A stretch of DNA of 64,000 nucleotides from contig NZ_JAAVVZ010000006.1 of the NCBI RefSeq assembly GCF_023910635.1, positions 124,001 to 188,000 of the forward strand, written 5' to 3'. Origin of the DNA: Sphingorhabdus sp. Its GTDB lineage: Bacteria; Pseudomonadota; Alphaproteobacteria; Sphingomonadales; Sphingomonadaceae. The notes below the pieces were generated by a model. That model searched no databases. It saw only the letters and a program-made list of their open reading frames with translations, and was not told the DNA's origin. The position numbers and the translations under genes are program-made. Positions within the stretch are counted from its first letter, which is position 1; each line of letters begins with the position of its first letter. Below are positions 1 through 64,000 of the stretch, piece after piece.

Positions 1-551
1 AGCCGCAGGACAATGCGCCGTCGCCATAAACCGCGCTCGCTTCGCGCCATGGCAGCGAGCAGATTGAAACGGCCAGCCTCGCGCTCACCAGACTTGAGAT
101 CATGGAGCAATATGATCACGAGCAAAGGCGCAATATATGTCAGCACAAACGCCCAGTCGAAGCGGCCCGGCAGCGCCAGCTCCGCATTGTAATTTTCGCT
201 TTCATAGAGTTGCGCCTCTAGTCCCAGCGCCCGGACGCGCAGGATATAAGGGGCAACATCGCGTTGGCCGATGGCGGCAAAGGCGAGCGGAGATGGCGCG
301 TCCCATGTTGCATGGAAAGTGTAATAAGCGGCATTTCCGGCATCCCCTTCCTTGGACACCCATTTGGCAATGGCCGCGACATCGGCTGCCTGTTGCGGCT
401 GGATACGCGCGATAATGTCCCGCTGACGTGACATCTCGGTCATGCCCGCCCAGACACTAAAGATGGATAGAATTGCCATTAACAAAAGTGCGGGCAGCGC
501 CAGACGTTGCCGCAGGAAAAGCCGAGCTTCGAGTGTCCATAAAGGGCTCAT
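1..551 (-). CDS. ABC-2 type permease, DUF3526 family (C-terminus missing at window edge)
   Basis: This is the start of a membrane permease that runs off the left edge; about 183 codons are visible. The ATG (549-551) overlaps the TGA of the upstream permease in an ATGA junction, which fixes the start. The product begins MSPLWTLEARLF, followed by a hydrophobic segment (LALPALLLMAILSIFSVW, about residues 18-35), then a polar stretch of about 100 residues with many aromatics, then a second hydrophobic segment (FVLTYIAPLLVIILL). The loop is followed by a basic, Glu/Arg-rich cytoplasmic sequence (SGEREAGRFN). This matches the layout of the neighbouring permease (one helix, large extracytoplasmic loop, helix bundle), so the two probably form a heterodimeric channel driven by the ATPase at 1990-2700. 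Family assignment is from layout and position; substrate is unknown. Confidence 0.8.
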   Translation of the reverse strand, partial: MSPLWTLEARLFLRQRLALPALLLMAILSIFSVWAGMTEMSRQRDIIARIQPQQAADVAAIAKWVSKEGDAGNAAYYTFHATWDAPSPLAFAAIGQRDVAPYILRVRALGLEAQLYESENYNAELALPGRFDWAFVLTYIAPLLVIILLHDLKSGEREAGRFNLLAAMARSERGLWRRRIVLR

Positions 552-1993
552 GCCGTTGCCTCCAGCCGCCTAACCGTAAAGTGCACGCCCAGGAGTAAGG
601 CGACAAGCCACGTCAGGAGCATTGCAAGACCTGGCAAGGCGGCCTTCACTTTTTCCGGTGTCGAGGCACCGCGATAATTGAAATCGGGCACGTCTTGCCA
701 ATTCTTCGGATCGATCCGCACACGGCGCGCAGCCTCCGGATCCTTGTTGCGATTGCTGTCGTCGGTATAAGCAATGGATTTTGCCTGCAATTCATTAAGC
801 TGCTGCACAATATCGAAGCGATAGGCCTCCGATTGCGAGAGGAAGCGTCGATGTCCCTCAAGATCGGTCCCAGCAATCGCCATCGAGGCACGGCGCAGCG
901 CGATGGCTGGGCTGAATAGACCTACCAAATCGGTTTGCTGGCTTTGCGCTTTTTGCGCTTTGAACTGACGCGTTGCATAATCATCGAACAGTTTTGATGT
1001 CAGTTTTTCGCCTTCTAAAGCCAGCAGTCCACGATAGTTGACGGGCAGGTCTTCAACCTTGCCCACGCCATATTGTTGAAGCGTGCGTGCCTTGAAGGCG
1101 TTGAAAAAGGGATCGTCCGGATTATGGCTATCGCCCATCGCCCGTAAATCCCTCTGGATTGCAATATCGGTTTCCAATCGCGTTAGCGCTGGGTTGGCGG
1201 CGAGCGCCAAGTCCGGCGCAATGCGCGGCAGCAGGATCACCGCAAAGGCCCATATCCCGATCAGCGCCATCAGAGCGGTGCGCGCCTGCGCGGCAAGCGC
1301 TGACGCTAATGTTATCAATAACACCCAGATCGCAAGGTAGAGCGCATAGCCGCCGAGCATTAAGAGGCCGGGAAGGCGCGGCGCACCCTCGACCGTAATC
1401 AGCCAGCCCAATGCGAGCGCAGCCGGCGCGAGCATCAGCGCGGCTATCGTCGCCAGCCCCCATGCCTTTCCCAACAAAAGGCTGCGTGCAGATACGCCGT
1501 GCGCAAACATCTGCCGGATCGTCCCGCGTTCCCGTTCGCGCGCGACTGCGCCAAAGCCGATAAAGATAAGCATCAATGGCGCTAGCACTTGTAAGACGAA
1601 TGCCGGGGTGAGTTGGCCGAAACGGACGAGTAGCGAGCTTTGTCGTACATCGCCAAAATTGGCGCTGTTTTGCCTATGGCCCTCAAGGTAGATCGTATTG
1701 CCCGTAAACGCGTCAACGCCCGGATCGAACGCGGCCAGCACCGGCAGCGGTCGGAAGACGAAATGGCCATAATGCACCATACGGTGCGGGTGGCGCGCAG
1801 GGGCACCATCAAACGCCGCATCGGCCTGTTGCTGAAAACGGGCGCGGATGGCATCGCTGTTATCGCGGCTACTGATCGACGTCAGCGCAGCCAGAATCGA
1901 CAACGCAATCAACATCAAAAGCCCAAGCATAGCGACGCGGTTGCGTCGCAGCAGCCGCCATTCATCGCGTGCAATCAGCCGTATCGCATTCAT
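548..1993 (-). CDS. ABC-2 type permease, DUF3526 family
   Basis: Inner-membrane permease of 481 residues. It has an N-terminal helix (about residues 21-38), a large loop of roughly 90 residues, a cluster of four helices (FVLQVLAPLMLIFIGFG; WGLATIAALMLAPAALALGW; ALYLAIWVLLITLASALA; ALMALIGIWAFAVILLP), a second large polar region of about 190 residues, and a last helix (LAMLLTWLVALLLGVHF). The RERERGT sequence after the second helix is typical of ABC-2 permeases of the DUF3526/NosY kind. It starts inside the stop of the ATPase gene and ends inside the start of the second permease, both by ATGA. ABC-2 proteins usually export, so pairing with a receptor gene is unexpected. No binding-protein gene is nearby. 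Confidence 0.88.
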   Translation of the reverse strand: MNAIRLIARDEWRLLRRNRVAMLGLLMLIALSILAALTSISSRDNSDAIRARFQQQADAAFDGAPARHPHRMVHYGHFVFRPLPVLAAFDPGVDAFTGNTIYLEGHRQNSANFGDVRQSSLLVRFGQLTPAFVLQVLAPLMLIFIGFGAVARERERGTIRQMFAHGVSARSLLLGKAWGLATIAALMLAPAALALGWLITVEGAPRLPGLLMLGGYALYLAIWVLLITLASALAAQARTALMALIGIWAFAVILLPRIAPDLALAANPALTRLETDIAIQRDLRAMGDSHNPDDPFFNAFKARTLQQYGVGKVEDLPVNYRGLLALEGEKLTSKLFDDYATRQFKAQKAQSQQTDLVGLFSPAIALRRASMAIAGTDLEGHRRFLSQSEAYRFDIVQQLNELQAKSIAYTDDSNRNKDPEAARRVRIDPKNWQDVPDFNYRGASTPEKVKAALPGLAMLLTWLVALLLGVHFTVRRLEATA

Positions 1994-2700
1994 GCGGCGA
2001 CGGCCTCTCCATAACGGCGGTGGAGCGCCATGACATCAAAGCCTTGCGCGCGGTTTACGTCTTCCACAATATGCCCGGCATCAAGGAAACCTATCCGATC
2101 GGCGCAATCCGCCGCCCCCAGCAAATCGTGCGTCACCATCAGGATCGCGGTGCCGCGCGCCTTTAATGTCGAAAGCAGCGCATTGAAATCCGCTGTCGCC
2201 TTGGGATCGAGGCCGGACGTCGGCTCGTCGAGCAACAGCACAGGCACCTGCCGCACTACCGCCAGCGCAATGGCCACCTTTTGCCGCATCCCCTTTGAAA
2301 AACCCGATAGGTTCCGGCTGCGCGCTTCACTTTGCAGGCCTGCGGCATCAAATGCAGCCTCAATGTCCGCGTTGCTGTGGGCTTCACCCGCCAAGCCCAA
2401 GAAATAATCGACATTCTCCCGCGCGGTCAGATGTTCATAGAGCGCGACATTTTCGGGCAGATAGGCGATTTTGTGGCGCGTGGCCTCTGGATCATTTGTC
2501 GGATCGGTTCCGGCGACAACAACCCTCCCTGCGCTTGGTTTCAAAAACCCCAGCAGGGTCGACAGCGTCGTCGATTTTCCCGCGCCATTGCCACCCAGTA
2601 ACGCATAGATTTCGCCTGCTGCGACCGTCAGCGAAAGATCGTTGAGTACGAGCTTCCCACCGCGCTCAACGCGCAAATCAGATATTTCAATCGCGGCCAT
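1990..2700 (-). CDS. ABC transporter ATP-binding protein
   Basis: Cytoplasmic ATPase subunit of 236 residues for the two DUF3526 permeases downstream. Walker A GGNGAGKST is at residues 36-44, the signature LSGFSKGMRQ near 130, Walker B with LLLDEPTSGLDP near 153-164, and the switch histidine in VTHD. A longer frame opens upstream at 2757, but the ATG at 2698-2700 overlaps the TGA of the TonB receptor gene (ATGA), and the protein then begins MAAIEISDLRVERGG as these ATPases usually do. The ATGA at its other end couples it to the first permease. Substrate is not visible in the sequence; co-transcription with a receptor of siderophore type suggests a metal chelate or a peptide. Confidence 0.93.
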   Translation of the reverse strand: MAAIEISDLRVERGGKLVLNDLSLTVAAGEIYALLGGNGAGKSTTLSTLLGFLKPSAGRVVVAGTDPTNDPEATRHKIAYLPENVALYEHLTARENVDYFLGLAGEAHSNADIEAAFDAAGLQSEARSRNLSGFSKGMRQKVAIALAVVRQVPVLLLDEPTSGLDPKATADFNALLSTLKARGTAILMVTHDLLGAADCADRIGFLDAGHIVEDVNRAQGFDVMALHRRYGEAVAA

Positions 2701-4826
2701 CAGAAACTGACCCTTGCACCTACCGTGAACGCGCGCGGGCTGCCTGGTGCAACCCACAGACGGGCAAAGCTATTCGTAAAATAGGTTTCGTTGAACAGGT
2801 TCTTGACATCGCCAAACACTTCCAACCCCTCCATCAGCTCGGCCTTAGCAAAGGCGCGAACCAGCGTGTAGCTGGGCAGGAAGAAGTTGGTGGCTGTCTC
2901 CCCCAGCCGTTCGCTGACATGCTGTATGCCTGCTCCAAAGGTCAGGCCGCGATCATCGCCGATGGTAAAGCGCTTTGAGAGCTGCGCATTGAGGCTGTGC
3001 TTGGGAATATTGATCAACGGATCGCCCGAGCGGATTTGTAGGCTGAAATTGGGATCGAGTACGTCGGCCTTCGCCTTGGCATCGACATAAGCGTAGGAGA
3101 AGAGCAGATCGACATCGCCGGGCAGCTTGCCTGCAAGATCAAATTCAAGGCCTGTGCTGCCCGCCTTGCCGACCGGAATCGAGAATCCGGGGTTGGCAAC
3201 ATCGGCTGCGAGGACATTGCGCTTTTTCAGATTGAACAATGAAACTGTGCCGCTCAAGCTGTTGTCGAACAGCCCGAATTTGGCCCCGGCTTCAAAAGAT
3301 TTGCTAAACTCCGGATCGAACACCTCGCCATTGGCGCGCGCGCCAAGGTTGGAGCGGAAGCCTTCGCCATAAGCCGCATAAAATGACACGGCTTCGCTCG
3401 CCTTAACAACCAGCCCGAATTGCGGACTGACCCGGCTAAACGAACGGTTCTGACTGCTGCTTGTCGCCCGGTTAAGCGAACGAACATCATAGTCGTCATA
3501 GCGCAGGCCGATCCGAACCTGGAGCGCGTCAGACAGGCTGATCTGATCCTGCAGATAAAAGCCATAGGCCTTTTGCTGATCGAGCCGGTTGGTCAACGGC
3601 CCCGTCACGGGAAGGGGGAAGCGTCCATAGACGGGGTTTAATATGTTGACCGCATATTGCGCGGCTTCGGTTGACGTGGCGGTTACTGACGCGGGACGGA
3701 AACGCTGGAAAAGCTGGCCATTGTCGAATTCGTCATAATCGACACCAACCAGCAAGCGGTTGCGCAATCCGCCAAGCTCGAAATCACCCGACAGCTCGCC
3801 GCGCACAACGAAATGTTCGCCTTCATAGTCGCGGAAGCGGCGCTGTCGCGACAGCACATTGGGTGTCGCGGGGCGGCCAAGAAACTGCCTGCCACTGGCA
3901 AGCTCGGCTTCGCTGGAAAAACCTTCCAAAGCGGTTTCACGATAGCTAGTGCCGATCAACACACTCCAATCATCCGAAAACGCGTGCTGCAATTGCAACT
4001 GATGACCGGTTACTTTCGCCTCAAGCGGTCCGTCGCCTGGCTCTCCAAGAAAATTGCGGCGCGGCATGGCGTTCAGATTGCCACCAGGCGCAACGATGCC
4101 GCGATCAAAGTCAGCCTCGCTGCGCGTCCACTCAAGCTCATAGCTGAGTACCGTGCCTTCTGCGAGCTTCAAGGCGACGGAGGGCAGCAAGCCATAACGC
4201 TTGCTGCCAACCGTTGTTCGGAAACTGTCTGATTTTTCGGAGAATCCGATCAGGCGCACGGCAATGCTCTCACCAACGGGCAAGTTTGCATCCGCATCAA
4301 AACGGACCCGGTCGAAACTGCCGTAAAGGCCTGACGCGTTGACCTTCAGGGCATCAAATTCAGCCTGTTTGGTAATGATATTGACCGTACCACCCGGCTC
4401 TCCGCGCCCATAGAGCGCCGCTGCGGGCCCCTTCAGCACTTCAATCCGTTCGACACCAGCCACATCACGCGACCCGCCAAAGCCGCGACCGCCATTGAAG
4501 CCATTGACCAGATAGCCGCTAGGAAGATTTTCATCGCCCGCAAAACCGCGCACTGCATAACTATCCCACAGGCCGCCAAAATTATTCTGCCTAGAAACGG
4601 AGGCGTTCAGGTCAAGCGCATCTGTCAGGCGTAAGATGTTATTGTCTTCCAAAGTCTCGGAAGCGATCACGCTAACCGCTTGTGGGACTTCTTTCGCTTC
4701 AAAGTCGCCCTGATAGGCTTGGCGGATGCCTGTGACCGTAATTTCGGCATCCGCACTCTCTTCCGCAAAGGCCGGAACGGTTACAAGACATGAGGCACCA
4801 GCAAGCAAAATGGAAATAGAGCGCAA
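2700..4826 (-). CDS. TonB-dependent siderophore-type outer-membrane receptor
   Basis: Outer-membrane receptor of 708 residues. It has an N-terminal signal peptide (cleavage likely after VPAFA), a TonB box-like ITVTGIRQ, a plug domain with RIEVLKGPAAALYGRGEPGGTVNIITK, and a beta-barrel ending in the aromatic AFTVGARVSF. The plug wording is typical of FhuA/FpvA-like siderophore receptors. The frame opens with TTG (4824-4826); an ATG lies at 4829-4831 but is out of frame and closes after 16 codons. GGGAG stands 8 nt before the TTG and only 3 nt before the ATG, supporting TTG. It is the first gene of the four-gene unit, followed by the ABC ATPase with an ATGA overlap. Upstream lies a TTGACA box and a 13-bp palindrome. 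Confidence 0.92.
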   Translation of the reverse strand: MRSISILLAGASCLVTVPAFAEESADAEITVTGIRQAYQGDFEAKEVPQAVSVIASETLEDNNILRLTDALDLNASVSRQNNFGGLWDSYAVRGFAGDENLPSGYLVNGFNGGRGFGGSRDVAGVERIEVLKGPAAALYGRGEPGGTVNIITKQAEFDALKVNASGLYGSFDRVRFDADANLPVGESIAVRLIGFSEKSDSFRTTVGSKRYGLLPSVALKLAEGTVLSYELEWTRSEADFDRGIVAPGGNLNAMPRRNFLGEPGDGPLEAKVTGHQLQLQHAFSDDWSVLIGTSYRETALEGFSSEAELASGRQFLGRPATPNVLSRQRRFRDYEGEHFVVRGELSGDFELGGLRNRLLVGVDYDEFDNGQLFQRFRPASVTATSTEAAQYAVNILNPVYGRFPLPVTGPLTNRLDQQKAYGFYLQDQISLSDALQVRIGLRYDDYDVRSLNRATSSSQNRSFSRVSPQFGLVVKASEAVSFYAAYGEGFRSNLGARANGEVFDPEFSKSFEAGAKFGLFDNSLSGTVSLFNLKKRNVLAADVANPGFSIPVGKAGSTGLEFDLAGKLPGDVDLLFSYAYVDAKAKADVLDPNFSLQIRSGDPLINIPKHSLNAQLSKRFTIGDDRGLTFGAGIQHVSERLGETATNFFLPSYTLVRAFAKAELMEGLEVFGDVKNLFNETYFTNSFARLWVAPGSPRAFTVGARVSF

Positions 4827-4865
4827 GACATTTTCTCCCTGAATATTCGATACATAGGAATCAGG

Positions 4866-4890
4866 TGATATAATATCATTACATTGTCAA
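4866..4890 (-). promoter_or_regulatory. Putative promoter/operator of the receptor-ABC unit
   Basis: Reading the minus strand, TTGACA (4890-4885) is followed by an AT-rich palindrome TGATATTATATCA (4866-4878), about 40-50 nt before the TTG start. A TATAAT-like hexamer at canonical spacing is not clear, so the palindrome may be an operator. A Fur-like role would fit a siderophore receptor but is inference. Confidence 0.4.
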
Positions 4891-4907
4891 CCCCTCACCA
4901 CCGCGTC
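4868..4907. repeat. Direct repeat, left copy, flanking the RM islet
   Basis: Positions 4868-4894 match 7248-7274 at 26 of 27 bases, and similarity continues into the TCACC..CC.CGT sequence after it. A further 13-bp block CCGCGTCTTGACG occurs at 4901-4913 and again at 7344-7356. The copy lies in the receptor's upstream region and includes its TTGACA box. Confidence 0.8.
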
Positions 4908-4922
4908 TTGACGTAAGCTTGA

Positions 4923-5035
4923 AATTACGGTGATGTTGTGGACGGCGCACTGTTGAGTTGATTCGGGTTTTCCGAACCTTCAGAATAATTTAGTGCACTG
5001 TCACCGGAATTCCTGTCCACAACATCACCGTAATT
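4923..5035. repeat. 21-bp perfect inverted repeat at the left end of the RM islet
   Basis: The arms at 4923-4943 and 5015-5035 are perfect reverse complements (beginning AATTACGGTGATG). About 71 nt lie between them. The AATTACGGTGA core also occurs at 7202-7212 on the other side of the islet. Confidence 0.85.
4983..5011. repeat. Left terminal inverted repeat of the RM islet
   Basis: This 29-bp stretch is the inverted counterpart of 7202-7230, with 25 of 29 positions matching. Both contain CGGTGAC and CACTAAATTATTC when read inward. It lies within the loop of the 21-bp inverted repeat at 4923-5035. Confidence 0.75.
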
Positions 5036-5077
5036 CTATGAGTAGCTATGAATAACATTTTTTCAGGCGACGGTTAC

Positions 5078-5908
5078 CTAGGCTTGCCGCAATTCCTCGA
5101 TAAAGCTCGTCAAAACGGCATCCAAATCAGCATAAACAGGTCGTTTGGCAAAATGCTGAGCCAGCTCGTTATTGATTTGTGAAATTGATTTTGCGTCCGT
5201 TGTTGATGCTGCCGCCCAAGCACGTCCGGGATGCAACGTATCCCACGGCGACCGTCGGTTCGCCCGAGTAATAGCTGAATCTCCATGCTTGCCGAGGCCG
5301 TATAAAATACTTGTTTCGCTGTTCCAGATCGGCGAGAAAAGATGAATCAGATAATCCTCAGCCGCCGTTTCCCAACCGCTTTGCACCACCAACGACCGAA
5401 ACTCGAAATCCGTAAGGCTGAGCGTACTAGCGGCCTTGCCGATGTTCTTGCGATGATCAGTGAGGCGACCACAGAGCTTTGCGCCCTGCTCGCTTGGCGT
5501 CCGGGCATTGTTGAGCGCGGGCGACGCTTGACCGACGTAAATCGGAGTCTCGGTTCCAGAGATTGGTTGGTATGCCGGAAACGGGCCTTTATAGTATATG
5601 GCATAAACGCCAGAACCATAGAACTTTGGAATATCGGATAACGGATGGCGCTCTTGGGCAACCATAGCCAGCGCCACAAACCGTCCTACGACTTCAGGAT
5701 TGCTCGGATCAAATACAGCGGTGGGCTGGGCGATTGGATCAAGCGTTGCAAGCAGCGCTGTCAATTCATCAATTGCCACCTTGATTTGCGATTCTATTTT
5801 CTTGCGCTTATGGCTCGAAACCAACGTACCCGTCGCCTCTGCCGAGAGGCGGCTTATACTCTCTTGAAGCGCAGTGATGTTATCAACATTAGCTATTCGG
5901 CTATTCAT
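5078..5908 (-). CDS. Eco29kI-family GIY-YIG type II restriction endonuclease
   Basis: Putative endonuclease of 276 residues. After a helical N-terminus the GIY-YIG core appears as GSGVYAIYYKG (Tyr102) and TPIYVGQA (Tyr124), then CGRLTDHRK (Arg148, His152), AAEDYL (Glu184) and PIWNSE (Asn196). The R-x3-H and E-x11-N spacings are the ones I recall for the Eco29kI active site (R104/H108/E142/N154), a nuclease cutting CCGCGG. CCGCGG recognition here is inferred by family, not shown. The ATG overlaps the methyltransferase TGA by ATGA, the usual order of protecting enzyme first. No truncation or frameshift is seen, so the pair is probably functional. The flanking repeats suggest horizontal acquisition. 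Confidence 0.88.
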   Translation of the reverse strand: MNSRIANVDNITALQESISRLSAEATGTLVSSHKRKKIESQIKVAIDELTALLATLDPIAQPTAVFDPSNPEVVGRFVALAMVAQERHPLSDIPKFYGSGVYAIYYKGPFPAYQPISGTETPIYVGQASPALNNARTPSEQGAKLCGRLTDHRKNIGKAASTLSLTDFEFRSLVVQSGWETAAEDYLIHLFSPIWNSETSILYGLGKHGDSAITRANRRSPWDTLHPGRAWAAASTTDAKSISQINNELAQHFAKRPVYADLDAVLTSFIEELRQA

Positions 5909-7068
5909 GCGCCCTCCACAAGTCGTGACGCAACACCGTCACCGATCACGCGAGCTAATTCAACAGGAACCGCATTGCCGAGCTGCCGCATGGACTCAGT
6001 CCATGAACCATGCAGTTGATAATCGTCTGGGAATGTTTGCAACCGAGCACTTTCACGCACGGTGAAATACCGCACCGACCCATCGGGGCGTAACAGCATA
6101 TTCTCACCACCTGGCACCCCATGCACACCTGCCTTTAATGTCTTGGCGGGTAGGTCTAGCGGGCTACCGGTATGCCCCGGATAACTGCGAGCGCCCGGCT
6201 GATAGCGATGGTTATGGAAATGAAGTGCTTCCGCTTTTTTGTGTTCAGGATCAGGCAGGCCAATCATGGCATCCCTCACCGTTCGCCATGCACTTGTTGC
6301 TGGACGAAACGGTAGGCGCAATGCTCTCGCGCGTAACCTTGGATCGCCCAACGCAGCGACGTCAACTTTATGGCGATTTAAATATTCGCAGCCACGAAAT
6401 TGATCCCACAATAATGCGTCAAATGAGTGAGTCTGTTCGGGAAACGACCACTCAATGCCAAGGTCCGACCGAAACCCAACGAACACCACGCGCTCGCGGC
6501 GTTGCGGCACTCCATAATCGGCTGCGTTCAACACACGATACACCACGTTGTATTTGAGGCCACTTTCTCGACCCGATGTATGATGCGCTTCCAGCCGCGC
6601 TAAGTGCGAGAGCCAATCTTCATCGGCCTTTCGTTTAAGTTCGGGATAAGTCAGTTGGTGAACAATGTATGCAAGATATGATGCGAACGACGCGCGGGTC
6701 AGGCCTTTGACATTTTCAAACACAAAAGCAGGTGGCTTCGTTTCTCGAACGACGCGCACGGCTTCGTTCCACATATCGCGGTGATCAGCTTGGGCTTTGT
6801 GCTTGCCACCAAGCGAAAATGGCTGACAAGGGGGTCCGCCGCTAACCAACGCAACCTTTCCTTCTAGCGATTGAAAATCAAAGTGACGAATATCGCCTTG
6901 TTCTGGCTCAGGCCACGATGCGACAGGATGGACACTGGAGCGTTTGTTCTCCCGGATGGTATCGCAGCACCAATTGTCCCACTCAACTATCTTTTCTGGG
7001 TGAAAACCAGACTGACTTAGTCCCATCCCTAGCCCACCGGCTCCTGCGAAAAGTTCAATCGACTTCAT
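5905..7068 (-). CDS. DNA (cytosine-5) methyltransferase of the RM pair
   Basis: Methylates cytosine C5 to protect host DNA from the adjacent nuclease. The product is 387 residues from the chosen start MKSIELFAGAGG. Motif I FAGAGGLG is at residues 7-14, motif IV GGPPCQPFS has the catalytic Cys81, motif VI is in FENVKG, motif VIII in QRRERVVFVG, and motif X is in the C-terminal QLGNAVPVELA. A longer frame begins at 7143, but CGGAGG sits about 9 nt before the ATG at 7066-7068 and motif I normally lies at the N-terminus. It precedes and overlaps the Eco29kI-like gene. The repeated TTGACA box at 7265-7270 faces this gene and may drive the pair. Confidence 0.93.
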   Translation of the reverse strand: MKSIELFAGAGGLGMGLSQSGFHPEKIVEWDNWCCDTIRENKRSSVHPVASWPEPEQGDIRHFDFQSLEGKVALVSGGPPCQPFSLGGKHKAQADHRDMWNEAVRVVRETKPPAFVFENVKGLTRASFASYLAYIVHQLTYPELKRKADEDWLSHLARLEAHHTSGRESGLKYNVVYRVLNAADYGVPQRRERVVFVGFRSDLGIEWSFPEQTHSFDALLWDQFRGCEYLNRHKVDVAALGDPRLRARALRLPFRPATSAWRTVRDAMIGLPDPEHKKAEALHFHNHRYQPGARSYPGHTGSPLDLPAKTLKAGVHGVPGGENMLLRPDGSVRYFTVRESARLQTFPDDYQLHGSWTESMRQLGNAVPVELARVIGDGVASRLVEGA

Positions 7069-7201
7069 GTGAGCGAGCCTCCGAAATAGGCAATGTTCTT
7101 TTTTAGTTCCACTCCCCTTCAACTGACTTTCCGAGTTCGTCAAGAACTTCGCGCCAATTTTTTAGACGGCGACAACACATGTCGCTTGATCCACCACCTA
7201 C

Positions 7202-7230
7202 AATTACGGTGACGGACCACTAAATTATTC
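7202..7230. repeat. Right terminal inverted repeat of the RM islet
   Basis: Inverted counterpart of 4983-5011 (25/29 identical). It opens with the AATTACGGTGA core also present at 4923 and, inverted, at 5035. A short inverted AATTAC/GTAATT pair encloses it (7202-7207 and 7231-7236). Confidence 0.75.
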
Positions 7231-7247
7231 GTAATTCCCAAAATGTC

Positions 7248-7283
7248 ATATAATATCATTATATTGTCAACCCCATATCACCG
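7248..7283. repeat. Direct repeat, right copy, flanking the RM islet
   Basis: Second copy of 4868-4907; 7248-7274 differs from 4868-4894 at one base. It carries a TTGACA box (minus strand, 7270-7265) about 200 nt upstream of the methyltransferase start, so a promoter may have been duplicated with the insertion. The rest of 7069-7366 holds no gene I can support. Confidence 0.78.
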
Positions 7284-7366
7284 CCTCGTGCGTCGGCCCA
7301 CCGAATCCATACGCATTCGCACATCCGAGACGTTCCGACACCGCCGCGTCTTGACGCAACATCGCT

Positions 7367-7960
7367 TCAGTCTGCTGTGCGCAGCAGCTTTGCCATTTCG
7401 GCGTCATCCCATTCGACGCCGCCCGCAATCCGCCAGACCTCCTTGCCTGCGCTGTCATATAATATGGTCGTGGGTAGGGCGATGGCGTTGTTGAACGCGG
7501 CCAATATTGCGTTGTCGGCGTCGGTATAGGGCACCAGATTCTGGACCTTAGTCTCCTTGAAAAAGGCCAAGACGGGCGTGCGGCCTTCAAGGTCTTGGGA
7601 TACCGCAATGACCGCCATCCGGTTCTTTTCCAGCTTTGCCAGCGCGTCCAGCGTCGGCATTTCGGCCTTACACGGTGCACACCACGTCGCCCAAATGTTG
7701 AGCAACAACGGCTTGCCTTCAAAATCTGCCAAAGTCACATCCTGTCCGTCGGCGTCCGCAAAGGGCGCGGTTGGTGCCTTTTGGCCCGCGAATTTGTAAC
7801 TGAGCGTCGCGCGGGTGCCATTTGCGCTTTCCAACATGATCTCGGTCTTGCCTGCGGCATCCAAGTTTGCAGCTAATGCGGGTTGCGCTTGCCCCTGGCC
7901 TGGGGTTTCTTTATCGCACCCGGTTAACACCAGAAGGATTAGGGCAATTACAAAGCGCAT
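7367..7960 (-). CDS. TlpA/ResA-like thioredoxin-fold lipoprotein
   Basis: Extracytoplasmic thiol-disulfide protein of 197 residues. It starts [18 protein letters not shown], a lipoprotein signal with lipobox LTGC. After an Ala/Gln-rich linker comes a thioredoxin domain with the active site [15 protein letters not shown] and the cis-proline segment [15 protein letters not shown] and the preceding insertion place it in the TlpA/ResA group, which reduces periplasmic disulfides, often during cytochrome c maturation; the client here is unknown. An upstream frame extends to 8134 but lies inside argH on the other strand, and the lipoprotein signal fixes the start at 7958-7960. Its start codon overlaps that of the divergent argH by two bases. 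Confidence 0.88.
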
Positions 7961-9347
7961 GTCGGATTCCAATAGCATGTGGGGCGGCCGGTTCGGCGAA
8001 GGCCCCGGCGCAATCATGCGCGAGATAAATGCCTCCATCCCATTCGACAAGCGTCTTTGGCAAGAGGATATCGCGGGCAGCAAAGCGCATGCCGATATGT
8101 TAGCCGCAAGCGGCATCATTTCGGAGGCGGACAATGCTGCGATCCAAAAGGGGCTCGACGCGGTCCACGCCGAATATCAAGCCAATGGCGTGCCCGTTGA
8201 TCTGACGCTTGAAGATATTCACATGGTCACCGAAACGCGCCTGCGGGAGCTTATCGGCGAACCTGCCGCGCGCCTGCACACCGCCCGGTCCCGCAATGAT
8301 CAGGTCGCGACCGATTTCCGTCTGTGGGTACGCAACGCCACACAGGAAATCGATGCTGGCCTGCGCGCGTTCCAATTGGCGCTCGTCGCCCGCGCCGACG
8401 AACATGTGGGCAGCATCATGCCCGGCTTCACCCATTTGCAAGTGGCGCAGCCGGTGACGCTTGGGCATCATTTGATGGCTTATTATGAAATGGCAAAACG
8501 CGACCGCAGCCGCTTTACCGATTGCCGCCGCCGCCTGAACCTCTCGCCCTTGGGGGCCGCGGCCTTGGCGGGCACATCCTTCCCGATTGATCGCGCCGCC
8601 ACCGCCGCTGCGCTTGGTTTTGACGGTCCAATGGGTAACAGTCTGGACGCCGTATCCGACCGCGATTTCGCGTTGGAGTTTCTGACGGCGGCGGCACAAA
8701 CCGCCTTGCATCTGTCGCGTCTGGCCGAAGAAATGATTCTTTGGGCATCGCAACCCTTTGGCTTCATCGCCTTGCCCGATGCCTGGTCAACGGGCAGCTC
8801 GATCATGCCGCAAAAGCGCAACCCCGACGCGGCTGAGCTGGTGCGGGGCCATTCGGGGCGGATCATCGGGTGCATGAACAGCCTGATGATCACCATGAAG
8901 GGCCTGCCCTTGGCCTATTCCAAAGATATGCAGGACGACAAACCCCCGGTGTTTGAGGCCTATGACCTGCTCGCTTTGTCGATTGCCGCGATGACGGGCA
9001 TGGTTGCCAATGTGACGTTCAACGCAGGTCGCATGCGGGAGGTCGCAGACACCGGATTTTCCACCGCAACCGATTTGGCCGACTGGCTGGTGCGCGCATT
9101 TGCGATGCCCTTTCGTGAGGCGCACCATGTCACGGGCAGCATCGTCAAAAACTGCGAGGCACGCGGCATTGGCCTGTCGGAGATTAGCTCAGAGGATTTG
9201 GCAGCGATCAACCCGATGCTCGCAGGCTGCACTTTGCCAGACCTGTCGATTGATGGCTCCGTCGCCAGTCGCACCAGCGCTGGCGGCACCGCGCCCGTGC
9301 GTGTACAAGAAGCCATCGCTGCGGCAAAAAAGGAACTTGAGGCATGA
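7959..9347 (+). CDS. argH: Argininosuccinate lyase
   Basis: Cleaves argininosuccinate to arginine and fumarate, the last step of arginine synthesis, in the cytoplasm. The product is 462 residues and is full length for the family. It has [10 protein letters not shown] at the N-terminus, the [12 protein letters not shown] substrate loop, [11 protein letters not shown] with the catalytic histidine, and the fumarase/aspartase signature [12 protein letters not shown] near residues 282-293 with the catalytic serine. The ATG at 7959 gives [12 protein letters not shown]; the in-frame ATG at 7977 is an alternative, and no clear ribosome site decides between them. It heads a compact eight-gene run and overlaps the next gene by ATGA. 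Confidence 0.96.
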
Positions 9348-9649
9348 AATTGCAACGCGTCCTGTTAGTAATCGGCGTCGCATTGGCCGCCACCGCATGC
9401 GGTAAGGTTGGCGACCTTGAACCGCGTTCGGGCAATGCCCTTCCGCCGCAGGCTTATGGCCAGACGACCGAGCAAAGCGCGCGGATATTAACGACGCCAT
9501 CGGTGCAGGCGCGTCCCGGGCGTACCGATGAATTGCTGAAACGTTCGGAAAGGCGGGAGGATGACCCCTTTGATGTCGCACCGGGGGAGGAGCCCAAGCC
9601 CTTAAACCCCGAAGAACAAACGCCACCTGCCAAAACCGATCCCGAATAA
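9344..9649 (+). CDS. lptM: Small lipoprotein, LptM-like
   Basis: A 101-residue predicted lipoprotein. The signal [19 protein letters not shown] ends in a lipobox cysteine followed by [11 protein letters not shown], which resembles the short C-G-x-x-G-x-L-x-x-P sequence of LptM (YifL) proteins. The remainder is Pro/Glu/Arg-rich and probably disordered. LptM in enterobacteria assists maturation of the LPS translocon LptD; transfer of that role to this protein is inference. The position between argH and lysA is the usual one for this family in proteobacteria. The start overlaps the argH stop by ATGA and lysA follows after 9 nt. Confidence 0.75.
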
Positions 9650-9658
9650 GTATCCATC

Positions 9659-10921
9659 ATGAACCATTTTGATCTTATCGATGGCGTCTTGCACGCCGAA
9701 AACGTATCGCTAGCCGATATTGCGGATGCCGTTGGCACGCCCGTTTATGTCTATTCACGGGCCACATTCGAACGGCATGCAGTGGTGTTTCGTGCGGCTT
9801 TGTCAGGGCTTGATAATCCGCATTTGGCCTTTGCGGTAAAGTCGAACCCGAATCTTGCTGTGTTGAAAGTTCTCGCGCGGCAGGGCTATGGCGCCGATGT
9901 CGTTTCGGGCGGCGAAATGGACCGCGCGCTGGCCGCCGGCATGGCAGCCGAAGATATTGTCTTTTCCGGCGTTGGTAAAACCGCCGAAGAAATGACCCGC
10001 GCATTGAAGATAGGCATTGGCCAGTTCAACATTGAATCGGAAGAAGAAGGTCAGGAGCTGGCGGCGCTGGCCGCTGCGCTTGGCCTGACCGCGCAGGCCG
10101 TGCTGCGTATTAATCCCGATGTGGACGCGGGCACCCATGGCAAGATTTCAACGGGCAAAGCGGACAATAAATTTGGCGTCGGCATCCACCGCGCGCAGGG
10201 CATTTACGCACGGCTAAGCATCTTGCCGCACCTGCACATGCGCGGTGTCGCGCTGCACATTGGCAGTCAGTTAACGAGCCTTGAGCCGCTTGAAACAGCC
10301 TTTCAAAAGGTAGGCGTGCTGCTGCAGGAATTGCGTGCGGCGGGCCATGTGGTCACGCATGTGGACTTGGGCGGCGGCCTTGGCGTGCGCTACCGCGACG
10401 GCGACAATCCGCCAGACCCCGCCGAATATGGCGCGATGGTCGCGCGCGTGACCAAGGATTGGGGCGTGCGGTTGATGTTCGAACCCGGCCGCGTTATCGC
10501 TGGCAATGCAGGCGTCTTGCTGACGCGCGTCATCCGCGTGAAGCCCGGTGCGGGCAATGCGCCGTTCGTTATCGTCGATGCCGCAATGAACGATCTGGCG
10601 CGCCCCGCGCTCTATGATGCCTGGCATGATTTTGAAGCGGTTGTACCCAATGGGCACAAGATGCTGGCCAATATCGTCGGCCCGGTATGCGAAACCGGCG
10701 ACACCTTCGCCATGGGTCGTGAGATTGACCCTGTTATGGCCAATGACCTTGCCATTTTCCGCACCGCTGGCGCTTATGGTGCGACGATGGCGAGCACATA
10801 TAACAGCCGTGGACTTGTGCCCGAAGTCCTCGTCGATGGCGACAAGTTCGCGGTCGTGGCGGAACGGATTTCGCCGGAGACGATCTTGGCGGCGGAGCAT
10901 GTGCCCGACTGGCTGAAATAG
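9659..10921 (+). CDS. lysA: Diaminopimelate decarboxylase
   Basis: PLP enzyme converting meso-diaminopimelate to lysine and CO2. The 420-residue product is of family length. The PLP lysine is in FAVKSNPN (Lys61), the phosphate-binding glycine stretch in DLGGGLGVRY, EPGRVIAGNAG follows, and the catalytic cysteine lies in VGPVCETGDTF (Cys344) with the YNSRG motif near the C-terminus. It lies 9 nt after the lipoprotein gene and 9 nt before a siroheme-synthase-like gene, so it is very probably co-transcribed with them. Confidence 0.96.
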   Translation: MNHFDLIDGVLHAENVSLADIADAVGTPVYVYSRATFERHAVVFRAALSGLDNPHLAFAVKSNPNLAVLKVLARQGYGADVVSGGEMDRALAAGMAAEDIVFSGVGKTAEEMTRALKIGIGQFNIESEEEGQELAALAAALGLTAQAVLRINPDVDAGTHGKISTGKADNKFGVGIHRAQGIYARLSILPHLHMRGVALHIGSQLTSLEPLETAFQKVGVLLQELRAAGHVVTHVDLGGGLGVRYRDGDNPPDPAEYGAMVARVTKDWGVRLMFEPGRVIAGNAGVLLTRVIRVKPGAGNAPFVIVDAAMNDLARPALYDAWHDFEAVVPNGHKMLANIVGPVCETGDTFAMGREIDPVMANDLAIFRTAGAYGATMASTYNSRGLVPEVLVDGDKFAVVAERISPETILAAEHVPDWLK

Positions 10922-10930
10922 GAAATCGCG

Positions 10931-11710
10931 TTGGATCAGTTGCCGATATTTGTGAATCTGAAAGGCAGGAATGTCATTTTGGTCGGTGAAGGCGAAATGG
11001 CGGATGCCAAAAGACGCCTGATAGAACGCGCGGGCGGCATGTGTGTGGATGCGAGTCATAAGGACGCCCGGATTGCTTTTGTGGCCATCGCGGACGAAGA
11101 CGACGCTTGCGCCGCCGCCGATGATTTAAAAGCGCGCGGTTTGCTCGTCAATGTCGTGGATAGGCCTGAAAACTGCGATTTCACGACGCCAGCGATTGTG
11201 GACAGGTCGCCCGTTTTGGTGGCGGTGGGCACCGGTGGGGCGTCGGCGGGCATGGCAAAGGCCATTCGCCAGCGCATTGAAACCTTATTGCCCGAAACCT
11301 TAGGCCCGCTGGCCAATGCGATTTCGGCTGCGCGCGCAGCCATCCGCGAACGCTGGCCCGAGGGACCACAGCGCCGACGCGCGCTGGATCAAGGCTTTGC
11401 CGCAGGTGGCCTGCTGGACCCGTTTGGCAATCACGCGCCCGACACCGTCGAAGTTTGGTTGAAAGCCCCCGAAGAGCCAAAGGGCGACCGCATAATCGAA
11501 ATCGCGTTGCTGTCGGATAATCCCGATGACCTGACCTTGCTGACCGCGCGGTTATTGGGTGAGGCGGACCATGTTTTTCATGACGCCCATGTGCCAGCGG
11601 CTATCCTAAACCGTGCGCGCGCCGATGCGGTACGCCATGCAGGCCCGCCGCCCTTACCCGCGCCAGAGGGCTTGTCACTGTTCCTACGGTTGCCGTCCAC
11701 GCATGGATAG
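10931..11710 (+). CDS. Precorrin-2 dehydrogenase/sirohydrochlorin ferrochelatase-like protein (CysG N-terminal type)
   Basis: A 259-residue protein like the N-terminal half of CysG/Met8p, which oxidises precorrin-2 and inserts iron to make siroheme. It begins MDQLPIFVNLKGRNVILVGEGEMADAKRRLIERAGG: the LPIF(V/M)NL start and the Rossmann strand are typical, though the usual GGG of the nucleotide loop is GEG here, which could reduce cofactor binding. FTTPAIVDRSPVLVAVGTGGASAG follows, matching the family's TPAI..R..v.vaIsTgG.SP region. The start is TTG with AGGA 7 nt upstream. No methyltransferase domain is fused. The C-terminal 100 residues are less familiar. Confidence 0.78.
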   Translation: MDQLPIFVNLKGRNVILVGEGEMADAKRRLIERAGGMCVDASHKDARIAFVAIADEDDACAAADDLKARGLLVNVVDRPENCDFTTPAIVDRSPVLVAVGTGGASAGMAKAIRQRIETLLPETLGPLANAISAARAAIRERWPEGPQRRRALDQGFAAGGLLDPFGNHAPDTVEVWLKAPEEPKGDRIIEIALLSDNPDDLTLLTARLLGEADHVFHDAHVPAAILNRARADAVRHAGPPPLPAPEGLSLFLRLPSTHG

Positions 11711-11745
11711 GGCATGAGGTGGGCTTGAACATTATCAAGGTCGCC

Positions 11746-12555
11746 ATGTCCGCTTTTCCATCTCAAATCTGTTTCTACGGCTGCGGCAATATGGGCAGCG
11801 CAATGCTGCGCGGATGGGTGGCCGCTGGCGTGTCGCCTGACACTTTCCACGTTGTTGACCCTGTCGCCGAAAACCTGCCTGCGGGCGTTGCGGTATCGCG
11901 CGCGTCACAAGAGGTTGCGCGGCCATTTGATGTGCTCGTGTTGGGTATCAAGCCGCAGCTTTTGTCATCGCTCGCACCCGACATTGCGTCATTGCTTGCG
12001 CCCGGAGCATGGGTTATTTCGATACTCGCTGGCACCACAACGCAAACCCTGTCGGAGGCATTTCCTTCCGCGCGGATTATCCGGCTGATGCCCAATTTGG
12101 CAGCCGCTATCGGCAAATCACCCCTTGGCGTGTTTGCGCCAAATGAAACGGAATTGGTCAAGGCGGACATCGCAGCTTGGCTAACGCCTTTGGGGGCCGT
12201 CATTTGGATCGACGACGAAGCCCATATGGATGCGGTAACGGCGCTGGCGGGGTCAGGCCCAGCCTTTATCTACCGCGTCATTGATGCACTGACCAAAGGC
12301 GGGGAAGCATCAGGATTGCCGCACGCGGTGGCCGCGCAGTTGGCCATAAAGATGACCGAAGGGGCGGCGATTTTGGCCGCGACGTCCCCCGAAACGCCAA
12401 AGGCACTCGCCGCGCGCGTCACCAGTCCGGGCGGCACAACTGCCGCTGGCCTTGCGGTGCTGGATGCCGATAATGCTTTAGACAGATTGATGACGCAGAC
12501 GCTGCGCGCCGCGTGCGACCGTGGGGCAGAACTGGCAAAGGGAGACGCCAAATGA
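11746..12555 (+). CDS. proC: Pyrroline-5-carboxylate reductase
   Basis: Reduces pyrroline-5-carboxylate to proline with NAD(P)H. The product is 269 residues. The nucleotide-binding motif is FYGCGNMGSAMLRGW near the N-terminus, LGIKPQ in the middle, and the family signature is in the C-terminal half: VTALAGSGPAFIY and TSPGGTTAAGLAVL. A GTG at 11719 would add nine residues, but AAGG lies 7 nt before the ATG at 11746. The stop forms ATGA with the following amidase gene. Upstream, the siroheme-synthase-like gene ends 35 nt away. Confidence 0.94.
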   Translation: MSAFPSQICFYGCGNMGSAMLRGWVAAGVSPDTFHVVDPVAENLPAGVAVSRASQEVARPFDVLVLGIKPQLLSSLAPDIASLLAPGAWVISILAGTTTQTLSEAFPSARIIRLMPNLAAAIGKSPLGVFAPNETELVKADIAAWLTPLGAVIWIDDEAHMDAVTALAGSGPAFIYRVIDALTKGGEASGLPHAVAAQLAIKMTEGAAILAATSPETPKALAARVTSPGGTTAAGLAVLDADNALDRLMTQTLRAACDRGAELAKGDAK

Positions 12556-14156
12556 AATTGAAATTGATATTGGCCCTATCTTGCGCTTTTGCGCAACCAG
12601 CCGTTGCATCGGTCGCAATGCCGCCATCGACCGTGCAAGCGCAGGTTAATCTGGCCAAAGCAGGGTCAATTGAAAATCTGGACCTGGCGCAACTGGCGGA
12701 CGGCATTAATGATGGCGCGTTCAACAGCGAAGCGATAACCGCCGCTTACCTCGCGCGTATTGCTGCCATTGATGACAGCGGACCTATGCTGAACGCGGTC
12801 ATTGCCACATTCCCCGACGCGCTCGACCAGGCCCGCGCGATGGACGCCGAATTGCGCGCTGGCACATATCGCGGACCAATGCATGGCATCCCAATTTTGG
12901 TGAAGGACAATGTCGAGGTTGCAGGCCCGCTTCCGACAACCGCCGGATCACTGGCGCTTGCGGGCAATATCACCAACCGCGACGCGCCGCTAATTGCCCG
13001 CTTGCGCGCGGCAGGCGCCGTGATTTTGGGCAAAACCAACTTAAGCGAATGGGCCAATATCCGGTCTGACAATTCCACCAGCGGCTGGAGCGCGGTTGGT
13101 GGCCTAACCAAGAACCCGCATGCACTTGACCGCAACAGTTGCGGCTCCTCCAGCGGAAGTGGCGCGGCGATGGCAGCAGCTTTGGCGGCAGGCACGATTG
13201 GCACGGAAACCGACGGATCGATCGCTTGCCCGGCTGGCGTCAATGGCGTGGTCGGGTTCAAACCGACCGTCGGCTTGGTCTCGCGCCGTTTTGTCGTACC
13301 GATCAGCCACAGTCAGGATACCGCAGGGCCCATGACGCGTTCGGTGCGTGACGCCGCCATCATGCTGACCTTTATGGCCGGCAGCGACCCGCAAGATACA
13401 GCGACAGCAGATGCCGACCGTTGGCGCGGCAATTATGCAACCGACCTTTCGGTGAACGGCCTAAAAGCTATGCGCATTGGCGTCATCCGCGCACCCGATG
13501 CCGATGCCACCTTGTTTGACGCTGCCATTGCCAAGTTCAAGGATGGCGGGGCGGAAGTCATTCTTCTCGACACCAGCAAGATTGACCAACAAAAAATCGG
13601 ACAGGGCGAATTTAAGGTATTGCTCACAGAGCTTAAAGCCGACCTTGCGTCTTATTTGCAGGGCTTGCCCGACGGTCTGGTCCCGCACAAAACGCTCGCT
13701 GATATTATCGCGTTCAATAATGCGAACGCCGACAGGGAGTTGCAGTATTTCGGTCAAGACATATTTGAAACGGCGGATAAGGAAAAAGGGCTGGATGACC
13801 CAGCTTATCTGGAAGCCTTGGCCACGTCACGCGGGCTGGCGACTGAAGCGCTGAACCATATGTTTGCCAGCAATAAGGTCGATGTCATCATCGCGCAAAC
13901 CAACGGCGCTGCATGGGTTTCAAATTTGGGTAAGGGCGATGCCTTTTCCGGGCCAAGCGCCAGCCAGTTGCCCGCCGTTGCAGGCTTCCCGCATCTGACG
14001 GTGCCCATGGGCCTGTCTGGCGGGCTGCCGATTGGCCTCAGCTTCATTGGCCCAAAATGGCATGACCATGATGTTCTGAAAGCGGGCTTTGCGTATGCGC
14101 AGCTTTCAAAGGCGCGGGTCGCGCCTATATTCCCTGCAATGATCGCGCGTAAATAA
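12552..14156 (+). CDS. Exported amidase (amidase signature family)
   Basis: Serine amidase of 534 residues with a signal peptide (MKLKLILALSCAFAQPAVAS), so it acts outside the cytoplasm. The Ser-cisSer-Lys catalytic set is visible: ILVKDNVEV (Lys118) and the Gly/Ser-rich GSSSGSGAAMAAALAAGTIG with TDGSIACPAG after it. The C-terminal part is FPHLTVPMGLSGGLPIGLSFIGPKW, typical of AS-family enzymes. The substrate cannot be read; family members hydrolyse small amides or peptide amides. The start shares ATGA with the proC stop, which excludes the frame opening at 12513. A thioesterase gene begins 2 nt after its stop. Confidence 0.9.
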   Translation: MKLKLILALSCAFAQPAVASVAMPPSTVQAQVNLAKAGSIENLDLAQLADGINDGAFNSEAITAAYLARIAAIDDSGPMLNAVIATFPDALDQARAMDAELRAGTYRGPMHGIPILVKDNVEVAGPLPTTAGSLALAGNITNRDAPLIARLRAAGAVILGKTNLSEWANIRSDNSTSGWSAVGGLTKNPHALDRNSCGSSSGSGAAMAAALAAGTIGTETDGSIACPAGVNGVVGFKPTVGLVSRRFVVPISHSQDTAGPMTRSVRDAAIMLTFMAGSDPQDTATADADRWRGNYATDLSVNGLKAMRIGVIRAPDADATLFDAAIAKFKDGGAEVILLDTSKIDQQKIGQGEFKVLLTELKADLASYLQGLPDGLVPHKTLADIIAFNNANADRELQYFGQDIFETADKEKGLDDPAYLEALATSRGLATEALNHMFASNKVDVIIAQTNGAAWVSNLGKGDAFSGPSASQLPAVAGFPHLTVPMGLSGGLPIGLSFIGPKWHDHDVLKAGFAYAQLSKARVAPIFPAMIARK

Positions 14157-14157
14157 G

Positions 14158-14631
14158 ATGGCATTTGGCAAACCTGATCTGGGCAGCATCACGCCAAAGG
14201 GCGCTGCCTTCGACCCTGCCTTGGTTAACAAGATGATGGGTAAATTCGGCCATGGCGGATTTCTCAACATGGAATATGTTGGCCATGGCGACGACTGGGT
14301 TGAACTTGCGATTGATTGGCGCGAAGACCTTGTTGCGGACCCCGACACTGGCATATTGGCTTCTGCCGTGATCATCAGCCTTATGGATAACGCGACCAGC
14401 ATGTCGATCTGGACCAAGCTTGGTGAATTCCGTCCGCAAGTGACGATGGACCTGCGGATCGACTATCTGCGCCCCTCGCCCTCGGGTGAACGCGTTTATG
14501 GTCGGGGGATTTGCTACCATTTGACCAACAGCATCGGCTTTGTGCGTGGCTTTGCGCATAATGGAAACCCGGACGAACCCTTGGCGCATGTGACCGGCAC
14601 GTTCATCCGCATTGGGGACCGCATATCATGA
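14158..14631 (+). CDS. PaaI-type hotdog thioesterase
   Basis: A 157-residue cytoplasmic protein of the hotdog fold. The GILASAVIISLMDNATSMSI stretch corresponds to the helix carrying the catalytic acid in PaaI-like acyl-CoA thioesterases, and TMDLRIDYLRPSPSGERVYGRG is the family's beta-sheet signature. It starts immediately after the amidase stop and overlaps the next thioesterase gene by ATGA, so the two probably form a heteromer or act on related acyl-CoAs. Substrate unknown. Confidence 0.85.
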   Translation: MAFGKPDLGSITPKGAAFDPALVNKMMGKFGHGGFLNMEYVGHGDDWVELAIDWREDLVADPDTGILASAVIISLMDNATSMSIWTKLGEFRPQVTMDLRIDYLRPSPSGERVYGRGICYHLTNSIGFVRGFAHNGNPDEPLAHVTGTFIRIGDRIS

Positions 14632-15032
14632 TCGATAAGCCAGCCCTTCCGCCCTATGCCCGCGCGCTCGATATGGACATTGTCGACGAAATCCACGGCG
14701 CGCCGGTAATCGGCATGCCCTTTGCCGACCGCGTTCAGGGCCGTCCAGGCTTCCTGCATGGCGGGGCGATTTCGGGCTTGCTCGAAATTGCCGCCATCGC
14801 CGCCATTCATCAGGCGCTTAGGGCCAAAGGCAGCGATTCCAATATCAAACAGGTCAATGTCACTGTCGATTTCATGCGTGGGGGCCTAAACCAAATGACC
14901 TATGCGGTCGGCGAAGTCACACGCCTTGGCCGGACGATGGCCAATGTTGAGGCGCGGGCATGGCAGGAAGACCGGGATAAGCCCATCGCCATGGGCTATA
15001 TGCATTATCTGATTAAGGCTAGGACCGCGTAA
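14628..15032 (+). CDS. PaaI-type hotdog thioesterase
   Basis: Second hotdog protein, 134 residues. The core GRPGFLHGGAISGLLEIAAIAA contains the HGG of the PaaI family (general acid/oxyanion region) and VNVTVDFMRGG with LGRTMANVEARAW forms the sheet. It overlaps the preceding gene by ATGA and is the last gene of the argH run; the next gene lies on the other strand. The pair of adjacent, unequal thioesterases is common in sphingomonads from memory. Substrate unknown. Confidence 0.86.
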   Translation: MIDKPALPPYARALDMDIVDEIHGAPVIGMPFADRVQGRPGFLHGGAISGLLEIAAIAAIHQALRAKGSDSNIKQVNVTVDFMRGGLNQMTYAVGEVTRLGRTMANVEARAWQEDRDKPIAMGYMHYLIKARTA

Positions 15033-15047
15033 ATTCACGCTCGCGGG

Positions 15048-15560
15048 TTAAGCCTCTCCATGCGTTTCGATAAGCGCGCTGGCAATGGCCTCTTCAGGCG
15101 TTTTGTCGCCCCAGATGATGAACTGGAACACCGGATAGAAACGCTCACATTCGTCAATCGCGACGTCAATGATGGTTTGCGCCTGGTCAACACCCAACAA
15201 GCCGTTTGATGCCATCAGGCTGCCATGGCGGAACAGCAATATGCCATTGGCCGACCACATGTCAAAATGGCCAAGCCATAATTGTTCATTGATAAGACCA
15301 AGCGCTGTGTAAACACTCGCCCGCTTGTCCGTGGGCACAGTGATATCCGGCAATATGATCAGTTGAAGCGCATTATCTTCCTCACGCCAGATCGCGCGAA
15401 GCTGATAGCTGGCCCAACTGCCCTTATATTCAGCGGTGATTTCGTCTTCACCATCCAGTTCAAATGACCAGCCGCGCGCCTCAAACAAAGCCGCGAGCAT
15501 GTCTACGGGCGCGGATTCATCGCGCTCGAATTGCTCATATTGTTCGTCTGCATCGTGCAT
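15048..15560 (-). CDS. YbjN domain-containing protein
   Basis: A 170-residue protein of the YbjN family, whose fold resembles type III secretion chaperones. An acidic N-terminus (MHDADEQYEQFERDE) precedes the domain VDMLAALFEARGWSFELDGEDEITAEYKGSWASYQLRAIWREE. The C-terminus has PVFQFIIWGDKTPEEAIASALIETHGEA, typical of the alphaproteobacterial members. The function is not established; E. coli YbjN affects stress and motility. It is convergent with the second thioesterase gene, 15 nt apart. There is no signal peptide. Confidence 0.85.
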   Translation of the reverse strand: MHDADEQYEQFERDESAPVDMLAALFEARGWSFELDGEDEITAEYKGSWASYQLRAIWREEDNALQLIILPDITVPTDKRASVYTALGLINEQLWLGHFDMWSANGILLFRHGSLMASNGLLGVDQAQTIIDVAIDECERFYPVFQFIIWGDKTPEEAIASALIETHGEA

Positions 15561-15667
15561 ATTGATTGCGCCTGTCGTGTTGGTTCGAGTCTGCCCCCTG
15601 ACGGACTCGCACGCAAGGGGCTTGCGTCAACGTGCAACATTAGGCTGTGGGCCAACTGTGGAAAAGT

Positions 15668-15976
15668 TCAATATGGACCTTTTGCCGGCTTGGTCGCTGG
15701 CTTCGTCTTGGCGGCTGCTGCGCCGCCTTTTGTCTGCAAGGCCGCTTCCAAGGCGGCAACGCGCCTACCAAGGGCATCGGCTTCGGCGCGGGCATTGGCC
15801 GCGAGGGTTTTGACGGCGTCAAATTCTTCGCGTGACACAAGGTCAAGGCCGCCCGCCCATTCGCGCGCACGTTCGCGCATGCTCGCCTCGGCCTCACGGC
15901 CCATGCCCGCAACGGTTCCGGCAACGCCGTTCAAAACCTTAGCCAAATCGTCAAAAATGCGCTTTTCGCTTTGCAT
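15668..15976 (-). CDS. ubiK: UbiK-family ubiquinone biosynthesis accessory factor
   Basis: A 102-residue coiled-coil protein of the UbiK (BMFP/DUF526) family, which assists late ubiquinone synthesis. It begins MQSEKRIFDDLAKVLNGVAGTVAGMGREAEA and has the C-terminal helix SREEFDAVKTLAANARAEADALGRRVAALEA, matching the family's two-part layout, then an Ala/Lys-rich tail. A GTG at 15985 would extend it by three codons, but GGAG lies 8 nt before the ATG at 15974-15976. It sits between YbjN and TspO genes. Confidence 0.85.
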   Translation of the reverse strand: MQSEKRIFDDLAKVLNGVAGTVAGMGREAEASMRERAREWAGGLDLVSREEFDAVKTLAANARAEADALGRRVAALEAALQTKGGAAAAKTKPATKPAKGPY

Positions 15977-16012
15977 GTCATTCACTCCATTACGGTCAGG
16001 GGATGGACCAGT

Positions 16013-16564
16013 TCACCCTATTTGGGAAGTCGCGGCCGGAACGTAAAGGCTTTCCGCGTCGGGATTAAGCTGGTCGATCTGAAAATTCAGAATGGCAGCG
16101 AAACTGATCCACACCAAATACGGCACCATCAGCCACGCCGCAGCCTTGCGCACCCGCGCAAATACAAAGGTAGTGGCAATCGCTAGCCCGAGCATAAAGA
16201 GGATGATGAAAAATGCGGCTGTCACCTGATGCGCACCAAAAAATATCGGCGACCACGTGAGGTTGATCACGAATTGCGAAAGGAAAAGTGCGATTGCCAC
16301 ATTTCGGTCCCGCGCGCCGGGCGCGTTCAACACCATCGCAAATGCAAGGCCCATCATGAGATATAAAGTGGGCCAAACGACGCCGAATACCCAGCCCGGC
16401 GGCTGAATATCGGGCTTAAGCAATGTTTGGTACCATGCGTTGTCGGCCGTTGATCCCGACATAGTGCCTGAGAGAAAACCGAGAAACATGATCGTCGGGA
16501 TCACGAACAATGCCAAACGCGCCAAGGACGTGCGCGACTGCGACGAAGGTGCAAACTGGTTCAT
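16013..16564 (-). CDS. tspO: TspO/MBR family tryptophan-rich sensory protein
   Basis: Membrane protein of 183 residues with five helices, of the TspO/peripheral benzodiazepine receptor family, which binds porphyrins and related ligands. Characteristic parts are WYQTLLKPDIQPPGWVFGVVWPTLYLMMGLA (the KP..PP.W.F..VW..LY signature), LFLSQFVINLTWSPIFFG and WLMVPYLVWISFAAILNF. A frame opens at 16645, but GGAG precedes the ATG at 16562-16564 by 8 nt and the family signature begins soon after. It is followed by ubiK on the same strand 36 nt later. Confidence 0.92.
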   Translation of the reverse strand: MNQFAPSSQSRTSLARLALFVIPTIMFLGFLSGTMSGSTADNAWYQTLLKPDIQPPGWVFGVVWPTLYLMMGLAFAMVLNAPGARDRNVAIALFLSQFVINLTWSPIFFGAHQVTAAFFIILFMLGLAIATTFVFARVRKAAAWLMVPYLVWISFAAILNFQIDQLNPDAESLYVPAATSQIG

Positions 16565-16644
16565 GACGAGGCTCCGATCTTGATCATCGCGATTCGGAGG
16601 AAACGCGTTCAACCTCAACATAAGCATTGACGCCAAATAGAACA

Positions 16645-16674
16645 AGGCCGCCTACCCAGTCGGATAGACGGCCT
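16645..16674 (-). terminator. Possible terminator after the small hypothetical gene
   Basis: AGGCCG (16645-16650) pairs with CGGCCT (16669-16674), with further pairing of CTA/TAG inside. On the minus strand the hairpin is followed by TTGTTCTATTT. It would end the M16 peptidase transcript before tspO. Confidence 0.4.
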
Positions 16675-16713
16675 GGAATGTGCGTGTCAGCGCAAGACGC
16701 GCGCTGCGGCCTT

Positions 16714-17013
16714 TTACTTGCGTGTGCCGGTCAAGCCCATCGAACCAAAGGCACCAGCCTTCACCTCGCCGGTCATGGCATCGCCCGACACGGTTGCTGT
16801 GGCGTTCAAATGCATTGGCATAGGCACAGTGATGTCCATGCCCCAGCTCAACGTATCGCCATCAACGGTGCCATTGGCGATGTCCATGGAACCAAGTCCA
16901 CCTGACATCTGGCCCGAAAAGCTGCCGCCGTCGCTGTTGACGGTCAATACTGCTTTTTGGTCACCCATCGGGCTTTTGATTGTTACGTCCCAGTCACCAT
17001 CAACTGCTGCCAT
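16714..17013 (-). CDS. Small hypothetical protein, beta-rich
   Basis: A 99-residue protein I do not recognise by name. It has no signal peptide or helix; it is built of alternating strands (WDVTIKSPMGDQKAVLTVN, GSFSGQMSGGLG, GTVDGDTLSWGMDI, ATATVSGDAMTGEVKAGAFG), suggesting a small beta-barrel or lipocalin-like fold. AAGGAT stands just before the ATG. It begins 12 nt after the stop of the M16 peptidase gene and is probably translated from the same message. Family members may occur in other sphingomonads, from memory only. Confidence 0.7.
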   Translation of the reverse strand: MAAVDGDWDVTIKSPMGDQKAVLTVNSDGGSFSGQMSGGLGSMDIANGTVDGDTLSWGMDITVPMPMHLNATATVSGDAMTGEVKAGAFGSMGLTGTRK

Positions 17014-17024
17014 ATCCTTGCTCC

Positions 17025-19904
17025 TTATTTAGCATTGTTGCTTGCACTGGTGTTAGCAGCTTCCTTCACCATTTCAATTGGTAATCCAAGCGCTTCCAAC
17101 TGGGGTTTTACCTTCGCCGCATCGCCGACAACAAGCCAAGTAATCTTGGATGGATCCACCTTGACCCGCATTGCGTCATTCAATGCCTTGGCCGTCATCG
17201 CAGTATATTTGGCTGCAACCGTTTCGGCATAATCAAATGGCCGTTTGTTCAAACGATCCGCCTGCATTTGTCCAAGCACCGCCGACGATTGTTCATAACT
17301 GCCGGGCAGTTCAAGGACGTTGCCCTTGATCGTTTTTTCAAGTTCGTCCGGCGTAACCGGCTTTGCACCGTTAAAGTCCTTCAACTGGTCGATCAACACT
17401 TTGACCGATGGTCCGGTCTGGTTGGTCTGCACTGGCGCGACTATGGAGAAAGGTACGCGATCTTCGGCACCAGAGATTCGGCTGCCCACACCATAAGACC
17501 AGCCCTTGGTTTCCCGCAGGTCCATGTTGATACGCGACAGGAAGTCACCGCCGAAAATCTCGTTCGCCGCGCGCAAGGTTAGCAAATCGTCCGATCCCTT
17601 TGCATCCAGAACAAGGCCAGCGAGCACCAAGGATTGCGGTGAATTTGGACGATCAATCAGCAGAATTTTTGATACAGGCGCTGGCACTGCCACAGCGAAA
17701 TTCTTCGCTGGCGCAGGTGCGGCTGCGGGCTTCCAATTGCCAAAACGCTGTTCAAGCATGGGCTTGATTTCTTTCAGGCTGGTGTCACCCACAACAAAAA
17801 TTTCCGCCTTCGATGGATGCATCCATGACTGATGGAAATTGGCAACATCAAAACGGCTGATTTTCGCCACGGTTTCTGCATATCCGCTGCCCGTTTGTGG
17901 CCCACCATAAGGATGGCCCTTGCCGTATAGCAATGGCGGCAGGCGGCGAACGGCAATGCCCTGTGGCTGGTTGTCTTCGGCACTGATCTGGGTCAATTGC
18001 TGCACGCGAACGCGCTCCAGTTCATTGGGCGCAAAGGCCGGATTTTTGATAACATCCGCAAGCAGATCAAGCGAAAGGCCAAGATTTGGCTTTACCGCGC
18101 GCAGGCTGGCTACCGTCCGGTCGAGTGAAGACCCAACATTGACGTCAGCGCCCAATTTCTCTTCGGTTTCGGCAATTTGTGTTGAGGTCAGCGACGTTGT
18201 GCCTTCCATCAGCATCGTCGACATCATCGACGCTATGCCGCGCTTGTCGGCTGGGTCCGCTGCGTACCCGGCATTGAAGCTAACCGCGACGCGGACCGTT
18301 GGCACCGCGGCGCGCCGTGCGAAGAATATCTTGATGCCATTGCTTAAGGTTGCTTCCTCAACCGTCGGGAAATCGAGCGCAGGCGTGCCTGTCGGTTCAG
18401 GGAATTTGCTGCGATCCTGAAAGGCGACGGGTGCCGACATCGATACATAATCGGCCCCTGGAGGCGTATAAAATGCGGGCGCCGTCAGCGTACCTGTCCG
18501 GCTACCTGATCCTGCGGCGACTTCTTGATACGCCTCGCGCTCACCGGGTTCGACGCGAATTTCAAGCACCGGGCGCGTCAGCCATTTCTGCATCGCGGCC
18601 TTCACCGTTTCTGGCTTTGCCGATGCAAGCCGTTCGAGTTCCTTTTTGTAGAAGGACGAGTCCCCCACAAATAATTCGCCTTCGGCCAAAGCGACGGCCT
18701 TGCCGCCAAAGCCGCCAACTTGTTCAAGGCCGTCGATTTGCGCGGCAATGTTACTCGCGGCAACGCGCTGCACTTCTTCGGCGGTCGGGCCAGTTTTGAT
18801 ATAATCGGCCAAGATTTCATCCAGACGCTTCGCCACCGCATCGGCATCACCGCCGGGCTTTACGTCCGCTTGAATGTTGACAAGGCTGCTATGGACGAAC
18901 GGGATGAGGTAAGCAGATACAGCTACCGCGCTCTGTTCCTGACGCACCAATATATTATCCAGACGCGAGCTCGACAGGCCGCCAAGCGCGCTCATCGCGA
19001 TGAACAATGCATTGGCATCGGGGTCGGCAAGGCCCGGCACCACCCAGTTGCGATAAATACGCGTGGTCGGCACCTTGTCCTTCATGACGATTTTGATGTC
19101 TTTTTCGAGCGTTGGTATTGGCGCATTAACGGGTGCCACTTCCTTGCCGCGCTTGATGCTGCCGAACCATTTTTCCACCATTGGCTTTGCCTGCGCCGCA
19201 TTGATGTCGCCTGCCAGAACCAAGACGGCATTGTTCGGGCCATAATGGTCGGTAAACCATGTCTTCATATCATCCAGCGAAGCCGCCGACAGGTCTTCAA
19301 GGCTGCCGATCGTGCTATGATGATAAGGATGACCAACGGGGAACAATGTCCCTGACTGCTTGTACTCGACCAAGCCGAATGGCTCATTGTCGCCCTGACG
19401 CTTTTCGTTGGAAACAACGCCGATCTGGTTATCCAGTTTTTCCTTCGTCACAGCATTGAGCAAAAAGCCCATACGGTCGCTTTCGAGGAACAATGCGGAT
19501 TCCAGCGCCGTGGTTGGCACGGTTTGAAAATAATTGGTGCGGTCCAACCATGTGGTGCCATTCAGGTCGGTCGCGCCGATTTTCTTGGTATATTCAAAAT
19601 AGTCGCCCGGCGCATTTTCGCTGCCGTTGAACATGATATGTTCGAACAAATGGGCATAGCCCGTTTTGCCCTTTGGCTCGTTCTTGGACCCGACGCCATA
19701 CCAGATGGACACGGCAATTATGGGGGCCTTGCGGTCTTCATGCACCAAAACAGTCAGACCATTGTCGAGGGTGAATTTTTCATGCGGAATATTTACCGCC
19801 TCAACCAATTTCGAAACGGGCGCTGCTGATTGCGCAAAGGCGGGTGCCTGCGCCGCGATCACCGAGCCCGACATCATAAGGGCGAGCGTTAGTTTACGTA
19901 TCAT
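17025..19904 (-). CDS. Exported M16 (pitrilysin/insulinase) peptidase
   Basis: Zinc metallopeptidase of 959 residues with a signal peptide (cleavage after APAFAQ). The inverted zinc motif HLFEH is at residues 85-89 (HLFEHIMFNGS). The protein has two tandem M16 halves: in the second, the place of the zinc motif reads GIASMMSTM, so that half is catalytically inactive, as is usual for fused M16 proteins. It probably degrades peptides in the periplasm or at the surface. GGAGC precedes the ATG. A small beta-rich protein gene follows after 12 nt and an Ntn acylase gene lies 94 bp upstream on the same strand. Confidence 0.94.
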   Translation of the reverse strand: MIRKLTLALMMSGSVIAAQAPAFAQSAAPVSKLVEAVNIPHEKFTLDNGLTVLVHEDRKAPIIAVSIWYGVGSKNEPKGKTGYAHLFEHIMFNGSENAPGDYFEYTKKIGATDLNGTTWLDRTNYFQTVPTTALESALFLESDRMGFLLNAVTKEKLDNQIGVVSNEKRQGDNEPFGLVEYKQSGTLFPVGHPYHHSTIGSLEDLSAASLDDMKTWFTDHYGPNNAVLVLAGDINAAQAKPMVEKWFGSIKRGKEVAPVNAPIPTLEKDIKIVMKDKVPTTRIYRNWVVPGLADPDANALFIAMSALGGLSSSRLDNILVRQEQSAVAVSAYLIPFVHSSLVNIQADVKPGGDADAVAKRLDEILADYIKTGPTAEEVQRVAASNIAAQIDGLEQVGGFGGKAVALAEGELFVGDSSFYKKELERLASAKPETVKAAMQKWLTRPVLEIRVEPGEREAYQEVAAGSGSRTGTLTAPAFYTPPGADYVSMSAPVAFQDRSKFPEPTGTPALDFPTVEEATLSNGIKIFFARRAAVPTVRVAVSFNAGYAADPADKRGIASMMSTMLMEGTTSLTSTQIAETEEKLGADVNVGSSLDRTVASLRAVKPNLGLSLDLLADVIKNPAFAPNELERVRVQQLTQISAEDNQPQGIAVRRLPPLLYGKGHPYGGPQTGSGYAETVAKISRFDVANFHQSWMHPSKAEIFVVGDTSLKEIKPMLEQRFGNWKPAAAPAPAKNFAVAVPAPVSKILLIDRPNSPQSLVLAGLVLDAKGSDDLLTLRAANEIFGGDFLSRINMDLRETKGWSYGVGSRISGAEDRVPFSIVAPVQTNQTGPSVKVLIDQLKDFNGAKPVTPDELEKTIKGNVLELPGSYEQSSAVLGQMQADRLNKRPFDYAETVAAKYTAMTAKALNDAMRVKVDPSKITWLVVGDAAKVKPQLEALGLPIEMVKEAANTSASNNAK

Positions 19905-19998
19905 ATTCTGCTCCTATAGCTAAGAATCAATGCAGCTAGAAATAACGACGACGCAGGCAAACACAATGTAATAGCGAAGAATTTTCGACAAACGGCGT

Positions 19999-22107
19999 TC
20001 AGGGTCGATAACGGCGCTTTGCATTTTTGACGGCGTCGGCCCATTCAAAATGTACTGGCTTGTAACCACCTGCAACGAACAATTTCATCTGGTCTGTATA
20101 ATGCGGCGATTCGGGGCGGGTCGTCGCCGAACCATAAGGCTGGATCGATTCTGATTGCACCTTGCCGTCCTTGTCCCATCGCATCAGCATGATGTAACTA
20201 TCGCCATGTCGGACGCGCGCTTTGCCATCGGCTTGCTCTGCATCCCATATCGTTGTGGCACGCAAGGCATCGCTGCCGCCGAGCATCGGTAAATCGACAT
20301 CGCCGCGCCGTAGGCGCTGAATATCGGCCAACGGCGGGTCGATGCGGCCAAAGCGTTTTTTGAACTCTGTGACAGCCTCCTGAAGCGTATTACGGGCATC
20401 GGGCATCTTGTCCCCGCGCCAGTTTGGCCGCGCGCCAAAGCGGATGATGCGTTCGGCAAAGGCGTCCGCACGGCCCTTGCCATCGCTTGACCAATCCCAG
20501 CTCGCGAGCAGCTTTTGCGCTTCGGCAAGCTCGGGCGCGTCTTTTAGGTCAAGCGCGGCAAAGGATGCCATCCACGCCCCGACCCAGCTTTTTTTGCTGT
20601 ACATCATGTCCATCTTGATCGCGAGCAGCTCCGACGGCGTGATTGACGTGTCGGCGGCCAGCAACTCGGTTGCGCGCAAGCCACGGTTGGTCATGCCACG
20701 CTCAATACCCAGATACGGCGAATAAGCTGACGGGTCCATTTCCGACCCCGGCCCTGCGGCCAGAAACGGCGTGTTATTGGCGTTCTGGACAAAGCCCGAT
20801 GCAGGATCCACAATCTTGGGATAACGGTCAAAGCCAACTGGCCCCTCCCACATGGCCGCCGATGTATCGCCCGGAAGCAGCTTGGTATAATCATATCCCG
20901 GCTTACGGTCGGGGAAGAGGGCGTTGTAAATATAGGCAACGCGGCCGGTCTTGTCGGCATAAATGAAATTCGTCGCAGGAATGCCGCCAATCGACATCGA
21001 TTGGGTCCATTCGTCCCAATTCGTCGCTTTGGTATTGCGATAATATTGCTCAACGACTTTTACATTGTCGATGCCCGCATAGCGGATAGCGAAATAGCCC
21101 TTGTCATTTTTGATGACGGGTCCGTGGATGGAGCGATATACCGTTTGCGGTACTGGCAAATTGAACGGACCGATTTTCACCGGCAGCCAAACCCGCTTCG
21201 ATGACAAAGGCATCCATTTGCCGTCATAACGATATTGGTCGCCAGCCTTGTTCATCACCAGTTTATAGACGTCGATCAGGTCGGGGCGGTTGACGGTATT
21301 GGTCCAACCCAAATGACGGTTGTGGCCAAGCAGGACAAAGGGCGAACCGGGGAACAAGGCGCCAGCCATGTCCAGCCCCTCACCCGAATGCGTAACGGCT
21401 TCGTACCACGCAACCTGACCTTCATAAGGCTGGTGCGAATTGGAAATCAGCCACGTCTTGCCATCGGCCATACGCTTGGGCGCAATTGCAAAGGCGTTGG
21501 AACCGTTCATTTCTGGATCGCGCCCGATGGGCGTCATAGGTGGCGCACTTTCCTTTGGCAGGGGTTTGCCTTCGGTCAATGCCCCGATGGCACCATCCAG
21601 ACCATAAAAGAATGGCGCGCGCAGCACGAAGCCTGTGACAATGTCCTGTCCAGTAACGGGAAACAGCTTCGACAGCCGGACTTCTTCGGGATGTTTTGAC
21701 ACATAATGGTTCAAACCAGCGGCATATGCCTCTGCCACCGCGCGGACCTGCGGCGACAATTCCATATAGCGCGCCACAGCCGTCTCGCGCGCGCCCAACA
21801 GATGCAGCACATAATCGACCTTGGCCCCATCGGAGCCTGCAAGCGCGCCATAGCGCCCACGCGTCATGGCAACGACATCCTGTATCGTCGAAAAATCATC
21901 TTCGGCATGGGCAAAGGCGAGGCCGTAAGCGGTGTCGGCATCGGTCTTGCCGTTGATGTGCGGCACGCCATAGCTATCGCGGACAATCTCCACATCGTAG
22001 GTGCGGGCTGGCATTTCATATCCGGTGGCCGCCAACGGCTCCCACAGAGCGCCTGCACCCGCAACGACACCCGCAAGCGCCAATGACGCCCACAAAAATT
22101 TCCGCAT
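19999..22107 (-). CDS. Penicillin acylase-family Ntn hydrolase
   Basis: Periplasmic amidohydrolase of the penicillin/acyl-homoserine-lactone acylase family, 702 residues from MRKFLWASLALAGVV. Such enzymes are cut autocatalytically into two chains. The nucleophile of the beta chain is Ser203 in NGSNAFAIAPKR. Before it lies YGVPHINGKTDADTAYGLAFAHAEDDF, the typical alpha-chain motif, and after it LISNSHQP and LGHNRHLGWTNTVN. The substrate could be a beta-lactam, an AHL or another acyl amide. The in-frame ATG at 22149 is rejected: GGGGAGA precedes the ATG at 22105-22107 and the signal peptide starts there. It is divergent from the M17 aminopeptidase gene. Confidence 0.93.
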   Translation of the reverse strand: MRKFLWASLALAGVVAGAGALWEPLAATGYEMPARTYDVEIVRDSYGVPHINGKTDADTAYGLAFAHAEDDFSTIQDVVAMTRGRYGALAGSDGAKVDYVLHLLGARETAVARYMELSPQVRAVAEAYAAGLNHYVSKHPEEVRLSKLFPVTGQDIVTGFVLRAPFFYGLDGAIGALTEGKPLPKESAPPMTPIGRDPEMNGSNAFAIAPKRMADGKTWLISNSHQPYEGQVAWYEAVTHSGEGLDMAGALFPGSPFVLLGHNRHLGWTNTVNRPDLIDVYKLVMNKAGDQYRYDGKWMPLSSKRVWLPVKIGPFNLPVPQTVYRSIHGPVIKNDKGYFAIRYAGIDNVKVVEQYYRNTKATNWDEWTQSMSIGGIPATNFIYADKTGRVAYIYNALFPDRKPGYDYTKLLPGDTSAAMWEGPVGFDRYPKIVDPASGFVQNANNTPFLAAGPGSEMDPSAYSPYLGIERGMTNRGLRATELLAADTSITPSELLAIKMDMMYSKKSWVGAWMASFAALDLKDAPELAEAQKLLASWDWSSDGKGRADAFAERIIRFGARPNWRGDKMPDARNTLQEAVTEFKKRFGRIDPPLADIQRLRRGDVDLPMLGGSDALRATTIWDAEQADGKARVRHGDSYIMLMRWDKDGKVQSESIQPYGSATTRPESPHYTDQMKLFVAGGYKPVHFEWADAVKNAKRRYRP

Positions 22108-22199
22108 TATACTCTCCCCCTGCAATGAGACCTTGTCACATCGGTTCATTTGCTTACATAACCGGCATAACCAAGATTTTCAGAAAGGATAGTCCCCCG

Positions 22200-23762
22200 A
22201 TGCATCGCAGTTTCTTAACCCTTGCACTGGCTAGCGCCACAATCACCCCCGCTTTTGCGCAAGCCGACATGATTGGATCGGGCATATCGCCATCGGCGGC
22301 GGCGCATTCGCAAACACGGCCAATCAATTTCGCGACGACCGCGCCAACGTCCGGCGCTTTGGTCATATTGATGCGTAATGCGACGTTGCCAGCCAACATG
22401 GTTGATGCGGCAACGACGCAAGCCTTGAACGCGGCTATCGCTTCGGCAAAGTTTGAAGGCAAAGAGGGTAGTTCCTTGTCGCTACGCGGCATTGGCGGTT
22501 ATGCGCGCATCGTCCTAAGCGGGGTTGGCGCGGAGGGCGACCGCATCACCCATATCCGCAACGCATCGGGCAAAGCGGCTCAGGATTTGCGCGATGAAGC
22601 CCAGCAGGTCACGATTACCGGCGGCCTGAACCAAGACGAAGCCGCTGCAGCCGCTTTGGGCTATGCCATGGGTCAATATCGGTTCGACCGGTATAAAACC
22701 GTGGACCGTAAAGCGCCGCCCACGAACCCAGTGACCATCATCAGCAGCGATGCGGGCAGCGCAGAGGCTTTATGGCAGTCGCGCCATGCGGCCTTGGCTG
22801 AAGGCGTCGCCTTATCCCGCGACCTGGCGACTGAACCTGCTAATGTCATCTATCCGGAAACCTTTGTGGAGCGTGTACGTGCCGCATTTGGTAATACCGC
22901 CAATGTTAAAATTGAAGTGTTGGACGAACCCATGATGCGCAAATTGGGCATGGGGTCGCTGGTCGGCGTTGGCCAGGGTTCGCGCCGCCCATCACGCCTG
23001 ATGATCGTCGAATATCGCGGCGCTGGCGATGGTCCGCCATTGGCGATGGTCGGCAAGGGCATTACTTTTGATACCGGCGGCATATCGCTGAAACCTGGTG
23101 CGGGCATGTGGGAAATGAAGGCGGACATGTCCGGCGCAGCCAATATCATGGGCGCACTGTTATCGCTCGCAAAGTCGAAGGCACCGGTGAACGTCATCGG
23201 CGTAGCCGCGCTGTCCGAAAATATGCCCGGCAGCAATGCGCAGCGTCCCGGCGACGTCGTGCGCACGATGAGCGGCAAAACCATAGAGATACTGAACACC
23301 GACGCCGAAGGCCGCTTAGTATTGGCGGACGCCAATGAATATATCGTCGCCAACAAAAAACCCGGCGCTTTGGTCAACATGGCGACGCTGACAGGTTCCA
23401 TCGTTGGCGCACTGAACGACGAATATGCTGGCCTGTTCAGCCGTGACGACCGGTTGGCAGCAGCCATTGCCGCAGCGGGCACAGCAACGGGTGAAGAAGT
23501 TTGGCGTATGCCGCTCCACAAAAACTATCTCGATGATATGAAATCCGACATTGCGGACATCAAAAACATCGTTGAGGGCGGCGGACCGGGCGCAGGTCTG
23601 GGCGCGACCTTTGTTGGCTTCTTCGTCGACAAAAATGTGCCTTGGGCGCATCTTGATATTGCGGGCGTCAACTGGGCGGACTCGTCCGGGCCAGTGACGC
23701 CAAAGGGGGCATCGGGCTGGGGCGTGCAGTTGTTGGATGCGCTTGCCCGCAATTGGAGATAA
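22200..23762 (+). CDS. Exported leucyl aminopeptidase (M17)
   Basis: Two-metal aminopeptidase of 520 residues that removes N-terminal residues from peptides. Unlike cytosolic PepA, it begins with a signal peptide (MHRSFLTLALASATITPAFAQ), so it probably works in the periplasm. Metal and catalytic segments are visible: AMVGKGITFDTGGISLKPG, the signature NTDAEGRLVLADANEY near residues 366-380, and LVNMATLTGSIVGAL. The C-terminal GVNWADSSGPVTPKGASGWGVQLL is typical. GAAAGGA lies 12 nt before the ATG at 22200; an upstream in-frame start at 22083 is on the other side of the divergent acylase promoter and is rejected. Confidence 0.93.
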   Translation: MHRSFLTLALASATITPAFAQADMIGSGISPSAAAHSQTRPINFATTAPTSGALVILMRNATLPANMVDAATTQALNAAIASAKFEGKEGSSLSLRGIGGYARIVLSGVGAEGDRITHIRNASGKAAQDLRDEAQQVTITGGLNQDEAAAAALGYAMGQYRFDRYKTVDRKAPPTNPVTIISSDAGSAEALWQSRHAALAEGVALSRDLATEPANVIYPETFVERVRAAFGNTANVKIEVLDEPMMRKLGMGSLVGVGQGSRRPSRLMIVEYRGAGDGPPLAMVGKGITFDTGGISLKPGAGMWEMKADMSGAANIMGALLSLAKSKAPVNVIGVAALSENMPGSNAQRPGDVVRTMSGKTIEILNTDAEGRLVLADANEYIVANKKPGALVNMATLTGSIVGALNDEYAGLFSRDDRLAAAIAAAGTATGEEVWRMPLHKNYLDDMKSDIADIKNIVEGGGPGAGLGATFVGFFVDKNVPWAHLDIAGVNWADSSGPVTPKGASGWGVQLLDALARNWR

Positions 23763-23800
23763 TGTCGGAAGCCGCGCATTTCCGTTGAATGGCCGTCGCA

Positions 23801-23826
23801 CTTGTGTTGCGAAAATGCCGCATTAC
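23801..23826 (+). promoter_or_regulatory. Weak RpoH-like promoter candidate upstream of clpB
   Basis: CTTG at 23801-23804 is followed 16 nt later by CATTAC (23821-23826). The alphaproteobacterial RpoH pattern is CTTG - about 17 nt - CYTAT, so the -10 half fits only partly. The position, some 65 nt before clpB, is sensible. Confidence 0.25.
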
Positions 23827-23888
23827 ATTCTGTGTAGAGATGGAGTCTTTGTGAACAAAGGCCCCATCGGCAATATAGGAAATAGCGC

Positions 23889-26465
23889 ATGAACCTCGAA
23901 AAATTCACCGACCGCGCCAAGGGTTTTCTGCAAAGCGCACAGACCGTTGCCATTCGCATGAGTCATCAGCGGATCGGGCCTGAACATCTCTTAAAAGCTT
24001 TGCTGGAGGATGAGCAGGGCATGGCGTCTGGCCTGATCAAGGCCGCTGGCGGCGACGCGGCGACCGCGTTGCGCGAAACCGATGCGGCGCTTGCGAAGGT
24101 GCCTGCGGTGTCCGGCGGCGGCGCGCAGCAGACCCCCGGCCTCGACAATGACGCCGTGCGCGTGCTCGATGCTGCTGAACAGGTCGCGCAAAAGGCGGGC
24201 GACAGCTATGTCACTGTTGAACGCCTGTTGCTCGCGCTAGCGCTTGCGCAGACCAGCACAGCAGGCAAGGCGTTGGCAGCAGCAGCCGTCACAGCCGAAG
24301 GGCTGAACGCCGCGATCAACGAACTGCGTGGTGGCCGCTCAGCCGATACTGCGGGCGCAGAGGACCGTTATGACGCGCTGAAGAAATTTGCGCGTGACCT
24401 GACCGAAGTCGCGCGCGCTGGAAAGTTGGACCCCGTCATCGGTCGCGATGAAGAGATTCGCCGCACCATCCAAATCCTTGCGCGCCGTACAAAGAATAAC
24501 CCCGTGTTGATCGGCGAACCCGGCGTCGGCAAAACGGCCATTGCCGAAGGGCTGGCCTTGCGCATCGCCAATGGCGACGTGCCCGATAGCCTGAAGCATC
24601 GCAAATTGCTGTCACTCGATATGGGCGCGTTGATCGCGGGTGCAAAATATCGCGGCGAATTTGAAGAGCGGCTCAAAGGTGTGCTTGACGAGGTTAAGCA
24701 GGCCGAGGGTGACATCATCTTATTCATCGACGAAATGCATACGCTTGTCGGCGCGGGCAAAGGCGAAGGCGCGATGGATGCCGCCAACCTCATCAAGCCT
24801 GCTTTGTCGCGCGGTGAACTGCACTGCATTGGTGCAACCACGCTGGATGAATATCAAAAACATGTCGAAAAAGACCCGGCGCTACAACGCCGGTTTCAGC
24901 CGATTTTTGTCGGTGAGCCTACCGTCGAGGACACGATTTCCATCCTGCGTGGGTTGAAGGAGAAATATGAACTGCACCATGGCGTGCGTATTACCGATAG
25001 TGCGCTGGTGAGCGCCGCCACCTTGTCGCACCGTTATATTTCCGACCGTTTCCTGCCGGATAAAGCCATCGACCTGATGGACGAGGCGGCGTCGCGCCTG
25101 CGGATGGAGGTGGAATCCAAGCCGGAAGAGATTGAAACGCTCGACCGCCGGATCATCCAGTTAAAGATTGAACGCGAAGCGTTGGGCAAGGAAAGCGATG
25201 CCGCGTCCAAGGACCGTCTGACCAATCTGGAGGGTGAGCTGGCCAATCTGGAGCAGCAATCGCTTGAACTGACGCAGCGTTGGCAGGCCGAAAAAGACAA
25301 GATTTCTGCCGAAGCCAAAATCAAAGAACTACTCGATGGTGCACGCATCGAGTTGGAGCAGGCGCAGCGGTCTGGCGACCTAGCCAAGGCGGGCGAACTG
25401 CAATATGGCACAATACCCGGGCTGGAAAAGCAACTAGAGGACGCGGTGGCCGCAGCCGGCAATGCGATGTTGCGCGAAGAAGTGACCGCGCAAGATATTG
25501 CCAGCGTCGTCAGCCGCTGGACCGGCATCCCCGTGGACAAGATGCTTGAGGGCGAACGCGACAAGTTGCTCAACATGGAACAGCTTATTGGCGCGCGCGT
25601 CATTGGCCAAAAGGACGCGGTGGAAGCCGTCTCCAAGGCGGTGCGCCGTTCGCGCGCGGGCCTTCAGGACCCGAACCGCCCGCTTGGTTCGTTCCTGTTC
25701 CTTGGGCCAACGGGTGTCGGCAAGACCGAGCTCACAAAAGCGCTCGCATCATTCCTGTTCGACGACGACAATGCGATGGTCCGCATCGACATGTCCGAAT
25801 ATATGGAAAAGCACAGCGTCGCCCGCCTCGTCGGCGCGCCTCCGGGCTATGTCGGCTATGAAGAAGGCGGTGTGCTGACCGAGGCGGTGCGCCGCCGCCC
25901 CTATCAAGTCGTCTTGTTTGACGAAGTTGAAAAGGCCCATTCGGACGTATTCAATATCCTGCTGCAGGTTTTGGATGATGGCCGCCTGACCGATGGTCAG
26001 GGGCGCACAGTGGACTTCTCCAACACGCTCATCATCCTGACATCCAATCTGGGCAGCCAGCATATGGCCGCGTTGGAAGACGGGCAGGATGTGAAAGAGG
26101 TCGAGCCGCAAGTTATGGAAATCGTGCGCGGCCATTTCCGGCCCGAATTCCTGAACCGGCTGGACGAGGTCATATTGTTCCACCGCTTGGGCGCGCAACA
26201 TATGGCCCCGATTGTCGATATTCAGGTGCAGCGGGTGCAAAATTTGCTCAAGGATCGCAAGATCACTTTGTCCTTGTCAGACGAAGCCAAAGCATGGCTT
26301 GGCCGCGTCGGCTATGACCCTGTATACGGCGCACGCCCGCTAAAACGCGCAATCCAACGTTATTTGCAGGACCCGCTGGCCGACATGCTGCTACGCGGCG
26401 GCATCCCCGATGGCGCGACGGTGACGGTGGAAGAGGGTGATGGGGGGTTGAATTTGGCGGTATAG
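23889..26465 (+). CDS. clpB: ATP-dependent disaggregase ClpB
   Basis: Hexameric AAA+ chaperone that extracts polypeptides from aggregates together with DnaK. The 858-residue product has all the domains: Clp N domain (residues 1-145), AAA1 with Walker A GEPGVGKT near 209-216, a coiled-coil middle domain rich in Glu/Lys/Leu (about 400-525), and AAA2 with GPTGVGKTE near 607-615. [25 protein letters not shown] is the second Walker B region. The gene stands alone with about 125 bp of upstream sequence. An RpoH-type promoter is expected for this gene but only weakly visible. Confidence 0.97.
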
Positions 26466-26560
26466 GCGGCACTTCGAAATGTGGCCTTAGACCACAAATA
26501 TGCTAAGGGTGGCCTCTCAACGATTGCAATTAAGACTGAGAATGCGCATGAAATTTTGCA

Positions 26561-28030
26561 ATGGCTGACGACAAACATTCAATAATTCGCCAGGCAGATG
26601 CTGCACTAAACGCTGGGGACATCACAACCGCTGTCAGCGGATATCGCCGCGTTCTGGGCATTGATAATTCGCTCGCAGATGTTTGGTTTAACCTTGGTTA
26701 CGCCCTACGCATCCAGCGGAAATTTCCCGAGGCGCTCGATTGCTATTCGCACGCACTCGATCACAAAGTGCAGCGGCCTGAGGAGGCCCATCTGAACCGC
26801 GCTGCAATCTTCACTGAACAGCTCAATGCTTACGACAAGGCACGCACTGAACTGGACGCGGCATTAGAGAGGAATCCTGTCTTTGTCGCAGGTTGGCTCA
26901 ATCTTGGTTTACTTTACGAAGATACCGGCAATATCGCGGAAGCTCGTTACGCATATGGACGTGCTCTGCAAATTGACCCCCAAAGCGGCCGAGCATTGTC
27001 CCGACTGGCAGCGATTGCAACATTTGAAAATAAAGTATCGACTGAAGTGGGCCGACTTGAAGCCGCCCTTCGTTTGCCATCGCTAGCGCCCAATGATGCC
27101 GTTGATATCGCCTTCGGATTGGCCAACCTATATGATGCTATGGGGCGGCATGAACAAGCTTTTGCGCTGGCGGCGTCCGCCAATCAAGCACAACATCGAT
27201 TTTTGCCGGAAGCTTCGCGATATGATCCAGTGGCGCATGAAAAGTTAATTGATTCAATTTGCAACATGACCCTTCCGCCTCCTCTCCTAAAGGCAGATAA
27301 GGGTTTGGAACCAAATGTTTTTATCTGCGGATTGTTTCGGTCTGGTTCGACACTCGCCGAGCAATTACTCGCTCGTCACAGTGATATAGTCGCCGGCGGT
27401 GAGCATGACTTTATTCCAGAAACTGTGCGCGGCAATCTGCAGCCCTATCCAGAAAAGCTTGCGACAGCCACTCGCGCCGAACTCGAGAGCATTCGCCTTG
27501 ATTACGTGTCGCGCCTTGCTGCAAATGGCCATGTTTCCGGCCAAGTCACGGACAAAAGATGCGATAACTTTCTGCACATCGGCTTCATAAAAACTCTGTT
27601 TCCTCATGCCAAAATTGTCCACAGCTATCGCGCGCCGCTAGACAATGCCGTATCGCTTTTTTTCCAGCATTTTTCCGAAGATATCAATTACAGTATGGAT
27701 CTTGGCCACCTTGGCCACTGGTTGGCGCAATACCGCAAAATCATGACCCACTGGAAATCATTATATGGCACCGACATTCACGATTTTAGCTACGATGCGA
27801 CCGTGCATAGCCCTGAAGCTGAAGTGCGCGCCATGGTCGAGCATTGCGGTCTCACATGGCGCGAAGGTTCCCCGTCTACGAACAATGTTGTAAAGACAGC
27901 GAGTGCCTGGCAGGTTCGGCAACCTTTGCATCAACGATCGTCAGGCCGTTGGCGGAATTACGAGCACGACCTGTTGCCAGTGATGCATGCGGCGGGAATT
28001 GACGAGGATGGTAACTGGTTATCGTTCTGA
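26561..28030 (+). CDS. TPR-sulfotransferase fusion protein
   Basis: A 489-residue cytoplasmic protein. The N-terminal half (about residues 1-220) is tetratricopeptide repeats, for example AWFNLG-type units ADVWFNLGYALRIQRKFPEAL and AGWLNLGLLYEDTGNIAEA. The C-terminal half is a PAPS-dependent sulfotransferase: the 5'-phosphosulfate loop is GLFRSGSTLAEQLLARH near residue 256, and the 3'-phosphate motif is RAPLDNAVSLFF near 357. The acceptor is unknown; TPR domains often hold protein partners, so a protein acceptor is plausible. It is convergent with the beta-hydroxylase gene, stops 4 bp apart. It shares its architecture with the product of 32932-34404. The ATG has no good ribosome site. Confidence 0.88.
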   Translation: MADDKHSIIRQADAALNAGDITTAVSGYRRVLGIDNSLADVWFNLGYALRIQRKFPEALDCYSHALDHKVQRPEEAHLNRAAIFTEQLNAYDKARTELDAALERNPVFVAGWLNLGLLYEDTGNIAEARYAYGRALQIDPQSGRALSRLAAIATFENKVSTEVGRLEAALRLPSLAPNDAVDIAFGLANLYDAMGRHEQAFALAASANQAQHRFLPEASRYDPVAHEKLIDSICNMTLPPPLLKADKGLEPNVFICGLFRSGSTLAEQLLARHSDIVAGGEHDFIPETVRGNLQPYPEKLATATRAELESIRLDYVSRLAANGHVSGQVTDKRCDNFLHIGFIKTLFPHAKIVHSYRAPLDNAVSLFFQHFSEDINYSMDLGHLGHWLAQYRKIMTHWKSLYGTDIHDFSYDATVHSPEAEVRAMVEHCGLTWREGSPSTNNVVKTASAWQVRQPLHQRSSGRWRNYEHDLLPVMHAAGIDEDGNWLSF

Positions 28031-28034
28031 GATC

Positions 28035-29303
28035 TTAACTAGGGGCGCGTTCGCCTGTCAGCGTTAAGAAGTCAGCGACCAATTCGCGTTCGCCCATGGT
28101 CATATGAGGGTTCCAGACGTCAAAAATCAGGACGATCCGGTGTGCATCGCTATCGTTCCACGCTTCGTGCTCAATCGTATCGTCGAAAGCAAATGCCTCC
28201 CCTTCAATCCACTCTCGAGTTTCGCCACCCACGCGAAATCGGCACCCGTCGGGGATAACTAATGGCAAATGAATGATAGCACGTGTGTTCGTGACGCCCG
28301 TATGCGCTGGAATATGGGATTTAGGCTTGAGTATTGAGAAGAACACCGTTGGTGCCTTACCCGGTATCCTGTTGTGCGGGATGGCAGACATTGCTGCGGC
28401 AGTTTCAGGACATTGATTACAAATCTCATCATTGCGTTCACCATATTCCCACAAGAAACAGGCGCTCCAATCTTCGCTCTTGTCGAGCGCTGACCATTTG
28501 TTGTCAGGCGTGCCTGGCTCCAGTTGTACATAAGGTCTGATGGCAGCATTGCGGTTTTCCCAAAGTGCTTGCGCTTCCCGCCGGATGGCCGACGTGTGTT
28601 TTTCCAGTTCGGTTAGCCACGGAAAATGGTGTCGGTCAAAAAATTCGTCTGCGGGCAAGAAGGGAAAATGCACGCCTTCACAATTGTTGGCGTAGATCTG
28701 TCGGCGTCCAAGGCTGTGATCAATGCACGCATTTACCCGGCGTGCAGCGGTGCCCATCGCAATCAATTTCTCACCGAGCTGCTCGTCGACGCGATGGGAG
28801 AGCTCCGCATTATGCTTTAAAAGATAGGTTGTTCCCCGTTGCAACGCGTCTACAACCAGTGGCGGTGGTTGTGACATTGACGCCGCCATTTGGACGATTC
28901 CGCTCCAGTTCAGGGCAGCTTCCACATTGAAACCCTGGCGCTCATCAAGCTCAGCAAGGCGTAGCAAGGCAATAAAATCGCGCCGATCAAGGGCCAGTGC
29001 CGCCTTCAAACTTAACCGTTCACCCTGATCATCACCCAATCCACGACAGGCTGTAGCAAGGTTGACCAGCAACGCCGGAGCCATAGGGTCGGCAGCAGCG
29101 GCCGCAGCGAAATATGTCTTTGCAGCGGCAAAATCCTGCGCCGCTAGCACATGCATGCCGCTGGCATTAAGGACCATGGCATTGTGCGGTGCATGCGCAC
29201 GTGCAGCAGCCAACCGCTGCGCAGCGACGTCATGCATGCCGGACTGACGCGCTTCATGTGCCTCGTTCAAAAGCCGATTAATGATAAGCTCTGTGGATGT
29301 CAT
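28035..29303 (-). CDS. TPR-aspartyl/asparaginyl beta-hydroxylase
   Basis: A 422-residue protein with TPR-like helices in the first 200 residues (ASGMHVLAAQDFAAAKTYFAAAAAADP) and an Asp/Asn beta-hydroxylase domain at the C-terminus. The domain has the HTGVTNTR segment with iron ligand His334, HLPLVIPDGC, WIEGEAFAFDD, the second ligand His379 in TIEHEAW, and Arg389 in HRIVLIFDVW for 2-oxoglutarate. This follows, from memory, the wording of animal ASPH (HTGPTNCR, FEHEVW), which also joins TPRs to this domain and hydroxylates Asp/Asn in secreted proteins. The target is unknown. No signal peptide or helix is seen. It follows a receptor gene and its terminator on the same strand. Confidence 0.88.
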   Translation of the reverse strand: MTSTELIINRLLNEAHEARQSGMHDVAAQRLAAARAHAPHNAMVLNASGMHVLAAQDFAAAKTYFAAAAAADPMAPALLVNLATACRGLGDDQGERLSLKAALALDRRDFIALLRLAELDERQGFNVEAALNWSGIVQMAASMSQPPPLVVDALQRGTTYLLKHNAELSHRVDEQLGEKLIAMGTAARRVNACIDHSLGRRQIYANNCEGVHFPFLPADEFFDRHHFPWLTELEKHTSAIRREAQALWENRNAAIRPYVQLEPGTPDNKWSALDKSEDWSACFLWEYGERNDEICNQCPETAAAMSAIPHNRIPGKAPTVFFSILKPKSHIPAHTGVTNTRAIIHLPLVIPDGCRFRVGGETREWIEGEAFAFDDTIEHEAWNDSDAHRIVLIFDVWNPHMTMGERELVADFLTLTGERAPS

Positions 29304-29358
29304 GTTGAATGTTAACCCTGACGGAGCCGAGTGGCAAGAAAGTGTGTTGTCACAAAAA

Positions 29359-29384
29359 AGAGGCGGCCCTCGCGGACCGCCTCT
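29359..29384 (-). terminator. Rho-independent terminator after TonB receptor 29410-32376
   Basis: AGAGGCGG (29359-29366) and CCGCCTCT (29377-29384) form a perfect 8-bp stem; on the minus strand it is followed by TTTTTTG. It stands between the receptor stop and the beta-hydroxylase start. Confidence 0.85.
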
Positions 29385-29409
29385 ACATTTTTTAAATCAA
29401 TCGGTTCTA

Positions 29410-32376
29410 TTAGAACTTCATGCGAAGCGATGCGCCATAACGACGACCGATGGTGTCATATGTCGACGGATAAGTGTTGCCGCCATTATATGCTGTCGAA
29501 CCTGCGCTCGAACCAACCAATGGTGGCTGCTTGTCGAAAATGTTAAACGCATTGAAAGCTAATTCGAAATTTTCGGTGACGTCGAAACGTACCGCTAGAT
29601 CGAAATAGTTATACGCTTTGATTCGATTGAAGTTCACCTGACGACCGACCAGCGCTCCGCCACCGGTGATTGCACCGACGAACAAGTTTTGCTGCGCCGC
29701 TGTGGCAAAGCCGCGCGTAACTGCATCACTGGCTTGACCTTCATATTCGACGCTGGAGAGGTGACGCCACAACAGCGACACATCAACATTTTCGAACGAC
29801 AAGGTCGTACGCTGGTTCCAGCTATACTCGGGCTGGATCGAAAGACAGTTAACACTGTAATACCCGACGCAGTCACGATCGACTGAAGTAGGCGCAGCTT
29901 GGAACTTCGAGCTTAAGGCATAGTTGCCGCTGAAACCAAGACTCAGATCGGCAAAGCCGAGGTCAGCCTTGTAGTTCAGCACCAGGTCGATGCCGTCGGT
30001 CGCCAATTCACCCAAGTTTGTAAGCGGTTGTGGCAAGCCCGGGATGGGGTTTGCCGCGGTCGATGTTCCGCTCAAACGACCGTTCACCGCGTTACGACGA
30101 ATTCCGGTACAAGCAGGGTCAGTTGCCGAAGCCGCCGTAATATTGCCGAAGCAAGCCTGGATAATGTCGCCGGGCGTCGCCTCTTTGATCGCATTGGTCA
30201 CCTTGATGTTATAATAATCAATCGACGCGGTCAGACCATTCAGGAAGCCGGTTGGTTGCAACACAAGACCGAAGGAATAGGTAGCGGCCTTTTCCGGACG
30301 GATATTCGGGTTACCACCACCAGTTACGTTAGCTTGAGCCGCTGCTGGGTTAAGTATTGTGCCTCCTGTGACGGATGATGCTGGTGCACCCTGTGCCCGG
30401 CAAACTGCGGCCAAATTTGCATTGGTCGTTGGTGCTGCGCCTGCACATGGGTCAATCAACAAATTATCAAGACCCGTTACAACCGGCCTAAACAACTCGC
30501 CGATGTTAGGGGCACGAACAGCGCGCTGATAGTTTGAACGAAACTTAACGCCTTCGACAGGCTCCCAGTTACCACCGAACTTGTAGGTAGTTGCTGTGAA
30601 CGACGGATTTCCGGATGCGCGAACGCTGTAATCGGAATAACGCACACCCGCTTCAACGCTCAAATCGTTGAAGAATGGCTTATCCGATACGATCGGAACG
30701 TTAATCTCGCCAAAGGCTTCATAAACGCTAAATCCGCCATTAAGTGGCAATACAGCGCCACCGGCACCGCCTAATTCACCTGGAACCTGTGCAAGGTTGT
30801 CAGGACGGCGCTGCGCACCATAATCCCGATGCTCGCCACCCACTGCGAACGATACCGCTTCGGCAGCTGACGGGATCGTGAACCCGAAATCACCTGACAA
30901 CACAGCATGAACTTGAGCCAAAGACGCCGCGTTTGTGACTGAGCTAGTGACGCCGCCAACAAAAGCACCTTGCGCGCTAGTGATCGAACCCGATGGTCCA
31001 AAAATGTTGAGCGGTACGCAGGAATTGGCAGTGTTCGTGCAGGTTGTTGTGTTATTTGCATTAAGTGCCTGCTGAACGCGAGAGTTAGCGACATAACCCG
31101 AACGGGTTTCTTCGTTTTCACTCTCACCGTATGAGCCATAAGCATCAAACTTCAAGTTATCGGTGACATTAAGCCGTACGCCGGCCATCACGTCGAAAAC
31201 TTGAGTTACATACGTGCTGATGCGTGGGCCCAATTCAACCGAGCGACGATATACAGCGCCCAACGGGATGGCTGCATTTCCACCGCAAGTTGGTCCGGTG
31301 CCCGGTGCCAGGCCAGCAGCGACACAAAATTGGTCGCGAAGCGCCGCAGGCAGATATGGGTTGTTGCCGGGAATAGTAAGCGTGTTTCCGAAGATACCCG
31401 AAGCAGCGATGATTGAACTGACGGTGTTCTTGGAGAACAATGCGCGCGAATAGACCTCTACAGTGTCCGAAACTTCATACCTTGTCTGTCCAAAAAAGTT
31501 AAACCGTTCGAACGGGGTCTGATAGATGTTGAATGGGTTGAAGTTAAACGGCGCGTAAGGAGCAACAAGCCCCGTGCCGGTTGGGTTGATTTGAAGCGTA
31601 CCTAAACCAGCGGACGAAAATGTTGTCGGAGCAGATGTCGGGCTGTCGCCGCCTGCAAAGCCGGTGGTTGACCCAATAACGAATGTACCAGTATCGCGCG
31701 CACCAAAATAAATCGGGTCAGCTTCCTGATAGCCAATGCTCAACACCGCATTACCGCGGCCGTCATCGAAATTCGCACCGACCGTCAGGTCTGCACGAAA
31801 TACGTTACCGTCACCTTTCTCGCTGAGCTGCTGGCTGACCGCAAAGTCAACGCCAGCAAAGTCCTTGCGGGTGATGAAGTTAACAACACCAGAAACGGCG
31901 TCTGCGCCATATGTAGTAGAAGCACCGCCCGTAAGCACGTCAACGCGGTCAACAAGTGCAAGCGGAATGTTGTTGAGGTCAACAGCACCAAACCAGCTGG
32001 AAGGAACCAGACGCTGGCCGTCAAGAAGGACGATGTTACGGTCTGCACCAAGGTTGCGGAGATCGACGCGAGCACTGCCGACTTGGCCATTATTGACGTT
32101 GCCACCAAGGTTTGGAGTCACGCCAGGCAATTCGCGCAATATTTGTTCCGCTGTGTTGCTCTGCCGAAGGCTGATTTCTTCGGCGCCGACGACCGTTACA
32201 GGCGACGTCGATACGACATTAGGGTTCTGGATTAGCGAACCAGTTACAATGATTTCGCCTGCCGCTTCTTCTTCAACATCGGCATCCTGGGCAAACGAAG
32301 GCGTTGAGATCAACGCCAAGCCCAATGCCAACGGCGCTGCTGCATATTTCAATTTGCTGATACGTGTGTTTTTCAC
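29410..32376 (-). CDS. TonB-dependent receptor
   Basis: Outer-membrane receptor of 988 residues. It has a signal peptide (MKNTRISKLKYAAAPLALG, cleavage near STPSFAQ), a TonB-box region GEIIVTGSLIQNP, a plug with RELPGVTPNLGG, RVDLRNLGADRNIVLLDGQRLVPS and GGASTTYGADAVSGVVNFITRK, and a long barrel ending RRYGASLRMKF. This is the sphingomonad/Caulobacter style of large receptor for carbohydrates or peptides, not the siderophore type at 2700-4826. Its first 14 residues and the leader before it match those of the receptor at 34484-37585. A strong terminator follows, then a TPR-hydroxylase gene. The substrate is unknown. Confidence 0.93.
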   Translation of the reverse strand: MKNTRISKLKYAAAPLALGLALISTPSFAQDADVEEEAAGEIIVTGSLIQNPNVVSTSPVTVVGAEEISLRQSNTAEQILRELPGVTPNLGGNVNNGQVGSARVDLRNLGADRNIVLLDGQRLVPSSWFGAVDLNNIPLALVDRVDVLTGGASTTYGADAVSGVVNFITRKDFAGVDFAVSQQLSEKGDGNVFRADLTVGANFDDGRGNAVLSIGYQEADPIYFGARDTGTFVIGSTTGFAGGDSPTSAPTTFSSAGLGTLQINPTGTGLVAPYAPFNFNPFNIYQTPFERFNFFGQTRYEVSDTVEVYSRALFSKNTVSSIIAASGIFGNTLTIPGNNPYLPAALRDQFCVAAGLAPGTGPTCGGNAAIPLGAVYRRSVELGPRISTYVTQVFDVMAGVRLNVTDNLKFDAYGSYGESENEETRSGYVANSRVQQALNANNTTTCTNTANSCVPLNIFGPSGSITSAQGAFVGGVTSSVTNAASLAQVHAVLSGDFGFTIPSAAEAVSFAVGGEHRDYGAQRRPDNLAQVPGELGGAGGAVLPLNGGFSVYEAFGEINVPIVSDKPFFNDLSVEAGVRYSDYSVRASGNPSFTATTYKFGGNWEPVEGVKFRSNYQRAVRAPNIGELFRPVVTGLDNLLIDPCAGAAPTTNANLAAVCRAQGAPASSVTGGTILNPAAAQANVTGGGNPNIRPEKAATYSFGLVLQPTGFLNGLTASIDYYNIKVTNAIKEATPGDIIQACFGNITAASATDPACTGIRRNAVNGRLSGTSTAANPIPGLPQPLTNLGELATDGIDLVLNYKADLGFADLSLGFSGNYALSSKFQAAPTSVDRDCVGYYSVNCLSIQPEYSWNQRTTLSFENVDVSLLWRHLSSVEYEGQASDAVTRGFATAAQQNLFVGAITGGGALVGRQVNFNRIKAYNYFDLAVRFDVTENFELAFNAFNIFDKQPPLVGSSAGSTAYNGGNTYPSTYDTIGRRYGASLRMKF

Positions 32377-32397
32377 GGTGTAGCCCCTTCTTTAATG
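32342..32397 (-). repeat. Conserved receptor 5' leader, copy 1
   Basis: The start codon region and about 20 nt upstream of this receptor are nearly identical to 37552-37602 before the other receptor, including TACGTGTGTTTTTCACG across the first codons and CTTTAATG beyond. The shared part encodes the common signal-peptide start and carries the translation initiation region. Confidence 0.75.
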
Positions 32398-32404
32398 CCA
32401 TGGT

Positions 32405-32931
32405 TTAGCGGTATACTCGCCGCCCCATTGGCTGTTCAACTCCCTAGCTTTTCCACGACCGCAATGCGCGCAAATGGTTTGCGCGCCGAGATGGAAACCT
32501 TCCGGATTGTCCGCGCTTTGGCGGATACGCGTGACCTGCGCAATAAGTTGGAACGAAATTACAAATATATTTGACCAATGTCGCATTTTTGCAACAGTAG
32601 GTTAAAGCGAAGCTGATAGGATTTGCAGGTGTATGGATATACTACTGAAAAACCACTTATTTCAGTGACAACATTGTCGGTCAAAGGGGTAGCAACCGAT
32701 TTCCGCTTGCACGCACTTAATGTATCTTTGCTCAATATTTTCTTAGCTCAACGCGCCTCTGCTCGGCGTCCTGTGTGCAGGGTCTTCCCCGAACAATGCG
32801 GATGCCGGTTCAAGCGCCTCATTCAGCTTATTCGACGTCATGTTCGGGACAGTCTGGCAAACATGCTCTGCGCTATGGCATCCCTTATGTTGCGAGGGTG
32901 TCGGTTCAAGACGAACAGGACTGCTTAAATT
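32405..32931. other. 527-bp intergenic stretch without a supported gene
   Basis: Between receptor 29410-32376 and the TPR-sulfotransferase 32932-34404. The receptor-proximal part (to about 32600) should hold its promoter and has a TTTGGCGGA...TGCGCAA pattern like that before the other receptor. The part 32623-32928 has an open frame of 101 codons on the plus strand, but its composition (many Arg/Cys/Leu, no domain) does not support a gene. It may be a decayed insertion. Confidence 0.5.
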
Positions 32932-34404
32932 TCAAACAAATGTACAAAACTCCAACCGCGCAGTTTCATAAGCTTCCACAAATTGGTCCATATACGCGTG
33001 ATAGTGCGCTGAGTTTCCCACAGATGTTGTGTATATGGGCCGCCTTACTTGAATAACGCTAGCCGTTTTGACTGGCCGCCTGTTTTCATGCGGGCTCAAT
33101 TGGGCCGGTTCAATCTGTAATCCACAAAAGCGCGTTATCCGATCGATCTCAATTTCAGGATTTTGAACAAGATCTGCGTAATCTACCACCAATAATTTTT
33201 CGCCAAGCAAGCTACTCCAGTGGGTAAATAGCGCATCTTCGACGGCAAAATGATATGCAATATTCGAGAGCGACCACGACCATTCCATGCCCCGAAGAAA
33301 CCAAGTGCGATAGGCCGACCAAGCACAATCCAACGGATCGCGGCGAAGCCATATTATAGGCGATGCAGGAAATATTGCCGCAATCAAACCGGCGAAACGG
33401 CTTGTGTCTAACGACTTATCTACAAAGAATCCATTGCCCTCATGACGCTGTCTGAGCAGGTAACAATATAAATTTGCAAGCTCCGAGGATGACCCGCCAT
33501 GCAACCTGAATCTTGCAAAATCAGCCGCTGCGTTACCTGAGTCTTGGGTGACGAGCTGCATCAACCCTAATTCTTCTCCGCCAACGACTTTGCTATGGCT
33601 ATTTAGAATCTGCTCAACCAACGTCGTACCTGAGCGGGGTAATCCAGACACAAATATTGGATGCAATGCTTTAGTTGGTGTCCGAATATCATCCGGACGC
33701 GACGCCTTGTCCATTTGCCAACCCGAAGCTACCCTAACCGCATCAGCTTTGTCTGCCGAAAATTTATATGGCGTGACGCCCTGCTTCTTTTGGGCACCAA
33801 CGGAAAAGCTTGCAAAAGCCTTTCGATAATCACCCGCTTCGTGGAACATGTTTCCGAGCGCGTAATGATAGGCGCTTAATTCAGTCATATTGGATTGGAA
33901 TAATCCCGGATCTACTGCCATTAAAGCGTCTATATCAGCTGCTTGCATCGGTCCGGCGATCGAGAGTGCAAGCCAGCTTTGGCCCGAATACGGCGCTGCC
34001 TTACAAGCACGCTGCAGCTTCTCACGCGCCTCACTAACTCTGCCAAGGTTGAGCGAAAGAGTGCCTGAGCTATAATAATATTCCGCCATCGTCGGCGTTC
34101 CGGGAGGAAGCTTTGCAAGAATGCGGTCCGCTTCTTCAAGTTGGCCGAGCTGAGCCAGCAACGCAGCCCTTTCAAACTGAACCGGTGGAGTGTCTCCAGC
34201 AGAGGCGCAATAATAGTCCATTGCGGCCAGGGCATCCTCAACTTCACCATTTTTTTTTGCAATAGCGGCCATTGACCGCCACCTTCCGGCAAGAGGCGGC
34301 TTTGCCCTGATGATATCTTTTACCAGCTGGGCCGATTCTGCGCGGCTATTCCGACGCAGTGCATCGCCAAGCTTGTGTATCAATACTTCGGTATCATACA
34401 CCAC
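32932..34404 (-). CDS. TPR-sulfotransferase fusion protein
   Basis: A 490-residue protein with the same plan as the product of 26561-28030: TPR-type helices over about the first 220 residues (for example AEYYYSSGTLSLNLGRVSEAREKLQ), then a PAPS sulfotransferase domain. The phosphosulfate loop is SGLPRSGTTLVEQILNSH near residue 250 and the 3'-phosphate motif RRDPLDCAWSAY near 354. The start is GTG with AAGGA 6 nt upstream, only about 25 nt after the terminator of the preceding receptor, so it depends on readthrough or a hidden promoter. The acceptor is unknown; association with receptors suggests a protein or peptide passing through or belonging to the envelope. Confidence 0.88.
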   Translation of the reverse strand: MVYDTEVLIHKLGDALRRNSRAESAQLVKDIIRAKPPLAGRWRSMAAIAKKNGEVEDALAAMDYYCASAGDTPPVQFERAALLAQLGQLEEADRILAKLPPGTPTMAEYYYSSGTLSLNLGRVSEAREKLQRACKAAPYSGQSWLALSIAGPMQAADIDALMAVDPGLFQSNMTELSAYHYALGNMFHEAGDYRKAFASFSVGAQKKQGVTPYKFSADKADAVRVASGWQMDKASRPDDIRTPTKALHPIFVSGLPRSGTTLVEQILNSHSKVVGGEELGLMQLVTQDSGNAAADFARFRLHGGSSSELANLYCYLLRQRHEGNGFFVDKSLDTSRFAGLIAAIFPASPIIWLRRDPLDCAWSAYRTWFLRGMEWSWSLSNIAYHFAVEDALFTHWSSLLGEKLLVVDYADLVQNPEIEIDRITRFCGLQIEPAQLSPHENRRPVKTASVIQVRRPIYTTSVGNSAHYHAYMDQFVEAYETARLEFCTFV

Positions 34405-34430
34405 CGTAGTTCCTTGCCCTCGAAAAAGAG

Positions 34431-34456
34431 AAAAGGGGCTGTCTCCAGCCCCTTTT
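34431..34456 (-). terminator. Rho-independent terminator after TonB receptor 34484-37585
   Basis: AAAAGGGGCTG (34431-34441) pairs with CAGCCCCTTTT (34446-34456) around a 4-nt loop. On the minus strand a TCTCTTTTTC tract follows. It separates the receptor from the TPR-sulfotransferase gene starting at 34404. Confidence 0.88.
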
Positions 34457-34483
34457 CCCCTCTTTTATCGGTCATGTCAGCAG

Positions 34484-37400
34484 TTAAAAGCGCAATCCGA
34501 ATTGCAGACGGATTGAACGTGGCCCCTGATATCGGGTTGCTTCCCCGAATGTATTGCGTGGACGTCCGTTGTTGAGCGTGCCCCGCTCTTCAAAATCAAG
34601 CGCGGCATTTTCGTTGAAGACGTTAAACACGTCGAGCCGGAAATCACCTTGAAAGCTATCAGTTGGCAATCTGAACACAAAGCTCAGATTGGTTTGCGTT
34701 TGCCAATCGCTCTCAAAAACACTGCCACGCGGTGTAAGCGCAGCTACCGGACTATTCACATTCACCGGGACACGCTCGTCGGTTATGACACTGCCGCTTG
34801 CATCCACATTACAATAGTAACCCGCCGCCCCATAAAATTGACCAAAGGGGTCAATTGATGCCGGAATTCTTCCGATACAACCGAATTTACGCGGTGACGT
34901 AGCACTGAAATTTGCACCCACTGTTAGCCAGTCGGTGAGTTTGTAGCTGCCGTATAGTTTCAAGTTATGGCGACGATGGTTCGGTGAAAGTCCCAATGTA
35001 CCATTCGTCAGACCTGGCTGATCAAAGTCAGTCGTCAAACCAGCATCAGTCTGGCCATTGTCAGACTTCACTGATCCTTCGTAGTTTCCAAATAGCTTCG
35101 ACCAAGTGTACGAACCGGATAGGCTCCACAAGCCGTCGAATGCACGGTCTACTTTCAAGGTAACCGCATCATAATTACGCTTGGCGGAAGGCAGGCCCAA
35201 CTCTTCTGCGGTAAAGTCAACTGTGCGCAGGCCTGTCTCACCATTGATGGGATCGGACAAGGTTACCGTTGCGCCCTGACCCGGATTTAACAACACATAT
35301 TGGTGAAATCCTGACCAAATACTGCTACATCCTGAAATACCTTCGGCGGCGCAATAATTATTGATTGCAGCATCGATTGCAGCGTCTTCCAAGGCCGCGT
35401 TCAAACGAGAGCGCGTATAGTAAAGTCCGGCACTCCAGCCACCGCCGAATTTACGCTCAGCACCAATGATATATTCATCAACCGATTGTGACTGCAGTGA
35501 CTTTGAAACAGTCGATTCCGTCGGTGTTGCGATACCATCAGAAAGTATAGTGCAATTGGTGCCGCCGCCACTTGGACAAGCTGTGGCGCCAGGTACAGTA
35601 TTGATGGCTGCTCCGATAATCGGCGTTCCGTCTGCATTAATACCATTCAAAACGTTGAAACGGGTAAAATCAAGCTCAGCGCCCGCAAGACGTATGTTTG
35701 TGTTTGCTGCAACTGGAAGATAATAACGACCAAAAGATCCGTACAGTTTCGTCGTTGAGTCATTGAAAACGTCAAATGAGAAACCCGTACGCGGGGCCCA
35801 GTTATCGCCTGACTTGTAATAAACGTCACCGACAACATTACTGTTCTGGAAACGGTCATTCCGCAAACCAAGGTTCAACACCAACCGGTCGGAGAAGAGA
35901 CTCCAGCTATCCTGAATGTAGAAGGCTTCATTTTGCGAATCAAACGAACCGCCGTTTACAAATGTTCGGGCCGTCACATAGTTCACATTAGGCGCAGTAA
36001 CGTCAGAGTCGCCCGAAAGACCTGAATTGAAAATAGTGAAGTTGGCACCGCCCGTGCGCGTGTTAACGGTATTTGTCGTCAACTTTTCACGGTCATAACC
36101 GAACTTAATGCTATGCGAACCGAGAAGATCAAAGCTCAACCCCGCATCGGCTCGATAAAATTCCCGAGTGTCATTGCTCAACGATATGCCTGCAACCGAG
36201 TTTGCAAGAGATTGCCCAGTACGTGAGTCAAACACATTTGGATAGGTATCGTCTGACGAACCAGTCGTGTCCCGGTTTTTATTTTTTCCGTAAGCGGCAG
36301 AAATTGTCAGCCAATCGGTGAATTGACCCGTGTAACGGCCAACATAGTTTTCTCCGCCAAAACCGAATACCGTTTGGCCAGTGCCGGCACCTTGACCGCG
36401 CGTCAGAGTTGTCACTACGTCATTGAAGGCTACATAGCCATAGCTGTCCGAAACCGTCCTGCCTGTCGTATTGAAGTAAGTAGCCTCGAAACGATGCCCA
36501 TCCAGCGGAATGGCATCGACCTTGACCGCGTAAAAAGGACTGCTTGACCTATTTCTGTCAAAACGTGAACCAACCTGATTCAGCACATCGGTGGTTCCGA
36601 CCCGCGAGAGACTGGTAACGGTGTCAGTTGATGTCACATTGCGCGTTTCATATAGGCCGTAAACGAAAAGCCTGTCCTTAATGATCGGACCCGAAGCATA
36701 GAATGTTGAGTTTATGCGGTGGGCGGACTCACGACTATTTTCGCTGAACACTGTGTCCGTTGCGTTTGAACGCAACCAGTTTGGTTCATAATTTACCAAC
36801 ACGCCAGCATGAAAATCATTTGATCCGGACTTGGTGACCGCGTTTATAATACCACCGGTAGCGCGACCGAATTCTGCGCTATAACCGCCATTCTTGACTT
36901 CAACCGTCTCATAAAATTCAAATGGTATGGCAACTGCGCCCAATCCCTCACGGAATTCCGTAATGTTCAGACCGTTCACGTAATAAGCATTTTCAGCCAC
37001 CGACGCGCCAGCAATATTCGGCAAGTTGCCGAAAGCCGAATCACCCTGTGTCGTGCCAGGAGCTAGCAATACCACGGACGTAATGTCGCGCGCGACAGGC
37101 ACGCGTGTGGCCAGCTCTCCGATTTCGATAACAGAGCCAGTTGTGTTCCGTGTGAAATCTACAATAACCGACCGACCTCCGCTAACAACAATATCACCGC
37201 TACCGCCCTGTGCAACGAGCGAAAATTGGTTCGCTGAGCTGTCTGATCCAAGGTTCACAGAGTCATCGCTGAAAGTATCATAACCGTCAGCGCTAATCGT
37301 GAAGGTGTAGCTACCGGTCGGCAACTGGGGAATTCGATAGCTACCATTTGAATCGGTTGTCACCGACCGCTCGAACCCTTGATCATTCGATTTAATGGCA

Positions 37401-37585
37401 ACAGTCGCCCCTGAGATCGCCTGTCCGTCGGTGCTTACAACACGTCCCGATGCACTAACGTTGGTATAATCCTGAGCCATTGCTGGTGTTGCGACGATCG
37501 CCGTTACGGCGACGCCTGCACCCATGATTGATAGCGCCTGCAATGCAGCGGCATATTTCAAATTGCTGATACGTGTGTTTTTCAC
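34484..37585 (-). CDS. TonB-dependent receptor with carboxypeptidase-like regulatory domain (Oar-like)
   Basis: Outer-membrane receptor of 1033 residues. After a signal peptide (MKNTRISNLKYAAALQALS, cleavage near ATPAMAQ) comes a carboxypeptidase regulatory-like Ig domain (residues about 45-125: SGRVVSTDGQAISGATVAIKS, GSYRIPQLPTGSYTFTISADGY). A plug follows with YYVNGLNITEFREG, VEVKNGGYSAEFGRATGGIINAVTKSG, then a barrel ending RSIRLQFGLRF. This is the Oar/SusC-like layout used for large or protein substrates. Its start and leader match those of the receptor at 29410-32376. Upstream lies a 335-bp regulatory region with a 12-bp palindrome; downstream a terminator and a TPR-sulfotransferase gene. 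Confidence 0.93.
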   Translation of the reverse strand: MKNTRISNLKYAAALQALSIMGAGVAVTAIVATPAMAQDYTNVSASGRVVSTDGQAISGATVAIKSNDQGFERSVTTDSNGSYRIPQLPTGSYTFTISADGYDTFSDDSVNLGSDSSANQFSLVAQGGSGDIVVSGGRSVIVDFTRNTTGSVIEIGELATRVPVARDITSVVLLAPGTTQGDSAFGNLPNIAGASVAENAYYVNGLNITEFREGLGAVAIPFEFYETVEVKNGGYSAEFGRATGGIINAVTKSGSNDFHAGVLVNYEPNWLRSNATDTVFSENSRESAHRINSTFYASGPIIKDRLFVYGLYETRNVTSTDTVTSLSRVGTTDVLNQVGSRFDRNRSSSPFYAVKVDAIPLDGHRFEATYFNTTGRTVSDSYGYVAFNDVVTTLTRGQGAGTGQTVFGFGGENYVGRYTGQFTDWLTISAAYGKNKNRDTTGSSDDTYPNVFDSRTGQSLANSVAGISLSNDTREFYRADAGLSFDLLGSHSIKFGYDREKLTTNTVNTRTGGANFTIFNSGLSGDSDVTAPNVNYVTARTFVNGGSFDSQNEAFYIQDSWSLFSDRLVLNLGLRNDRFQNSNVVGDVYYKSGDNWAPRTGFSFDVFNDSTTKLYGSFGRYYLPVAANTNIRLAGAELDFTRFNVLNGINADGTPIIGAAINTVPGATACPSGGGTNCTILSDGIATPTESTVSKSLQSQSVDEYIIGAERKFGGGWSAGLYYTRSRLNAALEDAAIDAAINNYCAAEGISGCSSIWSGFHQYVLLNPGQGATVTLSDPINGETGLRTVDFTAEELGLPSAKRNYDAVTLKVDRAFDGLWSLSGSYTWSKLFGNYEGSVKSDNGQTDAGLTTDFDQPGLTNGTLGLSPNHRRHNLKLYGSYKLTDWLTVGANFSATSPRKFGCIGRIPASIDPFGQFYGAAGYYCNVDASGSVITDERVPVNVNSPVAALTPRGSVFESDWQTQTNLSFVFRLPTDSFQGDFRLDVFNVFNENAALDFEERGTLNNGRPRNTFGEATRYQGPRSIRLQFGLRF

Positions 37586-37602
37586 GATACACCCTCTTTA
37601 AT
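37552..37602 (-). repeat. Conserved receptor 5' leader, copy 2
   Basis: Counterpart of 32342-32397. The match covers the first codons and the untranslated bases before the ATG, and weaker similarity (GGCTGTT.AA.TCCCT, GGCGGA, TGCGCAA) continues to about 37760. Confidence 0.72.
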
Positions 37603-37741
37603 GAAGCCGAAGTCCGGTGGACTTCCACCATTCAAAGGCTGTTAAAATCCCTGACTTTTCAAACATCGCTGCACTCGCCGGAGAAAATAAACCGAAAAAA
37701 GTGCTGCCGATTGGCTTCACTTTGGCGGAGATGCCAAGTCT

Positions 37742-37799
37742 GCGCAACAAATTGTATCAAGATGTAACTATTAGTTTACATATGTAACATTTGCGCAAC
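37742..37799 (-). promoter_or_regulatory. Putative operator region of the Oar-like receptor
   Basis: A perfect 12-bp palindrome TTACATATGTAA is at 37776-37787, between two TTGCGCAA/TGCGCAA motifs (37791-37798 and 37741-37747). It lies about 190-200 nt before the receptor start. The rest of 37586-37922 holds no gene. The bound regulator is unknown. Confidence 0.4.
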
Positions 37800-37922
37800 A
37801 GTGCCTTGGCGCGCAGTCATTTGCATTGGCCGGGGCTGCGTCGCAGTTAGAAAAATCGTTCATGACAGCGACAGCGCGCTTCGTTAAAGAGGCCTCATCC
37901 GGTTTTCAGAGGCACATCATTA

Positions 37923-38564
37923 ATGTCCGTACGCTCTTTCTTTTCGAAGCTCAGTTTGCTCTTGGTCGGCATTTTTGCCTTTGCCTTGTCGCCCGCCTTT
38001 GCGCAGACGCCTGCACCTGCGCCCGCCGCGCCGGACCTTGAAAACATGCTGGTCTTGGATCTTTCCACCGGTGGGCGGGTTACGATTCAAATGTTCCCAA
38101 CCGACGCCCCTGCCCATGTTGAGCGTATCAAGACGCTAACGCGGCAGGGCTTTTATAACGGCGTGATCTTTCACCGCGTGATCGATGGATTCATGGCGCA
38201 GACGGGGGATCCAAAGGGCACGGGCCAAGGCGGGTCGGAACTTCCCGACCTGAAGGCCGAATTTAACAGAATTCCGCATTTGCGCGGGACGGTGTCGATG
38301 GCGCGGACGAACGAGCCTGACACGGCGAACAGCCAATTCTTCATCTGCTTTCAACCGCGCTTTAGCCTGGATAACAAATATACTGTCTTTGGCCGCGTGA
38401 CATCGGGCATGCAATTTGTCGACGCCATTGAACGTGGCGAGCCGCCTTTGAACCCGAGCAAGGTGCTTCAGGCCTCTATCGCGGCCGACAATGTTCCGCC
38501 GCCTGCGTTTACGCCGCCGCCAGCGCAAGCCCCCATCACTGTTGACCAGTTAAACGCTGAATAA
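37923..38564 (+). CDS. Periplasmic cyclophilin-type peptidyl-prolyl isomerase
   Basis: Catalyses cis-trans isomerisation of Xaa-Pro bonds in secreted proteins. The 213-residue product has a signal peptide ([28 protein letters not shown]) and a Pro/Ala-rich linker. The cyclophilin domain has [26 protein letters not shown] (with the catalytic Arg of FHRVI), [21 protein letters not shown] and [17 protein letters not shown]. The C-terminus is a Pro/Ala-rich tail. queA follows after 17 nt, so the two are likely co-transcribed. Confidence 0.94.
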
Positions 38565-38581
38565 GCGCGAAACACTCCGCC

Positions 38582-39616
38582 ATGCGCGTCGATCTATTTG
38601 ATTTCGAGCTTCCGCCCGAGCGGATTGCGCTGCGTCCCGTCTCGCCGCGCGATTCTGCGCGTATGTTGTGCGTGGGCGGCGATGCTGCACTGGCGGACCG
38701 CTCGGTGCGCGACCTGCCGGCGATGTTGCGCAAGGGTGATTGCCTGATCTTCAACGATACACGAGTCATTCCGGCGCAGCTTCAGGGCAAGCGCGGCAAT
38801 GCCTCCATCGGCGCGACCTTGCACAAACGGATCGACCTGCGCCGTTGGCAGGCGTTTATCCGCAACGCCAAACGCCTGCATCCCGGCGATAGCATCGATT
38901 TTAGCGAAGGCGTTATGGCCATATCCGAAGAACGCCATGACGACGGCAGCTTCACTTTGTTTTTCGAAGGCGATGAGCCGGTCGAAATCCTGCTGCAACG
39001 CGCCGGGACCATGCCTCTACCGCCCTATATCGCGGGTAAGCGGGCAACCGACGCGCGTGATGCGCAAGATTATCAAACGATGTTCGCGCAAAAGGATGGC
39101 GCGGTGGCGGCGCCAACAGCCTCCCTGCACTTCACGCCCGAATTGATGGCCGCGGTGCACGCGGCAGGCATCGAAACGGCAACACTGACGTTGCATGTCG
39201 GTGCGGGCACATTCCTGCCGGTGAAGGCCGATGACACCACCGAACATCGCATGCACAGCGAATGGGGCAGCATCAACGCAGACACAGCGCATCGGCTCAA
39301 TAGCATCCGCGCAAATGGCGGGCGGTTGATTGCGGTTGGCACAACGTCACTACGCCTTGTTGAAAGCGCGGCGGACGAAGTTGGCATCGTGCACCCGTTT
39401 GAAGGCGACACCGATATTTTCATCACGCCCGGTTATCGTTTCAAGGCGATTGGCGGCCTGATGACCAATTTCCATCTGCCCAAATCGACTTTGTTCATGC
39501 TCGTCAGCGCATTAATGGGGCGCGAGACCATGCAGGCGGCTTATGCGCATGCCATCGCCAATGAATATCGTTTCTACAGCTATGGCGACAGCAGCTTGCT
39601 CCTGCCCTGCCCCTAA
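38582..39616 (+). CDS. queA: S-adenosylmethionine:tRNA ribosyltransferase-isomerase
   Basis: Transfers and rearranges the ribosyl group of SAM onto 7-aminomethyl-7-deazaguanine in tRNA, the step giving epoxyqueuosine. The 344-residue product begins [29 protein letters not shown] and has [23 protein letters not shown], the family's [43 protein letters not shown] and [17 protein letters not shown]. All are standard QueA segments. Its stop overlaps the stop of the convergent pyk by three bases. No tgt gene is seen beside it. Confidence 0.96.
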
Positions 39617-41061
39617 TGCCCCTTCAATTCGTCACCCGTCAGGCGGACGATATGCAGCACATTGGTTGACCCCGGCGTCCCAAACGGCACACCCGCCATG
39701 ATGATGATCCGGCCGCCTGCAACGCCCAAATGGTACCGCAATGCCATACGCTTGCCCTTGGCAACCATTTCTTCGAACGAGCCAATGTCCCGCGTGCGCA
39801 CGGCAAAAGCGCCCCATAATAGCCCTAAGCGACGCGCGGTCGTCTGGCTTGCGGTTAGGACCAACAACGGCACAGCAGGGCGCTCGCGTGAAATGCGGCG
39901 TGCGGTTGACCCTGATGATGTGAAGCACACGATGGCGCTTGTTTCGACGGTGTCAACAATACGCCCGCTGGCCTCGGCCAGGGCGTCGGCGGTCGTGCCG
40001 TCTGCGGGGGTTTCGGTGAAATGGATGCGTTTGAAAAAATCCGGGTCGCCCTCGACCTGTTGCGCGATGCGGTCCATGATCGACACCGCCTCAATCGGCC
40101 ACGCCCCCGCTGCGGTTTCGGCAGACAGCATCACGGCGTCCGCGCCATCGTAAATCGCGGTGGCCACGTCTGACACCTCCGCCCGCGTTGGTGACGGTGA
40201 AACGATCATCGATTCCAACATTTGCGTTGCCACCACGACGGGCTTGCCCATGCGCCGTGCGGTGGACACAATCTTCTTTTGCAGCGGCGGCACTTGTTCC
40301 GGCGGCAATTCCACGCCCAGGTCGCCGCGTGCAACCATAACACCGTCGGCCAGCTCAAGGATTTCTTCCAACCGTCGAATCGCCGCAGGCTTTTCGATTT
40401 TGGCAAGCAAAGCCGCCTTGTTCCCGATCAGTTTCTTACCTTCGGCCACATCCTCAGGCCGCTGCACGAACGACATCGCGATCCAGTCAACGCCTTGCTC
40501 CAACGCAAAGGCAAGGTCCGAACGATCCTTCTCGGTTAACGCAGCGATTGGCACCACAACGTCAGGGACATTCAACCCCTTGCGGTTCGATAGCGTCCCG
40601 CCAACCTCAATTTTGGTGTTGATATGTTCAGGGCCAATCTCGGTCACGCGCAAGACAAGCTTGCCGTCGTCGAGCAACAGCCGTGCGCCGACGTCAAGTG
40701 CGGCAAAAATTTCCGGATGCGGCAAATAGACGCGATGGGCGTCGCCCGGTGTCTTGTCGGTGTCGAGCCGGAAATTGTGGCCCGTGTGCAATTCGACCTT
40801 ATCATCGGCAAAGGTTCCGACCCGTAATTTGGGACCTTGCAGGTCAACCAATATCGTCGTTGGCCGGTTATATGCTTTTTCAAGCGCGCGGATATTGGCA
40901 ATCAACTGCGCCTTGTCGGCCTGATCGCCATGGCTCATGTTGATGCGGAAAGCATCGGCGCCAGCGCGGAACAGTTTTTCGATCATCTCGGGCGTATCGC
41001 TCGCGGGGCCCAAGGTTGCCAATATGCGGACCTTGCGCATGCGTGGTTTATGATATTGCAT
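39613..41061 (-). CDS. pyk: Pyruvate kinase
   Basis: Converts phosphoenolpyruvate and ADP to pyruvate and ATP. The product is 482 residues. Landmarks are [18 protein letters not shown] with NMSHGDQ near the N-terminus, [11 protein letters not shown] with the catalytic lysine, [13 protein letters not shown] (metal site), [14 protein letters not shown] and [28 protein letters not shown]. The chosen ATG (41059-41061) has CGGAG about 8 nt before it; an ORF start at 41115 and an internal Met at 41040 are less likely. It is convergent with queA, overlapping at the stops. Confidence 0.95.
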
Positions 41062-41141
41062 GAAAATGGCTCCGCGATATGGATTTTGAATGTCGCCCTC
41101 CCCATAACGAGGCAAGTCAGTAACGAAAAGGGCGCATATTT

Positions 41142-41444
41142 ATGCAACAGGAAACGCACATTTCAGACTCCGCCGCTGCCGCCGCATTTCGCCGCCTCAT
41201 CGCGCATTTGCAGCACCGACATGATGCGCAGAATATCGACCTCATGGGCCTTGCGGGCTTTTGCCGTAATTGCCTAGCCGATTGGGTGATGGAGGCAGAC
41301 GGGCAGTTGACGAAGGATCAAGCCCGCGAGTTGATCCACGGCATGCCCGCCGCAGCGTGGAAGGAAAAATATCAAAGCGAGGCAACCCCCGAACAGTTAG
41401 AGCGCATGAAAGAAAGCGTAAAGAAGAATGCGGGGCATGAATAG
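41142..41444 (+). CDS. DUF1244 domain-containing protein
   Basis: A 100-residue cytoplasmic protein of the DUF1244 family, of unknown function and frequent in alphaproteobacteria. The conserved core is FRRLIAHLQHRHDAQNIDLMGLAGFCRNCLADWVMEA with two cysteine-type positions near FCRNC, followed by QARELIHGMPAAAWKEKYQ. No membrane helix or signal peptide. It lies 80 bp from the divergent pyk gene and 118 bp before the DUF2312 gene. Confidence 0.88.
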   Translation: MQQETHISDSAAAAAFRRLIAHLQHRHDAQNIDLMGLAGFCRNCLADWVMEADGQLTKDQARELIHGMPAAAWKEKYQSEATPEQLERMKESVKKNAGHE

Positions 41445-41562
41445 CGAACCGAAAAGCAAAAGCCGCAAACGAGTTCAGGGTGACGCCGCGGGGTTCATGT
41501 TCTAAGCGGGTGCCATTCTGATTCGGGGCGTGATGCCCCATTCGACACATAGGGGAAATATC

Positions 41563-41805
41563 ATGGCCGAGGGCAATATCGCCGCCGATCAACTGCGTCT
41601 GTTCATTGAGCGTATTGAGCGTTTGGAAGAAGAGAAAAAAGGCATCGCTGACGACATTCGTGACGTATATTCGGAAGCCAAGAGCCAAGGCTATGACGCA
41701 AAAATCATGCGCCAGATCGTCCGCTTGCGCAAAATGAGCCAAGACGACCGTCAGGAAATGGAAGCGATCCTCGATACCTATAAATCGGCGCTTGGTCTGG
41801 CGTAA
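41563..41805 (+). CDS. DUF2312 domain-containing protein (GapR-like)
   Basis: An 80-residue helical protein of the DUF2312 family. Caulobacter GapR, a member, binds AT-rich, overtwisted DNA; a like role here is inference. The sequence runs [58 protein letters not shown] and matches the whole domain. The upstream in-frame Met at 41530 is rejected because GGGGAA lies 7 nt before the ATG at 41563. A 286-bp stretch after it (41806-42091) has no supported gene. Confidence 0.9.
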
Positions 41806-42091
41806 TGACAAAAAGGATTTTTGGCCGCGCGTGAAGGTTAAAAAAGACCCGTCATCCTGAACTTGCCGCCGACGCCCGCAACAGGGGCGCAGACGCCGTC
41901 ACGGGCATTCACCTTGATTATAAAGTGCTGGGCAGAGAAGGCTCGGTGCTTATGATCACCGCTTTGGGGACTGCGGTGAAATTGAATCAGCATAGCTGCA
42001 GTTTGTAAATTTTTTTACATTTACTCATAGAGACTTAACACGACGCCCCAATTCTGCCACAACACCTCGTCCGGATGGAATTGGAGGACGT

Positions 42092-42793
42092 ATGACCTTG
42101 TATTCTGAAGCTGTTGATCGTTTGCTTTCAGCGCGCGTTGCGCCCAAGCTTTGGCTTGCAGCGCTTGCCGCTTATATAGCATCAGACATCGCTTTGCTGT
42201 TCAGTGAGACCGAAGATGGGTCACGATTAGCATTGTTGATTTTATCGCTTGCGCTGTTCGTTGCTATTATGATCGCGCAATGGAGGGTGACCCGATCAAT
42301 GAGTGGCGCCCCTGACTCACAACGCGGTAGCTTAGGCGGCTGGATAAGCTGGTCAATCTTGAGCTGTCTGATTTATTTCGGAATTCCGATCGCCATCGTG
42401 GTTGGGATTTGGGGTGTTGATGCCCTGGACCAGCTATCTGCCACCCCACTGCTGTTGATTACATTTGCGATAATGGCCTCGCTGGTTTCGCCTATGTTGG
42501 TACACACTACCGGCCAAGTAATAGGTGCAAACGGAATTTCATTTGGAAAAACTCTTGACGGCTGTCGCCCATTTTACCTTCAACTCGTATTGCCATATGC
42601 CTTGGTTTTGGCGGGGCTGTGGGGAGCAGCGGACGTTCTTGTGTCCTTTGTTGAACCCGGTATCATCAACGCGCAATCAATCCTGCTCACAATTGGGTCT
42701 GCATTACTCCATTTTATTGCCTTTATCCTTTTGACGGCGCTCACGACAGTTGCTTGGTCTAAAGTTTCGCAACAGCAACATGAGGCGATTTAA
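42092..42793 (+). CDS. Hypothetical polytopic membrane protein
   Basis: A 233-residue protein with about six hydrophobic segments: LWLAALAAYIASDIALLF, LALLILSLALFVAIMIAQW, WISWSILSCLIYFGIPIAIVVGI, LLLITFAIMASLVSPMLV, LVLPYALVLAGLWGAADVLVSFV and LLTIGSALLHFIAFILLTALTTVAW. I do not recognise a family. GGAGG stands 4 nt before the ATG. It is isolated: nothing upstream for 286 bp, and a MITE-like element follows 28 bp downstream. Confidence 0.75.
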   Translation: MTLYSEAVDRLLSARVAPKLWLAALAAYIASDIALLFSETEDGSRLALLILSLALFVAIMIAQWRVTRSMSGAPDSQRGSLGGWISWSILSCLIYFGIPIAIVVGIWGVDALDQLSATPLLLITFAIMASLVSPMLVHTTGQVIGANGISFGKTLDGCRPFYLQLVLPYALVLAGLWGAADVLVSFVEPGIINAQSILLTIGSALLHFIAFILLTALTTVAWSKVSQQQHEAI

Positions 42794-42821
42794 ATCTCCT
42801 TGGTATTCCTGAACGCGATCT

Positions 42822-43086
42822 AGGGTCAGGACCACTTAAATCCACCATCGCGGCGTCAAAATGGCAAAGATATCGAAGTAAAATGTCCGCCGCAGGCAGT
42901 CATTCTGCCTGCAAGGGCATTTTGCTTTGAGATCGAAGCCATTTTGGCGTCCTTCGGATTTGACCCATACTGTCCATTGCCGCGTTGGCAAGCTTGGACT
43001 TAGAACCACTAAGCCCTGCGCTTGCCGCCTTGCACTGAACAAAATGGCCTCAAACCGCGAAGGTGGATTTAATAGGTCCTGACCCT
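42822..43086. repeat. 265-bp MITE-like element with terminal inverted repeats
   Basis: The ends 42822-42853 and 43055-43086 are inverted repeats matching at 29 of 32 bases, starting AGGGTCAGGACC. Inside, further inverted parts occur: GTCAAAATGGC/GCCATTTTGG and GCAGGCAG/CTGCCTGC around a TCATT loop. No ORF of note is inside, so it cannot move itself. The region 42794-43205 between the membrane protein and yebC contains nothing else. Confidence 0.75.
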
Positions 43087-43205
43087 AGCTGCGACGACGG
43101 CGGGATAAACCTGTTGAACGATGTTGGTCTACATGACTTGCCCAATGGCGCGTGCCTGATGTAAGGGCGCGGCATCCTATCCTTTAGCCAGAGAAGAGCA
43201 GAGCC

Positions 43206-43949
43206 ATGGCAGGCCATAGCAAATTCAAGAACATACAACATCGTAAGGGCGCGCAGGACAAGAAGCGTTCGGCGCAATTTTCCAAACTTTCGCGCGAAAT
43301 TACCGTGGCGGCGAAGATGGGGATGCCCGATCCGGACATGAACCCGCGCCTGCGCCTTGCGGTCAATGCCGCCAAGGCGCAGTCGGTGCCCAAGGATAAC
43401 ATCCAGCGCGCCATCGACAAGGCAATCGGCGGGGACGCCGAAAGCTATGATGAAATGCGGTATGAAGGCTATGGCCCCGGTGGTGTGTCCATCATCGTTG
43501 AGGCACTGACCGACAATCGCAACCGCACCGCGACCAATGTGCGCACCGCCTTCAGCAAAAATGGCGGCAATCTCGGCGCGTCGGGCGCGGTGAGCCATGG
43601 GTTCGACCGTATGGGCCTGATCACCTATCCCGCCAGCGCGGGTGATGCCGACAGCGTTTTTGAGGCCGCATTGGAAGCCGGCGCCGAAGATGTGGAGTCG
43701 AACGAAGACGAACACAGCATCTGGACCAGCATGGACGCGCTGCACGAAGTGGCCAAAGCACTTGAAACCATGCTTGGCGCGGCAGAAAGCGCAAAACTCG
43801 CGTGGAAACCCCAGCTTTTGGTCGAAGTTGACGAAGCCAATGCCGCAACCTTGCTTAAGATGATCGATGCTTTGGAAGACGATGACGACGTTCAGACCGT
43901 ATGGGGCAATTACGATGTGTCCGACGAGGTCATGGCGAAATTGGGATGA
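43206..43949 (+). CDS. yebC: YebC/PmpR-family regulatory protein
   Basis: A 247-residue protein of the YebC/PmpR/TACO1 family, described as DNA-binding regulators and recently as translation factors for proline stretches. It begins [32 protein letters not shown], the family signature, then [28 protein letters not shown] and [23 protein letters not shown]. The C-terminal ending [20 protein letters not shown]-like ([19 protein letters not shown]) is standard. AGAGAAGAGCAGAGCC precedes the ATG. It stands before the ruv genes, as is common in proteobacteria. Confidence 0.95.
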
Positions 43950-43963
43950 GGTATTTCTTCCTT

Positions 43964-44059
43964 CCCGCAGGCGCGTGGAGGGGGTGGGCCTGTGACCGCA
44001 AAGTTACAAGCTCGCCTTCGGCTCGCCCCTCCCCTAACCCCTCCCGCCTGCGGGAGGGG
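43964..44059. repeat. Inverted repeat ending in a hairpin over the ruvC ribosome site
   Basis: CCCGCAGGCG (43964-43973) is the inverse of CGCCTGCGGG (44045-44054). Near the end CCCCTCCCGC (44038-44047) and GCGGGAGGGG (44050-44059) form a very stable hairpin. Its right arm contains the GGAGGGG that would serve as Shine-Dalgarno for the GTG at 44068. Confidence 0.7.
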
Positions 44060-44067
44060 AACAAGCT

Positions 44068-44538
44068 GTGATTATATTGGGATTAGACCCCGGCCTTGGG
44101 ACAACAGGCTGGGGCGTTATCCGCAAGGAAGGCAATCGCCTTTCCCATATCAACAATGGCGAGATTGTAACCGACGCCAAATTGCCATTGGCCAACCGCC
44201 TTGTGCTTTTGGATGAAAAATTGAGCGCAGTGCTTGACCAATTTCGCCCGGATTATGCCGCGGTCGAAGAGGTGTTTGTCAACAAAAACCCGCAATCGAC
44301 GCTAAAGCTTGGGCAAGCGCGCGGCGTGGTGCTTTTGGGGGCGGCGCGCAACAACACACCCGTGACCGAATATGCCACGCGGCTCGTAAAGAAATCCGTC
44401 GTCGGCACTGGCAAAGCGGAAAAGGAGCAGGTTCAGGCCATGCTGCGCATCCTATTGCCGGGGTTGAAGCTCGCCGGACCAGACGCGGCCGATGCGTTGG
44501 CGGTGGCGATCACCCATGCGCACCATATGCGCGGTTGA
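44068..44538 (+). CDS. ruvC: Crossover junction endodeoxyribonuclease RuvC
   Basis: Resolves Holliday junctions by paired cuts, working with RuvAB. The 156-residue product starts [17 protein letters not shown] with catalytic Asp7; [27 protein letters not shown] has the second acid and the conserved helix, and [17 protein letters not shown] has the C-terminal pair of acids. The start is GTG at 44068, with GGAGGGG about 8 nt before it but within a hairpin arm. yebC lies 118 bp upstream; ruvA follows after 173 bp of repeat-rich sequence. Confidence 0.95.
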
Positions 44539-44544
44539 TGGGTG

Positions 44545-44638
44545 CACGCAGAGGCGCAAAGGGCACAGAGTATCTGGCTCACCAAGTTACCTATTTTAGG
44601 GTCAGGACCTATTAAATCCACCTTCGCGCCTCTGCGTG
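44545..44638. repeat. Inverted repeat with a single MITE-end sequence
   Basis: 44545-44562 (CACGCAGAGGCGCAAAGG) is inversely repeated at 44621-44638 with one mismatch. The 31 bases 44598-44628 are identical to the inverse of 43056-43086, the right end of the MITE-like element. No second end is visible nearby. Confidence 0.65.
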
Positions 44639-44711
44639 AAAAAATCCTGCCCTGTTCCCGCGATGTTCTCTTTTGCTTGCCGATTTGAAATCGAACGGCT
44701 AACCCGCGAAT

Positions 44712-45320
44712 ATGATTGCAAAGCTGTATGGCCGCATTGATGAAACCGGCGTTGACCATCTGGTGATTGACGTCAACGGCGTCGGCTATCTGGTGCAGGC
44801 CAGTGCGCGGACGCTATCGGCCTTGGGCAAGACCGACGATTTCGCGACCGTCTTCACCGAAATGCAAGTGTCGGAAAACGACATGCGCCTCATCGGCTTT
44901 GCCACCCGCGAAGAACGCGACTGGTTCCGCCTGTTGACGGGCGTGCAGGGCGTCGGCGGCAAGGTTGGCCTCGCCATATTGTCCGCAATTGAACCGCAGG
45001 ACTTGGCCCTCGCCATCGGCAGCGGCGACGCCGCGATGGTCGCGCGCGCCAATGGCGTCGGGCCAAAGCTTGCCAGCCGCATCGTCAATGAATTGAAGGA
45101 CAAGGTCGGCGCTTTGGCCGGTCTCGGTGGCGGCGCGAAGCTGATGTCCACCGGCGCAGCGGCTGGGAACCACGCGCAAGACGCGATGTCCGCACTCGGC
45201 AATCTGGGCTTCAAGCCCGGCGAGGCAGGAAGCGCCGTGGCGCAAGCCGTCGAGGAACTTGGCCCCGATGCGACCTTGGATGCATTGGTCCGGCTGGCGT
45301 TGAAACGGGCTTCGCGGTGA
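44712..45320 (+). CDS. ruvA: Holliday junction branch migration protein RuvA
   Basis: Tetrameric junction-binding subunit of the RuvAB motor. The 202-residue product has the N-terminal OB fold ([29 protein letters not shown]), helix-hairpin-helix segments [19 protein letters not shown] and [19 protein letters not shown], and the C-terminal domain III ([19 protein letters not shown]) that touches RuvB. Order ruvC-ruvA-ruvB is the usual one, but here about 1.08 kb of accessory sequence separates ruvA from ruvB. The antitoxin gene starts near its stop. Confidence 0.95.
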
Positions 45321-45358
45321 GTAATAGACAAATTCCTACAGAAATGTATAAGGATGCT

Positions 45359-45610
45359 ATGGCCCAATTAAACATATCTATTCCACCTGCGCTTAAAAGC
45401 TGGATTGATCACCGCGTTACGGAAGGTCGATATTCAAGCGCGAGCGACTATATGCGTGATCTCGTTCGTCGCGATCAGGAATCTGAGCCCGATGATATCG
45501 AATGGGTTAAAGCCATGCTTGCGGAAGGCATGGCTTCCGGAACTTCAGACGAAGAGCCGGAAAAGATTATCGAAAACATTATCGCCAGACGGCGTGCAAG
45601 GCGTGGCTAA
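45359..45610 (+). CDS. ParD-like type II antitoxin
   Basis: An 83-residue ribbon-helix-helix antitoxin. It begins MAQLNISIPPALKSWIDHRVTEGRYSSASDYMRDLVRRDQE, the ParD/CopG-type DNA-binding N-terminus, and ends with an acidic then basic helix (EKIIENIIARRRARRG) that would bind the toxin. A GTG at 45317 overlaps the ruvA stop and would add 14 residues; AAGGA a few bases before the ATG at 45359 favours the shorter form. The partner gene (next entry) is reduced to a fragment, so this is an antitoxin without a working toxin. It may still repress its own promoter. Confidence 0.85.
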   Translation: MAQLNISIPPALKSWIDHRVTEGRYSSASDYMRDLVRRDQESEPDDIEWVKAMLAEGMASGTSDEEPEKIIENIIARRRARRG

Positions 45611-45740
45611 AGTTTCATTTTCGAATGCTGCCGTTGCTGACTTGTGTGCCATTGACGAATGTGATGAGATGGTCCTGATTGTGCGCATTTTGCACCATGC
45701 AGTAGACGCAAAGCAGGCGTTGAAGGGGGATGCGCGGTGA
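45603..45740 (+). pseudogene. ParE toxin relic with an internal deletion
   Basis: A 45-codon frame starts GTG inside the end of the antitoxin gene, where a parE gene would start. It reads AKVSFSNAAVADLCAIDE, matching the ParE N-terminus, and then jumps to MVLIVRILHHAVDAKQAL, matching the ParE C-terminus (V.I.RVLH..RD....L). The middle of the usual 90-100 residue protein is missing, so toxin function is lost. The deletion keeps the reading frame. Confidence 0.72.
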
Positions 45741-45790
45741 GTTTACTCTCTGCTCCAGCTACGCGCCCCTGTAAGTCTGGCGCCTCTAAA

Positions 45791-45920
45791 TGGACCCTGA
45801 AACAAGTTCAGGGTGACGGTGGAGGGAGAATGACTGTCACATGCCATCGCAATATCACCTGTCATCACAAAATCACCTGCCATCGCAACATTCGTCACCC
45901 TGAACTTGTTTCAGGGTCCA
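45791..45920. repeat. REPIN-like pair of 28-bp inverted repeats (first)
   Basis: 45791-45818 and 45893-45920 are perfect inverted copies of a 28-bp unit containing CCCTGAAACAAGTTCAGGG, itself partly palindromic. The sequence between holds three imperfect units like TGYCATCRCAA (45842-45890). Confidence 0.85.
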
Positions 45921-45928
45921 TCGGGAGG

Positions 45929-46246
45929 TTAACCCTTCCCCACCGGAGGCAAACCCAGCCCGACAGCCAAATCCATCCAGTGCGGATTCGCGTCGTTAAT
46001 CAGATTGATTTTCCACGCCCGATGCCAATTTTTCAACTGCTTCTCGCGCGCAATCGCGGCCTCCATCGTGCCAAAAACCTCAAAATGCACCAGCCGGTAA
46101 ATCGCATATTTGGAAGCATGTCCGGGTGTCACACCGCCCCGATGTTGCGAAAGCCGCTTGAGCAGGTCAGACGTGACACCGATATAAAGCGAACCATAAT
46201 GCTTGCTTGCAAGTATATATACGCATGGAGTTTTTTCGTCTCTCAC
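45929..46246 (-). CDS. GIY-YIG nuclease superfamily protein (YhbQ-like)
   Basis: A roughly 105-residue single-domain GIY-YIG protein. The motifs are CVYILASKHYGSLYIGVTSDLLKRLSQHR (GIY equivalent VYI, YIG, then Arg and His) and the Glu in EAAIAREKQLKNWHRAWKINLI. Such stand-alone UvrC-like domains are common in sphingomonads; their targets are not known. The first in-frame start (TTG, 46282) lies inside the REP sequence, so I prefer the GTG at 46246, giving RDEKTPCVYIL; this is not certain. The gene lies between two REPIN-like pairs and on the opposite strand to the ruv genes. Confidence 0.78.
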   Translation of the reverse strand: MRDEKTPCVYILASKHYGSLYIGVTSDLLKRLSQHRGGVTPGHASKYAIYRLVHFEVFGTMEAAIAREKQLKNWHRAWKINLINDANPHWMDLAVGLGLPPVGKG

Positions 46247-46267
46247 ACGCTGGATAGTGCCGCAAAA

Positions 46268-46366
46268 TGGACCCTGAAACAAGTTCAGGGTGACGTAAAT
46301 TCTGGTAAATTGTTCCGCATGAATTCAAACCTCCACGCCGTCACCCTGAACTTGTTTCATGGTCCA
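46268..46366. repeat. REPIN-like pair of 28-bp inverted repeats (second)
   Basis: 46268-46295 repeats 45791-45818, and 46339-46366 is its inverse with one mismatch. The pair ends 35 bp before ruvB. Confidence 0.83.
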
Positions 46367-46401
46367 TCGGGCAATGTCAAAGCTAACGGTGAGAAATGCG
46401 C

Positions 46402-47427
46402 ATGACTGACGAAGACCGCCTCACCACGCCGGACAAGCGGCCCGAAGACATCGACGCTGCGCTTCGTCCAAAAACGCTCGCCGAGTTTATCGGGCAGGCC
46501 GCCGCGCGCGATAATTTGCGGGTGTTTATTGAGGCGGCGAAGGGGCGGGGGCAGCCGTTGGACCATGTGCTGTTCTTTGGCCCACCGGGTCTTGGCAAGA
46601 CCACGCTGGCGCAGATTGTGGCAAAGGAAATGGGCGTCGGTTTTCGCGCCACCTCCGGCCCTGTCATCGCCAAATCCGGTGACTTGGCCGCGTTGTTGAC
46701 CAATTTGGAAGATGGCGACGTCTTGTTCATTGACGAAATTCACCGCCTAAGCCCCGTGGTTGAGGAAATCCTGTATCCTGCGATGGAGGACCGCGCGCTC
46801 GATATCATGATCGGCGAAGGGCCTTCGGCGCGGTCGGTGCGGATTGACTTGCCTGCGTTTACGCTTGTCGGCGCGACCACGCGGCAGGGTTTGCTGACCA
46901 CGCCGTTGCGTGACCGCTTTGGCATTCCGGTGCGGTTGAATTTCTACACGCATGCCGAGCTTGAGTTGGTCGTCACCCGCGCCGCGCGCTTGCTGGACCT
47001 GGGCATTGCCCCCGACGGCGCGAACGAGATTGCCAAGCGGGCGCGCGGAACGCCGCGTATTGCCGGACGGCTGCTGCGCCGCGTGCGCGATTTTGCCAAT
47101 GTGGCTGGCGAGCCCGTTGTCACCGCCAAAATCGCCGATAGCGCGCTCAACCGGTTGGAGGTCGATGCGCTTGGCCTTGATGCGATGGACCGGCGTTATC
47201 TGTATATGATCGCCGACATTTACCGTGGCGGGCCAGTGGGTGTGGAGGCGTTGGCCGCCGGCCTTTCCGAGCCGCGTGACACCATTGAGGATGTGGTCGA
47301 ACCTTATCTGCTGCAACTGGGCCTGATCGCGCGAACGGCGCGTGGCCGCTGCCTCAATGCGCCGGGCTGGAAACATCTTGGCCTCAACCCGCCCGCCGGG
47401 TCACAAGATGGGTTATTTGATACATAA
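46402..47427 (+). CDS. ruvB: Holliday junction branch migration ATPase RuvB
   Basis: Hexameric AAA+ motor that drives branch migration with RuvA. The 341-residue product has [28 protein letters not shown], Walker [13 protein letters not shown], Walker [26 protein letters not shown], sensor I in [22 protein letters not shown], and the arginine-finger region [17 protein letters not shown]. Of two ATGs, 46402 is chosen because GGTGAG lies 7 nt before it and directly against the one at 46396. A repeat pair ends just upstream. Confidence 0.95.
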
Positions 47428-47518
47428 AGACATTCCGAGTGTCTCAGGCGACCAATTGCGGACGCTTTTACTAAAACCCCTTCCCGCCGGACTCCACAAA
47501 GGTTAAGCAACGCGTGTA

Positions 47519-47971
47519 ATGTCCATGCCTCAACCCTATCAAGGCCATTTTGACGGCACGCGGCACTATTTTGCCGTGCGCGTCTATTTTGAAGACACCG
47601 ATTTTTCCGGGGTGGTCTATCATGCGCGCTATCTGCATTTCATGGAACGGGCGCGTTCGGACATGCTCGCCTGCGTCGGCATTGATCAGCGGACCGTTCA
47701 TGCCGAGGGGCAAGGCGCGTATGCCGTGACCGAAATGCACATCAAATATCGCCGTGCCGCGCATTTTGACGATGCGTTGGTGGTCGTCAGCACCGTTGAG
47801 GCCGTCCGCGCGGCCAGTTGCGACATTCATCAAACCGTCATGCGCGGCGACGAGATACTCACCGAAGCGCGGGTGACCGCCGCCTTTGTTTCACCCGACG
47901 GCAAGGCCCGCCGACAACCTGCGCATTGGGTTGCCGCGTTCCAGCCGATTCTTCATCGACCCGCAGAATAG
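47519..47971 (+). CDS. ybgC: Tol-Pal associated acyl-CoA thioesterase YbgC
   Basis: Hotdog thioesterase of 150 residues and first gene of the tol-pal block. The catalytic motif is VYFEDTDFSGVVYHARYLHFMERARSDML, with the Asp of EDTD and the H/Y of VVYHARYL typical of YbgC. VTEMHIKYRRAAHFDDALVV completes the fold. tolQ begins 7 nt after its stop. In E. coli YbgC acts on acyl-CoAs tied to phospholipid metabolism; the exact substrate here is unknown. Confidence 0.92.
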   Translation: MSMPQPYQGHFDGTRHYFAVRVYFEDTDFSGVVYHARYLHFMERARSDMLACVGIDQRTVHAEGQGAYAVTEMHIKYRRAAHFDDALVVVSTVEAVRAASCDIHQTVMRGDEILTEARVTAAFVSPDGKARRQPAHWVAAFQPILHRPAE

Positions 47972-47978
47972 GATATCC

Positions 47979-48671
47979 ATGAGCCTGCTTATCGCCACCC
48001 AAAATATGGGCTTTTCACCCTTCAATTTGTTTATGGACGCCGACTTGGTGGTCAAATCTGTCATTGTCGGCTTGGCGCTGTCCAGCATCTGGGTGTGGAC
48101 AATCATCATCAGCTTCATGGTGAAGATGTCAGGTATCAACCGGAAAAGCGAAGCGTTTGAGCGTGAATTTTGGGGCAGCTCGGATATTTCGGCTTTCTCC
48201 AAGGCACATGCCCAAAATGAACTGCCGGTGGCGAAGGTCTTTGCCGCTGGGATGGCCGAATGGCGGCTGTCAACCAAAGGCAAAAACATTGACCGCGCCG
48301 GAACGCGTGAGCGCCTTGCCACGGCGATGGATGCCACAATCGCCGCGGAAACCGACCGCCTCGCCAACCGCCTGAACTTTCTGGCCACCACCGGCTCCGT
48401 TGCCCCGTTCATTGGCCTGTTCGGTACCGTATGGGGCATCATGCGCAGCTTTGCCGCGATTGCGGCAGAGCAAAATTCCAGCCTTGCCGTTGTCGCGCCG
48501 GGGATTGCGGAGGCGTTATTTGCCACCGCCATTGGCCTGTTTGCCGCCATTCCAGCGGTCATCGCCTATAACCGATTCTCCCACCGTCTGAACCAATATG
48601 AAGCGCGCATGGGGCGCTTTGCCGATGGCTTTCATGGGACGTTGAGCCGGGAATTGGAGCTTGTGATTTAA
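47979..48671 (+). CDS. tolQ: Tol-Pal proton channel subunit TolQ
   Basis: Inner-membrane protein of 230 residues that forms the proton-conducting motor with TolR. Three helices are visible: VVKSVIVGLALSSIWVWTIIISFMV, LATTGSVAPFIGLFGTVWGIMRSF and APGIAEALFATAIGLFAAIPAVIAY. The Gly/Thr-rich second and third helices with VAPFIGLFGTVWGI are the MotA/TolQ/ExbB signature. A longer frame opens at 47886 within ybgC, but TAGGAT stands just before the ATG at 47979. tolR follows 2 nt after the stop. Confidence 0.95.
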   Translation: MSLLIATQNMGFSPFNLFMDADLVVKSVIVGLALSSIWVWTIIISFMVKMSGINRKSEAFEREFWGSSDISAFSKAHAQNELPVAKVFAAGMAEWRLSTKGKNIDRAGTRERLATAMDATIAAETDRLANRLNFLATTGSVAPFIGLFGTVWGIMRSFAAIAAEQNSSLAVVAPGIAEALFATAIGLFAAIPAVIAYNRFSHRLNQYEARMGRFADGFHGTLSRELELVI

Positions 48672-48673
48672 GC

Positions 48674-49138
48674 ATGGCCATGAACACTTCATCTGGCCGC
48701 AGCGGCGGCGGACGTGGGCGACGGCGGGGAGGCCGACGCGCGCCGATGGCGGACATCAACGTTACACCGTTCGTGGACGTCATGCTCGTTCTGCTCATCA
48801 TCTTCATGGTCACCGCGCCCTTGTTGGTAACTGGCGTCCCCGTCGAGCTGCCGGAAAGCCGCGCAAATGCGCTGGATCAAAAGGATGAACCCATAGAAAT
48901 CGCCATTGACCGCGACGGCGTGACGTTCATCGATGGCACCCAGGTTGCGCCCGCTGACCTTGCCGTTAGGCTTGGCGAAATCGCCGCCGCGCAAACCCAG
49001 GACAAACCGCGTCAGATCATGCTGCGCGGGGATACCGCGATCAGCTATGGCCAAATGATGCGCGTCATGGGCGAATTAAACCGTGCGGGGTTGAACAGCG
49101 TAAGCTTAGTCACCACCGGTTCATCAAACGAAAACTAA
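48674..49138 (+). CDS. tolR: Tol-Pal motor subunit TolR
   Basis: A 154-residue ExbD/TolR protein. A Gly/Arg-rich N-terminus (SGGGRGRRRGGRRAPMADINVTPFVD) precedes the single helix VMLVLLIIFMVTAPLLV, whose start holds the conserved Asp of FVDVMLVLL used in proton passage. The periplasmic part has VPVELPESRANALDQKDEPIEIAI and ISYGQMMRVMGELNRAGL, normal for the family. tolA starts 4 nt downstream. Confidence 0.94.
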   Translation: MAMNTSSGRSGGGRGRRRGGRRAPMADINVTPFVDVMLVLLIIFMVTAPLLVTGVPVELPESRANALDQKDEPIEIAIDRDGVTFIDGTQVAPADLAVRLGEIAAAQTQDKPRQIMLRGDTAISYGQMMRVMGELNRAGLNSVSLVTTGSSNEN

Positions 49139-49142
49139 CCAG

Positions 49143-49976
49143 ATGGCAATGGATCGGGCGGAGATATTCGGATTTGGCGCTGCACTTGGCGTCCACGGCC
49201 TGTTGCTGGGCGTGTTCGCGCTTGGGCTGATGGCATCTGCAAAAACTGCGCCCAAGCCAGAGTCGATCTCCGTTTCGCTTGTTGGCGAAATCGCCGATGT
49301 CTCGAGCGCGCCAGATGCGATCCAAGAGGAATCCGCGCCGCCAGCCGCAGGCGAGAACGCGCCTGCCGAACCGCCACCTGCCCCGACGCCCGTCATGCAA
49401 ATCGAAAAGCCGCAGACAAAGCCTGTGCCCAAACCCGCCAAAGCAGAAACGGCCCCATCTGTTGCAAAGGCCGCGGCCAAGCCGGTAAAAACCGCCGCCG
49501 CCGCTCCGCCCAAAACCACCAAGGCCGCGACAGTCAGCGGCAAGGGCGCAACGCCAGCCAAGCCCGGCGGCCTCAGCCGCAGCTTTGAAGACAGTATTAA
49601 CAATATCGGCAAGGCCCCCGGTGCGGGCAAGGCCGTGGGCACGCCAGCCGCCAAAACCGCCACCGAAGTGCGTCGCTCGGTTGGCGTCAGCATCGCTGGC
49701 CAAATCCGCAGTCGCGTGCGCGCCTGTGCGCCAACGGGCGTCGACATCAACAAGATAGAGACGTTCGTGACGTTAAGCCTTGAACCATCGGGCAGGTTGG
49801 CCTCCGTGCGTTTTGACAAGCAAATTGGCCTCAACGACACCAACCAAACACAGGCAGGGCCGTTGAAAGATTGCATCTTGCAAGCGGTGCGCGCAGCATC
49901 ACCTTATGTCGGGCTTGATCCTGAATATCATGACGTTTGGAAAACCCACGCGCTTCGTTTGCGCGCCACGGGATAA
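49143..49976 (+). CDS. tolA: Tol-Pal protein TolA
   Basis: A 277-residue protein that links the TolQR motor to Pal and TolB. It has one N-terminal helix (IFGFGAALGVHGLLLGVFALGLMAS), a long Ala/Pro/Lys-rich domain (about residues 55-150), and a C-terminal domain with SIAGQIRSRVRACAPTGVDINKIETFVTLSLEPSGRLASVRFD and CILQAVRAASPY, like TolA/TonB C-domains. The low-complexity spacer would cross the periplasm. tolB starts 13 nt after its stop. Confidence 0.9.
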   Translation: MAMDRAEIFGFGAALGVHGLLLGVFALGLMASAKTAPKPESISVSLVGEIADVSSAPDAIQEESAPPAAGENAPAEPPPAPTPVMQIEKPQTKPVPKPAKAETAPSVAKAAAKPVKTAAAAPPKTTKAATVSGKGATPAKPGGLSRSFEDSINNIGKAPGAGKAVGTPAAKTATEVRRSVGVSIAGQIRSRVRACAPTGVDINKIETFVTLSLEPSGRLASVRFDKQIGLNDTNQTQAGPLKDCILQAVRAASPYVGLDPEYHDVWKTHALRLRATG

Positions 49977-49989
49977 AGGAATGAGATCC

Positions 49990-51354
49990 ATGTCACTCTT
50001 CGCACTGAACCGGAAACTGGCGTCTTTCCTGCTTTTAATCTTGGGCACGCAAGCCGCGATTGCGCAAACACCTCCCCCTCCGGCGCCTGCAACAGATGAG
50101 CCGGAATTGGTCGAATTTGACACCTCCAAAACCCGCTCCATCGCGGTCCCCGCTTTGGTCGCGCCGTCGCCAGCGGACACGCCAGCCGGCAATAGCGCTG
50201 CGCTGGGCCGCCAAATTGCAGAGGTTATCTCCTCCAACCTGCGGGCATCGGGGGTGTTTGAAACCCAAGGGCCAAATGGCCTGCGCATGATTGGCTTAGC
50301 CGAAGTGACCGCGCCGCAATTTGGCTATTGGAAAGCGCGTCCGGTCGAACAACTGGTGCAGGGCTTTGTCCGCGTTGGCGGCGATGGCAATTTGACTGTT
50401 GGCTGTTATCTCTACGACGTTGGTTTCGGCAATGAAACCACGCGGCTTGGCTTTAATGTGCCCCCGCGCGAATGGCGCAGGGCCGCGCATAAATGCGCTG
50501 ATGCAATCTATTCACGGCTGACGGGCGAACTGCCCTTTTTCGATAGCCGCATTGCCTATATCGCCGAAAGCGGGCCGAAGAATAAACGGATCAAGCGGCT
50601 GGCGATCATGGATTCCGATGGCGCAAACCATCGCTTCATTACCAATGGCCAATCGACCGCACTGACGCCGCGATTCTCGCCCAGTTATAAATCGATTCTG
50701 TATTTATCCTATGTCGACGGCAACCCGCGTATTTACGTCTATGACATTGATGCCGGGCGTCAGCGCCTGATTACCCAATCCAACAGCCCGACATTCGCGC
50801 CGCGCTGGTCGCCCGATGGCCAAACGATACTATATTCAATGGCGGTTTCGGGCAATACCGACGTCTACAAGATTTCGGCGAGCGGCAACGGCACGCCGGT
50901 AAAGCTAACCAGCTCACCCGGCATTGATGTCGGCGGTAGTTTCTCCCCCGATGGCCGTCAGATTGTCTTTGAAAGCGACCGTTCGGGCAGCCAGCAAATC
51001 TACGTCATGAACGCCGACGGCAGCAACCAGCGCCGCATCAGCTTTGGCGCGGGCCGTTACGCCACGCCCGAATGGAGCCCGCGCGCTGACTTGATTGCCT
51101 TTACGCGCATCGCTGGCGACTTCCGCGTTGGCACGATGCGGCCTGACGGTTCGGGCGAACGACTGCTGACCAATAGCTGGCAAGACGAGGCGCCGACTTG
51201 GGCGCCCAATGGCCGTGTTATCCAATTCTTCCGCACGGCCAAAGGAAGTGGTAAAACAAGTATCTGGCAAGTTGACCTTACCGGTTCCAACGAACGCCAA
51301 TTGCCCACGCCTGTCGATGGTTCAGACCCGGCATGGGGACCAGTATTGCCGTAA
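49990..51354 (+). CDS. tolB: Tol-Pal periplasmic protein TolB
   Basis: Periplasmic beta-propeller that binds Pal. The 454-residue product has a signal peptide (MSLFALNRKLASFLLLILGTQAAIAQ), the N-terminal domain (about 55-180: LVEFDTSKTRSIAVPALVA, GRQIAEVISSNLRASGVF) and repeated propeller blades (PRFSPSYKSILYLSYVDGNPRIYVYDI, FAPRWSPDGQTILYSMAVSGNTDVY, GGSFSPDGRQIVFESDRSGSQQIYVMNADGS). An ATG at 49981 directly abuts AAGGA; the ATG at 49990 has 9 nt spacing and a clean signal peptide, so it is preferred. An upstream start at 49906 inside tolA is rejected. Confidence 0.93.
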   Translation: MSLFALNRKLASFLLLILGTQAAIAQTPPPPAPATDEPELVEFDTSKTRSIAVPALVAPSPADTPAGNSAALGRQIAEVISSNLRASGVFETQGPNGLRMIGLAEVTAPQFGYWKARPVEQLVQGFVRVGGDGNLTVGCYLYDVGFGNETTRLGFNVPPREWRRAAHKCADAIYSRLTGELPFFDSRIAYIAESGPKNKRIKRLAIMDSDGANHRFITNGQSTALTPRFSPSYKSILYLSYVDGNPRIYVYDIDAGRQRLITQSNSPTFAPRWSPDGQTILYSMAVSGNTDVYKISASGNGTPVKLTSSPGIDVGGSFSPDGRQIVFESDRSGSQQIYVMNADGSNQRRISFGAGRYATPEWSPRADLIAFTRIAGDFRVGTMRPDGSGERLLTNSWQDEAPTWAPNGRVIQFFRTAKGSGKTSIWQVDLTGSNERQLPTPVDGSDPAWGPVLP

Positions 51355-51413
51355 CAACATTTACCCTCATACCTATCCCGACCGAATGTCGGGCAAAGCC
51401 CAAGGAGAAGACC

Positions 51414-51947
51414 ATGACGAAAAATACGATCAAAATGGCAGCCCTTTTGCTGGCATCGACCGCGCTTATTGCCGGCTGCGGCAAGAAAAAGGTCGATACC
51501 TTGCCACCTGCGGCCGAAGGCACCGATTATGGCCAGACGCCAACTGACCCGAACGCTAATGCCGCTGGCCAGATCATCCCCGGCAGTCAGGAGGATTTCC
51601 TGCAACAAGTTGGCCAGTTTGGCGACCGCATCTTGTTTGAAACCGACCGCTTCAACGTTGATGCCGAAGATCAGGCGACACTCCAGCGTCAGGCGCAGTG
51701 GTTGGCGCAATATCCAAACACGCGTATCACCGTCGAAGGCCATGCCGATGAACGCGGAACCCGCGATTACAACCTTGCCTTGGGTGAACGCCGCGCGAAC
51801 TCCGCCAAAAACTTCCTCGTTTCCATCGGTGTCGATGCCAGCCGTATCCAGACCGTCAGCTATGGCAAAGAACGGCCATCGGCCTTGGGATCGGACGAGC
51901 AAGCTTGGGCGCAAAACCGCCGCGCGGTTACTGTAACCATTCGATAA
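51414..51947 (+). CDS. pal: Peptidoglycan-associated lipoprotein Pal
   Basis: Outer-membrane lipoprotein of 177 residues that holds the outer membrane to peptidoglycan. It starts MTKNTIKMAALLLASTALIAGCGKKK with a lipobox cysteine. The OmpA-like domain includes FGDRILFETDRFNVDAEDQATLQRQAQWLAQYP, ITVEGHADERGTRDYNLALGERRA (the peptidoglycan-binding signature) and VSYGKERPSALGSDEQAWAQNRRAV. AAGGAGAAGACC precedes the ATG. It ends the tol-pal block, followed by a terminator-like hairpin and an IS element. Confidence 0.96.
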   Translation: MTKNTIKMAALLLASTALIAGCGKKKVDTLPPAAEGTDYGQTPTDPNANAAGQIIPGSQEDFLQQVGQFGDRILFETDRFNVDAEDQATLQRQAQWLAQYPNTRITVEGHADERGTRDYNLALGERRANSAKNFLVSIGVDASRIQTVSYGKERPSALGSDEQAWAQNRRAVTVTIR

Positions 51948-52020
51948 AGCGAGGCCAGGCCCGCAGTTTCGGTCCGACGAAGAGCAGAAAAATGCGGGCT
52001 TGAAATGTAGGATTTGTTTT

Positions 52021-52065
52021 GAAAGAGTGCCAGTGGCGGCCTGTTTGGTTGTCAGGCGCTCTTTC
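52021..52065 (+). terminator. Putative terminator of the tol-pal block
   Basis: GAAAGAGTGCC (52021-52031) pairs with GGCGCTCTTTC (52055-52065), 11 bp with one G-T pair and a 23-nt loop. TTATCTTTA follows. The loop is longer than usual. Confidence 0.5.
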
Positions 52066-52118
52066 TTATCTTTAGTCCGGTTATAGCTTGTCGGCACAGC
52101 CGTTTAGGTGAGACCTTA

Positions 52119-52960
52119 GGTCACATACTCATAAATTGGATTCCCAAAGTGATTGATATCTGATTCAATGCTTTTTCTGGAAGGGAGAAGCTGATGGCAC
52201 GGTTTGATTTGACAGATTTCGAGTGGTTGGTGATCCAGCCTTTGTTGCCGACCAAGGTGCGTGGCGTGAAGCGGGTTGATGATCGGCGGGTTTTGAACGG
52301 GATATTCTGGCGGTTACGCACTGGCGCGCCTTGGGCGGATATTCCGGCGCGATACGGTCCGTATACGACCTGTGTGAACCGGTTCAACCGCTGGCGCAGA
52401 GCCGGTGTGTGGAAGCATATATTGGATGCAGTTTCCGTGGCTTACGAAGGCAATATCCAGATGATCGACTCGTCTTCGATCCGGGTTCATCAACATGGAG
52501 CCAATGGTAAAAAAAAGACCAGCGATCCCGTTGCATGGGTCACTCGCGTGGCGGCCTGACCACCAAGATACATGCACTGGTCGATGCGATGGGCATGCCG
52601 ATCATGCTCAAGCTGACCGAAGGGCAAGCCGCCGATGGTCGCAGTGCAGCAGACATGTTCGATACCGTCGGCAAAGGGGATATCCTGCTCGCCGACCGGG
52701 CTTATGACTCCGATGCGTTGCGCGCCGAAATGGAGGCGCGCGGTGCCAGGGCCAATATCCGCGCCATGCCGCAACGCGTGATCAAACCGGCATTTAGTCA
52801 CTTCCTCTATAAGCAACGCAACCTCGTCGAGCGCTTCTTTAATAAACTCAAGCATTTCAGAGCAGTTGCCACGCGATACGATCAAAGAGACGATAATTAT
52901 CTCGCCTCTGTCCAACTCGCATCAATCCGGATCTGGTTGAGACATAATGAGTCTGTGGCC
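52119..52960 (+). mobile_element. IS5-family insertion sequence (IS427-like group), 842 bp
   Basis: The ends 52119-52134 (GGTCACATACTCATAA) and 52945-52960 (inverse GGCCACAGACTCATTA) match at 13 of 16 bases. TA occurs on both sides (52117-52118 and 52961-52962), fitting a 2-bp target duplication. The element holds a two-frame transposase and looks intact. It lies between the pal terminator and an amidohydrolase gene. Confidence 0.85.
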
Positions 52961-52963
52961 TAG
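52194..52963 (+). CDS. IS5-family transposase, two frames joined by -1 frameshift
   Basis: DDE transposase of about 256 residues made from two frames. Frame one starts ATG (52194), MARFDLTDFEWLVIQPLLP, has LNGIFWRLRTGAPWADIPARYGPYTTCVNRFNRWRRAGVW and the first acid in IQMIDSSSIRVHQHG, and would stop at 52557-52559. Frame two carries GGLTTKIHALVDAMG, the second Asp in LLADRAYDSDALR, and the Glu in RNLVERFFNKLKHFR. A run of eight A (52509-52516) lies where a -1 slip gives GKKKDQRSRCMGHSRGGLTTK, the familiar reading of IS427-group transposases. The TAG stop uses the TA of the target duplication. This is not a broken gene. Confidence 0.88.
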
Positions 52964-53140
52964 TGTGACTTTCCAGCGATAAGCCCCACATTTGCGTGGT
53001 TTTTCGAAACCCAAGTCATTTGGCAAAAGTCGTTCGCGCAACGCTGGGTTCGGGTTATCAAACGCGCGATGCGGGCTTGCGGACACGCGCTAGGCATGAC
53101 AACCTAAACACTATAAGAAAAATATAAGGGGAGCCTATAT

Positions 53141-56100
53141 ATGAAAAATTACATCAAATCCGTCTTGTTGCTGAGCGCGGCGATTCTGCCGACGAGCGCA
53201 TTTGCCCAAGCGCCAGCCGCCGCCGATGACAAGGCCCCCAAATGGGATGTCGCCGCGCCTCCAGGCCTGACCGTGCGTCAGATCAGCATCGACACTGACG
53301 AAGGTTCATGGATGAACCTTGACGTCAGCCCCGATGGCCGCACGATTGCGTTCGATCTGCTTGGCGATATCTATATCATTCCCGTAACCGGCGGCACGCC
53401 AACCCGCATAGCCGAAGGCCTGCCGTTTGAAACACAGCCGCGCTTTTCGCCCGATGGCGCGCGCATTGCCTTTACCTCTGACCGGGGTGGTGGCGACAAT
53501 ATCTGGATCATGAACCGCGACGGTTCGGACAAGAGGCAGTTGAGCAAAGAGGATTTTCGCTTGCTCAATCAACCAAGCTGGAGCCCCGATGGCCGCTTCA
53601 TCGCCGCCAAGAAGCATTTCACCACTGGCCGCTCGCTAGGAACAGGCGAAGTCTGGCTCTACCATGTGTCCGGCGGTGCAGGCGTCTTGTTGGTCAAACG
53701 GCCTAATGAGCAGCACCAGAAGGAATTGGGCGAACCTATCTTTGCGCCCGATGGCCAGCATATCTATTACACGCGCAACATCACCCCCGGCCCCATTTTC
53801 CAATATGCGCAGGATTCCAACGGCCAGGTTTTCGATATTGAAAGCTATGACATCGAAACCGGCAAGACCGAAACTGCGGTAGCTGGTGTCGGCGGATCTG
53901 TCCGCCCAACCCCTTCGCCCGACGGCCAAAAAATCGCCTTTGTCCGCCGCGAGCGGACTCAGTCCAAACTATATGTGAAGGATCTCAGCACGGGCGAAGA
54001 GCGCAAGATTTACGATGCGCTGGATCAAGATGTGCAGGAAACCTGGGCCGTTACGGGCGTCTATCCCAATATGGATTGGTCCCCCGACAGCAAGACCGTC
54101 TATTTCTGGGCAGGCGGCAAGATCCGCAAGGTTGATTGGCCAAGCGGCGCGTCTAGCGTCATCCCGTTCCGCATTTCGGACACGCGCGATATGATTGACC
54201 CGCCGCTGCCTCAAATTGAAGTAGCGCCGACCAGCTTTGAAACCAAAATGCCGCGCAGCCCTGTAACCGCGCCAGATGGCCGGACCGTGCTGTTTGAAAC
54301 CATGGGCAAATTATGGCTAAAGCCCGCAGCAGGGGGCACTGCACGACGCCTGACCTCCTCGGATACCGGTATGGAGGCCTATCCCACTTGGTCGCGCGAC
54401 GGTAAAACCATCGCTTATGTCCATTGGACCGATAAAGGCCTTGGTAACATCCACACCATAAGCGCAAGCGGCGGTACGCCCAAAAAGGCAACGGCGCAGC
54501 CCGGCCATTATGCCCGCCCGCGTTTCTCGCCCGATGGCAAGACGATCGTCTTTGAAAAGCAGGAAGGCGGCGGACTGACCTCGCCCTTGCGATCGGACCA
54601 GTCCGGCATTTACCGGATGCCCGCGATGGGCGGACCGGCAACACGCGTCACCTCGGCAGGAACCACGCCACATTTCGGCACCTCCAACGACCGGATGTTT
54701 TACACAGAGTCTGGCGCGAACAAGCGCATGCTCGTCAGCGTGGATATGAACGGCGAAGCCAAGCGCACCCATGCCAGTGGTGAACTAACGACGATTTACG
54801 AAGTGTCGCCCGATGGCAATAACTTTGCCTTCCGCCAAAATTACGAAGCCTTTGTCATGCCGTTGATGCCGGGCACGCAGGACGTGACCGCGTCGTCATC
54901 GGGCAGTGCGCTTCCCGTCATAAAGGTCAGCAACGGCGGCGCGGATTATATGCATTGGAGCCGCAATGGCGACGCCTTGCATTGGGCAATTGGGCCGATG
55001 CTTTACGCGGCGCAGACCAATGCTTTCTATCCCAATGGGCCGCTGGCCAAGGATGCTAAGCCCGTTAAATTTGCCCCGCCGAAGCAAGGCGTATCGCTGT
55101 CCATGACGGTCAACTCGGACCGCCCAAGCGGCGTTGTCGCCTTCACGGGCGCACGCGTTGTCACCATGGCGGACAAGAGCGGCGGGATTATCGACAATGC
55201 CGTGATCCTGGTCGAGAATGACCGGATTAAGGCCGTTGGCAAAATGGGCGACTTTGCCATTCCTGCTGGCGCAAAGACCGTTGACGTTGCTGGTAAGACG
55301 ATCATTCCTGGCCTTGTCGATGCGCATGCCCATGGCCCTTATGGCGTGGACGAAATGACCCCGCAGCAAAATTGGGTGAATATGCTCAACCTCGCAATGG
55401 GTGTTACCACGCGCCATGACCCGTCAAGCAGCGCAGCCACCGTGTTCCCGGCGTTGGAGATGCAGCGGGCTGGCCTGTTGCTTGGGCCACGCTCCTTCTC
55501 GACAGGCGAGATCGTTTATGGGGCCAAGGCCGCGGACGTCTACGCCGAAATCAACGGCCTAGATGATGCGCTGGCGCATGTTCGCCGGTTGAAAGCGCAA
55601 GGCGCGCATAGCGTCAAAAACTACAACCAGCCGCGCCGTGAACAGCGCCAGCAAGTGGTGGCCGCCGCGCTTCAGGAGAATATGCGCTCGGTCGCCGAAG
55701 GGGGTTCGCTGTTCGGTATGGACATGAACCTGATCGCCGATGGCAACACCACGCTTGAGCATAATATCCCGCTCGACATCTTCTACGATGATGTGCTGCA
55801 ATTCTACTCCAAGTCGAAGGTGGGTTATACGCCCACGCTTGTGGTGACCTATGGCGGGCCAGCGGGCGACCCTTATTGGCGGTCGCACACCGATGTGTTC
55901 CGGCATCCGTTAATGGCGAAGCATTATCCGCCGACCGAGCTTGCGGCCAATAATGCCCGCCGCGAAATTGCGCCGGAAGAGGATTATGTCGACGACAACA
56001 GCGCGCGTGAGGCACATAAGCTTGCCAAGCTGGGCGTCCCTGTTTCCATCGGCGCGCATGGCCAAGAAGCCGGCATCGCCGCGCATTGGGAGCTTTGGTC

Positions 56101-56368
56101 CTTCGTCCGTGGCGGCATGTCACCTATTGAGGCGCTCGCCGCTGGCACGATCGAGTCCGCACGTTCGCTGGGCTATGACAAGGATGTGGGCTCCATCACG
56201 GCAGGCAAGCTTGCCGACCTCGTCATCCTTGATGCCGACCCAAGCGTTGACATCCGCAATTCGGATAAGGTCGCAAAGGTCATGATCGGTGGCCGTCTAT
56301 ATGACGCAGCCACGTTGAATGAAGAAGTCACCGGAACGCGCAAGCGCATGCCTTATTATTGGGAATGA
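53141..56368 (+). CDS. Exported beta-propeller (TolB/PD40-like) amidohydrolase
   Basis: A 1075-residue secreted protein. A signal peptide (MKNYIKSVLLLSAAILPTSAFAQ) is followed by about 620 residues of WD40/PD40-type blades (NLDVSPDGRTIAFDLLGDIYIIP, PRFSPDGARIAFTSDRGG, PSWSPDGRFIAAKKH, PTWSRDGKTIAYVHW). From about residue 665 comes an amidohydrolase domain: ARVVTMADKSGGIIDNAVILVENDRIKAVG, the metal-binding IPGLVDAHAHGPYG, YNQPRREQRQQVVAAA, VSIGAHGQEAG and the C-terminal GKLADLVILDADPSVDIRNS. It may be a periplasmic peptidase or dipeptidase; substrate unknown. The IS element ends 180 bp upstream and could disturb its promoter. Confidence 0.9.
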   Translation: MKNYIKSVLLLSAAILPTSAFAQAPAAADDKAPKWDVAAPPGLTVRQISIDTDEGSWMNLDVSPDGRTIAFDLLGDIYIIPVTGGTPTRIAEGLPFETQPRFSPDGARIAFTSDRGGGDNIWIMNRDGSDKRQLSKEDFRLLNQPSWSPDGRFIAAKKHFTTGRSLGTGEVWLYHVSGGAGVLLVKRPNEQHQKELGEPIFAPDGQHIYYTRNITPGPIFQYAQDSNGQVFDIESYDIETGKTETAVAGVGGSVRPTPSPDGQKIAFVRRERTQSKLYVKDLSTGEERKIYDALDQDVQETWAVTGVYPNMDWSPDSKTVYFWAGGKIRKVDWPSGASSVIPFRISDTRDMIDPPLPQIEVAPTSFETKMPRSPVTAPDGRTVLFETMGKLWLKPAAGGTARRLTSSDTGMEAYPTWSRDGKTIAYVHWTDKGLGNIHTISASGGTPKKATAQPGHYARPRFSPDGKTIVFEKQEGGGLTSPLRSDQSGIYRMPAMGGPATRVTSAGTTPHFGTSNDRMFYTESGANKRMLVSVDMNGEAKRTHASGELTTIYEVSPDGNNFAFRQNYEAFVMPLMPGTQDVTASSSGSALPVIKVSNGGADYMHWSRNGDALHWAIGPMLYAAQTNAFYPNGPLAKDAKPVKFAPPKQGVSLSMTVNSDRPSGVVAFTGARVVTMADKSGGIIDNAVILVENDRIKAVGKMGDFAIPAGAKTVDVAGKTIIPGLVDAHAHGPYGVDEMTPQQNWVNMLNLAMGVTTRHDPSSSAATVFPALEMQRAGLLLGPRSFSTGEIVYGAKAADVYAEINGLDDALAHVRRLKAQGAHSVKNYNQPRREQRQQVVAAALQENMRSVAEGGSLFGMDMNLIADGNTTLEHNIPLDIFYDDVLQFYSKSKVGYTPTLVVTYGGPAGDPYWRSHTDVFRHPLMAKHYPPTELAANNARREIAPEEDYVDDNSAREAHKLAKLGVPVSIGAHGQEAGIAAHWELWSFVRGGMSPIEALAAGTIESARSLGYDKDVGSITAGKLADLVILDADPSVDIRNSDKVAKVMIGGRLYDAATLNEEVTGTRKRMPYYWE

Positions 56369-56543
56369 GCTTCGCCCGACGCGCATGGTTTTCTGGCCCG
56401 GGTGCATATCCCGGGCTGGAAAATGGTGCGGACATCGGGTCGGAAGTGGCTGGGTCAAGCGCCGCATTTTCGGCCAAAGCCTTTTCAGCCCCGGGCACTT
56501 TCGCACTTCTCGAATGACACAGAAGTGCTGATGCCCACCTTAT

Positions 56544-56915
56544 CTAGCTAGCGGGGTTGAGCCGTCGTTCCGCCAAGGAACGGACACTTGCCTTCCATTC
56601 AGAAGACATGCAATCGAGCAACTGTTTACGCTTCTTGAATCCACCGATAGAACATGTCGCAACCACTTTGCAGGGTAATGCATCGATATCTGGGTCACCG
56701 CTTGGTTTAGTGATTTCACATTTCTTGACTTCACCTTTTTTCGTAACTTTGAAATCAAATTTAACTGCGGACAATTTCTTACCGATTACCACGATTTCAT
56801 CTTGGATATCTTCAGAACCCGACTGCTGTGCATAGGCACCGTCAACCGAGATCGAATTTGAGAAAATAAAAGAAGCGGCAATTACGAGAATCGCGAACTT
56901 GCGGTTTGATCGCAT
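56544..56915 (-). CDS. Small exported Cys-containing protein
   Basis: A 123-residue protein I cannot name. It has a signal peptide (RKFAILVIAASFIFSNSISVDGAYAQQ), then DEIVVIGKKLSAVKFDFKVTKKGEVKKCEITKPSGDPDIDALPCKVVATC, with four or five cysteines that could form disulfides. The DEIVVIGK start and CEITKPSGD...DALPC look like a sphingomonad family of secreted hypothetical proteins I remember, and there is a faint likeness to TonB C-terminal strands. The region is more AT-rich to the eye than its neighbours. It is convergent with the amidohydrolase gene. Confidence 0.65.
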   Translation of the reverse strand: MRSNRKFAILVIAASFIFSNSISVDGAYAQQSGSEDIQDEIVVIGKKLSAVKFDFKVTKKGEVKKCEITKPSGDPDIDALPCKVVATCSIGGFKKRKQLLDCMSSEWKASVRSLAERRLNPAS

Positions 56916-57101
56916 AATAACAATCCTTTAGGTCTAGGAAGCGCTATAAATCCGTTATCGTATGAAACGTCTGCAATCAAGCACATGTCCTTTTCTTGGG
57001 AATAAGATTCGTCCGACGCGCAGGCGGGTCGCTATGTGACGATATGCCAAATCATTTCAGGAGAAAAAAGCAGACTCCACATTGCTGCAAAATGCAGTAT
57101 A

Positions 57102-57116
57102 GAACAAAACATGAAC
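57102..57116 (+). promoter_or_regulatory. LexA (SOS) box of the imuA-imuB-dnaE2 cassette
   Basis: GAAC (57102-57105), seven bases, GAAC (57113-57116): the alphaproteobacterial LexA operator GAAC-N7-GAAC/GTTC-N7-GTTC in direct-repeat form. It overlaps the proposed imuA start codon at 57111, so the true start or promoter layout is not settled. Confidence 0.8.
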
Positions 57117-57896
57117 ATAAAGGCGATTCTACCAAAAGCGGCTTTTCCTTCTGTGCATACTGCATGGAAGCAATATCAGCCGAATGCATCGCCCCCCTTA
57201 TTGCCCATCGGCGCGCCCCAAGTCGACGAACGCTTGCGCGGCGGCATAGTCCAAGCCGGGCTGCATGAATTTTTTGGCGGGGCAAAGGCCGACTCTTATG
57301 CCGCCGCCGCATTTGCGCTGTTGCTGGCATGGCGCTTGCCGGAGAATGACGCAGGGATCTTCTGGATAACAGGCGACAAGGAACGTCAGACGTCGGGCCG
57401 GCTATACCCGCTTGGGCTATCGGCCATGGGCGGCAATCCATCGCGGATATTGCTGGTCCAAACCGCAGATTTGCGTGACGCCCTTCGGGCAGCAGCCGAC
57501 ACTATCCGGTCAAAGGCGGCGCGCGCGGTCATATTGGAAACGCATGGCAATGCGCGTTTGGTGGACCTGACATCGACGCGGCGCTTGGCGCTCGCTGCGG
57601 CGGAAAGTGGCGTATTGGCATTGCTGGTGCGCGGCGATGCTGTGCCGATGCCCAGCGCGGCCAGCACACGCTGGCAGATATGTTCTGCGCCATCGGTGCC
57701 ATATCCGGGCAATGCGCCCGGCCTTCCAACCTTTGACCTCCGCCTTCTGCGCCATCGCGGTGGCACAGCGCCCTTTGCGGCAAGAGTAACCTGGGACCAT
57801 GCAACACGAAGCTTTTTTGACACGCCGCTATCTGGCGGTCTTTCTGCCGCTGTTACCGACGCAGAGGCTGATCCGCAGCAAAGGTTCCGCGCCTGA
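57111..57896 (+). CDS. imuA: ImuA, SOS mutagenesis accessory protein (RecA-like)
   Basis: A 261-residue protein of the ImuA family that works with ImuB and DnaE2 in damage-induced mutagenesis. After a short N-terminus it has PLLPIGAPQVDERLRGGIVQAGLHEFFGGAKADSYAAAAFALLLAWRLP, the RecA/SulA-like core start, then FWITGDKERQTSGRLYPLGLSAMGGNPSRILLVQT and RAVILETHGNARLVDLTSTRRLALAAAESGVLALLVRG. The ATG at 57111 is the first reasonable Met but has no ribosome site and sits inside the LexA box; GTG 57153 is an alternative. A longer frame from GTG 57036 is less likely. imuB begins 98 bp before its stop. Confidence 0.85.
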   Translation: MNIKAILPKAAFPSVHTAWKQYQPNASPPLLPIGAPQVDERLRGGIVQAGLHEFFGGAKADSYAAAAFALLLAWRLPENDAGIFWITGDKERQTSGRLYPLGLSAMGGNPSRILLVQTADLRDALRAAADTIRSKAARAVILETHGNARLVDLTSTRRLALAAAESGVLALLVRGDAVPMPSAASTRWQICSAPSVPYPGNAPGLPTFDLRLLRHRGGTAPFAARVTWDHATRSFFDTPLSGGLSAAVTDAEADPQQRFRA

Positions 57897-59334
57897 TACG
57901 CCCTTTGCGATGGTCGAAAAGCAGCGCGGGGCGATGCGGTTGGCGGCCTGCGATACAGCGGCGCTTGCGCTTGGCTTAAGCGCGGGCATGGCACTGGCCG
58001 ATGCGCGTGCGCGCGTGCCTGAACTTGCGGTATTTGACCATGACCCGGCGGCGGACATCGCATTGCTTGGCTGGCTGGCGGACGGGTGCGAACGGTATAG
58101 CCCGGCCTGCATGCTTGACCCACCGCAAGGGCTGTTGATCGACATCACGGGCTGCACCTATCTCTTTGGCGATGATGAGGCGCGCTTGGCCAAGGACCTG
58201 AAGCAACGCTTGCGCCGCCATGGTCTTACGGGCCGGATTGCCTTGGGCGCAACTCCCGACAGCGCGCGGGCCAAGGCACTTTATGCCAAATCGGCGATTC
58301 ACGCTTTGCCCGTTGAGGCATTGGACGCAGGAGACAAGGTGCATCAGGCACTGCGCCGTGCTGGCCTGAAGACATTGAAGGACTTGGCCTGCCGCCCGCG
58401 CAAGCCTTTTGCCGCCCGCTTTGGCAAGGCGACCGTCGTCAAACTGGCGCGCCTGCTGGAGGAAGAGGATGCGCGCATCACCCCGCGCCGCCATGTGCCC
58501 ATTATCACCATCACGCAGAATTTTGCCGAGCCTGTTTCGCGCACCAATGATGTCCTCGACACCATCGCAACGCTGACGGGCAAAGCCGCTGCGCAGTTGA
58601 ATGACCGCAGCCAAGGTGGCCGCCGGTTTGAGGTCAGCCTGTTTCGAAGCGATGGCCATGTCGCGCGGCTGGCGGTTGATACTGGCGCGCCGACACGGGA
58701 TTCCGCCTTGTTAATGCGGTTGATCCGCGAACGCATTGACACGCTGTCCGACCCGCTTGACCCCGGTTTTGGTTATGACCTCATCCAAATCAGCGTGCCG
58801 ACGGCGGATATTTTGTTGCCATCGCAGGCCGGGTTGGAAACGAGGGTCGACCGGTCGGCGCAAACCGCAGCATTGATTGACCGGCTAAGCGTTCGGCTGG
58901 GCAGCGACCGCGTGCGCTATTTTGCAGAACGCAACAGCCATATCCCCGAACGCGCCGTCGTCGAATGCGCCGCGCAATCGGGCCAGCCGCAAAAGGATTG
59001 GCCGCAAGCAACTGAGGCCGAACCGCCCATGCGCCCCTTTCGCTTGTTCGAAACACCGCAACGGGTGGAGTCGCTGGCCTCCATCCCCGATGGCCCGCCG
59101 CGCCAGTTTCGTTGGCGCAAAAACCTGCATCATATCGTCGCCTATGAAGGCCCCGAACGCATTGCCGCCGAATGGTGGCGGCGCAAGGCGGGGCATGAAC
59201 AGGGCAAGGGCGGCCCAACGCGCGATTATTACCGTGTGGAGGACAGCGAGGGGCGGCGTTTCTGGCTGTTCCGCCATGGCCTGTATTCCGAAACCGATGC
59301 GCCGATCTGGTATCTGCACGGGCTGTTCGCATGA
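57799..59334 (+). CDS. imuB: ImuB, Y-family polymerase-like protein
   Basis: A 511-residue Y-family DNA polymerase homologue that tethers DnaE2 to the sliding clamp; family members lack catalytic activity. It reads RRYLAVFLPLLPTQRLIRSKG, GLSAGMALADARARVPELAVFDHDPAAD, a palm LIDITGCTYLFGDDEARLAKDLKQRLRRHGLTG, then the HhH segment LKTLKDLACRPRKPFAARFG. The acid pairs needed for catalysis in true Y polymerases are not clearly kept. The long overlap with imuA means the start could be later (TTG near 57817). Its stop forms ATGA with dnaE2. Confidence 0.92.
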   Translation: MQHEAFLTRRYLAVFLPLLPTQRLIRSKGSAPDTPFAMVEKQRGAMRLAACDTAALALGLSAGMALADARARVPELAVFDHDPAADIALLGWLADGCERYSPACMLDPPQGLLIDITGCTYLFGDDEARLAKDLKQRLRRHGLTGRIALGATPDSARAKALYAKSAIHALPVEALDAGDKVHQALRRAGLKTLKDLACRPRKPFAARFGKATVVKLARLLEEEDARITPRRHVPIITITQNFAEPVSRTNDVLDTIATLTGKAAAQLNDRSQGGRRFEVSLFRSDGHVARLAVDTGAPTRDSALLMRLIRERIDTLSDPLDPGFGYDLIQISVPTADILLPSQAGLETRVDRSAQTAALIDRLSVRLGSDRVRYFAERNSHIPERAVVECAAQSGQPQKDWPQATEAEPPMRPFRLFETPQRVESLASIPDGPPRQFRWRKNLHHIVAYEGPERIAAEWWRRKAGHEQGKGGPTRDYYRVEDSEGRRFWLFRHGLYSETDAPIWYLHGLFA

Positions 59335-62300
59335 CGCCGTGCTTTGTCTATGCAGAGCTGGTCGCGGCGACCAATTACTCTTTCTTGCGCGGTGCATCAC
59401 ATCCCGCCGATATGGTGTTGCAGGCCGCCGCGCTTGGCTTGAACGCCATTGGCATAGCCGACCGGAACAGCGTGGCTGGCGTCGTGCGCGCATGGGTCGC
59501 GGTCAAAAAGGCGAAGGCCAAAAATGTGCTTCCGGAGGGCTTCCGGTTGGTCACGGGCAGCCGCTTGGTCTTTGCCGATGGCACGCCCGATATTGTTGTC
59601 TATCCCAAAAACCGCACAGGATGGGGGCGGCTGACCCGATTGCTGACGGTCGGCAATATGCGTGCCAACAAGGGCGGGTGCATATTACACTTCGATGATC
59701 TGGCGGGATATTTGGAGGATTTGCTGCTCATCATATTGCCGCAGTCGACCGCTGAAGAAACCAACCCGCACAAAAAACCCGTCGCATATAGCCACGCCGA
59801 TGGCGACGAGAAATTGCGTCTGGTGGAAACCACACCCGCCGATTTGGACGCGGTAATGCGCCGACTGCAAAAGCTTGCGCCGGACAGGGTCTGGCTTGGC
59901 ATAATGATGCATGGGCGGGGCAAGGACCAACGCAGGCTTGAGGAACAGCGCGCCTTGGCCAAGCAATGCGGGGTACCGATCCTAGCAGTCAACGACGCGC
60001 TCTATGCCGATGCCGCCGCACGGCCGCTGCATGATGTGCTGACCGCGATCCGCTTGGGCGTGTCGGTGGATCAGGCTGGAACGCGGCTGGAGGTTAATGC
60101 CGAACGCTATTTGAAATCGCCTGCTGACATGACGCGGCTGTTCGCCCAAGCCCCCGAAGCGATTGCGGAGAGCCAAAAGCTGCTCGACCAGATCACATTT
60201 GACCTAAGCCAGTTGAAATATGAATATCCCAATGAACCGGTGCCGGACGGGTGGGAACCGCAGGACTGGCTGGAACATCTGGTCCGCAGCGAAGCCGAAC
60301 GGCGGCACCCCGATGGCCTGCCCCCCAAATGGGTCCGCGCGCTGGATGAAGAATTCCATTTGGTGCGCCAGAAAAATTACGCCTGCTATTTCCTGACGGT
60401 CCATGACATTGTCCAGTTTGCCCGGTCGCAAGACCCGCCGATCTTATGCCAAGGCCGGGGCTCTGCTGCAAACTCAGTGATTTGCTACTTATTGGGCATT
60501 ACGTCGGTTGACCCTGTGGCCAACAATCTTTTGTTCTCGCGCTTTCTGTCCGAAGAACGTGACGAACCACCCGATATCGACGTCGATTTCGAACATGAAC
60601 GGCGCGAGGAGGTGATGCAATATGTCTATCGTCGGTTTAAGCGGCACCGCGCGGGCATTGCCGCCACGGTCATCCATTATCGCCCGCGCAGCACCGTGCG
60701 TGAGGTGGGAAAGGCCATTGGCCTGACCGAAGACGTCACTGCGCGGTTGGCGGGCACCGTCTGGGGCAGCTTTGGCCGGGACTTGCCCGAGGCGCGCTTG
60801 ATTGAGGCCGGGTTTGACCCCGACAACCCGCAGATCGCCCGACTACATGCCTTTGTCGGCCAATTGCTCGATTTCCCGCGCCATTTGTCGCAGCATGTCG
60901 GCGGCTATGTCCTGACCGAAAACCGGCTGGATGAAACCGTGCCGATCCACAATGGCGCGATGGCGGACCGGACCTTCATTGAATGGGACAAGGACGATAT
61001 CGACGCGCTGAACCTGTTGAAGGTTGATATCTTGGCATTGGGTATGCTGACCTGCATCCGCAAAAGTTTCGAAATGTTGCGGCAGACAGGCGGCGGGGAT
61101 TATAGCTTGGACAGCGTCCCAGCCGAGGACCCAGCGGTCTATGCCATGCTGCAAAAGGGCGACAGCATCGGCACATTCCAGGTCGAAAGCCGTGCGCAAA
61201 TCAACATGCTGCCCCGCTTGAAGCCCAAAAAGTTTTACGACCTCGTCATCCAGATCGCGATTGTTCGCCCCGGCCCGATTGAGGGCGACATGGTCCACCC
61301 GTATTTGCGGCGGCGCAACGGGGAGGAGAAGGTCGAATATCCCTCCCCCGCGCCGCCGCATGACCCCAATGAGCTGCACGATATTTTATACCGCACGTTT
61401 GGCGTCCCGTTGTTTCAGGAACAGGCGATGAAACTGGCGATGGTCGCCGCCGCGTTTACGCCGGATGAAGCCAATGGCCTGCGCCGCGCAATGGCGACCT
61501 TCCGCAATTCGGGCACCATGCCGCAATATAAGGACAAGATGATCAACGGCATGGTGCAGCGCGGGTATCAGCAGGATTTTGCCGAACGCTGTTACAAACA
61601 GATTGAGGGCTTTGGCAGCTATGGTTTTCCCGAAAGCCATGCACAGGCCTTTGCCCATTTGGTTTATATTTCATCATGGCTGAAATGCCATCATCCGGCG
61701 ATTTTTACCGCCGCCTTGCTCAATTCGCAGCCCATGGGTTTTTACGCGCCAGCACAGCTTGTGCAGGATGCGCGGCAGCACAAGGTCGATGTCCGCACCA
61801 TTGATGTGAATTTCAGCAATTGGGATAATGCTATTGAGGCGGGCGCCTTGCGGCTTGGCTTTCGGCAGATTGGTGGGTTTCAGCAAGATTGGGCTTTGGC
61901 GATTGAGGCCGTGCGGCCCTTTGCTTCGTTGGAGGAGCTGGCACGCAAGGCGAAGTTACCACCGCGTGCCTTGCACTTGCTGGCGGATGCCGATGCCTTG
62001 CGCTCGCTTGGCCTTGACCGGCGTGAGGCTGGGTGGGAGGCGCGGCGGACGCCATCGGATGAGCTGCCCTTATTTGCAGCGGCAGATGCGCGGGAACTGG
62101 CGCAGGAGGCGGAAATCGCCTTGCCTATCATGCCCGTCAGCGAACATGTCGCCGCCGATTATCACATGACGCGATTGTCGCTGAAGGGGCACCCGATGGA
62201 GTTTCTGCGCGACCTGTTTGCTGCCGAGGGCATATTGACCTGCGCGCAGACCGATGCGGCGAAGCATGGCACGCGCGTTAAAACCGCCGGTGTTGTCCTA

Positions 62301-62648
62301 ACGCGGCAAAGGCCGGGGAAGGGCAACGCCATTTTCATCACGATTGAGGATGAAACCGGCGTCACCAATGCGTTACTGTGGTCGCGCCTGTTCGAACGGC
62401 AACGCCGCGCCGTCATGGCGTCACGGTTGATGGTGATTGAAGGTGAGGTGCAGCGCAGCAAGGAAGGCGTAGTGCATCTTATGGCGACGACCATCATCGA
62501 CCGATCACACGAGCTTGAACGCCTGTCACATGACCATGATGCCAATGTGCCGCTCAGCCGGTCGGACGAATTTGCTCAGCCTGTCTATCCGCGCCACGGC
62601 CATCCGCGCGATGTCCGCCTTTTGCCCAAGTCACGCGATTTTCATTAG
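59331..62648 (+). CDS. dnaE2: Error-prone DNA polymerase DnaE2 (ImuC)
   Basis: C-family polymerase for damage-induced mutagenic synthesis, 1105 residues. The PHP domain is N-terminal ([23 protein letters not shown]). The polymerase part has [58 protein letters not shown] with the catalytic acids [53 protein letters not shown] and [22 protein letters not shown]. An OB-fold follows near the C-terminus ([28 protein letters not shown]). ATGA with imuB shows coupling; all three genes fall under the LexA box. Confidence 0.96.
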   Translation: [1105 protein letters not shown]

Positions 62649-62651
62649 GCC

Positions 62652-63374
62652 TTAGGCCGCGTCCTTGGCGGCGCGGCGTGCGGCGAGTTCCTCCACCGAC
62701 GCGGCCCGCATGAACGGGTTGGTTGCGCGTTCTAGCGCAATCGTCGTCGGCACTGTCGCCTCGCCCCGTTCGCGATGGGCAATGACATCGGCCAGACGCG
62801 CGGCAAGGTCGGCATTATCCGGCTCGACCGTCACCGCAAAGCGGGCGTTGCTGAGCGTATATTCATGCGCGCAATAAATCGCGGTATCGTCGCCCAAAGC
62901 CTCGAGCTTGCGCATATTGTCATACATTTGCGCCGCGGTGCCTTCGAACAAGCGGCCACATCCCATTGCGAATAAGGTATCGCCGACAAAGGCGGCATGC
63001 TCGGTCGCGAAATGAAAAGCGATATGTCCTGCGGTATGCGCGGGCACGTCGATCACCGTTGCGCGCAATGCGCCCAACTGGACAACATCCCCGCCGCGCA
63101 CATGCACATCGAGCGTCGGAATCCGTTCGGCTTCGTCCGCAGGCCCCGTGATAACGCACCCCGTCGCGGCCCTAATCTCCGCATTGCCGCCGACATGGTC
63201 GGGATGCCAATGCGTGTTCCAAATCTGCGTAATCGTCCACCCACGCGCCGCAGCAGCAGCCAAGACAGGCGCCGCAACAGCCGGATCGACTACCAGAGTC
63301 TCCTTACTCTGCGCTTCATGCACCAACCAGACATAATTGTCCGACAGCACAGGCACGCGCACGATCTCCAGCAT
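62652..63374 (-). CDS. gloB: Hydroxyacylglutathione hydrolase (glyoxalase II)
   Basis: Hydrolyses S-lactoylglutathione to lactate and glutathione, the second step of methylglyoxal removal. The 240-residue metallo-beta-lactamase fold protein has LSDNYVWLVHE, the metal motif THWHPDH at residues 53-59, PAHTAGHIAF, FVGDTLFAMGCGRLFEGTAAQMYDNM and AHEYTLSNARFAV. A start at 63410 is possible, but MLEIVRVPVLSDNY is the standard beginning, so the ATG at 63372-63374 is chosen. It comes 2 nt after the stop of the glyoxalase I-like gene. Confidence 0.94.
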   Translation of the reverse strand: MLEIVRVPVLSDNYVWLVHEAQSKETLVVDPAVAAPVLAAAAARGWTITQIWNTHWHPDHVGGNAEIRAATGCVITGPADEAERIPTLDVHVRGGDVVQLGALRATVIDVPAHTAGHIAFHFATEHAAFVGDTLFAMGCGRLFEGTAAQMYDNMRKLEALGDDTAIYCAHEYTLSNARFAVTVEPDNADLAARLADVIAHRERGEATVPTTIALERATNPFMRAASVEELAARRAAKDAA

Positions 63375-63376
63375 AC

Positions 63377-63817
63377 TCACCACGCCCCGACATTGGGCAT
63401 GCTCGCCCATGGTTCCGCAGGCGCAAGATGCCCCTCTTGCAGCAACTCAATCGAAATACCGTCGGGGGTCCGCACAAACGCCATATGCCCGTCGCGCGGC
63501 GGGCGGTTGATCGTGACCCCTGCATCCATCAGCCGCTGACAGGTCGCGTAAATGTCGTCGACGCGATAGGCCAAATGGCCAAAATTGCGTCCGCCATCAT
63601 ACGCCTCCGGCGCGCTGCCATCTGCCGGCGGCCAGTTATGCGTCAACTCCACCTCGGCAAGGCCGGCCTGCCCGGGTGCCGCCAAAAAGATCAGCGTGAA
63701 GCGCCCCGCGTCACTGTCAAAGCGGCGCACTTCCTCCAGCCCGATCAGCTTGAAAAAAGCGACCGTTGCATCAGGGTCGGTGACACGGATCATGCTGTGC
63801 AGATAGGTTGTCGGCAT
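63377..63817 (-). CDS. gloA: Lactoylglutathione lyase-like protein (glyoxalase I)
   Basis: A 146-residue vicinal-oxygen-chelate protein, probably glyoxalase I, which joins methylglyoxal and glutathione. Its metal and fold segments are YLHSMIRVTDPDATVAFFKLIGLEE (His/Met), AEVELTHNWP (Glu), FGHLAYRVDDIYATCQRLMDAG (His) and FVRTPDGISIELLQE (Glu). Two starts are close: ATG 63823 abuts GGA, and ATG 63817 has GGA 6 nt away, so 63817 is preferred. gloB follows 2 nt later, giving a gloA-gloB pair. Confidence 0.9.
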   Translation of the reverse strand: MPTTYLHSMIRVTDPDATVAFFKLIGLEEVRRFDSDAGRFTLIFLAAPGQAGLAEVELTHNWPPADGSAPEAYDGGRNFGHLAYRVDDIYATCQRLMDAGVTINRPPRDGHMAFVRTPDGISIELLQEGHLAPAEPWASMPNVGAW

Positions 63818-63901
63818 TTTCATTCCATTCACAAAAGCGCGTTGTTTGCGACATTGCCATGAACCTTGGCCGCTGTCCACGCAAGCAAGGGGCGCGCGCA
63901 C

Positions 63902-64000
63902 TTATCTGGATTGAGGCTCGCTGGTCGGTGCAGGCGTCGCCGCCGCTAAAGCCGCAAGCTGTGCCGTTGCGGTCGCGGCTTGCCGACTATTTGGCCCGAT
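63902..64000 (-). CDS. C-terminal fragment of an unidentified gene (partial)
   Basis: A minus-strand frame enters from the right edge and stops at 63902-63904 after 32 codons, ending AATATAQLAALAAATPAPTSEPQSR. The Ala/Pro-rich tail and codon choice look coding, but no family can be named. It lies 85 nt upstream of gloA. Confidence 0.4.
   Translation of the reverse strand: MGPNSRQAATATAQLAALAAATPAPTSEPQSR

Follow-up and report, generated by a model that had tools for sequence, protein, structure and literature searches.

Receptor tyrosine sulfation is a hallmark of animal surface receptors. The human sulfotransferases TPST1 and TPST2 are Golgi enzymes without TPR, and their target motifs place the tyrosine in acidic surroundings. 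Mammalian AspH resides in the ER lumen and has EGF-like substrates. We know of no bacterial outer-membrane protein that is sulfated or hydroxylated, and of no TPR domain in RaxST, the TPST-like enzyme of Xanthomonas.

Two bacterial systems provide the closest described parallels. In methanobactin operons, which also encode the receptor MbnT, the sulfotransferase MbnS (PF00685) is presumed to act on a peptide chalkophore (PMC3621798). In RaxX-RaxST, a secreted 60-residue peptide is sulfated on tyrosine, with PAPS from core genes, before its export by RaxAB, and the accessible part of the source mentions no receptor partner (PMC6637879). A literature search covering few subscription papers, judged by titles and the openings of abstracts, returned no report of TPR-sulfotransferases paired with TonB-dependent receptors (TBDRs).

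A five-gene block and its two receptor units

The window is a stretch of 64,000 nucleotides from Sphingorhabdus sp. In it, five genes fill an interval with clpB on the left and ppi and queA on the right (Table 1).

Table 1. The five-gene block (26561-37585), its leaders and its flanking genes
Feature	Position	Strand	Description
clpB	23889..26465	+	conserved left flank
ST1	26561..28030	+	TPR + Sulfotransfer_3 (7e-34), Pfam
HYD	28035..29303	-	TPR + AspH-like 2OG/Fe(II) oxygenase; Asp_Arg_Hydrox (6e-46), Pfam
TBDR	29410..32376	-	988 aa, GTG start, signal peptide; Plug + TonB_dep_Rec_b-barrel, Pfam
5' leader of TBDR	32377..32600	-	TGTTGC-N9-ACA at 32596(-)
ST2	32932..34404	-	TPST-like Sulfotransfer_3 (3e-35) + weak TPR matches, Pfam
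Oar-like receptor	34484..37585	-	GTG start; CarboxypepD_reg + plug + OMP_b-brl_4
5' leader of Oar-like receptor	37586..37804	-	TGTTGC-N9-ACA at 37800(-)
ppi, cyclophilin-type	37923..38564	+	right flank, conserved in relatives
queA	38582-39616		next after ppi

The genes form two units, leader-Oar-ST2 and leader-TBDR-HYD, while ST1 stands apart on the opposite strand. A gap of 79 bp separates ST2 from the Oar-like receptor gene upstream of it, and HYD follows the TBDR gene on the same strand after 106 bp. 

The first-pass annotation had described the two receptors as having almost the same N-terminus. This holds for the signal peptide only, in which 13 of the first 14 residues agree; the barrels belong to different Pfam families. 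In the DNA, the two genes are nearly identical over about 40 nt that span their GTG starts, and a second, weaker likeness is found about 200 nt upstream. The common N-terminus is part of a conserved DNA leader. Strong conservation of the signal peptide is not in itself a unique trait, as other Oar proteins of the genus are equally conserved. The remaining peculiarity at the locus is a signal peptide common to two barrel families.

An Rfam scan of 26000-38600 gave a single match, below threshold (E 0.15). With PADLOC models at E 0.001, there were no matches for the five window proteins or for C3, a sulfotransferase-like protein found in place of ST1 in many relatives, and a known anti-phage defence system was rejected on this ground. 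A phage origin was also rejected: PHROG matched three of the four proteins scanned, in each case only weakly and to entries whose function is unknown.

Domains and active sites of the enzymes

The three enzymes were initially proposed to share a common plan, TPR followed by a modifying domain. Pfam confirms this, together with a predicted structure for the HYD helices. The HYD TPR_16 match falls under the Pfam cut-off (18.9 against 32.7 bits) and paired helices are visible in the AF2 model, which has a pLDDT of 82.9 and a pTM of only 0.56, the relative placement of the domains being uncertain. The PF05118 domain is clear (156.6 bits, cut-off 22.6). AspH is the nearest solved structure by sequence, and the AspH TPR-oxygenase occupies all of ranks 1-10 when the predicted fold is searched with Foldseek. 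The 2-His Fe site and the Arg, Ser and His 2OG contacts are preserved: HYD residues H334, H379, R389 and H345 are kept in 69/69 aligned sequences and S323 in 66/69; they correspond to AspH H679, H725, R735, H690 and S668, respectively. Where AspH has the substrate contacts K666 and R688, HYD has F321 and I343, and neither position varies much among the bacterial sequences.

Among the sulfotransferases (ST, PF13469), the PAPS-loop Arg is conserved in 99 of 101 sequences, the Glu base in 98 and the 3'-phosphate Arg in 99; ST1 and ST2 retain all three. The nearest solved structures to the ST2 domain are TPSTs (8e-7 to TPST2), whereas the match of ST1 to TPST1 is not significant (E 0.03). The suggested parallel with sulfation and Asp/Asn hydroxylation in animals thus stands, by sequence and fold, for HYD (nearest AspH) and the ST2 domain (nearest human TPST2), and ST1 is only weakly TPST-like. 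A source of PAPS was sought in the genome, as had been proposed, and one APS kinase was found. A hydropathy scan detected no signal peptide in HYD. ST1 is taken as cytoplasmic because its N-terminus has no hydrophobic stretch.

Linkage of the enzyme genes to receptor genes

Random association in other genomes had been named as an observation that would refute a functional connection. For the sulfotransferases, the association with receptors is not due to chance: many Sphingomonadales show strong linkage, and linkage clusters on the trees, while it is rare in other orders. In the genomes of three relatives, 15 of the 16 listed STs have a TBDR plug domain no more than 5 kb away, against 2.0 expected, a number that 20,000 simulations never attained. 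HYD taken alone gave no significant result in these genomes (3/7 within 8 kb of a TBDR, P 0.14). Of 50 TPR-STs in 40 ST-centred loci, hand-picked from the matches within the order, 29 have a receptor gene within 3 kb, compared with 4/32 in other orders of the phylum. Among HYD-seeded loci only 22 of 54 HYD genes are this close to a receptor. Other HYD paralogues adjoin, by eye, housekeeping genes (gltB-like, cysK-like).

On the TBDR tree, the ST label changes 10 times (26.2 when shuffled) and the HYD label 6 times (14.2). The ST tree includes a clade of 34 rows, of which 25 are TBDR-linked, 5 are Oar-linked and 4 have no link, and a neighbouring clade of 36 rows, of which 35 have no link and one is TBDR-linked; support is 85 for each. 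ST2 shares a clade of four rows with two Oar-linked STs, from loci L190 and L153, and an unlinked ST (L224), while HYD falls inside a clade of nine rows, every one receptor-linked. A HYD gene is close to both of the STs nearest to ST1 (L048 and L087). ST-linked TBDRs occur in varied gene contexts.

Comparable sets of genes are found in other bacteria. In another genus (L190) the order is clpB-ST-Oar-HYD-C3-TBDR, the complement again being beside clpB, and in another family (L192) it is C3-HYD-ST-TBDR. Asticcacaulis carries a TBDR, an ST, a HYD and a TPR-ST gene in a row, the last three with 4-bp overlaps. Asticcacaulis and Diaphorobacter also encode an Asp_Arg_Hydrox-Sulfotransfer_3 fusion protein; the Diaphorobacter fusion gene lies next to one for a large IPTL-CTERM surface protein, and no TBDR gene adjoins it. 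Within the order, 35 of 147 genomes encode C3, which is absent from the genome studied here; among these 35 the neighbourhood covered is that of G072 (L190), and the linkage of C3 is known from loci found via HYD or ST.

Candidate substrates and related systems

A stretch of 40 residues with at least seven Tyr occurs in 19/37 ST-linked TBDRs, in 0/39 unlinked and in 0/15 HYD-only receptors, in a test devised after inspection of a first alignment and omitting two rows that are bystanders of an ST (both 0; 19/39 if included). Eighteen of these 19 receptors come from two lineages within a single large clade and therefore represent few independent events. The window receptors have no such stretch, with maxima of 4 and 5 Tyr per 40 residues. 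A canonical acidic sulfotyrosine context is depleted rather than enriched there: in the ST-linked receptors that have such stretches, 69/168 Tyr in the rich stretches lie within two residues of Asp or Glu, against 241/428 elsewhere in the same proteins. The PDB alignments used for locating the stretch on a solved TBDR do not cover it. In HYD-linked TBDRs Cys reaches 0.87%, against 0.37%, but part of the unlinked receptors in that large clade share this excess; Cys and Asn enrichment was discarded as a HYD signal, being at least partly a clade effect.

Our tentative reading, in which we have rather less than even confidence, is that the locus is a receptor-tailoring island: enzymes of the cytoplasm would modify the receptor encoded beside them while it awaits export. 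Each outer-membrane receptor gene has an enzyme gene next to it, ST2 for Oar and HYD for the TBDR, with ST1 as an addition. The TPR domain may pick the still-unfolded partner in the cytoplasm; sulfate would be transferred to the receptor, probably to Tyr, and residues would be hydroxylated, both prior to Sec export. Once in surface loops, the altered residues could modulate ligand binding or conceal the receptor from phages and bacteriocins. Since distinct enzymes follow distinct receptor types, the receptor would be the common factor, and this partner specificity, the fused enzyme and the Tyr-rich stretches together suggest that the receptors are the substrates. Against this reading weigh the small number of independent Tyr-rich lineages and their absence from the window receptors, the depleted acidic context, the clade effect on Cys, the two replaced AspH contacts, the weak linkage in other orders and of HYD genes, and the Diaphorobacter fusion with no TBDR beside it. 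The original proposal had left the choice between receptors, a peptide and a glycan. ST-receptor linkage, the PAPS source and the likeness to animal enzymes support it in part; for its peptide version, no convincing local precursor was found.

A serious alternative, though in our view a somewhat doubtful one, is that the enzymes act on a ligand: an imported or receptor-destined small molecule or peptide would receive sulfate or hydroxyl groups in the cytoplasm, as proposed for MbnS. Oar-like receptors, which to our knowledge are not small-ligand importers, are also paired with the enzymes, and the varied contexts of ST-linked TBDRs make a single ligand class unlikely. A small-ORF scan of 26000-38200 for a precursor peptide yielded two weak candidates, neither convincing, and among the locus genes it showed no precursor ORF preceded by a credible RBS; a RiPP with a local precursor was rejected accordingly. 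Peptide and siderophore genes are absent among the nine neighbouring proteins scanned with Pfam. On the other side, an ST-TBDR pair elsewhere in the same genome (L001) is followed, by eye, by catabolic-looking genes, the methanobactin operons of two Methylocystis join a sulfotransferase with the TBDT family (PMC3621798), and a table in PMC10040529 lists, for relatives of Pontixanthobacter, lasso-peptide genes with sulfotransferases and an aspartyl beta-hydroxylase in between.

Modification of a surface glycan or lipid, with the receptors as neighbours using or sensing the modified molecule, appears unlikely. Many Sulfotransfer_3 enzymes work on sugars and lipids, and the hydroxylases LpxO (lipid A) and OlsC (ornithine lipid) are also PF05118 proteins. 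HYD partly matches the OlsC and LpxO models (103 and 64 bits) but remains far under their NCBIfam cut-offs (450 and 500 bits), its best match by sequence and fold is AspH, and lipid or glycan genes are absent among the neighbours scanned with Pfam. It is less likely still that the clpB-ppi interval is simply an insertion hotspot holding accessory cargo without shared function. Its gene content does differ among relatives, and GC is about 0.50 at 32-38 kb and 0.53 at 26-32 kb, against 0.60 in the adjoining 2-kb blocks (24-26 and 38-40 kb). However, the same families pair at other sites (C23 of the same genome and plasmids of Asticcacaulis, Novosphingobium and Pseudoalteromonas), linkage labels cluster on the TBDR and ST trees, and two bacteria encode the hydroxylase-sulfotransferase fusion.

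Returning to receptor tailoring, it is conceivable, though on balance we doubt it, that bacteria have a dedicated protein-modification system for outer-membrane receptors, in which TPR-bearing relatives of TPST and AspH add sulfate and hydroxyl groups to the receptor they are paired with, ahead of its export, Tyr-rich stretches coinciding with the enzyme gene. If so, these two modifications would constitute a new layer of control on nutrient uptake and on phage and bacteriocin recognition. Sulfated animal receptors would gain a bacterial counterpart and model, and new enzymes for tyrosine sulfation and for Asp/Asn hydroxylation would come with it. Even with the ligand as substrate, receptor-enzyme pairs would guide to the ligands of many orphan TBDRs.

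Compared with known systems, the locus resembles the MbnS/MbnT arrangement in encoding a sulfotransferase alongside a TonB-dependent transporter (PMC3621798); the nine neighbouring proteins scanned here match Pfam families other than those of MbnA, MbnB and MbnC. It resembles RaxX-RaxST in its TPST-like enzyme, and no peptide of the RaxX kind was found at the locus. TPST1 and TPST2, the closest solved relatives of the ST2 domain, are also the top fold matches of the C3 model, whereas their acidic Tyr context finds no support in the Tyr stretches of ST-linked TBDRs. HYD differs from AspH in the two replaced substrate contacts and in having no detected signal peptide, while it shares with it the combination of TPR and a 2-His oxygenase and the Fe/2OG residues (PMC6817910).

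Arrangement of the locus and of its relatives

The genome of this member of the Sphingomonadales comprises 3.05 Mb in 89 contigs. Five genes fill the locus between clpB and ppi/queA. When viewed as transcription units, those of the minus strand form two tandem pairs, in which the TPR-sulfotransferase (ST) gene ST2 lies 79 bp downstream of the Oar-like receptor gene and HYD, encoding a TPR protein with an AspH-like hydroxylase domain, lies 106 bp downstream of the gene for the other TonB receptor (TBDR). ST1, on the plus strand, is convergent with HYD. Because neither the STs nor HYD has a strongly hydrophobic N-terminal stretch, these enzymes are taken from their sequences to be cytoplasmic, the compartment of PAPS and 2-oxoglutarate; both receptors possess a hydrophobic N-terminal stretch. 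Elsewhere in the window, an ORF resembling, by eye, a cytosine-5 DNA methyltransferase lies with its neighbour within a GC dip.

Coordinates of the features discussed
Sequence	Feature	Positions	Strand
Window	whole locus	26561-37585	
Window	ST1	26561-28030	+
Window	HYD	28035-29303	-
Window	TBDR	29410-32376	-
Window	ST2	32932-34404	-
Window	Oar-like receptor	34484-37585	-
Window	methyltransferase-like ORF and neighbour	5081-7143	
L192	2OG oxygenase (PF13640)	7055-7723	
L192	2OG oxygenase (TPR + PF13759)	15277-17151	
L154 (Asticcacaulis)	Asp_Arg_Hydrox + Sulfotransfer_3 in one ORF	7876-9663	
L230 (Diaphorobacter)	fusion gene and flanking genes	6383-11984	

Many relatives carry at the same site clpB, HYD and a gene for a protein called C3, in some cases an ST as well, and one or two TBDRs, followed by ppi, queA and pyk. 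For C3, neither Pfam nor NCBIfam gives a match above cut-off. The 12 PDB matches of its model (pLDDT 79) at E up to 0.001 are sulfotransferases without exception and tyrosylprotein sulfotransferases rank first, with a TMq of only about 0.4. Locus L190, from another genus of the same family, has clpB followed by ST, an Oar-like receptor, HYD, C3 and a TBDR, and in L192, from another family, C3, HYD, ST and TBDR are clustered. Two extra 2OG oxygenase genes adjoin the L192 cluster, and further oxygenase types may thus join the system.

Asticcacaulis has a row of TBDR, sulfotransferase, hydroxylase and TPR-ST genes, with 4-bp overlaps among the last three. The next ORF combines both domains; its deposited annotation has a later start and includes the sulfotransferase part only. 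In Diaphorobacter, hydroxylase and sulfotransferase domains occur in one annotated gene without a TBDR beside it. Such fusion argues for one common substrate of hydroxylation and sulfation. The Diaphorobacter gene is flanked by genes for an IPTL-CTERM surface protein and a DUF4915/TIGR03032 protein. Among relatives from the window's genus, HYD genes stand beside an ST in L150 (genome G029) and L151 (G026), and L151 has a TBDR as well. The HYD genes of L150 fall with the Asticcacaulis type, so that the genus has a second layout of the system.

Association of the enzymes with receptors

The window's genome encodes four Sulfotransfer_3 proteins, one Asp_Arg_Hydrox protein and 31 PF00593 matches. 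Its third ST is located about 120 bp after a TBDR (L001) and its fourth is without an adjoining TBDR (L002). In the three genomes for which plug domains were listed, 15 of the 16 STs placed (the best 16 of 24 matches) lie within 5 kb of a plug domain, against 2.0 expected, and HYD-TBDR proximity is not significant (3/7 within 8 kb, P 0.14).

A wider survey used loci centred on hand-chosen matches, with genes classified by profiles built from those same loci. Within the order, 40 ST-centred loci contain 50 TPR-STs, 29 of them within 3 kb of a receptor; many of the unlinked ones belong to tandem arrays of genome G055, a small-genome relative in which L126, L127 and L130 each include four to five TPR-STs with no adjoining receptor. 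HYD-seeded loci gave 22 receptor-linked HYDs out of 54 (330 aa or more). In a phylum sample of 30 loci from other orders, only 4/32 TPR-STs are linked: those of L204 and L210 to a TBDR and two in L211 to an Oar-like receptor. A class-wide HYD search matched 10 of 142 genomes. In its ten loci three of five long HYDs are linked (L190, L192 and L193), or two of three outside the order, excluding L190 and L191 from the window's own family; for the five shorter HYD-like proteins (L195-L199), too short to be counted here, the gene rows shown contain no receptor. Among eight annotated plasmid TPR-ST loci, from 54 records, a TBDR is present in the same gene row in five and absent in three; one further record inspected carries no annotation. 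Many Sphingomonadales thus show strong linkage, which also occurs in Asticcacaulis (Caulobacterales) and Pseudoalteromonas (Alteromonadales) but is not general. In the halotolerance gene list of PMC10040529 (Table 2), lasso-peptide genes stand amid entries for sulfotransferases and an aspartyl beta-hydroxylase, possibly indicating a doubly tailored lasso peptide.

Before the trees were built, rows more than 80% identical to another were removed. On the TBDR tree (93 rows) the ST-linked label requires 10 changes versus 26.2 when shuffled and the HYD label 6 versus 14.2; no clustering is seen for the small HYD+ST label (8 versus 7.8). The ST tree (FastTree, 94 rows, 34 of 91 forks open) includes a linked clade of 34 rows (25 TBDR, 5 Oar, 4 none; support 85), an unlinked clade of 36 (35 none, 1 TBDR; support 85) and 24 rows outside both. 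ST2 groups with two Oar-linked STs (L190, L153) and an unlinked one, L224 (support 99), ST1 with L048 and L087 (99), both having a HYD gene close by, and the window HYD falls inside a nine-row clade whose members are all receptor-linked (100). We consider the conserved receptor-enzyme association to be real, with high confidence and good support.

A shared receptor leader

The two window receptors belong to different barrel families (PF00593 and PF25183, Pfam) and share 13 of 14 N-terminal residues. About 40 nt, beginning just before the GTG start, are nearly identical between their genes, with fainter likeness across about 200 nt upstream. TGTTGC-N9-ACA occurs twice in the 64 kb (0.5 expected by plain arithmetic), once upstream of each of these receptor genes and on its strand. 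It is not exclusive to them: another TBDR of the same genome (L168) also has it upstream, as do other genes in relatives. The leader also precedes the locus TBDRs of relatives and the Oar-like receptor of L153. Of the 35 plug matches in the window's genome, 30 loci were retrieved, and all but L179 gave a receptor N-terminus to compare; among these 29, the window TBDR is the only one with this N-terminus.

Amino-acid identity among 17 locus TBDRs (136 pairs) is 0.91 in the first 30 codons versus 0.69 in the mature part; strong signal-peptide conservation is by itself nothing unusual for the genus. For the 85 pairs whose mature parts are less than 0.75 identical, synonymous-codon identity is highest in the first 30 codons (0.66, and at most 0.59 in each other 30-codon block), which suggests that selection on DNA or RNA too, or conversion, may lie behind this conservation. 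A palindrome, TGTTGC-N6-GCAACA, occurs about 50 bp before clpB in L044, L045, L046 and L053; the motif in the receptor leaders may be a variant form of this regulator site.

Candidate substrates and comparison with known enzymes

The best single reading, which we hold tentatively, is that the receptor is the putative substrate. Its main rival, that the enzymes act on the ligand and not on the receptor, appears possible if rather doubtful. An exploratory test bearing on a substrate trace, devised after an initial alignment, covered residues 41-650 of TBDR ORFs. At least seven Tyr in a 40-residue stretch were found in 19/37 ST-linked TBDRs versus 0/39 unlinked (Fisher 5e-8, uncorrected for ancestry) and in 0/15 HYD-only receptors; two ST-flanking receptors judged to be bystanders (0/2) were excluded, and their inclusion gives 19/39. 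Phe, Trp and Ser show no comparable rise in ST-linked TBDRs, and Asp and Cys show small ones. Since the stretch is located between barrel strands, often with a Cys pair inside, it is likely an outer loop. Several points count against reading this as a substrate trace. The window's receptors have no such stretch and 18 of the 19 Tyr-rich receptors are confined to two lineages of one large clade. Tyr near acids is also rarer in the rich stretches than elsewhere in these proteins (69/168 versus 241/428), although the overall acidity of the stretches is slightly higher (3.37 versus 2.36).

The catalytic residues are largely conserved. Among 101 STs, the PAPS-loop Arg is kept in 99, the Glu base in 98, and the Arg and Ser of the 3'-phosphate site in 99 and 92. 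The best match of the predicted HYD model is the AspH TPR-oxygenase, whose iron and 2OG residues are kept in 69/69 HYDs of 300 aa or more, with the Ser in 66/69. HYD has Phe and Ile in place of the substrate-contacting K666 and R688 of AspH, so that, judging from these residues, its substrate is unlikely to be an EGF-like Asp bound as in AspH.
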